Shown in pieces: positions 1-34,081 of a stretch of 34,081 nt of DNA. Both the position numbers and the translations under genes were made by a program. The DNA comes from Caldisericota bacterium. GTDB lineage: Bacteria > Caldisericota > Caldisericia > Cryosericales > Cryosericaceae. The notes beneath the pieces are model-generated. The model was not told where the DNA came from. It saw nothing but the letters and a program-made list of their open reading frames with translations, and did no database searches. How positions within the stretch are numbered: position 1 is the stretch's first letter; every line of letters starts with the position of its first letter. Location: NCBI GenBank assembly GCA_026390155.1, contig JAPLGL010000153.1, positions 1-34,081 on the forward strand, written 5' to 3'.

Positions 1-2
1 GC

Positions 3-422
3 ATCGTCGGTCTTGGCAAGGCGGCGCAGCTGGGCAAGGAGCGGCTGCCGGGGGAACTCGAACGTCTCACGATGCTGCGGGACATGCTGCTGAGCAAGCT
101 TTCGGCGCAGATCGACGGAATCGTCGTGAACGGTGACATGAGGCAGCGTGTGCCCCAGAACCTGAACATCCGTATCGAGGGGATCGACAACGAGCCACTC
201 CTGCTTGCCATGAACGAAGCCGGGATCATCGCAGCGGGCGGCTCGGCATGCAATGCGCTGGAAACAGTGGCATCGCATGTGCTGACGTCCATCGGCTGCG
301 ACCTGAAGGAGGCGAAATCATCGCTGCGCCTCTCGCTTGGGTATGCAACAACACTAGAGGACGTCAACTACGTCATAGACGTCATCCCGGGTCTTGTCAA
401 ATTCCTGCGCTCGATGGCTTGA
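3..422 (+). CDS. iscS: Cysteine desulfurase (NifS/IscS class V aminotransferase), C-terminal part, truncated by window start
   Basis: Frame is open from base 3 (IVGLGKAAQLGKERLPGELERL...) into the 72..422 ORF. GGSACNALETVASHVL matches the catalytic-Cys loop region of cysteine desulfurases, and the C-term SSLRLSLGYATTLEDVNYVIDVIPGLV is typical. Confidence 0.9.
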   Translation: MVGLGKAAQLGKERLPGELERLTMLRDMLLSKLSAQIDGIVVNGDMRQRVPQNLNIRIEGIDNEPLLLAMNEAGIIAAGGSACNALETVASHVLTSIGCDLKEAKSSLRLSLGYATTLEDVNYVIDVIPGLVKFLRSMA

Positions 423-428
423 GGCGAC

Positions 429-815
429 ATGGACAAGTACAGTCGTGCCACGATCCGTGAGTTCATGAGCCCGAGCAATATCGGGCACATCGATGCCCCC
501 TCAGGAACGGGACATATCACCGACAACGCGGACGCCGTAGAACTGACATTCTTCATCAGCGTTGATGCGGGCCGCATCACGGATGCCAAATATCGGATTG
601 CAGGGTGCACGGCTCTTATCTCGACACTCTCTGTGCTCAGCAAGGAACTGCCGGGCAAGACCATCGACGAGGCCCTGGCGCTCGACATGCCGTATCTGTC
701 GGGCCTGCAGGACGGCCTGCCTGAATCCAAGTGGCGTTGTGCCGGGTATGCCGTTCAGGCTTTGCACCTGGCGATCGAGGACTACCAGAGCAAGGGTGAG
801 GCAACAGCCGGCTGA
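429..815 (+). CDS. IscU/NifU-N-like Fe-S cluster scaffold protein (variant)
   Basis: YRIAGCTALISTLSVLSKELPGKTIDEAL and KWRCAGYAVQALHLAIEDYQSK align with IscU around its 2nd and 3rd Cys. It lies 6 nt after the desulfurase stop. Confidence 0.85.
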   Translation: MDKYSRATIREFMSPSNIGHIDAPSGTGHITDNADAVELTFFISVDAGRITDAKYRIAGCTALISTLSVLSKELPGKTIDEALALDMPYLSGLQDGLPESKWRCAGYAVQALHLAIEDYQSKGEATAG

Positions 816-848
816 GCGGAGAACTGCCGCCCCTTCAGGAACAGACGC

Positions 849-1988
849 ATGAAGACTGCCGTGGAAGAAGTCACCACCGGGCGAGGGCTCCGGGAATTCG
901 TCGAGTTCCCCTACCGCCTGTACCAGGGGCACCATGCCTGGGTGCCGGTCCTCCGTTCAGAGATGATGGCTATTGTCACCGGCCGTGCCGGTTTTGTCCT
1001 GAAGGACAACCCACACGCCTTGTTTGTCGTACGCGACGACAAGGGTCGGGTTGTGGGCCGCATAGCGGTCCTGGTCGACACAAAGCTCAGCGCGGCCAAG
1101 GGTGTGCACTATGGAGCCTTCACCCTGTTTGACGTGGTCGACGACTGGGACCAGGCCAAAGCATTGCTCGATGCCGGCACGGACTGGTTGCGGGGTCGAG
1201 GAACGCGTGTCGTGAAGGGGCCGGTCTCGCCGACCAACGGCGACGACTATCACGGGATGCTGGCCATGAACTTCGACGACCCCCCGATGATGTATACCAA
1301 CTACAATCACGCCTACTACAACACGTTCATGGACCGCTATGGCTTCACGGTGGACATCCGGCTGGGGGCTTGGCGCTTTGACGTAGCTGCAGCAAGCGAA
1401 TACCGTGAGAAGCTCATGCGGAGGGTCATGGCGCGCTACCACTACCACGTCGACAACGTAGACATGGGCAACCTGGAGGGGACTGCCCGCGACATCAAGC
1501 GCATTCTGGACGAGGCGATGCCTGCGGAGTGGGCTGACCTGACCCCGCCTTCCATCGAGGACGTGCGCATCATGGTGCGCGATATGAAGAAGTACGTGCG
1601 ACCCGAGATGGTCGCCATCGCCAGGACGGATGAGGGACGCCCCATCGGGCTCGTCGCATCGTCCGCGGACTACAACCAGGTGTTCCGACGCATGAACGGA
1701 CGGCTGTTTCCCGTTGGGTGGCTGACATTCCTCCTGTACCGCAATCGGATCGACGCCGGGCGTGCCCTGGTGATGTTCGTCGTTCCCGACTATCGCTCAA
1801 GGGGCGTGCCTGCGGCGATGTTCTCCAAGCTGTTCACCTGGGGCCGTGCGCACGGGTATCGCGTGGCTGAGGGGTCGCTGCTGGGCGAGGAAAACGTGCG
1901 TAGCTGGCGCGAGATCGAGGGGGCGGGCGGCATCCGCTACAAGACCTGGTATCTCTACCAGATGGCGTTGGACGCCCAGGATTCATGA
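849..1988 (+). CDS. GNAT-like N-acetyltransferase family protein (REFVEFPYRLYQGHHAWVPVLRSE type)
   Basis: 379 aa. N-terminal F(I/V)EFPYRLYxGxxxWVPxLRSE signature and C-terminal GNAT-like region (ALVMFVVPDYRSRGVPAAMFSKLFTWGRAHGYRVAEGS). Confidence 0.7.
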   Translation: MKTAVEEVTTGRGLREFVEFPYRLYQGHHAWVPVLRSEMMAIVTGRAGFVLKDNPHALFVVRDDKGRVVGRIAVLVDTKLSAAKGVHYGAFTLFDVVDDWDQAKALLDAGTDWLRGRGTRVVKGPVSPTNGDDYHGMLAMNFDDPPMMYTNYNHAYYNTFMDRYGFTVDIRLGAWRFDVAAASEYREKLMRRVMARYHYHVDNVDMGNLEGTARDIKRILDEAMPAEWADLTPPSIEDVRIMVRDMKKYVRPEMVAIARTDEGRPIGLVASSADYNQVFRRMNGRLFPVGWLTFLLYRNRIDAGRALVMFVVPDYRSRGVPAAMFSKLFTWGRAHGYRVAEGSLLGEENVRSWREIEGAGGIRYKTWYLYQMALDAQDS

Positions 1989-2129
1989 TACCGTCACGAG
2001 GAGAGGTTGACGCGGAGTCCTGCCGGGACAGAATACAAGTATGACTATCGTAGCGATGACGGCCTGCATGTGTGAAACGCAGCATACCGAGAGGCGTCGC
2101 TAGTCGCATATCTTGACACTGAACATGCG

Positions 2130-2160
2130 AAGCCTCCCGGAGACGGGAGGCTTCTTGTTT
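2130..2160 (+). terminator. Rho-independent terminator or attenuator hairpin upstream of the ParB-like/cysK pair
   Basis: Perfect 10-bp stem aagcctcccg-gaga-cgggaggctt followed by cttgttt. Confidence 0.75.
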
Positions 2161-2188
2161 ACTGCGAGCATGCAGAGAAGGAGAATGA

Positions 2189-2605
2189 ATGACGATAACA
2201 CTGGTACCCGTGAATACCCTGAGGCAACACGAGCGGATTCTGAGCGAGAACTTGAGGAGAATCCAGCGCGATCTGGTGCGGGACGGCATGATCAAGGATC
2301 CCATCATCGTGGACCAGCGGACCATGGTGATCCTGGACGGCCATCACCGCTACAACGCTCTCAAGAGCATGGGCTACAAGTACGTGCCCGTCTATTTCGT
2401 CGACTACAGCAGTGACCATATAGCAGTCGCTGCCTGGAGAGCCGGAGAGCATGTCACGAAGGCAGAGGTCATGCGAGCAGGCCTCACCGGGGACCTCATG
2501 CCTGCCAAGACCTCGCGCCACGTCCTTCCGGACAGACCCCATGGCGTCAATGTACCCCTCGCGCTCCTAAAGGAGAAATCACATGACAACAAATTCCATC
2601 CTTGA
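2189..2605 (+). CDS. ParB/sulfiredoxin-fold protein, SerK/SbnI-like (candidate free-serine kinase)
   Basis: MVILDGHHRYNALKSMGYKYVPVYFVDY is the DGHHR motif of ParB-like serine kinases. No HTH DNA-binding domain is present. It overlaps the cysteine synthase start. Confidence 0.75.
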   Translation: MTITLVPVNTLRQHERILSENLRRIQRDLVRDGMIKDPIIVDQRTMVILDGHHRYNALKSMGYKYVPVYFVDYSSDHIAVAAWRAGEHVTKAEVMRAGLTGDLMPAKTSRHVLPDRPHGVNVPLALLKEKSHDNKFHP

Positions 2606-3470
2606 TCTGATCGGTAACACACCAGTCGTCGAGCTTCAACACTTCAGCACGAATCCGGAGGTTCGCATCCTGGCGAAGCTGGAGGGCAACAACCCCGGGG
2701 GATCGGTCAAAGACCGCCCGGTTCTTACCATGTTTCGGGACGCCGAGGAACGAGGAGTGCTGAAGCCCGGTTCTCAGCTGCTGGAAGCCACCAGCGGGAA
2801 CACCGGGATTGCCATGGCGATGATCGCGGCTCTTTGTGGCTACAGATTCCGTGCCGTGATGGCCGAGAGTGCGAGCATCGAACGGCGGAAGGTCATGAAG
2901 ATGTTTGGCACGGATATCGTCCTCACCGACGCTGCCGGCGGCACGAACCTTGCCATCAGGACTGTACAGCAGATGCTGGCGGAGGACCCGTCATGGGTCA
3001 ACCTCAACCAGTTCGAGAACAGCGCCAACCCTCGTTCGCACGAGGAGACGACGGGCCCCGAGATCCTGAGGGACGTTCCGGACGTGACGCACGTGGTGGC
3101 CGGCATGGGGACGGGTGGCACATTGACCGGACTGTCCGCCTTCATGCACAGGCAGGCGCCACAGGTGAAGGTGGTCGGGGTCGAGCCGATTGCCGGCAGC
3201 AAGATCCAGGGACTGCGCAACATGGCCGCTTACACGCCCGGTATCTTCAACTTCGCCAACTTGGATGTGACGCTGCGGATGACCGAAGACGCTCCCGCCT
3301 TTGGGATCGCGCGCGAGATTTACCGCAAGGAAGGCATCAATGCCGGCATCTCCTGTGGCGCGGCGCTCTGGGGAGCCATGGAACTGGTCGGCACGCTGGC
3401 AAGCGGTGTGATCGTGGTCATCTTCCCCGACCGTGGAGACCGCTACGCCAGCACGGCGCTGTTCGAGTAG
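2583..3470 (+). CDS. cysK: PLP-dependent cysteine synthase (CysK/CysM family)
   Basis: LIGNTPVVEL, EGNNPGGSVKDRP (PLP lysine), EATSGNTGIAMA, VAGMGTGGTLTG. Confidence 0.95.
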   Translation: MTTNSILDLIGNTPVVELQHFSTNPEVRILAKLEGNNPGGSVKDRPVLTMFRDAEERGVLKPGSQLLEATSGNTGIAMAMIAALCGYRFRAVMAESASIERRKVMKMFGTDIVLTDAAGGTNLAIRTVQQMLAEDPSWVNLNQFENSANPRSHEETTGPEILRDVPDVTHVVAGMGTGGTLTGLSAFMHRQAPQVKVVGVEPIAGSKIQGLRNMAAYTPGIFNFANLDVTLRMTEDAPAFGIAREIYRKEGINAGISCGAALWGAMELVGTLASGVIVVIFPDRGDRYASTALFE

Positions 3471-3482
3471 CTGCCGGCCGGG

Positions 3483-4841
3483 TCAGGAATCATCCGCAGC
3501 TTCCGGCGCTAGACCGATGAAGCGCTTGTACTTGGCCATGGTCTCCGGAAGCCGTATGGCCTCTGTCCGGATGTCCAAGTCGGCGTCGATGCCGTAGCTG
3601 GACAATTCGATTGTCAGACGGGTCTTCAGTTGTTCGGTCACAGCAGCCCTTGTCTCACCCGTTGAGTCAAGCACATCAATGGTGATTTCCAGTCTGGAAT
3701 AGGAAGTCTGCGTGACCCTGAATTCTCGGATGCTGTCACTGGTTGTGATAATCCATCGGCTCATCAAATCGGGGTAGACGGGCTGCAGAATGTTGTTCCT
3801 GTTCGTCAGGTAGAGGACATCGTCATTCCTTCCCAGTACCTTGTCGATGACTCTGAACGAGCTCCCGCAGGGGCAACTCTCACCGAGTTGGATGAGGTCA
3901 TTCATCTCGTATCGGATCAGGGGCTGTGCAGTATTGATGAGATTCGTCAGGAGCATTGTTGTTGCCACAGGCTCCGGACGGTCCAACGGCTGCCCGTCCT
4001 TGTCATAGAGCTCGATGTAGACCAGGTCCTCGTTGATATGCAGGTTGCCACGCCGGCAGGTGCTGCCGATCTGCCCTTCGCTGGCCTGATAGATCTCAAT
4101 GACCCGGGTTCCAAAGCTTCGTTGAAAACGTTCCTTCTCCTCTTTCTCCAGTACTTCTGCATATGAGACAATCATCCTCAGTGGCCTTTTGATCGTGCCG
4201 GCCCGGGGCAGCAGCTGTCGGACCAGGCTGGGTGGCGCCATCAGGATGTTGATGCGATCATCATTGATCTGACGAACGATTTCGTCGACCGGCGTCATGG
4301 TGCTGAGGTAGTTCAGGTTGATGAGAGGGGCATTGATATCCTCAAAGCCCTGGCTGAAGACCCTGAGCAGAAACAGAATGCGGAAGGGAAGGTCCCTGCT
4401 GGACAAGCCGCTTCTGGCGAGAAAGACAAAGGGTAGCCGCTCGGTCATGGACTTCGGCGTGACATAGATGCCCTTGTTGCCGCTGGTGCCGCTGGAAAGG
4501 CCGATCACGAATTGGTCCTGATAGTAGCCCAGGTAGTCCCTGTGAAGCTCCTTCTGGACGGCATAGTCGCGAACCTCTGCGAGCTTCAGGCCGCAGGTGT
4601 TGATATCGTCAAAGTGGTCCATCATGATCTGTTTGTTGATGGATGGCAGCTGCCGGAAATCCTCCAGGCTCTCCACGGACAGGCCTTCGTACAGGTCGCC
4701 ATAGAAGCGCGAATGCTTCATGGAGAACCCAACCAGCTTCTGCAGTTCAGACAGCTGGAATGCGCGAATCTCCTCGTTGGAGAATCGGTAGAGATGCCTG
4801 TTCAGAAGCCGGTAATCACGGACGCCCTGGAAGATGTTCAC
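3483..4841 (-). CDS. Adenylate-forming enzyme, PaaK/CapK-like (phenylacetate-CoA ligase family)
   Basis: IGLSSGTSGNKGIYVTP (AMP-binding P-loop), EIYQASEGQIGSTCRRGNLHINEDLVYIEL, YEMNDLIQLGESCPCGSSFRVIDKVLGRNDDVL. Confidence 0.85.
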   Translation of the reverse strand: MNIFQGVRDYRLLNRHLYRFSNEEIRAFQLSELQKLVGFSMKHSRFYGDLYEGLSVESLEDFRQLPSINKQIMMDHFDDINTCGLKLAEVRDYAVQKELHRDYLGYYQDQFVIGLSSGTSGNKGIYVTPKSMTERLPFVFLARSGLSSRDLPFRILFLLRVFSQGFEDINAPLINLNYLSTMTPVDEIVRQINDDRINILMAPPSLVRQLLPRAGTIKRPLRMIVSYAEVLEKEEKERFQRSFGTRVIEIYQASEGQIGSTCRRGNLHINEDLVYIELYDKDGQPLDRPEPVATTMLLTNLINTAQPLIRYEMNDLIQLGESCPCGSSFRVIDKVLGRNDDVLYLTNRNNILQPVYPDLMSRWIITTSDSIREFRVTQTSYSRLEITIDVLDSTGETRAAVTEQLKTRLTIELSSYGIDADLDIRTEAIRLPETMAKYKRFIGLAPEAADDS

Positions 4842-6097
4842 GGACGACTACCGCTGTCTTGGAACCCCTTCATCTTGTGCTTCTTCTCGCTCTCCCCGAA
4901 GCGGTCCAGTGTGCTGCAGTAGAAATACTCCAGGCCGTATCGGAAGTGGGCTCTTTCCCAGAGCATCAGGAAGAAGCCCCAGCAGAGGGCAAGGACAAGC
5001 CCATAGACGAGCGCGGCCAGCAGACCGAAGTGGAGGCCGGGGATCATGAGTGACAGGACCCGGTAGATGCAGGCGCTGACCACACTCTCCAGAAAGAAGG
5101 CCGTCAGGCCGGCGACGCCGAAGCGGTAGAGGAAGGTGCTGACAAACGACATGTGCCGGGCGTCTTCCTCGCGTCTGAAATCATAGTGCCGGAGAGCAGC
5201 CAGCATCATGACCAGGAAGAGCCCCAATTGCGCGGTCATGATCGCATACCACTTCAGGTCGATGCTCCTCTGAAGCATGGTGTCCGGAAGGCCTACGTAC
5301 AACACGACGCCCGTCGTCAGGAGTGCAAGGCTGAGTGGAAGCGCTGTGCGGACGAGCAGACGCCATCCTCGCTCTTTCAGCATGGAAGCCACCCATGCGC
5401 CCATGAGTCCAAAGGCCAGATAGGGCAGGAGTGGGTTGTTCTTGTTGACGAATCCGTTCAGGAGAAGGACCATGCCCAGCTGTTTGTCGGCCACGGCTTT
5501 CAGATAGACCTCATACAACGGGATGCGGACCAATGAGAAGAGAAACACGCCGAAAGCAGACAGCAGATAGACGGATGACCAGCTCCGGACTTGTTTGTTT
5601 CTCACCCATCGCTGGGCCAGGACAAACATCAGCCCCATGATGAGGATGTTCATGCCGATAATGGTCAGACTGTCGACGTAGAGGACTCTCTCGGACACCA
5701 CCGTCGATATTCTGCCATACCGGATCAGGTCCACCAGCATGCTGTTGTTCATGCTTCTGCTTTCAAAATGAACAAGTCCTGCCCCGGTGAAGATGAAATA
5801 CGCGTACCCGATGGCCAGGATCATCAAGCCGCTGATACTGTTGAACATCAGGGCCTTCTTCGGTTCGTAGCCGCTATCCAGTTTTCTGTGAAGCTGCAGG
5901 GTGTGACCTGCGCCACTGATCATGGCAAAAAGGCCTGCGAACATCAGCAAGAGGCCGATGAGGGTGACAATCAGCGGGGGATTGTTCAGGTCCAGGTCAT
6001 AGAGGCCGTCGAAGTAGTAGAATGCCGAGTGCAGCCATACCACCATGAATACGCCGAAACCTCGCAGGATATCCAGGCCAAGATACTGCTTCTTCAT
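4838..6097 (-). CDS. Multi-pass membrane acyltransferase-like protein (Acyl_transf_3/DUF1624-like)
   Basis: LDILRGFGVFMVVWLHSAFYY start and about 10 hydrophobic segments. 4-nt ATGA overlap with the downstream ligase gene. Confidence 0.65.
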   Translation of the reverse strand: MKKQYLGLDILRGFGVFMVVWLHSAFYYFDGLYDLDLNNPPLIVTLIGLLLMFAGLFAMISGAGHTLQLHRKLDSGYEPKKALMFNSISGLMILAIGYAYFIFTGAGLVHFESRSMNNSMLVDLIRYGRISTVVSERVLYVDSLTIIGMNILIMGLMFVLAQRWVRNKQVRSWSSVYLLSAFGVFLFSLVRIPLYEVYLKAVADKQLGMVLLLNGFVNKNNPLLPYLAFGLMGAWVASMLKERGWRLLVRTALPLSLALLTTGVVLYVGLPDTMLQRSIDLKWYAIMTAQLGLFLVMMLAALRHYDFRREEDARHMSFVSTFLYRFGVAGLTAFFLESVVSACIYRVLSLMIPGLHFGLLAALVYGLVLALCWGFFLMLWERAHFRYGLEYFYCSTLDRFGESEKKHKMKGFQDSGSRP

Positions 6098-6237
6098 AGG
6101 GCCCCGCCTTTCTACGATGAAATGGCAATTGTCGTCGGTCTGTCAGAAGGATATGCCGAAATCGACAAGAACCACCACGATGAGCAGATAGGACAGGAAG
6201 GGTGTGCTCGTGGCGCACCACGAGTGGGTGGCATATG

Positions 6238-6266
6238 GAAAAGGCCTCCGGCTGCTACGGAGGCCC
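6238..6266 (-). terminator. Intrinsic terminator downstream of the EamA transporter gene (minus strand)
   Basis: Stem ggcctccg(gctgcta)cggaggcc. On the minus strand it is followed by tttt. Confidence 0.65.
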
Positions 6267-6351
6267 TCTTCATCTCTGGGAGGAGGTTGGTATGAAGTCT
6301 GTTTCGCCACCTATGCTACACGCATGCCGGGGTGAACGTTCACTCCGTTCT

Positions 6352-7266
6352 TCACAGTGTATTCACTTGGGGCCGGACCATGCTGACCAGAAGCCCGGCC
6401 AGGATGAGTCCACTGCCACTGATCGTCTGCGCGGTGACGTGCTCATGGAGGACCAGCATGCCGAGAATGGTCCCCGCCAGGGGCTGGCAGAAGAACATCA
6501 GCGAGGAAGCGGAGACGCTGTTGACCTGCTGGAGGCCTAGCGTCCACAGGCTGAAGCCAAGAAACGTCGAGACGACGCCGAGATAGACGATGGCAGCCGC
6601 AAGTACAGGACGGGTGGTGACCGTAGCGATCACCTCTCCACCCCGGGGGATGAACAGGGGCAGGAGGATGAAGAACCCGAGCGCATTGCTGATACCTGTC
6701 GCGGCGAGGGACGATTGCTTCCGCGTGATGAGGCGGAGAAACAGGGAGTAGAGGCCCCACATGACGGCTGCGGCAACCAGGGCGGCAATGCCTGCGAGCC
6801 AGTGCAGAGGGCTGACCCCAACATTCGGGCGAAGTCCTTCCAGCGATATCAGCGCGACGCCGGAGAGAGCGATGGCGATGGCCAGGACGTCCCGGAGGCG
6901 TATGTGTTCATGCAGGAAGAGCCCGGCAAGCACGACGATGGCAAGTGGTGTGGCGCAGGTGACAATCGAGCCGATGTGTGCGTTGGTCAACGATGTGCCC
7001 AGGAACTGGAACGGGATGGAGAGGACATAGCCCGACGCAGCGGCGCCAAGATACAGCCACCATTCACGGCCACGCGGCATGTGCGGCCGCTGGACGAGAA
7101 AGAGGGTGGCGAACAGCGCGGTCGAGCATGCGAACCGCAAGATGACAAGGTAGAGAAAGGACACGCTGGCCAGGGCATAGCGACTGACCACAAAGGTGCT
7201 CCCCCAGATGGTGGCTGCAGCGCCGAGGTTGAACAGTCCCCAGGCGTTGCGTTTTGATGAGGTCAC
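6352..7266 (-). CDS. EamA/DMT superfamily transporter (RhaT/YdcZ-like)
   Basis: 304 aa, two EamA repeats (AATIWGSTFVVSRYAL..., GVVSTFLGFSLWTLGLQQVNSVSASSLMFFCQPLAGTILGMLVLHEHVT). Confidence 0.9.
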   Translation of the reverse strand: MTSSKRNAWGLFNLGAAATIWGSTFVVSRYALASVSFLYLVILRFACSTALFATLFLVQRPHMPRGREWWLYLGAAASGYVLSIPFQFLGTSLTNAHIGSIVTCATPLAIVVLAGLFLHEHIRLRDVLAIAIALSGVALISLEGLRPNVGVSPLHWLAGIAALVAAAVMWGLYSLFLRLITRKQSSLAATGISNALGFFILLPLFIPRGGEVIATVTTRPVLAAAIVYLGVVSTFLGFSLWTLGLQQVNSVSASSLMFFCQPLAGTILGMLVLHEHVTAQTISGSGLILAGLLVSMVRPQVNTL

Positions 7267-7284
7267 GGCGCTGCGTCCAGCGGG

Positions 7285-7809
7285 CTAGAGCTCGATTCCC
7301 TTCTGGGCGGCGACGCCCTGGTGAAAGTGGTGCTTGACCTCGACGACCTCACTGACCATGTCGGCAACGTCCAACAGACTCGCAGGAGCTCCGCGGCCGG
7401 TGATACAGACCGACATGAACGGAGGCCTCTGTGTCAGCAGCTCGAGAACATCTGCTTCGGGAATGAGGCCGTAGTCGATAGCACAGTTGAGCTCGTCCAG
7501 GATCACCAGCTCATGCCGTTCTTCCGCGAATGCGTTGCGGGCGATGTTCATGCCTCGCTGTGCCTCTGTCTTGTCCAGCAGGCTAACCTGTTCCTTGGTC
7601 ACCCAATGGTGGAGACCCGTCTGGACAACCTCGAACCCCGGCAGAAGGGCGAGAGCCTTCAGCTCCGAGTAGCTTGGGTCGCCCTTCATGAACTGGACCA
7701 GCAGGACGCGCTGTCCGGCCCCGATGGCTCTGAGGCCGAGACCCAGCGCCGCGGTCGTCTTCCCCTTGCCGTTGCCTGTATACACCATCACCACACCATG
7801 CTGTTCCAT
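7285..7809 (-). CDS. cobO: Cob(I)yrinic acid a,c-diamide adenosyltransferase (CobO/BtuR/CobA family)
   Basis: VYTGNGKGKTTAALGLGLRAIGAGQRVLLVQFMKG and LVILDELNCAIDYGLI. A GGAGG precedes ATG at 7809. Confidence 0.93.
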   Translation of the reverse strand: MEQHGVVMVYTGNGKGKTTAALGLGLRAIGAGQRVLLVQFMKGDPSYSELKALALLPGFEVVQTGLHHWVTKEQVSLLDKTEAQRGMNIARNAFAEERHELVILDELNCAIDYGLIPEADVLELLTQRPPFMSVCITGRGAPASLLDVADMVSEVVEVKHHFHQGVAAQKGIEL

Positions 7810-7850
7810 TGTCGCCTCCACTGCAGGGATGTCGCCTACAGTATAGCGCC

Positions 7851-8064
7851 TCCGTCATTCCCGCACACACGAGTCTCTCTTCTCTGTCCGTCATTCCCCC
7901 CCGGGCACTTTCTTCCCATGCCCCCGAGTATTTCTCTGCAATACGAGGGGCGCTTCTGAGGGGTGCACTCGGCGAAGGCGGGAATCCAGCCTTTCTTCCA
8001 TCGAGCGTCAGAGTGTTACAGCAACCACGTCCGTCCCCTGTTACACCAACTGACCTCATACCGA
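7851..8064 (+). repeat. Dispersed repeat family R1, copy 1 (GTCATTCCCGC half and GCGGGAATCCAG half separated by an insertion)
   Basis: cgtcattcccgc at about 7853; ggcgggaatccagcctttcttccatcg...cctgttacaccaactgacctcatacc at 7977-8063, similar to 9654-9765 and 11824-11930. Confidence 0.75.
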
Positions 8065-8113
8065 ATTGACTTTCTTGCACACTTGTTGCACAATAGGGTG
8101 CAAGAAAGTCAAT
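8065..8113 (+). promoter_or_regulatory. AbiE operator/promoter: perfect 16-bp inverted repeat overlapping a -35/-10 pair
   Basis: attgactttcttgcac (8065-8080) ... gtgcaagaaagtcaat (8098-8113). TTGACT (8066) and CACAAT (8089) are separated by 17 nt. Confidence 0.75.
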
Positions 8114-8152
8114 GCTGCTTCTCCAGAAGAACTTTGCTAGGGGTGAGCAATC

Positions 8153-8746
8153 ATGAGATATGCGGATCGAATTCTTCAAATGGCGCATGAGAACAACGGT
8201 ACAGTAACGACCGCGGAGGTTACCAAAGCCGGGATCTTGCGCGGACACTTGAAGGGTCTCGTTGATAAGGGCTTGCTTGAACATGTGGGGCGCGGCGTCT
8301 ACATCATACCGACTGTCTTTGATGATGAGATGTTCAATCTCCAGACACGATTCAAGCGAGGCATCTTCTCCCACGAAACCGCCCTCTTCATTCACGATCT
8401 GACTGACCGTACACCGATCAGATTCTCAATGACATTTCCACTCGGATACAACACCACGTCTCTACAACAAGCGAATTTGAGATACACGCGAGTGAAGAAA
8501 GAACACTTCGATATCGGTGTTGTTTCGATCAAATCCCCCGGTGGGAATCCAATCCGCGTCTATAATGCCGAGCGAACTCTGTGCGATCTACTGAGAGGTC
8601 GAAGCAACACGGACATACAAGTCCTCACAGATGCTCTTAAGCGATATACTCGCATGAAGCAACAAGACATTCCGTTGCTTTCTGAGTATGCGAAGATATT
8701 CCGTGTGGGGAAGAAATTGCAGTCATACTTGGAGGTGCTTGTTTGA
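8153..8746 (+). CDS. abiEi: AbiEi-family antitoxin (type IV toxin-antitoxin)
   Basis: N-terminal wHTH (TVTTAEVTKAGILRGHLKGLVDKGLLEHVGRGVYIIP), FSHETALFIHDLTDRTP, YNAERTLCDLLRG. Confidence 0.88.
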   Translation: MRYADRILQMAHENNGTVTTAEVTKAGILRGHLKGLVDKGLLEHVGRGVYIIPTVFDDEMFNLQTRFKRGIFSHETALFIHDLTDRTPIRFSMTFPLGYNTTSLQQANLRYTRVKKEHFDIGVVSIKSPGGNPIRVYNAERTLCDLLRGRSNTDIQVLTDALKRYTRMKQQDIPLLSEYAKIFRVGKKLQSYLEVLV

Positions 8747-9585
8747 AAAACGCGATGCAACTTAAAGCTACCATCAAGAATATCTCAAGAAACAGAAACA
8801 TATCGGCTCAAATCGTCATGCAGAACTACATGCTAGAGCGTTTGCTGGAGCGCATATCAGTCTCTCGGTATCAGTCCAACTTCATTCTCAAAGGTGGTTT
8901 CTACATTGCTGCTATGGTAGGTTTGGATACCCGCGCCACAATGGACATGGACGCAACCGTCCGAGGCTTGGCAGTCAGCCAGGATGCCATAAGGCATATG
9001 TTTGAAGAAATCTGTGGTATTTCGCTCAATGATGACATCTCTTTCTCTGTGAAACGTATTGAGGACATCCGCGAAGACGATGAATATTCGGGGCTGCGTG
9101 TGATGCTGGAAGCAACATACCCACCAATGGTCGTACCACTCAAAATCGATATCACCACAGGTGACCAGATTACTCCTCGTGAAATCGTCTATGAATTCAG
9201 ACTGCTCCTTGAGCCGCGCAGCATAAAGATCCTGGCCTATAGCCTCGAGACAGTGATGGCTGAGAAACTGGAGACCGTCATCTCTCGTGGTGACCAGAAT
9301 ACTCGTTCAAGAGACTACTACGATATCTACATCCTTCGCAAACTCGAGTGGCAGAACATCACACCTGACTCTCTCCGGTTGGCTCTCGTTGCAACGGCCA
9401 TCAAGAGGAACTCTCTATCCATCATGGAACGCTACAGTGAAATTCTGCAGACGGTGAGTAGCAGCGAGGTTATGAATGGGCGTTGGCTCGACTATCAGAG
9501 CGACTTTGACTACGCCAGAGACATTCTCTTTTCGGACATATGTGGAACGATCAAAGAAATCCTTGATAGTCTGAACACTCGGTGA
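8743..9585 (+). CDS. abiEii: AbiEii/AbiGii-family nucleotidyltransferase toxin
   Basis: NFILKGGFYIAAMVGLDTRATMDMDATVRG (NTase motif), AYSLETVMAEKLETVISRGDQNTRSRDYYDIYIL. TTGA overlap with abiEi; alternative ATG at 8755. Confidence 0.9.
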   Translation: MKNAMQLKATIKNISRNRNISAQIVMQNYMLERLLERISVSRYQSNFILKGGFYIAAMVGLDTRATMDMDATVRGLAVSQDAIRHMFEEICGISLNDDISFSVKRIEDIREDDEYSGLRVMLEATYPPMVVPLKIDITTGDQITPREIVYEFRLLLEPRSIKILAYSLETVMAEKLETVISRGDQNTRSRDYYDIYILRKLEWQNITPDSLRLALVATAIKRNSLSIMERYSEILQTVSSSEVMNGRWLDYQSDFDYARDILFSDICGTIKEILDSLNTR

Positions 9586-9653
9586 CATGGGTAGGTCGCA
9601 AAGTGATACGGGATTGCCTCCCTCGCCTTTCCTCCCTCCTTCCCGTTGGCTTT

Positions 9654-9765
9654 CGTCACTCCCGCGGAGGCGGGAATCCAGTCTTTCTGCCATCGGGCGT
9701 CAGCATGTTACAACAACTACGTCTGTCCCCTGTTGCACCCTGCTACGCCAGCCGACCCCATGTCG
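9654..9765 (+). repeat. Dispersed repeat family R1, copy 2
   Basis: cgtcactcccgcggaggcgggaatccagtctttctgccatcgggcgtcagcatgttacaacaactacgtctgtcccctgttgcacc...gccgaccccatgtcg. Confidence 0.85.
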
Positions 9766-9780
9766 ATTCCTGCATTTCAC

Positions 9781-9808
9781 TTGCTGTAACTATACAGTTG
9801 TGTATAGT
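9781..9808 (+). promoter_or_regulatory. Operator-like inverted repeat over the -10 box of orphan AbiEi-1
   Basis: actataca-gttg-tgtatagt (9789-9808). TTGCTG (9781) and TATAGT (9803) are separated by 16 nt. Confidence 0.6.
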
Positions 9809-9814
9809 ATCAGC

Positions 9815-10600
9815 ATGTCAGATGCATACAGTGACAAGAACATCACGACACGTGAGGTGCTGGCAAGGCTCCCATCCGTGTTCAGTTTGGATGATGTACG
9901 GCGAGTCAGCCAGTGGGAGGACTCACGCGTCTGGGTCGAAACCCGCCGGTGGGTTCAGCGCGGCTGGGCAACCCGCCTGCGACGCGGCGTTTACTCGTTG
10001 CACGTCATGGGTCGTTCCTACCCTCTCGATCTCGTGGAAGCGCTGCACGTGGTTCAACCGTCCGCGCTTGCGTATTGGACGGCCCTCGGCTACCACCACC
10101 TCACCGAGCAGCTGCCCCCCACGGTGATCATCCAGACGCCGACGCCAGGAAGAACGATAACCACGTCCATCCGGGAACTTCAAGTACGCATTGTCCACGT
10201 ACAGCCGTCGCGTTTCTGGGGCATCACCTCTCTCGCTGCCGAAGACGGTACGATAGCGGTGACGACTCCCGAGAAGACCATTCTCGATTGCCTCGACCGT
10301 CTCGACTTGTGCGGCGGCATCGTCGAGGTCGCCAAGGCTATCAAGGCGGGCACACATGTCTTATCACCTGCCGCTATGGCACGTGCTGCCCTTCGCTACG
10401 ACAGTGATGTTGTGCGTCGCCGACTGCTGGTCCTTGCCCAACTGCTCGACTGGCATGCGTCCTGGCTTGCTGCACGCATCCCGGTCGCTTCGACCGCAGG
10501 ATATGCATGGTTCGATCCCACTGCCTCACACAGGATCCTGTCACGCTCCACGCGCCTTTACATCAATGTCGCCACGGAGGACATCGTCAATGCAGAGTAG
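9815..10600 (+). CDS. AbiEi-family protein, orphan 1 (no adjacent nucleotidyltransferase)
   Basis: wHTH-like N-term (VRRVSQWEDSRVWVETRRWVQRGWATRLRRGVYSL), SALAYWTALGYHHLTEQLP, TTPEKTILDCLDR, and AbiEi-type C-term AGYAWFDPTASHRILSRSTRLYINVATEDIVNAE. Confidence 0.8.
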   Translation: MSDAYSDKNITTREVLARLPSVFSLDDVRRVSQWEDSRVWVETRRWVQRGWATRLRRGVYSLHVMGRSYPLDLVEALHVVQPSALAYWTALGYHHLTEQLPPTVIIQTPTPGRTITTSIRELQVRIVHVQPSRFWGITSLAAEDGTIAVTTPEKTILDCLDRLDLCGGIVEVAKAIKAGTHVLSPAAMARAALRYDSDVVRRRLLVLAQLLDWHASWLAARIPVASTAGYAWFDPTASHRILSRSTRLYINVATEDIVNAE

Positions 10601-10612
10601 AGATAGTTGGTC

Positions 10613-10640
10613 TGTCATTCCCACGTAGGTGGGAATCCAG
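10613..10640 (+). repeat. Dispersed repeat family R1, copy 3 (core palindrome)
   Basis: tgtcattcccacgtaggtgggaatccag. A further decayed copy, tgtcatgcccgtggatgcaggagtccag, lies near 10744-10771. Confidence 0.75.
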
Positions 10641-10692
10641 TGTTTCCCTTGGCTCTGGGACGTCAATAGCCGAATCGACCTTGCCAGGCAAG

Positions 10693-10736
10693 TGTAACAT
10701 TCTCGGGACGGTTCCGTTTGAGGCAAGAGTGTTACA
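10693..10736 (+). repeat. Palindromic repeat family R2, copy 1
   Basis: tgtaacattctcgggacggttccgtttgaggcaagagtgttaca, terminal inverted repeat tgtaacaYtct/agagtgttaca. Confidence 0.75.
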
Positions 10737-10828
10737 GTTGAATGTGTCATGCCCGTGGATGCAGGAGTCCAGTCCTGACCCAGCGTACTAGGCAGTGGGC
10801 ACGCAATCACCAGCTGACCCCATACTAC

Positions 10829-10866
10829 TTGCAATTTCTGTGCATAAACGTATACAATATATACGT
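10829..10866 (+). promoter_or_regulatory. Operator-like inverted repeat at the putative promoter of orphan AbiEi-2
   Basis: acgtata-caata-tatacgt (10848-10866) with upstream TTGCAA (10829). Confidence 0.5.
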
Positions 10867-10946
10867 CTATGGAAGATATCCGCAAGTTGCCAATGCTGCC
10901 ATGAGAACCTGCTGGACGGTATGGCTACGCTCGGAGGAGGTCTAGC

Positions 10947-11747
10947 ATGAAGACTGCGGAGTTCTTTGCCCTGCATCGTGTGTTCACCAGAGAGGAGTTT
11001 GCAGCTGTCTTGGACGTCAACGGTACAGCAACTCCCAATGCCGTCACCACGCTCCTACAACACCATCTTCGGAGCGGCCGACTCCTACTCCTCCGGCCCG
11101 GCCTGTACGCCGTCGTACGGCCCGGCGCTGACCCTGCTCGCTGGCCGGTCGACATGTTTCTCCTGAGCTCTCGCCTGACAGATGACGCAATCATCTCTCA
11201 CCACTCTGCACTTGAATTGCTCGGCTATGCCTATGCGATACATAATCGCGTTATCATCACGACGAGGCATTCCCTTCGTCGCTTCCAGTTCCGTGGCGTG
11301 GGCGTCGTGACGACGCAGCCGCCAAGTGCACTCGTACAGCACAACGCCTACACCTTCCTTGTAGACACGATGGACCGTCAGGGTCTCGAGGTGAAGGTCA
11401 CTTCACCTGAACGCACACTCGTCGATCTCCTGGTGCGCCCACGCCTGGGAGGCGGCTGGGAGGAAATCTGGAGGTCTCTGGAGTCTTTTCCCATGTGCAA
11501 CGTTGATCAGATTATAGCGTATGTGAAGCTGCTGGATAGCGCAGTGACCGTATCCAAAGTCGGGTTCTTCCTGGAGCAACACCGCAGCACCCACCAAATC
11601 ACCGCAAAACAGCTCGCCTCTCTCCACGCCCTGCAATCCAAGAGCGTGGTCTACATGGACCGTCACGCTGGCGGAACCTGTGTACCTGGCTGGAACCTTA
11701 TCGTGCCCGAGGACGTGCTCCATCACTTGTGGGAGGAACCTATGTGA
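10947..11747 (+). CDS. AbiEi-family protein, orphan 2
   Basis: FFALHRVFTREEFAAVLDVNGTATPNAVTTLLQHHLRSGRLLLLRPGLYAVV, ISHHSALELLGYAYA, VTSPERTLVDLLVRPRLGGGWEEIWRSLESF. SD ggaggagg upstream. Confidence 0.8.
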   Translation: MKTAEFFALHRVFTREEFAAVLDVNGTATPNAVTTLLQHHLRSGRLLLLRPGLYAVVRPGADPARWPVDMFLLSSRLTDDAIISHHSALELLGYAYAIHNRVIITTRHSLRRFQFRGVGVVTTQPPSALVQHNAYTFLVDTMDRQGLEVKVTSPERTLVDLLVRPRLGGGWEEIWRSLESFPMCNVDQIIAYVKLLDSAVTVSKVGFFLEQHRSTHQITAKQLASLHALQSKSVVYMDRHAGGTCVPGWNLIVPEDVLHHLWEEPM

Positions 11748-11812
11748 GCCTGTCGTGCTCCGCGCGCCCCTGCATCAGTGTCGCCACAGAGGACATCGTC
11801 AATACAGAGTAG
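11746..11812 (+). pseudogene. 22-codon remnant of an AbiEi 3' end, homologous to 10534-10600
   Basis: Gapless alignment with the 3' end of orphan 1 (about 57/67 identical by eye). Same frame and stop: SLSCSARPCISVATEDIVNTE* vs ILSRSTRLYINVATEDIVNAE*. Confidence 0.75.
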
Positions 11813-11823
11813 AGGGTTTGGTT

Positions 11824-11930
11824 CTTCATTCCCGCCTGCGCGGGAATCCAGCCTTTCTTCCATCGGGCGTCAGCATGTTGCGGCAACTACGTCTGTCCCC
11901 CGTTACAGCAGCTGACCCCATATCAGTGAA
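11824..11930 (+). repeat. Dispersed repeat family R1, copy 4
   Basis: ttcattcccgcctgcgcgggaatccagcctttcttccatcgggcgtcagcatgttgcggcaactacgtctgtcccccgttacagcagctgaccccatatcag. Confidence 0.85.
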
Positions 11931-11969
11931 GGCTGACACTCGCTCCAACAGCACCTATCAGAGCTCAGT

Positions 11970-12033
11970 CGACCAAATGACGAGACGGTTCGTCATTTGG
12001 TCGGCCCAAATGACGAGGACCCTTGTCATTTGG
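11970..12033. promoter_or_regulatory. Tandem inverted repeats built on CCAAATGAC
   Basis: cgaccaaatgacga-gacggt-tcgtcatttggtcg (14-bp arms, 11970-12003) and ccaaatgac-gaggaccctt-gtcatttgg (12006-12033). Confidence 0.75.
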
Positions 12034-12076
12034 TTTCCCGTCTCCGTGAGGACGACGCCCTCGGCTGACCGTCGTA

Positions 12077-12113
12077 GTGTAACATTCTCGGGACGGTTCC
12101 AAGAGTGTTACAC
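12077..12113 (+). repeat. Palindromic repeat family R2, copy 2
   Basis: gtgtaacattctcgggacggttccaagagtgttacac. Confidence 0.8.
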
Positions 12114-12268
12114 GTCAATAGGTTGCGTCTGTGCAGAGTGGAATCCATTTCTTCGAGCGTGAAGCCTGCAGTAGCCATCTTTTGCTCCTGAAGGGGACTG
12201 CAGATATCCGTTGAATTAACGTATTGACCTTGCAGGAATTCCCGCTGGGTGTACAATGCCAGCATGAG

Positions 12269-12287
12269 GTGATGCCAATGGCATCAC
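12269..12287. promoter_or_regulatory. Perfect palindrome immediately upstream of the RBS/start of the ATPase gene
   Basis: gtgatgcca-a-tggcatcac, 9-bp arms, inside the predicted leader (TACAAT at 12252). Confidence 0.65.
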
Positions 12288-12299
12288 GAGGTGACGCTA

Positions 12300-13508
12300 A
12301 TGTACAGACCACGCTGGATGACCGATCGATTGAAGCTTTCAGACCACGTCTTTCCTGTTCTTGCCCTCACCGGAGCTCGGCAGACCGGGAAGAGTACCCT
12401 TCTGTCCAACGAGCCAATGTTCGCCGATTACCTGCACGTCAACCTGGACGACTTGGCCACGATGACGCAGGCCCACGACGATCCACAGGGCTTCGTCAAC
12501 CAGGCAGACCGCATGGTTATCGACGAGGCACAGCGTGTGCCCAACCTCTTTATCAGCGTGAAGAAAGCGGTCGACGACGATCGATCCCGCCGCTTTGTCC
12601 TGAGCGGTTCTGCGAACTTCCTCCTGCTCCGGCAAATCCACGAGAGCCTGGCAGGACGTGCGGGGTACAGTGTCCTGCGCCAGCCTACGTGGAGCGAGTG
12701 GCATGGCGCGGGTAAGCCGTCCTGGCTGCTCGACTTGTTGCATGGCACCCTGCCACCAGAACAGGACACGTCTGCCGCCCCCGATATCAAGACAGTGTTG
12801 TTCACCGGCTGTCTGCCCGGTATCCGCGACGGCACGCCCGCCCAAGCTGCTCTCTTCTGGGAAAGCTACATTCAGACATACATCGAGCGTGACCTGCCCG
12901 GCATATCGGCGGTTGCCTCAACGATCGACTACCGGTCGGTCATGCACATGATCGCTATCACCACCGGATCTTTGCTGGAGTACTCCTCGGTCGCCAGCAA
13001 CACCCGTGTCAGCTCCTCCACCGTGGGGAGATATGTGGAGACCCTGAGGGCTGCCCACCTGCTGGACCTGGTGCCTCCCGCTCCTCTCGCCAGCGTGGAG
13101 TCAGTCCGGCGTAACTGGAAGTCCTACCTCTTCGACTCCGGGCTCATCTGCTCCCTGCTGGGAAAGAGAACACTAGATTCCATTGACGACACGCTGGCTG
13201 GACATCTGTTCGAAGCGCTGGTCTGCACGAACATCCAGGCGCTCGCGGACTTGGACAGTTTCTCGATCTGGTTTGTGCGCACACGTCGCGGGCCCTTGCA
13301 TGAGGTCGACTTCGTGGTCGAACGCGACCGGAAGAAGACTGCCATCGAGGTGAAACTGAGTGACCATGTCTCCTGGTCCGACACCGAGCACCTGCGCTGG
13401 TACATGGCAGAGGAGCCGGCATGCCCCGCCGCCGCGATCATCTATACCGGCACGCGCGTCCTGCACCTGGCCAGGAACATCGTCGCAGTGCCCTGGACCA
13501 TGCTGTAG
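12300..13508 (+). CDS. AAA_14/DUF4143 ATP-binding protein
   Basis: PVLALTGARQTGKSTLL (Walker A), MVIDEAQRVPNLF (Walker B), FVLSGSANFLLL, C-term PD-(D/E)XK-like HEVDFVVERDRKKTAIEVKLSDH. The start could also be GTG 12291. Confidence 0.9.
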   Translation: MYRPRWMTDRLKLSDHVFPVLALTGARQTGKSTLLSNEPMFADYLHVNLDDLATMTQAHDDPQGFVNQADRMVIDEAQRVPNLFISVKKAVDDDRSRRFVLSGSANFLLLRQIHESLAGRAGYSVLRQPTWSEWHGAGKPSWLLDLLHGTLPPEQDTSAAPDIKTVLFTGCLPGIRDGTPAQAALFWESYIQTYIERDLPGISAVASTIDYRSVMHMIAITTGSLLEYSSVASNTRVSSSTVGRYVETLRAAHLLDLVPPAPLASVESVRRNWKSYLFDSGLICSLLGKRTLDSIDDTLAGHLFEALVCTNIQALADLDSFSIWFVRTRRGPLHEVDFVVERDRKKTAIEVKLSDHVSWSDTEHLRWYMAEEPACPAAAIIYTGTRVLHLARNIVAVPWTML

Positions 13509-13691
13509 AGACGCCCCCAGATCCGGGAATGCCGTCTCCATCTCGAGGCAGGATCCTCTTCCTGTGTCAAGCCCCCGGAACCTTGAACGTGCGCGGACCG
13601 ATTGTCAGTCAGGGCAGCGACGCTCAGCGGACTCAACCATACGTACTATGCGCGGCATGACCGGTCAGATCAATTGCGCCGCTCTCGGAAT

Positions 13692-14705
13692 CTAGTCTGC
13701 CGGCTTCTCCCGCTGATCCAGGTAGAAGTACCACACGCCCAAGTCCTTCTGATCTTGTTTGGCGTCGCTTGGATGTTGACCCTGCTTCTCCCGCGACCTG
13801 CCGATGGCCTGCGCCTGCTCTTTGGTTCCATGCACGCGGACGAAGTGGCGCCCACCCTTGGTGGTTCCTTCCTCGATATCGCCCTGTGTCTCTTGGGTAG
13901 TATCGACGGGTGCAGATCTTGCGACAGATGCAGCAGACTGACGGGATGCCGTGACTTTGTCTGGTCTGCCGACACCAACGGCCGAACTGGCATCTATCTC
14001 CAGCGGCTTCGCGTGCTTGATAGCAAGGCACAGCGTCTCGATCTGCTCCAACGTCAACACGACATCGTGGTGCCGGTGGATCTCCTGGGTCGCCGCGATG
14101 CCACCTTCCACGACCGGCATGCCACAGTCGTCTTCCACCTTGAGCTTTTCCAGCTTCTTGAACACAACGATGGGGTACAGATGCTCTCGAGCCATGTGCA
14201 GTTCCGGAACGGCCGTCCGCATCCATTCGTACAACAACTTGATGTGCCGCTCGTTTTGCGACACCGGATTGCCGTCCAGCTGGACCAGATGCCTGCCCTG
14301 CCACATACGGCATCCGCGGTGATTGCAGATGATGGAACCGCTCCAGGTTTTGGTCTCCAGCACGAACACGCCAGTGGTGCAAATCACGATGTGATCGAGC
14401 TGGATGAACTCGCCCGAATGCACCTCGAGCACAACGCCGTCGAACACGTTATACGATTTGGATAGCCAAAGGGAGAGAGCATCCGACACCGTTCCCTCAC
14501 CCCCTGCTCCCTGTGCATTCCACTTGGCGCGCGTCGCTCTGAAGTCCATATTGACAAGAGGCTTAGCAATCCAGGCCAGCAGTCGTGGCAGGTTGTCGTC
14601 CACTCGCTGATTCATCGCCAGCCGTTCCAGTTCCACCTTGCGACGGATGGCCTCACGAAGTGCTTGCTTGACCTCCAGATCCTGTGACCAGTAGGTAGCA
14701 AACAT
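13692..14705 (-). CDS. NERD (nuclease-related) domain protein
   Basis: GEFIQLDHIVICTTGVFVLETKTWSGSIICN is the NERD D...ExK core; GGEGTVSDAL upstream. Confidence 0.85.
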   Translation of the reverse strand: MFATYWSQDLEVKQALREAIRRKVELERLAMNQRVDDNLPRLLAWIAKPLVNMDFRATRAKWNAQGAGGEGTVSDALSLWLSKSYNVFDGVVLEVHSGEFIQLDHIVICTTGVFVLETKTWSGSIICNHRGCRMWQGRHLVQLDGNPVSQNERHIKLLYEWMRTAVPELHMAREHLYPIVVFKKLEKLKVEDDCGMPVVEGGIAATQEIHRHHDVVLTLEQIETLCLAIKHAKPLEIDASSAVGVGRPDKVTASRQSAASVARSAPVDTTQETQGDIEEGTTKGGRHFVRVHGTKEQAQAIGRSREKQGQHPSDAKQDQKDLGVWYFYLDQREKPAD

Positions 14706-14741
14706 CCTCTATCCTTCCTTCAACGTGATGGTCACGCCACT

Positions 14742-15203
14742 TCACTCGAGACCATCTACCGGTCTATTCACATTATCACAAACATGAGGAACAATCACAG
14801 CATCCTGTCCCAAACGGCCCCATGCCTCGAGGAACATGCTATTTTCGTATCCGACCCGCTCGAGCCAATAGGAGACTTTGCCATCGCGCTCATTGCGATG
14901 AGCCAGTGCTGTGACCTCATCCGGTGTTAGAACATAGGCACAAGGTGAACCAGAGGCCATCTGGCTGACTACGACCCAATAGTCGCCCATCATCCTCTCC
15001 AGTGAGTCACCGAGAGGAATGGCGTCGCGCTTGCTCACCGTCTTGACCTGTATGCCGCAGAAGCTCTTTGCATCAGGACTATAGGCGATGATGTCTATGC
15101 CGCGTGCATTGCGCGCTGTTGGCATGACGTTCCAACCCAGCAGAGAAAGCTTGTAACAGCAGTAGTACAGTCCTGCATTGCCTGTTACCTGAGCATTACC
15201 CAT
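14742..15203 (-). CDS. Small PD-(D/E)XK nuclease-like protein
   Basis: MGNAQVTGNAGLYYCCYKLSLLGWNVMPTARNARGIDIIAYSPDAKSFCGIQVKTVSK: GID...QVKT core. Start chosen inside the longer ORF. Confidence 0.7.
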   Translation of the reverse strand: MGNAQVTGNAGLYYCCYKLSLLGWNVMPTARNARGIDIIAYSPDAKSFCGIQVKTVSKRDAIPLGDSLERMMGDYWVVVSQMASGSPCAYVLTPDEVTALAHRNERDGKVSYWLERVGYENSMFLEAWGRLGQDAVIVPHVCDNVNRPVDGLE

Positions 15204-15855
15204 TGTTGACCTCCTTCTGCTTCCCGCCCTCTCCAGCATCCCCCGAGTCAGCCTGCCACAACTGATACTCGACCTCCAACGGACACTCGTCCCGGAAACG
15301 ATCCCGCACCCACTGCTGGCACTGCATGTATCGATTGTAGTCGTCGAGCCTGCTCCAAGCACAGCCAAGAGGTGACATCCCAAGTCCTGTCAGGCGTTCC
15401 AGCACGACATTGTCTAGCGCCACATGCGCCACGCCGTACACATGGTGAAATCCAGGCATCCGACGCTCGCCCAAGGCGATCGCGTATTTGATGGTCATAT
15501 TGATCCACTTCTGAGCCTGGCCGACCGACAGTGAGGAAAACCCGTGGTCTGAGGAGATCTTCCTCAGCATGTCGACCGATTCGTGGTGCCATGCGTCAAA
15601 CGACGCTTGAGTCCAAGCATGCTGGCCAGGGAGTATCGTCAGGCGATCCTTCAGGACGCGGAGCATTGCCGTCCTCCAATCCGAATGAAGCTCTCCAAGT
15701 TTGCTCATGCCGTGGAGTGTACGGTTCATGTCCAGGTAGGCACGCCGTATGCAACGGTCAAGCCAGTCGCCCTCGCGCCCGAAGTAGCACACGGCCACAA
15801 AGTCATCCCAATCGCTCACAGAAACTGCATGCCGTACGGAGGGTCCACCGCTCAC
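15196..15855 (-). CDS. Uncharacterised protein, about 220 aa (SVGQAQKWINMTIKYAIALGERR motif)
   Basis: Open frame with GTG start overlapping the upstream stop (GTGA) behind ggaggacaag. 8-nt overlap with the downstream gene. Confidence 0.7.
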   Translation of the reverse strand: MSGGPSVRHAVSVSDWDDFVAVCYFGREGDWLDRCIRRAYLDMNRTLHGMSKLGELHSDWRTAMLRVLKDRLTILPGQHAWTQASFDAWHHESVDMLRKISSDHGFSSLSVGQAQKWINMTIKYAIALGERRMPGFHHVYGVAHVALDNVVLERLTGLGMSPLGCAWSRLDDYNRYMQCQQWVRDRFRDECPLEVEYQLWQADSGDAGEGGKQKEVNNG

Positions 15856-16991
15856 TGCTTGTCCTCCATCTGATTGATGCGGCCGATAAGCCAACCAAAG
15901 AAGTCAGTAAGGTGCGCAAACGATGCTTCGGATGCAACCTCCGCCAGTCGAATGCTCGGCCGTTTCTGCATCATCTCGTCTGTGACTTTCTTTTTCAGCA
16001 GCTTCTCAGCACGTTCTCGGAGCTCCTCGTACGCTTCTGGATTAGAGAATGGAGGCTTCTGAACCATCCACTGCAGGTACAGCTCCACCGTCCCATTGGT
16101 CCATACGGCGCACAATTGGTTCTTCTGCCCAGCTACGAAGAGCACGGGATGGAACTCCCCCGCGGTAGACCCGCGCCCCCAGCGAATCTCTACCCCGGGA
16201 TACTCCCGAAACCATTTGAGCAGACGTTCTGCGGTGCCTGTGTCTCCAGCATGACCCGTCTGCAGCGCCTCGAAGAAGGATGCCTCGTCCCACCCGTGTC
16301 CGGACAACACCTGCTTGCGCGCAGTAGCTTCCGACGTCTGACCGATGACTTTCGGCACGAGCGCTTGGGTAGAACCTTCGGCGAACTGCTTGATTTCGAC
16401 GGCCAGTACTTCGGCAGGATCCATCTGCTCATTGAGAAACTCAACGATGCGCTTCAGTTCCTCGGGAATCTGATCGGCAACAAACAGCATCCGGACGTTG
16501 CCACTCCGAAGGTTCTCCTTGACGGTTCCCCAGAATTTCTCTGGCTCCTGTGACCCCGCCAGGAAAATACCGAGCTCCTCAGCGCTGTCGCGTTTGCGCG
16601 CGACGCACGTGCGTTCAAATTGCTCCATGATATGCTCGATTGGCCAGTAGCGAACGCCGTTGGCAGCATAGTCCAGCATCTGCCCGACGACCTCTCGCCG
16701 GATGCGCGTGTCAGTCGCCCTCTTTACCTCGACCAGCGTTGGTACGCCATCTTGATCGATGAACAGGTGGTCAAGATGCCATCGACCGGCTCCCGATTCG
16801 TCACCGGGAATGCTGATCTCGCGTTCAACGAGTAGCCACCGGCGCGGATAGGTCTCGTCCATCTGGTCACCGCCCAACAGCTCCGGATAGTTGGCCAGTA
16901 ATGCTTGCAGGCGGTCCTCCGAATCGTACGCTCGTTCCTCCATCGATGTCAACTTCTCCCCCTCGTGCAACAGAAAAATGCGATGTTTCAC
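15852..16991 (-). CDS. DUF91/NucS-like PD-(D/E)XK endonuclease-like protein
   Basis: GRWHLDHLFIDQDGVPTLVEVKRATDTRIRREVVGQMLDYAANG. Confidence 0.75.
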   Translation of the reverse strand: MKHRIFLLHEGEKLTSMEERAYDSEDRLQALLANYPELLGGDQMDETYPRRWLLVEREISIPGDESGAGRWHLDHLFIDQDGVPTLVEVKRATDTRIRREVVGQMLDYAANGVRYWPIEHIMEQFERTCVARKRDSAEELGIFLAGSQEPEKFWGTVKENLRSGNVRMLFVADQIPEELKRIVEFLNEQMDPAEVLAVEIKQFAEGSTQALVPKVIGQTSEATARKQVLSGHGWDEASFFEALQTGHAGDTGTAERLLKWFREYPGVEIRWGRGSTAGEFHPVLFVAGQKNQLCAVWTNGTVELYLQWMVQKPPFSNPEAYEELRERAEKLLKKKVTDEMMQKRPSIRLAEVASEASFAHLTDFFGWLIGRINQMEDKQ

Positions 16992-17032
16992 GGGCTCTCC
17001 CTTCGGTACTCTGCCACGGGTCGCAGCTTCGC

Positions 17033-18073
17033 TCAGTTGTTGTAGATGCCTGTTCGGCGAAGAATGTCGGATGCGCTGAGGAGATGTTCCAGCACTCTCT
17101 GGACGTCGTTGACATCCCAGAACACGAGCTTATCCGCGAGTGCATATTTCAGCCCTTCCACTTCATGGCGAATCCGCTCGAGCTGGGAAGCGTCGGAGAC
17201 CGCGACGATCTTCTGAACACTTGGGTCCGTCGCCGCCTTCTGCAGGTTCAGCACGAGACTATCGATCGAACCGGACTTCTGAACTTCGAACACCATTTTG
17301 ACCACGCCGAGATTGCCGATGCGAGCTGTCCAGATGCAGTCAACGCGCGCGCCTTTGCCAACAAACACCTCTTCTTGGGAGGTGAATCCTAGCGTCACAC
17401 CAATCTTGTCGATGGCTTCCTTTATCTCATCGTGACTCCACCCCGCGACAGCAGGAGTGATAACCCCGACAGCCTCTCCTGCTACCTGTGCCAGCCAGTA
17501 GAAGCAGAAGTCCAGAATGTAGTAATCTCCTGGGAGCCCTGCCTTTGCGAGCGTGCCGGCCAGCGCCTCGCATCTGCCAATGAAGGCGCGATACTGAGCC
17601 GGCGTGAGGCTGTAAGTCTTCTGAAGCTCAGGTAGCACCCCCAGCTTGCCTAGTGCAATGCGCGTCTGTTTGTTCCATGGGATGAACTGATCAGGGTGCA
17701 GATATGACAGCGCCTCACTAATGGAGGATGGCCCCATGCCGTGGAATGAGCCAACCATAGCAGCATATGTCTCAACCGGGTCTCTGGGCGCATAGAGCTC
17801 CCGCAGGTACCGCACCACCGTTGGCAGTCCGCCACTGTTCATCTCGACAATACGCCCGGCATAGTAGGACTTGTTGCCCCAAACAGCCATTGACCATAGA
17901 TGACCAAGGACCTCCTCCAGGGTCGACGTCGTGAAATCGTCAAGCTTCCCTCTCAGGTCCTTCTGAAAGAAGTGCTGATTGATGTCTCGTTCGGCAGAGA
18001 TTTCCTTGCCCTTTTCTGTCTCGAGAAACGCCTTGAACTCCAACATGTAGCTTTCGATCGACTTGTCTGGCAT
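17033..18073 (-). CDS. Restriction-endonuclease-like protein associated with the type III-like locus
   Basis: From MPDKSIESYMLEFKAFLETEKGKE. C-term GARVDCIWTARIGNLGVVKMVFEVQKSGSIDSLVLNLQKA resembles a PD-(D/E)XK core with ExQ. Confidence 0.65.
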   Translation of the reverse strand: MPDKSIESYMLEFKAFLETEKGKEISAERDINQHFFQKDLRGKLDDFTTSTLEEVLGHLWSMAVWGNKSYYAGRIVEMNSGGLPTVVRYLRELYAPRDPVETYAAMVGSFHGMGPSSISEALSYLHPDQFIPWNKQTRIALGKLGVLPELQKTYSLTPAQYRAFIGRCEALAGTLAKAGLPGDYYILDFCFYWLAQVAGEAVGVITPAVAGWSHDEIKEAIDKIGVTLGFTSQEEVFVGKGARVDCIWTARIGNLGVVKMVFEVQKSGSIDSLVLNLQKAATDPSVQKIVAVSDASQLERIRHEVEGLKYALADKLVFWDVNDVQRVLEHLLSASDILRRTGIYNN

Positions 18074-18281
18074 TACCTTCTCCTTTGGCTTCCAGCCGTC
18101 TACATCAGTCCGGGTACTCCACGCAGCCCAGCGTTCCAATAGCTTTCGAGGGCGTCGCAAACCGCTGTCTCGCCTGCACAAGTAGCGGCACCTGGTTACT
18201 CCACAATTCGTTCTTCTGCAACCACGCTCGACCATCCCTGCAGGTGCAGTACGTGCTCTCTGAGAGAGTCTACTATCAGTG

Positions 18282-21053
18282 TCACTCTATGCTCTCCAAA
18301 AGATGACTGAGAGTCCTCGACCGTCGACAATCAAAGTCGATCTGGTTCACACGGACGAAACGCCACGTGGTCCCCGTTTCCTTGCTGACATGTGCACACC
18401 ACTGCTGTATTGCTTCGTCCTTCGCCTCAGTACCCTCCCAGACGCGACCCTTGGTTTCAATAATCCAGTTGACCTCGCCAGCCCTGGTCTTCTGCACCAC
18501 GACCCAATCGGGGTGGTAGAAGCCAATCGCGCCTGTGGGTTTGAGGTAGTCCACACGAAACTGGGATCCAGACTCGCCTTGCTCGGTCGTGCCGAGAGCG
18601 GCGAAGCGTAGCACGTCAGACACTTGATCAAGAAACTCGGCAAATCGGCGTTCGAATCCGTTGTAGGTGGCAACGTAGTTGAAGATGGTCTTCTTCGCAA
18701 CCAGGGGCTGTGGTTTGAGATCGCGCCGCCAACTGAACGGCGTCGTATCGGACAATCGGTAGTCGGCCCTCTCGAATTCGATAGTGCGACGTTCGACGGT
18801 TAGCTTGGCAATCGTGCGCGCGAGGTACTTGGCAATCCCTTCCTGAATCTCCAGCCGCGCAAGGTGCGAACGGATAGCTTCACTCTCAAGATCGACCTCT
18901 TTGCCGAAGCAGCGTGTAGCGACGTAGGCTCGCACTAACGGATACAGCTCGGCGAAACGGTTTGGAAGCTTGGCCCGGTCAATGACCTTGTTGGCAATAG
19001 AGCTGAGCAGCAGCTGGGGTAGTGGCAACTCACCAGGTACAATATCAACTCGGTGGACCTCTGTGCCCGTCATGGCGAAGTCAAGTTTCAGCTTGAGTCG
19101 GAAGACTTCGGACAAATCCTCTTGCTCGTAGATTGGCTGCAGCGCTCCAACGTCGAGATCGTCGAGCTTGCGCACGTCGTGCGTGAGACTCGGTTTGGTG
19201 ATTGGGATGGCGACATCGTATGCTGACCGTTCCTGCACTGGCTGGATGATGATTGGCATAGGTGGACCGGCCTTGGTGGTCGCGACGCCGACACCATCAG
19301 CTTCCAGTTGGGTACGAAGGACATCGAGCAGGTTGCGCGTTCCAAGCACCTCCAGCGTTTGTGTTCGATCGGGGCCTATCTCGAGTGGCATCAGGCGCAA
19401 GCCACGACCAATGACCTGTTCGGGGAGGATCTCTGCCCGGGCAGTAAACGGACGCAACCCGAGGACGACTGTCACGTTCTTCACATCCCACCCTTCCCGC
19501 AGCATCATCACACTCACAATAGCCTTGACCGGGCTATCTGGCTGGTCGATGTCACGAGCAGCGTCACGAGCAGCGTCGAGATCACCCTTGGTGATCTCAC
19601 CCTTTGTATCAGTGTGGATGACCAGCACCTCCGACTGCTTGAAACCGAACTCCTTGGTCTTCCGCAAGTACTCGGCCAATGCATCAGCGTGCACATTCTT
19701 CTCTGCCATGACGAAGAGCACAGGCTTGAAACCCAGCTGCTTGTAGACATGCCAGTGCTCCTTCCAGCGGGTCACGGCAGCTCGAATCCAGTAGCCATAC
19801 TTCTCGGCAATGTTCTCCTTGGTGATGCCGTCGGGATCGTGTGGAGCTTGTCTCGCGTTGTCACCCCCGGTGACGATGATGGGTGCCTTGATGATGCGGT
19901 CTTCCACTGCTTGGGCAAGTGGGTAGTCGACGATGGTCCACGGGTAGTACCTGCCACCCTGGTCTTTGGGAGTTGCAGAGAAATCGAGCCACAAGCCAAG
20001 ACCCTTGGGCAACGCTGTATAGATTGCGAGCAATGACTGGTTCCACTTGAGGTCCTCGTCATGCACGTGATGGGCCTCATCATTGATAACGACCAAGTCT
20101 TTGAGCGACTTGACGCGTTCCAGCATCGAACGCTGACTAGCTGCAAGGTCCATGATCGGCTTCTTGCCAAGAAGGGCATCGACCGCATTCTGCGGAGTCC
20201 ACGGCTGGTCGCGTGACTCATAGAGTTGTTGAATGTTCGTAAGGAAGAGATTTCCCGAGGCATCGGGCTCCGTAGCATCGCCTCGCAGGATCACCTTCAG
20301 CGCAAACTGCCCCTTCCACTCCGGTGGAATGAGTGGTAGCTGGCTGAAAATGCGGTTGCACCCGAAGTCCTTTTCCAGTCGCTGATAGACGATGACGTTC
20401 GGTGCGACAATCAGGAAGTTGGTCGAAAGCTCTGACTCAGGCACACGCTTCTTGTGGAAGTACGACCAGACCACCGCCATCGCCATGACCCAGGTCTTGC
20501 CTGAGCCCGTTGCCATCTTGAAGGCAAACCGACGCAAATTCTCCTGCGGAAGGTCTTGCAGGTCCTCCTTGTCTACCTCAGGAATGTAGCGGTGAAGTTG
20601 CCTCTGACCGTCCATGGTGGTCTGAAACTCGATGTTTTTCGAGAGCAAGTCGTTCTGAAAGATCGTGGCGTAGTTCTCGACCAATTTCTGTGTGTCTCGC
20701 TCTCCCGCAATCTCGACTAGCCAGACCAGTGTCTCAATTGCCTCACGCTGACAGAACCAGTACCGGAACGGCGCCGGGAAGCCAGCAACCTCATGGTCTT
20801 CATCAAACCAGTATCCAAACAGGCGCTTGGTGACATCAGAGGAACCGGGGTAGCCGTGCTCGCGCCATGTATCCACCTTTGGACGGATCTTCGGCACGAG
20901 GAGCAACTGGCTGGGGCGACGGCCGCCCGTCTCCTCCCGCCACTCGGTTGGTGCAGCCTTGTCCTTGACGAGATAGGAGGTCGGCCTATCCCACGGGCAA
21001 CGTCCTGCTATCTCGGGCAGGTCCTTGTCGTACGCGATGACAGCCTTGGCCAT
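18282..21053 (-). CDS. res: Type III restriction-like Res subunit (SF2 helicase plus PD-(D/E)XK)
   Basis: FKMATGSGKTWVMAMAVVWSYFH, VVINDEAHHVHDEDLKWN, PEQVIGRGLRLMP, C-terminal VNWIIETKGRVWEGTEAKDEAIQQWC. Confidence 0.92.
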   Translation of the reverse strand: MAKAVIAYDKDLPEIAGRCPWDRPTSYLVKDKAAPTEWREETGGRRPSQLLLVPKIRPKVDTWREHGYPGSSDVTKRLFGYWFDEDHEVAGFPAPFRYWFCQREAIETLVWLVEIAGERDTQKLVENYATIFQNDLLSKNIEFQTTMDGQRQLHRYIPEVDKEDLQDLPQENLRRFAFKMATGSGKTWVMAMAVVWSYFHKKRVPESELSTNFLIVAPNVIVYQRLEKDFGCNRIFSQLPLIPPEWKGQFALKVILRGDATEPDASGNLFLTNIQQLYESRDQPWTPQNAVDALLGKKPIMDLAASQRSMLERVKSLKDLVVINDEAHHVHDEDLKWNQSLLAIYTALPKGLGLWLDFSATPKDQGGRYYPWTIVDYPLAQAVEDRIIKAPIIVTGGDNARQAPHDPDGITKENIAEKYGYWIRAAVTRWKEHWHVYKQLGFKPVLFVMAEKNVHADALAEYLRKTKEFGFKQSEVLVIHTDTKGEITKGDLDAARDAARDIDQPDSPVKAIVSVMMLREGWDVKNVTVVLGLRPFTARAEILPEQVIGRGLRLMPLEIGPDRTQTLEVLGTRNLLDVLRTQLEADGVGVATTKAGPPMPIIIQPVQERSAYDVAIPITKPSLTHDVRKLDDLDVGALQPIYEQEDLSEVFRLKLKLDFAMTGTEVHRVDIVPGELPLPQLLLSSIANKVIDRAKLPNRFAELYPLVRAYVATRCFGKEVDLESEAIRSHLARLEIQEGIAKYLARTIAKLTVERRTIEFERADYRLSDTTPFSWRRDLKPQPLVAKKTIFNYVATYNGFERRFAEFLDQVSDVLRFAALGTTEQGESGSQFRVDYLKPTGAIGFYHPDWVVVQKTRAGEVNWIIETKGRVWEGTEAKDEAIQQWCAHVSKETGTTWRFVRVNQIDFDCRRSRTLSHLLESIE

Positions 21054-21055
21054 GG

Positions 21056-22960
21056 CTACTTCACCTCTGCGTCGAAGGCCTGCGTGGTGTCATTGCCGAA
21101 GATGTCGATGACCTTGACGAGGATACGGTACCTACCCGGTTTCTGGTAGATGTGCACGTCAGAGGAGAGCGGAAGGCTACGGTCTTTGCGTGTGCGATAG
21201 GCGACCCAGCCCTGGATGAAGGTATCGTTCTGGAAGTCCCAGTCCACGGCCCAGTAGTCAATGTAGTCGGACCACTTCTTGACCTTGCTGCGCACGTCTT
21301 CCGGGATCAAATCAGTGTTAGGGATAACGAAGTCCTTGAGCGTCACCTGCGTTGTGAGCTTCCTGGACTGCTTGATCTCAGCCTCCAGGTAGGCCAGCTC
21401 GAAGAAGTGCACGTCACCCTTCACAGCCGCCTGCTGTTCCATCACCTCGCGCGGAATCTGCAGCAAGAGGAGCTTCACACCCTTCTTCTTTGCTGCTTCG
21501 ACCATCAGGTCGTACAAGCCCATTTCCCACTCCCAGCCCAAGACATGCAACTCGTTCTGCTTGAACCGCACGCACTCATCTACCGCCGCGCTAATCTCGT
21601 CGATGGTCACCGGTGCGTCCACAGCGCCGACGTGAACCATGGCCTTGCCTTTCTGACCATGAATGTGGCTCATCCCAGGAACGGGCTGGGCACCATACAG
21701 CTTGAGAACGAACGCCAGATACTCATAGAGAGCATGTTCGTTGATCGGTTTGTCCTTGGCTCCGGCGAAGGTCACGCCTTGCCAGTACTGGCGCTCGTAC
21801 TTGCCGAGGTTGAGCACCTCGAAGGGACGGCAATTCTCGATTTCGAGGAGCCGTTTTCGGGCCGTGTTTACCGCAAAACGGCCTAGGTCGCAGCCAATCC
21901 ATCTGCACCTGCGTTCAGCCAGACCAAGTGATTTCTCGCCTTTCTCTCCACGAACTACGCGGAGGCCCTCAGCGACGACAAGAGTGGTACCGCTGCCACA
22001 AAACGCATCCAGCACGAGGCCGTTGGGAGGTGCAGACGAATCGATGATTCTCTGTAGGAGTTCCACGGGCTTCTGCGTTGGATAGTAGCATACGCTCCTT
22101 TCCTGCTTCTCTGATGGCATGATCGGCTGGATAGTCCACCAGTCCTCTGGATGCTTGCCAAGCTCGTTAGGCTCGTAGTCTCGATACACCTTGTCGCCCC
22201 GGAAGACGTTGGCCTTGTTCTTGAGGCGCTCAATGCTGGCTTCTGAGTATGGGATCCGAACTGGATCAACGTCGAAGTAGTACTCGGGACCCTTGCTATA
22301 GCGCAGAATCGTGTCGTGCTTCGCAGCGAAGTCCTTTTCGGGTGTCCCTCCGCCGCGATAGCACCAGACAATCTCGTTCCTGAGGTTCTCCTTGCCGAAA
22401 ACCTCGTCCAGCATGGCCCGCATCAGGTAGTTTACTCGTGAGTCGCAGTGGACGTACACGACACCAGATGGTGCCAACAGCTCCCGCATCAGGATCAAAC
22501 GATCGAAGATCATCGAAAGGTAAGAGTCGATGCCCCGTCCCCAGGTATCCCGATATGCCTTTTCCTCAATAATCGACTGTTCCTTTGTGATCTCATCGCC
22601 CGACTCGCCGATCTCCGTCGTGAACGAGAAATCTGCTCCCGTTGCAAACGGTGGGTCTATGTAGATGAGGTCGATCTTGCCGGCAAACTTCTCCAGCAGC
22701 GAACCCATGACCAGCAGGTTGTCACCCCAGATGAGCTTGTTCTTCCAGCCATCCTCAAACGTATCCCCCTCTGTGCCCTTGTAGGTCTCGAAGAGGGACT
22801 CTTGCACTGTCTTCTCCGCCTCACGGGTAGCACGGCTTTCGTTGACGGCCTCAATGACCTGGAAGGGCAGGCTCACCTTCGGCACTTCCTTGAGTGTGCC
22901 ATCATCGTTGTACTTGCCGGGCCAGACCAGTTCTGTCTTTGTGATGTCTATCTTTGCCAT
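21056..22960 (-). CDS. mod: Type III-like DNA adenine methyltransferase (Mod), beta-class motif order
   Basis: KIDLIYIDPPFATGADFSFT (motif IV) precedes PNGLVLDAFCGSGTTLVVAEGL (motif I); YPTQKPVELLQRII. Confidence 0.92.
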   Translation of the reverse strand: MAKIDITKTELVWPGKYNDDGTLKEVPKVSLPFQVIEAVNESRATREAEKTVQESLFETYKGTEGDTFEDGWKNKLIWGDNLLVMGSLLEKFAGKIDLIYIDPPFATGADFSFTTEIGESGDEITKEQSIIEEKAYRDTWGRGIDSYLSMIFDRLILMRELLAPSGVVYVHCDSRVNYLMRAMLDEVFGKENLRNEIVWCYRGGGTPEKDFAAKHDTILRYSKGPEYYFDVDPVRIPYSEASIERLKNKANVFRGDKVYRDYEPNELGKHPEDWWTIQPIMPSEKQERSVCYYPTQKPVELLQRIIDSSAPPNGLVLDAFCGSGTTLVVAEGLRVVRGEKGEKSLGLAERRCRWIGCDLGRFAVNTARKRLLEIENCRPFEVLNLGKYERQYWQGVTFAGAKDKPINEHALYEYLAFVLKLYGAQPVPGMSHIHGQKGKAMVHVGAVDAPVTIDEISAAVDECVRFKQNELHVLGWEWEMGLYDLMVEAAKKKGVKLLLLQIPREVMEQQAAVKGDVHFFELAYLEAEIKQSRKLTTQVTLKDFVIPNTDLIPEDVRSKVKKWSDYIDYWAVDWDFQNDTFIQGWVAYRTRKDRSLPLSSDVHIYQKPGRYRILVKVIDIFGNDTTQAFDAEVK

Positions 22961-22974
22961 GTTGGTCGTCCCTC

Positions 22975-25900
22975 CTAAGGTTGTCTTCCTTCATCCGGCA
23001 ACGTCGAATCGCTCAACTGAGCCACACTAAGCCAGCCGTGGTCGAACGTGAAGGTGCGAGCCTTGCCCGCCGGGTCCTGAATCCGCACGATGTGTGCAGC
23101 ATTTGGCGAATCAGCATGCTCGACTACGTAGAGCCAGTAGGCGTGTCCGTGCTCCCGAGCCCATTCAAATTGCGTTCGCGACAGCCCTACTGGACGGCTG
23201 TGCAGGTCGCCCGTCATCGCCTTCACCTCGACCCAGCGGACCATGTGGCCCTCTTCGCCGGCTTCGAAGAGATCGTATCCGGGGTTGTCAACGGGAGTGC
23301 GATGGAGTCCCGGTTCGACGTCCGTAATCAACGAAACGGCCTTCTCCTCCAGCGCCATCCGAGTCCGTTGATCCAGACCATCAGGATCCGAGTCCTCATC
23401 GTCCGGTTGCACTCCGACGTAGGAGATGAAGGGCCTCCCGCCGATACTCCCGGGTGTGCGCTTCCCTCCTCCCTCACCAACGCCTTCCGTCCGGCTATTG
23501 GCTTGGCCACCGGCAGCCATATCAGTATGAGGGCGGGGCGGGCCAGCTGGCCCGGCACCACCGTCCATACCATCCCTACCCGCGCTCGGCTGCTCAACGC
23601 CAGACGGAACTGGCGCGGGAGGTGTCGGAGCAGGCGCCCCGCCAAGCAACCTCTGTGCAGCTGCCCGTGCGTCGTTCGGTGCCGTCGCATCGGGTTCGTC
23701 TTTGATCCGCAGCGCAGCTCTGAGTGCTGTCTCAGTCGTCAGACCTAGTTCCTTCAGTAGATCGAGCACCCCGAGCTCGACGCCTGCCACTTCGGCGGGA
23801 GGTTCCACCGTTGCCGGCATGAAGTGGACTATGGACTGGAGAAAACTGTCTCTCTTCCAGCCAGTTGTCTCAAACGAGACCAACCCTGGTAGCTGAGGCT
23901 TGCCATCTCGACCTGGTACCCAACCAGTGCTGCTCAGCTGCCGAACGAAGGCTGCGTCAAACTCACAGGTGCGTTGAGTATAGAAGAACCAGTGATAAGT
24001 GCCCGAGAAGACACGCGAACCGCTCTCTTCTTCAACATCGCACAGGGCGTCCCAGAGCAATGCGGCTTTCCTGCCAGCGACCGCAGGGTCAAGCAACGGG
24101 AAGCTGCCCAGCAGCTCCTCAAGCCCGCGAAGGGAAAAGTCCTCAATCGTTTCAGCGCCAGTGCTTCCCGGAAAGCCGGCGTCCTTGCGCATATCGCCAC
24201 GTTCATTATAGGTGAACTGTGCCTTCACGGACACAGACTGAAGATAGGGAGCACAGCCACACTCGGCAAGCAATCCTGACACATCGTCGCCTTGTAGGCA
24301 AACGCACGTATCGTCAACAAGAAGCACCCCGGCCACGCCTCCGAACAGCCCTGTCAGAGACTCTGTGGCCAGGTAGACTGCACCGGGCGTTGCCCACTGC
24401 AATACCCTGTCACCTGCATCCCTCGCCCTAACAAAACGCGTCTCGCGCAAAGCTGACAGCAACTTCTCCCGCTGGCTGGTCGAGTCACAGTGCCATGCAG
24501 CAAGGATGCGATGCATGTCAGCCTCATAGTTCTCGGCACATACATCGATGTCTTCTCCACCATACTTGGGCAGCACGTTCCGAACAACGTCGTCCACGGG
24601 ATCAGCTTCGGCGAGCCCGAGCGAGGCAAGGAACGTCTCTGCGCCTTCCGTCGCGCATACGGCCCGACGCACAGTCGGAAAGCCGGTTTCGCCAGGACTG
24701 GGTAGAAACACCTCTGGTTGACCGTACGAGTGGACCTCAACGTGCGTGCCGTCCTCCAGACGGACCAGGGGCAGGCTATGCAATCTGCCCTGCCTCAGCA
24801 GTGCAGGCTGACCGTTGAGGAACTCGTACAGTCGCACGATCCAATCATCTGGTTGCGATTCAAGAAACTCTTTGTCGAGCTTCGGAACGATCACTTCGGG
24901 TGTGACCTCGTCGACCTCGAGTACCTGCGTGAGGTACTGCCTCAGGTCTGGAGTACGATCCTGCGAAATATCGCCACTAAGCCAACGAAGGTCTCCTCCG
25001 GCGCCGTACAGGACCCCGAGTTGGTGTGGATTGAGAAGCTCTCTCAGCTCCAGTGTCCGGGCAATCTTCGCTTGGCTGGCTGCCACGTACCCGCCGCCGA
25101 AACATGGCAGTAGAGGCTCCGCGATCAGAGCATGGCGAACCACTTCGAACAGCGGGCCAAACATTCTATCTTCCGCGAACTGCATGGGATCAAGCGGAAG
25201 ACACCCCAACACGGCCGTGTCGAGCATGTCATGGTCTCGCAGCCAACGCAGCGCTTCCACGAGGAGCTTCGCCGTCTCCTGGACCAAATGCTTGTTCCAC
25301 GGATCATTGAGCGACACATTGTCCCTGCTTGGCGTGGTGTTGTAGGGACCCTGCACCAGGAAACCGAGATAGGTCGGCACCACAGTCGGAAACGAGACGA
25401 CCAAGGGAGAATCGCTGACCGCCTGAATCGATCTGTACCCAGATTCGTCAGCCTGAGTCATCAGGAAGGCAATCTCCACGTGACCAGCGACTTCGCTCTT
25501 GTCCGTCGTCACTTCTCGCGCGAAGACCGTCCATGTTTCCTCTGTCACAGGCTTGCCTTGCTCCTCTCCCACGAGCGTGACACGGCGCACTCCCTTGCCC
25601 ATCTCCTTCGGTTTGTCGCGCAGGTAGTGGCCAGAAGAGCCCCCTTCGACGCTCCAGGAAATCTCCTCGATCTGACGCAGGAAGAGGAGGGTCCGAGACC
25701 CGAGCCTCTGCAGCCCGGACACAATGTCCTCACGTGCTACGGTGTCAGTGTCACGGAAGGGGAAGACGAAGACGGTTTCTTCTGGCTGTGCTTGCACTGG
25801 GCCAATGGCCTTCGGCCACACAAGGGATTCAATCACAAAGTGTTCATCACCTGAATGGACTTCAGGGCGGTCGGTGAAAGCAAATACTGACTTGAACCCT

Positions 25901-26220
25901 ATCCCAAAGCGGCCGATAGAGCTGGCGTCTTTCATGCTCAAGGCGATGCCACAGATGCCACGAACGTCCCCATTCGTGAACGGCGTGCCGTAGTGCGAGA
26001 CGCTCAGCTGAGTATCTGACAGCCTGAATGCGACGGCACGAGAGCCATTCCATGCCTGGCGTCGAGCGAGAGCATCCTCCGCATTCTGCAGGAGTTCATA
26101 GATGAAGTGGCTCCGATCAGCATATCGGTCGGTGATGAGTAATGGACCATACCGAGGAACGTCGTCCCCGTACCGCCTCTTGTTCTCAACGAGAATGGCC
26201 TCGTAATTTGATGCCGTCAC
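22975..26220 (-). CDS. Sacsin-type GHKL (HSP90-like) ATPase with C-terminal DUF3883 nuclease-like domain
   Basis: HFIYELLQNAEDALARR (N box), GRFGIGFKSVFAFTDRPEV (G boxes), C-term NPGYDLFEAGEEGHMVRWVEVKAMTGDLHSRPVGLSRTQFEWAREHGHAYWLYVV. GTG start shares 1 nt with the upstream stop (TAGTG). Confidence 0.87.
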   Translation of the reverse strand: MTASNYEAILVENKRRYGDDVPRYGPLLITDRYADRSHFIYELLQNAEDALARRQAWNGSRAVAFRLSDTQLSVSHYGTPFTNGDVRGICGIALSMKDASSIGRFGIGFKSVFAFTDRPEVHSGDEHFVIESLVWPKAIGPVQAQPEETVFVFPFRDTDTVAREDIVSGLQRLGSRTLLFLRQIEEISWSVEGGSSGHYLRDKPKEMGKGVRRVTLVGEEQGKPVTEETWTVFAREVTTDKSEVAGHVEIAFLMTQADESGYRSIQAVSDSPLVVSFPTVVPTYLGFLVQGPYNTTPSRDNVSLNDPWNKHLVQETAKLLVEALRWLRDHDMLDTAVLGCLPLDPMQFAEDRMFGPLFEVVRHALIAEPLLPCFGGGYVAASQAKIARTLELRELLNPHQLGVLYGAGGDLRWLSGDISQDRTPDLRQYLTQVLEVDEVTPEVIVPKLDKEFLESQPDDWIVRLYEFLNGQPALLRQGRLHSLPLVRLEDGTHVEVHSYGQPEVFLPSPGETGFPTVRRAVCATEGAETFLASLGLAEADPVDDVVRNVLPKYGGEDIDVCAENYEADMHRILAAWHCDSTSQREKLLSALRETRFVRARDAGDRVLQWATPGAVYLATESLTGLFGGVAGVLLVDDTCVCLQGDDVSGLLAECGCAPYLQSVSVKAQFTYNERGDMRKDAGFPGSTGAETIEDFSLRGLEELLGSFPLLDPAVAGRKAALLWDALCDVEEESGSRVFSGTYHWFFYTQRTCEFDAAFVRQLSSTGWVPGRDGKPQLPGLVSFETTGWKRDSFLQSIVHFMPATVEPPAEVAGVELGVLDLLKELGLTTETALRAALRIKDEPDATAPNDARAAAQRLLGGAPAPTPPAPVPSGVEQPSAGRDGMDGGAGPAGPPRPHTDMAAGGQANSRTEGVGEGGGKRTPGSIGGRPFISYVGVQPDDEDSDPDGLDQRTRMALEEKAVSLITDVEPGLHRTPVDNPGYDLFEAGEEGHMVRWVEVKAMTGDLHSRPVGLSRTQFEWAREHGHAYWLYVVEHADSPNAAHIVRIQDPAGKARTFTFDHGWLSVAQLSDSTLPDEGRQP

Positions 26221-29078
26221 TAGTCTGCCTCCTCCGCCATGATCCCCTCTGAGTGGCACAGAAGCCGCAGATCGCACTCTCTGCAGATCGATGCCACCGG
26301 TGACTGCGTGATCCGATAGTCCTTCGCCTGAATGCGCTGGACAAGGTTGTCAAACGCCGCAGCCGCTTCATCGATCTGTTCGGTCCGGTAGGGAAAGACC
26401 ATGAGAGCCTTGTCCTTCTCCGGTTCCGCCGTCCAGTAGAGCATCATGCGATCAACGTGCTGCCCATACCGTTGCTCCAAGATGTGTGCATAGGTGCAGA
26501 GCTGTCGTTCATAGGTATCCAGCAGCGCAGCACTGTCTGCAGGCCGAGCCGATGTCTTGAAGTCAAGCAACTCGAGCTTGCCGTCACCGCCCAGCAACAG
26601 ATCGATCTTGCCGGTCAGGATGTAGCCCTCCTTCTCGAGGGACACGTCCACTTCAGTCTGGATCACGCGGCGCATCTCCGCCCGATTCTGGCGGAAGTAG
26701 TTGATGACTTGGGAGAGGGCGGCTACGCGGGCAGCGTCGCCAATTGGCCGGACATCACTGAGAGACAGGAACCGGAAGGTACGGTCGAAGAGCTCATGGA
26801 TGCGTTGCTCGTCCAACGTATCAAGACCGCCATCCAGAACGATGCGGTGAATCTCCTCGATCGTCTCGTGGACCAACAAGCCAAAGAAGATAACGGCCGA
26901 GCGAGACGGTGTGAAGTCGTACTCGCGGAAGAACTGGTACTGGCGAGGGCAGGTTTCATAGAGCCTGAGATCTCCGGTGAAGCTGAAGGACCGCTTTACC
27001 GGCATCCGCTCATGGAGTGTGAAGTGCTGGGCAGCAAGGAGCTCCTTCTGCACGTAGGGCCATTGTGGCAAACCTTGCCAGATCGCCGCAAAGTGAGCCT
27101 TTGGCTCCTCATGAGCAGTGAGAACCAGCACTTTCTGCGGCCGCGAGAACGCAACGTAGTGAAGCCGCATCCGGTCGAAGAGCGTAATTCGACCCTCGGG
27201 CTCGAATGGCAGGCGCTTGTAGTAGGAGCCAAGGACATGATCTACCTGCTTGGAACTGGACAACTGTGAGCTGAGACTCCCAACGACAACGACCGGGAAT
27301 TCGAGTCCCTTAGCCTGGTGTATGGTCATGACCTGAACGTGACCTTTTGGAAACGGTCGGTCCGGGTCCTCATATTCGTTGATGCCACCGTCATAGAGGA
27401 GTCGAAGGAAGCTGCCAAATAGACTGAACCGCAGGGACTCCCGGTTGCGGCACGTTATGCCCGTGTAGTGATAGTAGTTTTGAAACGTATTCAAGAGCTG
27501 CGAGAAAGTCGCCAGGTTGTGCGCAGTGTTCTCGTCCTTCACGGCCTGACCAAACGGGGTAAGAGCGAGCAGACGGTAGAAGTAGTCTGCAGGACGGAGT
27601 TCAAGAGACTCACCTTCGCTGAGGGCAGCAATCTCGGTGACCCATGTCTGGAGCGACAGGGCCAAGGGATGTGGTGGTGCATAGGCCTTGGCCAGCTCAA
27701 CAATACCCGTGTCTACGTACTCTGCGAGGTCGGCGGTGGACCCTGTCACGGGGCCGCGCCCGTCGCTGTGCCAGCCAAGAATCACCGCGAAGCAGGCGAC
27801 CATGAGACGGATCTCATTGTTGTCAAAGTACGCACGTGCTCTCGGACAGAAGGCGGGGATACCTCTGCCCCTGAGGGCAGTGAGATACGGACCACTGTGG
27901 TCCTCCCGAACGCTGTGCAGGAGAAGCGCGACCTGGCTGTAGTCCTCGATGACATCGTTCTGCTTGAGGAATACGACGAAGTCAGCGAACCGCTCAGCCT
28001 CGTCATGAGCATCCCTACCCCAGATACCGATGACGCCCGGATAATCGGGCTTGGGTGCGCGTGGATCAGGTTCAATCTTCTTCTCGAACCGGAAGGGCGA
28101 GCCGTTGGGGTTGGACCAGTCAATCGACGACATCCAATGGTCGTAGCGATTCACAATGGCGGGGTGAGAGCGATAGTTGATCGTCAGTCGAATGACACGA
28201 CACTTTGGAAACCGGCTCGGAAACTCGAGAATGTTGCGCACGGTCGCGCCACGAAAGCGGTACAGACTCTGGTCTTCGTCGCCGACAACGCACAGGTTTC
28301 GCGTCTCTGCAGTCAGTCTCAGGAGTACCTGCTCCTGAACGAAGTTGGTGTCCTGATACTCGTCCACCAGCACATAGCGGACTTCTCTCGTGAGCCTGCG
28401 ACCGCGTTCCGGATCTGCAAGCAGTCCATGAACGATGCTCTGCAGATGCGAGAAGTCAGTGCAGTTGTTCGCCACAAGAGCCGCCTCGTATGCCTGGTAG
28501 GAGCGGGCGACGCCCTGCAGGAACCCGTGAGATGAGTCCAGCAGGATGTTCCGGTCAATCAACTCCTCCGTGATCTTCTCGAAGTAGCTGCAAGCCCCTT
28601 CGATAGCGGTCCAGCGCGTTTTCCAGTGGCCCAGGTAGAAACCGTCGCTTACGGGTCCAATGATGTCGTCGAAATGCTCATGGATGAATAGAAGTTGCGT
28701 CAATTCATCAAGTGTCTCGTAGCCATTCCCAAGTTCTGTCCAGTTACGATGCTGAACGATGATCCGGTTGCACCATCCGTGAATGGTCGACACCTGCAGA
28801 TCCGACAGGTTTCCCTGGTAACCGACTTCCCGAGCAGCAGCAGACAACCGGTCACGCATCTCAAACGCTGCTTTCTCCGTGAACGTGCACAGGACGATTT
28901 CCTTCGGGGCTGCTTTCCCAAGGAGAAGCAGGTTGAGCGCACGTAGTACAATGCTATAGGTCTTGCCCGATCCGGGTCCTGCGACCACAAGCAACGGCCC
29001 CTCGTCGTGCGCAACGATCTCACGCTGCGCGGAGTTCAGATCCGGATAGTGTTCGAGAATGGCGGGCGCGATGGTCAC
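26220..29078 (-). CDS. UvrD/PcrA-like SF1 helicase with C-terminal Cas4/AddB-like PD-(D/E)XK nuclease
   Basis: LLVVAGPGSGKTYSIVLRAL, VLVDEYQDTNFVQEQVLL, VMTIHQAKGLEFPVVVV, GKIDLLLGGDGKLELLDFKTS, Cys residues YETCPRQYQFF and CRECDLRLLC. GTG start (GTGA overlap with radC stop). Confidence 0.9.
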   Translation of the reverse strand: MTIAPAILEHYPDLNSAQREIVAHDEGPLLVVAGPGSGKTYSIVLRALNLLLLGKAAPKEIVLCTFTEKAAFEMRDRLSAAAREVGYQGNLSDLQVSTIHGWCNRIIVQHRNWTELGNGYETLDELTQLLFIHEHFDDIIGPVSDGFYLGHWKTRWTAIEGACSYFEKITEELIDRNILLDSSHGFLQGVARSYQAYEAALVANNCTDFSHLQSIVHGLLADPERGRRLTREVRYVLVDEYQDTNFVQEQVLLRLTAETRNLCVVGDEDQSLYRFRGATVRNILEFPSRFPKCRVIRLTINYRSHPAIVNRYDHWMSSIDWSNPNGSPFRFEKKIEPDPRAPKPDYPGVIGIWGRDAHDEAERFADFVVFLKQNDVIEDYSQVALLLHSVREDHSGPYLTALRGRGIPAFCPRARAYFDNNEIRLMVACFAVILGWHSDGRGPVTGSTADLAEYVDTGIVELAKAYAPPHPLALSLQTWVTEIAALSEGESLELRPADYFYRLLALTPFGQAVKDENTAHNLATFSQLLNTFQNYYHYTGITCRNRESLRFSLFGSFLRLLYDGGINEYEDPDRPFPKGHVQVMTIHQAKGLEFPVVVVGSLSSQLSSSKQVDHVLGSYYKRLPFEPEGRITLFDRMRLHYVAFSRPQKVLVLTAHEEPKAHFAAIWQGLPQWPYVQKELLAAQHFTLHERMPVKRSFSFTGDLRLYETCPRQYQFFREYDFTPSRSAVIFFGLLVHETIEEIHRIVLDGGLDTLDEQRIHELFDRTFRFLSLSDVRPIGDAARVAALSQVINYFRQNRAEMRRVIQTEVDVSLEKEGYILTGKIDLLLGGDGKLELLDFKTSARPADSAALLDTYERQLCTYAHILEQRYGQHVDRMMLYWTAEPEKDKALMVFPYRTEQIDEAAAAFDNLVQRIQAKDYRITQSPVASICRECDLRLLCHSEGIMAEEAD

Positions 29079-29758
29079 AACAAGCCTGCCTTCCTGAAGC
29101 TGAATACGTCGTCCGGCGAAACAATGAGATGGTCGACGATATTGAGATGAATGGTTTCCGCTGCAAGCACAAGGGCACGCGTCAAGGTCTTGTCCTGCTC
29201 GCTCGGTTGCACGTGGCCGTTTGGATGGTTGTGTGCAAGAACTAAGGCAGCAGCTTTGCGCTTAAGCGCAGCCTCCACGACTTGACGAGGATACACGGTT
29301 GCTCGATCAAGCGTCCCCTCAGCGAGCCGTTCCACCCCATCACGGAGCAAGCGATAGCTTGAGTCAAGGTAGGCCACTTCAAAGACCTCATCACTCAGCG
29401 CACCGATACGCAAGCGCCAGAAAGCGGAAATCTTGTCTGGTTCAAGCAGCATTTCTGTGTCTTCAGCCGATTGCTGCAGGTACAGCGTTGCAGCAGCGCG
29501 GATGACCTGGAGCGCGACCGGCGTCACTGATCCAATGCCCTTGACTTCCTGCAGCTCCTCAAGTGGCGCATCGAGGATCCCTCGCAGATTACCGAACCGC
29601 GCAATCAACGCCTTTGCAGGCTGTTTGACATCAGAGCGTGGCACGGCAAGAGTTAGCACCAATTCGACGACCTCATAGTCATTGAAGCCGCCAAAACCTG
29701 AGTGCAGGAACCGCTCACGAAGTCGCTGCCGATGGCCTAGACACGACGGATCGGTCAT
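29075..29758 (-). CDS. radC: RadC/JAB-MPN family protein
   Basis: GHRQRLRERFLHSGFGGFNDYEVVELVLTLAVPRSDVKQPAKALI, AALVLAHNHPNGHVQPSEQDKTLTRAL (JAMM-like motif), VDHLIVSPDDVFSFRKAGLL. Confidence 0.93.
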   Translation of the reverse strand: MTDPSCLGHRQRLRERFLHSGFGGFNDYEVVELVLTLAVPRSDVKQPAKALIARFGNLRGILDAPLEELQEVKGIGSVTPVALQVIRAAATLYLQQSAEDTEMLLEPDKISAFWRLRIGALSDEVFEVAYLDSSYRLLRDGVERLAEGTLDRATVYPRQVVEAALKRKAAALVLAHNHPNGHVQPSEQDKTLTRALVLAAETIHLNIVDHLIVSPDDVFSFRKAGLL

Positions 29759-30013
29759 ACCACTTCTGGCTGCCCTCAAAGCGAAGTCCTCATCTAACAA
29801 GGCACCTTGCCGTCAACCCAGAGATCCGCTCCTGCCAAGGTGTCATCTGCCAGTGTCGCTGGAATCACGAATCGTCCCCCCTACAAATGCCAAGGCTCTA
29901 CTACTGTCCCTGACCTGAGTATCATGACTCGTTGAACGCAAATGACAAGAGATCTGAGAGCAACACCGTGCACCGACGAATAGCGGATCCTTCTCCACGT
30001 CCACACACAGTTC

Positions 30014-32119
30014 TCAGCCAAACTGAGCGCGTCTTGCCTTTGTCATGTCCTCCACCAGCTTCATCTCAGTCGGGATCTCGTCCAGAAAACGGGACGGGTT
30101 CTTCGGCGAGGTAATCAGGTACAGCGCCTCAGATGCGCGTGTCATAGCGACGTACGCTAGCATGCGCTCTGCTTCAAGTTCTATGCCTGCGGTCTCAGCG
30201 TCTGCCGTCGCGTGCAGGATCGGCAACTGTCCTTCGTGCCAGCCCATCACGAATACAACAGGGAATTCAAGCCCCTTGGCAGAGTGAATGGTCATGACCT
30301 TCACCTTCTCCTCGAGGATGTTGAAGGGGCTGTTTCGTTCACGTAGGAGCGTAGGCACGTTGTGCACAGCCAGATACTGCATCACGCGGTCGCACTGCTC
30401 GTTCGTCCGACACAAAATGGCGAAGTCACCGATGCGGAACTCGTTCCCTCCTGCTAAGTCAAGGATGCGGTCGCAAACTGCGGAGACCTCACCGTCTTCC
30501 GATGCAGCAGCAAGTACAACCGGCCAGGGACCGGTCCTCGTTGCTTGCTCTGGGTCGACCCAGTCCTCGGACGCCTTCAGCACCACGTCATGTCCGATGA
30601 ATGCGGCGGCGGCCTGTGCAACCTGCCTGGAGTTCCGGAAGTTGCGGCGGAGGCTGAAGCTGTGTCCCTGCAACGCCAGTCCGGCATACTTCCATGAGTA
30701 GCCCCGGGTGTAGATACTCTGTGCAATGTCTCCTGCGAGGAATAGGGAAGTCCCCATGCGCTGTGCAAGACGGATCTCGACCGCAGTCAGGTCCTGGGCC
30801 TCATCCACGATCACGTGCGCATATGGTGAGTCGAGAGATGCCTGATCCAGGGCTCTGTGTGCCAACAGGGGTAGGTCTTCCCACTCGACCATATTGGACT
30901 GTTCCAGCAACTTCTGGTACTGCTCATGAGCTGCCCAGACGGCCTTGCGGGCAGGGGCCTGCAGACCAGTGCCGCGGCCGATGCGCCGGACACTGAGGTA
31001 CTGTTCGACGGTCGCAAGGCCGATCGCTTTGATCACACAGTGCACCTCCGCCAGAAGGAACCCAATGTCCTGAAGGATCGGATGGGGATTGGTCACTCCT
31101 GCAGACTTCGCTGCCTGTTGCATCAGGTCTGTCTGTTGCTCCTCCACCGGTGTATCCCAATGAGGGCGTCCACGCCGCACGATGAGCCGTGCAGCCCACT
31201 GCGCAATCGTTCGCACCTCAAGTTCCCTGGGCAATGGGTCGCCAATGCGTTCTTTGAGCAGAGTAGTCGCGACCTCACTAAGGGCCTTGCTGAAGGTGAG
31301 GAAGAGGACCGATTCGCCCTTTTCAGCCAAGCGAATGGCACGGTAGAGTGCTACAGTCGTCTTCCCGGACCCGGCGCACCCGCGGAGCAAGACGGCACCA
31401 CTGGAGAAGTCCTTGTCCACGTAGAGCTGCTGCTCTGGTTCCAGATTCAGCATGAGCTGCCGAATCTTGCCTTCGCAGTACCCTTGCAACCGCGAAACAG
31501 TAGTTCTGAAGAAGAGATCGTCCGGCGAGAAGAGTTCGCGTGTCGCTGACTGATCGGTAGCCAACTCTTCGAGCCAGGCTACCGTGTGCTCCAGAAGTCC
31601 TGGCATGGCTTCCAGAACATCGAACCCATCACAATTCTGGACTTGCTTGACCAGCCCCCGTGGCACGCCCAGAACGCGCAAGTGGGCGGACGTCAGATGC
31701 AAGAACGGCTGTTCCTTCGCGATCACGTTTTCACTGGAATCTGATGACTCTACAAACAGCTTGTCATCAGCCGCTGGCTCAGCCACAGCCTGAAGCCGCT
31801 GAAACATTGTCCCTGCAGCAAATGACATGTTGCGAGCGCGGTCGACAATCGAATGGTCTCCAATGTCCCATATGCGAAGCTCGCCTTCGCCAAGGTCGTA
31901 GATGATGCGGTGACTGAGGTTGATATAGCACTCCCACTTGTCATGCACGTTCTTGAGCCCGGTCAATCGATGCGCATTGAGCGACGGATGAAATGGGTTG
32001 GTGGCCAGCAGAGTGAGCTTCTCTGATGATTGATGATGGAGTTCAGCTGGCAAACTACCCAGTGACTCTATGGCCTCGGGGCTCAAGAGAACCTCACGAG
32101 TCATCACCGTCGTTTCCAC
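30014..32119 (-). CDS. RelE/ParE-like domain fused to a UvrD/Rep-like SF1 helicase
   Basis: N-term KLTLLATNPFHPSLNAHRLTGLKNVHDKWECYINLSHRIIYDLGEGELRIWDIGDHSIVD (RelE/ParE pattern). Then VLLRGCAGSGKTTVALYRAI, VIVDEAQDLTAVEIRLAQRM, VMTIHSAKGLEFPVVFVMGWHEGQLP, MLAYVAMTRASEALYLI. Confidence 0.85.
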   Translation of the reverse strand: METTVMTREVLLSPEAIESLGSLPAELHHQSSEKLTLLATNPFHPSLNAHRLTGLKNVHDKWECYINLSHRIIYDLGEGELRIWDIGDHSIVDRARNMSFAAGTMFQRLQAVAEPAADDKLFVESSDSSENVIAKEQPFLHLTSAHLRVLGVPRGLVKQVQNCDGFDVLEAMPGLLEHTVAWLEELATDQSATRELFSPDDLFFRTTVSRLQGYCEGKIRQLMLNLEPEQQLYVDKDFSSGAVLLRGCAGSGKTTVALYRAIRLAEKGESVLFLTFSKALSEVATTLLKERIGDPLPRELEVRTIAQWAARLIVRRGRPHWDTPVEEQQTDLMQQAAKSAGVTNPHPILQDIGFLLAEVHCVIKAIGLATVEQYLSVRRIGRGTGLQAPARKAVWAAHEQYQKLLEQSNMVEWEDLPLLAHRALDQASLDSPYAHVIVDEAQDLTAVEIRLAQRMGTSLFLAGDIAQSIYTRGYSWKYAGLALQGHSFSLRRNFRNSRQVAQAAAAFIGHDVVLKASEDWVDPEQATRTGPWPVVLAAASEDGEVSAVCDRILDLAGGNEFRIGDFAILCRTNEQCDRVMQYLAVHNVPTLLRERNSPFNILEEKVKVMTIHSAKGLEFPVVFVMGWHEGQLPILHATADAETAGIELEAERMLAYVAMTRASEALYLITSPKNPSRFLDEIPTEMKLVEDMTKARRAQFG

Positions 32120-32205
32120 AATCCCTCCTCAGTGTTTCCTGAACCACAAACGTACCTTCGCGCGGCAAGGGCCCACTTCGGGCTTGGCTCGTCGCACGAA
32201 AGAAC

Positions 32206-32236
32206 TTCCGACGCGATACTCTCAGTCGCGTCGGAA
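32206..32236. promoter_or_regulatory. Perfect 11-bp inverted repeat upstream of the RelE-helicase gene
   Basis: ttccgacgcga-tactctcag-tcgcgtcggaa, about 90 nt upstream of the GTG start (minus strand). Confidence 0.6.
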
Positions 32237-32579
32237 TACTGCTCAGCCTGGCTTTGCGCCTGCCCTCGCGGACAATCCTCTGGCAAAACACAGTCTAGAC
32301 CAATTGTGGTCGGGTGCAACGGGATTTGCACTGGGGTTGCACACCTTCTGAAAGAGCGTGAAGGTCTTTGACATGGCGTGCTGATGGCCTGCCCCGGTTG
32401 GATGAGCAATCACGCCAAACGTGTCGGGGCCATCGCCACGAGCCTAGATCCGCTCAAGTACGGCTAAAGGGGGAGCAGTGTTGCGCAGGACTCCTTGGTA
32501 TCGGTCCCACTCGTGGTTGACGACGAAGCCGCGATGGCTAGCATGATGATCGTCGTGATATCAGTCACTGGAGGAACAC

Positions 32580-32825
32580 ATGCCGAATTCAGAGGACTTC
32601 CGAAGCGCACTCTACAGCATTCTCTCTTCGTTTCGAGGCGACAACGTCGATGTGACGTCTGGCGACCTGCACCGCAGAGTCGGGGGATACCCAGGCAGGA
32701 ATCATGCCATGCCAGTTTGTTGCAGCGTGATGAGACAAGCCATGCAAAGCGGTGATGTCATCATCGCGGAACCACCGAAAGGGAATGGAGCGACGCTTAC
32801 GATCAGGTACCGGTTGCCGCGATAG
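32580..32825 (+). CDS. Small (81 aa) conserved-looking protein of unknown function
   Basis: SD actggagga upstream of ATG; VTSGDLHRRVGGYPGRNHAMPVCCSVMRQAMQSGDVIIAEPPKGNGATLTIRYRLPR. Confidence 0.65.
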   Translation: MPNSEDFRSALYSILSSFRGDNVDVTSGDLHRRVGGYPGRNHAMPVCCSVMRQAMQSGDVIIAEPPKGNGATLTIRYRLPR

Positions 32826-33046
32826 CACAGCCCTCCTGCCCAGGTAGACTCGTTTGACGAGTCGGTACGTGCTCGTGCATGGGGCTGACTGTTGCGCGAT
32901 GGAGGAACGGACTTCAAACTGATGACTGGGGTCGTTTCTTCATAGAGAGGGATGCGACGATTTCTCTGTCGCTGGTGCAGTACCCTCGCGTATTGCCCTC
33001 CCGGTAGAGAGACTATCACCTTGGTCCGCGGGAATGACATACGTAC

Positions 33047-33089
33047 TGTAACACTCTCGGGACGGTTCCGATCTCTTTGAGACTGTTAA
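33047..33089 (+). repeat. Palindromic repeat family R2, copy 3
   Basis: tgtaacactctcgggacggttccgatctctttgagactgttaa. Confidence 0.75.
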
Positions 33090-33121
33090 GCTGGGGCTGT
33101 GTGCTTCAACAGAAGGGCTAG

Positions 33122-33144
33122 ATTCCCGCCTGCGCGGGAATGAC
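33122..33144 (-). repeat. Dispersed repeat family R1, core palindrome copy 5 (opposite orientation)
   Basis: attcccgcctgcgcgggaatgac; reverse complement gtcattcccgcgcaggcgggaat. Confidence 0.75.
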
Positions 33145-33164
33145 GAAGAAGGGCATGAGAACGA

Positions 33165-33196
33165 CGGAAAAGAAGCCCCGGCGCAAGCCGGGGCTT
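33165..33196 (-). terminator. Intrinsic terminator for the minus-strand VIT/VWA-like gene
   Basis: aagccccggc-gcaa-gccggggctt, perfect 10-bp stem; minus-strand 3' flank cttttccgtc. Confidence 0.8.
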
Positions 33197-33222
33197 GAAC
33201 TAACTGCGAATCTGATGCGCCG

Positions 33223-34080
33223 CTAGGCGATACCTACCGTGACCTTGAGGTGACCGATCGCCTGCGTACCCGTGCTGGGGACCAGCAGGACCAGGCGCAG
33301 GACCTGGCCATCAGTGCAGGTGATGTTGAGGGGACGCGTCGCTCCGCCGAGCAGGTCAGACAGGCGGACACGCGCACGGGCGCGCGCCATGTCGCCGACA
33401 AACAGCAGGAGCTCGGCACCCTCGGGGAATGCCCCTGCATCTCCTGCTGCGATCAGGCTGAGCAGACGGGACGCCGGCAGACCCTTTGCTCCCTTGAGGC
33501 CAATGGTGCGTTCGGCCAGCAAGATACGGCCGACACCGGCAGTCGGTACGCCGTCGAACAACGTGACATTGGAGGCACGAGGCTGGCGCGCACCGATGGC
33601 CTGCAGCGTGGGAGGAGCCTTGCTTGCACGAGGCAAGGCATACGCGGGCCCCGAATCCCTGCAGCACACGTCCTCCTCATAGAATGCCATCTCCGGCACC
33701 AAAGCTACCTGCCGGCTCACCATCATGGGGGCTGCCATCAACATGACCGGATGTGCATCCTCCCATCCTTCAGGAGTCGCGTTGGCCACGATGATCGTCC
33801 GTTCGACTGACTTGCCCGCCTCGGTGCGGACTGCCACGAATGCTGTTTCGGTACTGGCGATGCCACTGCGCAGGGACTCCCTGCAGATGAGTCCGGCGAG
33901 GGTCTCGTCGGCAGACTGGTTCTCGGGGTAGAGCGTCCCACCCTCGGTGCCACCCTCCGCAGGGGTCATCCCCAGCTCCTCGACGCGCTTCTTGAGTTCC
34001 TCTGGCGTGTAGCGTGCGCCCTTGAGCGCTTCCAGCTGCTGCAGGCGGCGTGCGCCGACCAGGGCAGCGACGCCTCCGTG
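33223..34080 (-). CDS. C-terminal part of a VIT/VWA-domain-like protein, truncated by window end
   Basis: Frame open to the window end (GGVAALVGARRLQQLEALKGARYTPEELKKRVEELGMTPAEGG...LRSGIASTETAFVAVRTEAGKSVERTIIVANATPEGW). Confidence 0.55.
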   Translation of the reverse strand, partial: HGGVAALVGARRLQQLEALKGARYTPEELKKRVEELGMTPAEGGTEGGTLYPENQSADETLAGLICRESLRSGIASTETAFVAVRTEAGKSVERTIIVANATPEGWEDAHPVMLMAAPMMVSRQVALVPEMAFYEEDVCCRDSGPAYALPRASKAPPTLQAIGARQPRASNVTLFDGVPTAGVGRILLAERTIGLKGAKGLPASRLLSLIAAGDAGAFPEGAELLLFVGDMARARARVRLSDLLGGATRPLNITCTDGQVLRLVLLVPSTGTQAIGHLKVTVGIA

Positions 34081-34081
34081 C

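Follow-up and report, generated by a model that had tools for sequence, protein, structure and literature searches.

An operon joining radC, UvrD-Cas4-type helicase-nuclease and sacsin-type ATPase genes to mod and res: a candidate extended type III-like restriction-modification defence system

In a genome assigned to Caldisericota, a mod-res gene pair is preceded by three further genes encoding a RadC protein, a helicase-nuclease and a GHKL ATPase. This locus raises the question whether the three are working parts of a restriction system or passengers beside it. The window, i.e. the whole stretch of DNA that was analysed, covers positions 1 to 34,081 of contig JAPLGL010000153.1 in assembly GCA_026390155.1. 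The source genome is a bin (80% complete, 5% contamination), and therefore the host is uncertain.

Layout and products of the operon

Five minus-strand open reading frames were found, to the base, in the order given in a preliminary description of the window. Gene radC (29075..29758, 227 aa) encodes a UPF0758-N/HhH region and a JAMM-type RadC domain. It is followed by the gene of a UvrD-Cas4-type helicase-nuclease (26220..29078, 952 aa), an SF1 helicase with a C-terminal PD-(D/E)XK domain and a four-cysteine, likely Fe-S, motif. The GHKL gene, called here the slot gene (22975..26220, 1081 aa), encodes a sacsin-type Bergerat ATPase with a C-terminal NOV_C/DUF3883 domain. Downstream of it lie mod (21056..22960, 634 aa), for a type III-like beta-class amino-methyltransferase, and res (18282..21053, 923 aa), for an SF2 translocase with a C-terminal PD-(D/E)XK endonuclease. 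The junctions were also as described: radC and the helicase gene overlap by 4 nt (GTGA), the helicase and GHKL genes have 1 nt in common (TAGTG), and the spacing is 14 nt between GHKL and mod and 2 nt between mod and res. This last gap is 2 nt in all seven loci inspected; at the other end of the operon, the inspected loci have a radC stop that either runs into the helicase start or lies immediately against it. Since order and spacing recur in distant genomes, the five-gene arrangement is not a product of chance. The window's neighbours of the operon do not recur next to the other operons, generic UvrD cross-matches apart, and the unit is therefore taken to run from radC to res. Promoter and terminator scans gave a signal no higher than in shuffled sequence.

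Inspection of the sequences revealed intact catalytic motifs in RadC, the helicase, Mod and Res. The radC product matches Pfam PF04002 (E=7e-33), scores above the cut-off of NCBIfam TIGR00608 and retains the JAMM-type motif HNHP..S..D; proteins 42-73% identical to it occupy the same position in L017, L131 and L133, and RadC stands there in further loci too. RadC proteins are very widely distributed, and their role is disputed in the literature. The helicase protein combines PF00580 (UvrD, E=2e-59) with PF12705 (PDDEXK_1, E=3e-26), a Cas4/AddB-like nuclease domain, and also matches TIGR00372 cas4 (E=9e-13). It carries a Walker A motif, DEYQDT, a D-FK nuclease motif and four cysteines (C710, C932, C935 and C941), which, like the main helicase motifs, are invariant in 11 relatives.

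Mod matches N6_N4_Mtase (PF01555, E=3e-44) and, over nearly its full length, PADLOC MTase_III (E=3e-128), with motifs in the order DPPF (at 102), variable region, FCGSGT (at 320). When eleven clade-A Mods (the clade is defined below) were compared, identity was 0.18-0.42 at residues ~151-300 and mostly ~0.6-0.87 in the other blocks, with a second dip to 0.36 at residues 331-360. To judge from this alignment, the variable region has the pattern of a diversifying specificity domain, as would be expected of a working specificity subunit. Res matches ResIII (PF04851, E=1e-19) and RE_endonuc (PF19778, E=4e-5); its match to NCBIfam BPTD_3080 reaches E=3e-80, yet lies below the cut-off of that model. 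It contains GSGKT, DEAHH at 325, PD at 848 and ETKG at 866, resembles the PADLOC REase_III models weakly (best E=5e-19, over part of the profile), and had no match by sequence among solved structures. The motifs of Mod and Res are those to be expected in type III enzymes, whose hallmarks are hemimethylation and an ATP-dependent cleavage that requires two inversely oriented unmethylated sites.

In the GHKL protein, Pfam identifies SACS (PF25794, E=4e-14), the only ATPase-type domain found, and NOV_C (PF13020, E=7e-8), and among PDB sequences the sacsin N-domain chains match best (E=1e-12). PADLOC TmtA, which we take to be the protein of Tiamat, matches with E=2e-63, the best stretch aligning residues 50-416 with profile positions 38-443 of 1655; a different TmtA profile matches the C-terminus. 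At 1081 aa, however, the protein is shorter than most of the TmtA profiles matched, and the matches are part-length. The NOV_C pattern N-P-G-[YF]-D...E-V-K is conserved. AlphaFold gave no usable model of the full ATPase (4 sequences, mean pLDDT 43); for the NOV_C end (5 sequences) mean pLDDT was 48, and a fold search of the PDB with that model found no match. Because both models are of low confidence, the nuclease assignment of NOV_C is based only on its conserved motif and on the literature, which describes DUF3883 as a novel REase domain (PMC3710099). The PADLOC 2.0 search that the preliminary description had proposed recognises parts of the operon (TmtA, MTase_III, REase_III); the helicase and RadC were not singled out as members.

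Elsewhere in the window, positions 8743-16991 hold AbiEii, two AbiEi-like genes, AAA_14-DUF4143, a NERD-domain protein and a PDC-S11 candidate (15852-16991), so that the window looks like a defence island. A UvrD-type helicase is encoded upstream of the operon (30014-32119, minus strand); its first ~100 residues appear RelE/ParE-like by eye, and the layout is similar to that of ArmD of ARMADA (RelE-like plus GajB-like UvrD, PMC12458937). This gene is not conserved beside other operons.

Recurrence of the operon and occupancy of the slot

The arrangement radC-helicase-[slot]-mod-res was found in 16 loci, termed clade A, whose helicases are 46-72% identical: the window; L017, from the same class as the window's genome; L131, L132 and L133, from IMG/VR contigs; and the whole-genome loci L257, L258, L259, L260, L261, L262, L264, L269, L270, L271 and L278. 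By our reading they cover four phyla (Acidobacteriota, Planctomycetota, Actinomycetota and the window's own) as well as phage contigs. Where the upstream sequence is visible, radC stands 5' of the helicase gene in 13 of 15 loci, being missing in L132 and L270. A downstream mod is present in all 16, and res follows in 12 of the 13 loci with sequence beyond mod, the exception being L261, in which a truncated mod is followed by transposase and recombinase genes. In the helicase tree (34 rows, L278 left out) the radC-bearing loci group in a single clade (SH-aLRT 96), within which radC seems to have been lost twice. As for the reach of the searches, those based on Res led to few loci, and a profile search of genome contigs with the helicase alignment returned mostly ordinary UvrD proteins.

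All five genes are complete in L278, a distant genome found by a GHKL-first search, and the five-gene order is also present in phage contigs L131 and L133; in the fifth locus with a sacsin-NOV_C protein the sequence ends before res. The order is not unique to the window's genome, given its core in 16 loci and the full set in L278. In L133 the operon (9258-22432) adjoins terminase, portal, head protease and major head genes (3227-8716) and reads radC-helicase-GHKL-(gene pair including HTH/M78 peptidase)-mod-res. The L131 operon adjoins CI-like repressor and ParB-like genes, and the L132 contig, by our reading, also holds a tail-tape-measure-like ORF. That L133 lies beside phage head genes and L131 beside a phage-type repressor indicates that phages or prophages carry the system as well.

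Beyond clade A, a tblastn search of plasmids with the helicase gave 211 records, 20 of them with at least 80% query coverage (~27-36% identity). The helicase-mod-res trio without radC, termed clade B, occurs on plasmids of Pseudomonadota, Bacteroidota and Bacillota, mostly as directly adjacent genes. The neighbourhoods in Nitrosomonas, Tunicatimonas, Blastomonas, Phaeobacter, Spirosoma, Vibrio, Enterococcus and Priestia contain, in that order, a helicase, a site-specific methyltransferase and a DEAD/DEAH-type (or TnsA-N-annotated) gene, with two additional genes separating helicase from methyltransferase in Spirosoma; those of the Annamia and Halobaculum plasmids contain no trio. According to Hudaiberdiev et al. 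(2017, PMC5704561), UvrD-Cas4 fusions occur most commonly in the context of this trio. A third, more distant helicase clade (~26% identity) was seen in L152 (4506-12800) and L056 (9983-18877), followed by Mod and by a Res ~29% identical to the window's; in L056 mod is split in two frames. The position of radC as near-constant first gene of one helicase clade appears to be new.

Between helicase and mod, clade A has a slot that is empty in eight of the 16 loci, and the ATPase is therefore not essential. A sacsin-NOV_C ATPase fills it in five loci (the window, L271, L278, L133 and L131), although the L131 protein is longer (1496 aa), much diverged and alignable with the window's mostly over the NOV_C end. 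The slot of L257 holds a SLFN_AlbA_2-HATPase_c_4 protein, that of L269 a DUF4062-HATPase_c_4-Fic-like_C protein and that of L264 an IS200-like remnant. Of the eight occupied slots in this small sample, seven thus encode a Bergerat-fold ATPase. Such a slot, empty or mostly holding a Bergerat-fold ATPase of several architectures, appears to be new as well.

The GHKL gene is found linked to the trio in two helicase clades. The seven closest GHKL proteins, the window's included, are at least 39% identical to one another, and all of their genes touch the trio or the contig's part of it: those of the window, L133, L271 and L278 stand in the slot, and those of L137, L139 and L266 stand beside clade-B helicase-mod-res genes, from which they are divergently transcribed. 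GHKL-first searches agree with this linkage; the informative cases are L211, L212, L213 and G1838, since G875 and G656 had been chosen as centres for having the module. The preliminary description had allowed that GHKL homologues might occur mainly without Mod/Res. This is not so among close relatives; at ~36% identity or less, GHKL genes (that of G1744 excluded) are found next to other helicases or qat genes, or apart from the trio. The GHKL tree places the clade-B proteins inside clade A, with the window's protein as sister (90/93, moderate support), whereas the helicases of the two clades are clearly separate. The trees suggest that the GHKL gene moved between subtypes yet stayed linked to the system, a pattern for which co-inheritance alone would not account.

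Other gene sets with sacsin-type ATPases were also seen. In L013, a Chryseobacterium plasmid, positions 6945-19322 hold genes for Mod, a small ORF, a Res-like helicase, a 1612-aa sacsin-type ATPase and an ATP-dependent helicase, 20-25% identical to the window's and possibly an independent assembly. In L279 (5503-11783), L280 (5228-11976), L011, L014 and L015 a distant sacsin-type ATPase comes directly after a protein of 1030-1200 aa, which carries the annotation 'helicase-related' in the three plasmid loci (L011, L014 and L015); this makes a second recurrent two-gene set.

Proposed function and rival readings

We consider it fairly probable that the five genes encode an extended, type III-like form of restriction-modification defence. 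The helicase-nuclease, RadC and the ATPase are probably working parts of it, because the arrangement recurs in unrelated bacteria and in phage genomes. We infer restriction activity, degradation from ends and roles for RadC and the ATPase as follows. Mod would recognise and methylate a host-specific site through its fast-diversifying recognition domain, and Res, an SF2 translocase-nuclease, would cut unmethylated invading DNA. The UvrD-Cas4 protein may load at ends or nicks and degrade the DNA in an AddAB/RecBCD-like manner, turning a repairable break into destruction. RadC, with its JAMM metal site and helix-hairpin-helix DNA-binding region, would be an accessory specific to its clade and would most likely serve as a nuclease or in DNA processing. 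The slot ATPase may be an optional, exchangeable module driven by ATP, either detecting infection or linking recognition to a second nuclease; the NOV_C part of the slot protein is a predicted restriction-endonuclease-like domain. The occurrence of the wider helicase-mod-res family without RadC counts against the proposal. As near-constant partner of a restriction enzyme, RadC would offer a direct, selectable assay of its action.

Tentatively, one may go further and see in the locus a distinct multi-subunit restriction class, in which Mod/Res, a UvrD-Cas4 degrader and a near-obligate RadC processing enzyme would be combined with an interchangeable Bergerat-ATPase cartridge (sacsin-NOV_C, Schlafen-HATPase or DUF4062-HATPase) setting the sensing or effector output. 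If the slot exchange holds, it would show the uptake of sacsin/Tiamat-like modules by restriction systems and link the Tiamat family to DNA restriction.

It might be argued instead that one transcript carries two independent systems, RadC-helicase-Mod-Res restriction and an autonomous Tiamat-like GHKL protein acting, for example, in abortive infection. The slot is, after all, empty in half of the loci and its genes are of several architectures; TmtA matches the ATPase, Tiamat is reportedly a single-gene system, and the clade-B GHKL gene is divergently transcribed. Against such independence, which seems unlikely to us, all seven of the closest GHKLs stand beside helicase-mod-res and none was found alone, and the gene kept this linkage though its tree departs from the helicase clades. 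Moreover, the filled slots, with one exception, encode proteins of one ATPase fold, Bergerat, and not a random choice of defence genes, and the window's ATPase is shorter than most TmtA profiles and matched over part of their length.

A simpler reading is that of an ordinary type III restriction system, for which Mod and Res suffice, with UvrD-Cas4, RadC and the ATPase as repair or housekeeping passengers; indeed some chromosomal members of the RadC and UvrD families bear annotations related to repair. We regard it as very improbable, since the helicase-nuclease stands beside Mod/Res across phyla, plasmids and phage contigs, radC is limited to one helicase clade and overlaps the helicase start, and the UvrD proteins in most genomes of the window's phylum are separate, shorter and only ~30-36% identical over part of the query. 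The phage-type neighbours of L133, L131 and L132 and the frequency of clade B on plasmids could also point to a competition (superinfection-exclusion) cassette borne by phages or plasmids and chromosomal only at times. This is scarcely credible as a rival, because the clade-A loci were mostly found in bacterial bins, several of them on long contigs (for example in G251, G1578 and G656) that may include prophages, and because it concerns the carrier of the system, not its mode of action.

We therefore retain the reading of an extended type III-like system. The proposal of such a system with co-expressed additional parts is well supported by the recurrence of the trio, the radC-headed clade and the GHKL linkage. 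The order of the five genes recurs in distant genomes, but they are no fixed set, radC being clade-specific and the GHKL slot optional and exchangeable.

Comparison with known systems

Two known systems were ruled out. Gabija consists of the OLD nuclease GajA and the helicase GajB, and no OLD/Toprim Pfam match was found among the five proteins; the matches of the helicase to GajB profiles lie mostly in the helicase region common to both. Hma (PMC8565338) likewise brings helicase, methylase and ATPase together, but it is a three-gene set with an m5C methyltransferase, whereas the window has an N6/N4-type Mod (PF01555) and Res.

Tiamat resembles the slot protein in being a sacsin-type GHKL with DUF3883, and both ends of the slot protein give TmtA matches; unlike Tiamat, the window's protein is shorter, matched over part of its length and placed inside an operon. 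The MORC/paraMORC operons (Iyer et al. 2008, PMC2292703) combine a GHKL ATPase with methylase, SF2 helicase and nuclease, and include type III-like sets, a published precedent for GHKL ATPases in such operons; DNA looping was proposed there for such ATPases. In contrast, the window's ATPase is of sacsin type with NOV_C, and the extra helicase of the window is an SF1 UvrD-Cas4 protein. The MORC and paraMORC families have a GHKL plus S5 module, and for the ATPase part of the window's protein Pfam gives only SACS. Classical type III restriction-modification (EcoP15I-like) has in common with the window a beta-class Mod with a recognition domain and a Res with SF2 motor and C-terminal PD-(D/E)XK, but the operon has three additional genes.

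In the open-access literature we found no named system of the same composition. That the combination is not a named system thus holds for the whole, but is to be restricted to the combination, because the trio was published in 2017 (PMC5704561) and PADLOC TmtA models recognise the GHKL protein. The UvrD-Cas4/Mod/Res loci come closest: according to that paper, a UvrD helicase fused to a Cas4-like nuclease stands most often beside Mod and Res, and several UvrD-Cas4 loci contain Schlafen-like ATPases with HTH. The window has this context, with the GHKL gene between helicase and mod. In contrast, the main text of the paper contains none of the words RadC, GHKL and sacsin and describes no exchangeable ATPase slot. 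The locus adds a defined subtype to the genomic prediction of 2017.
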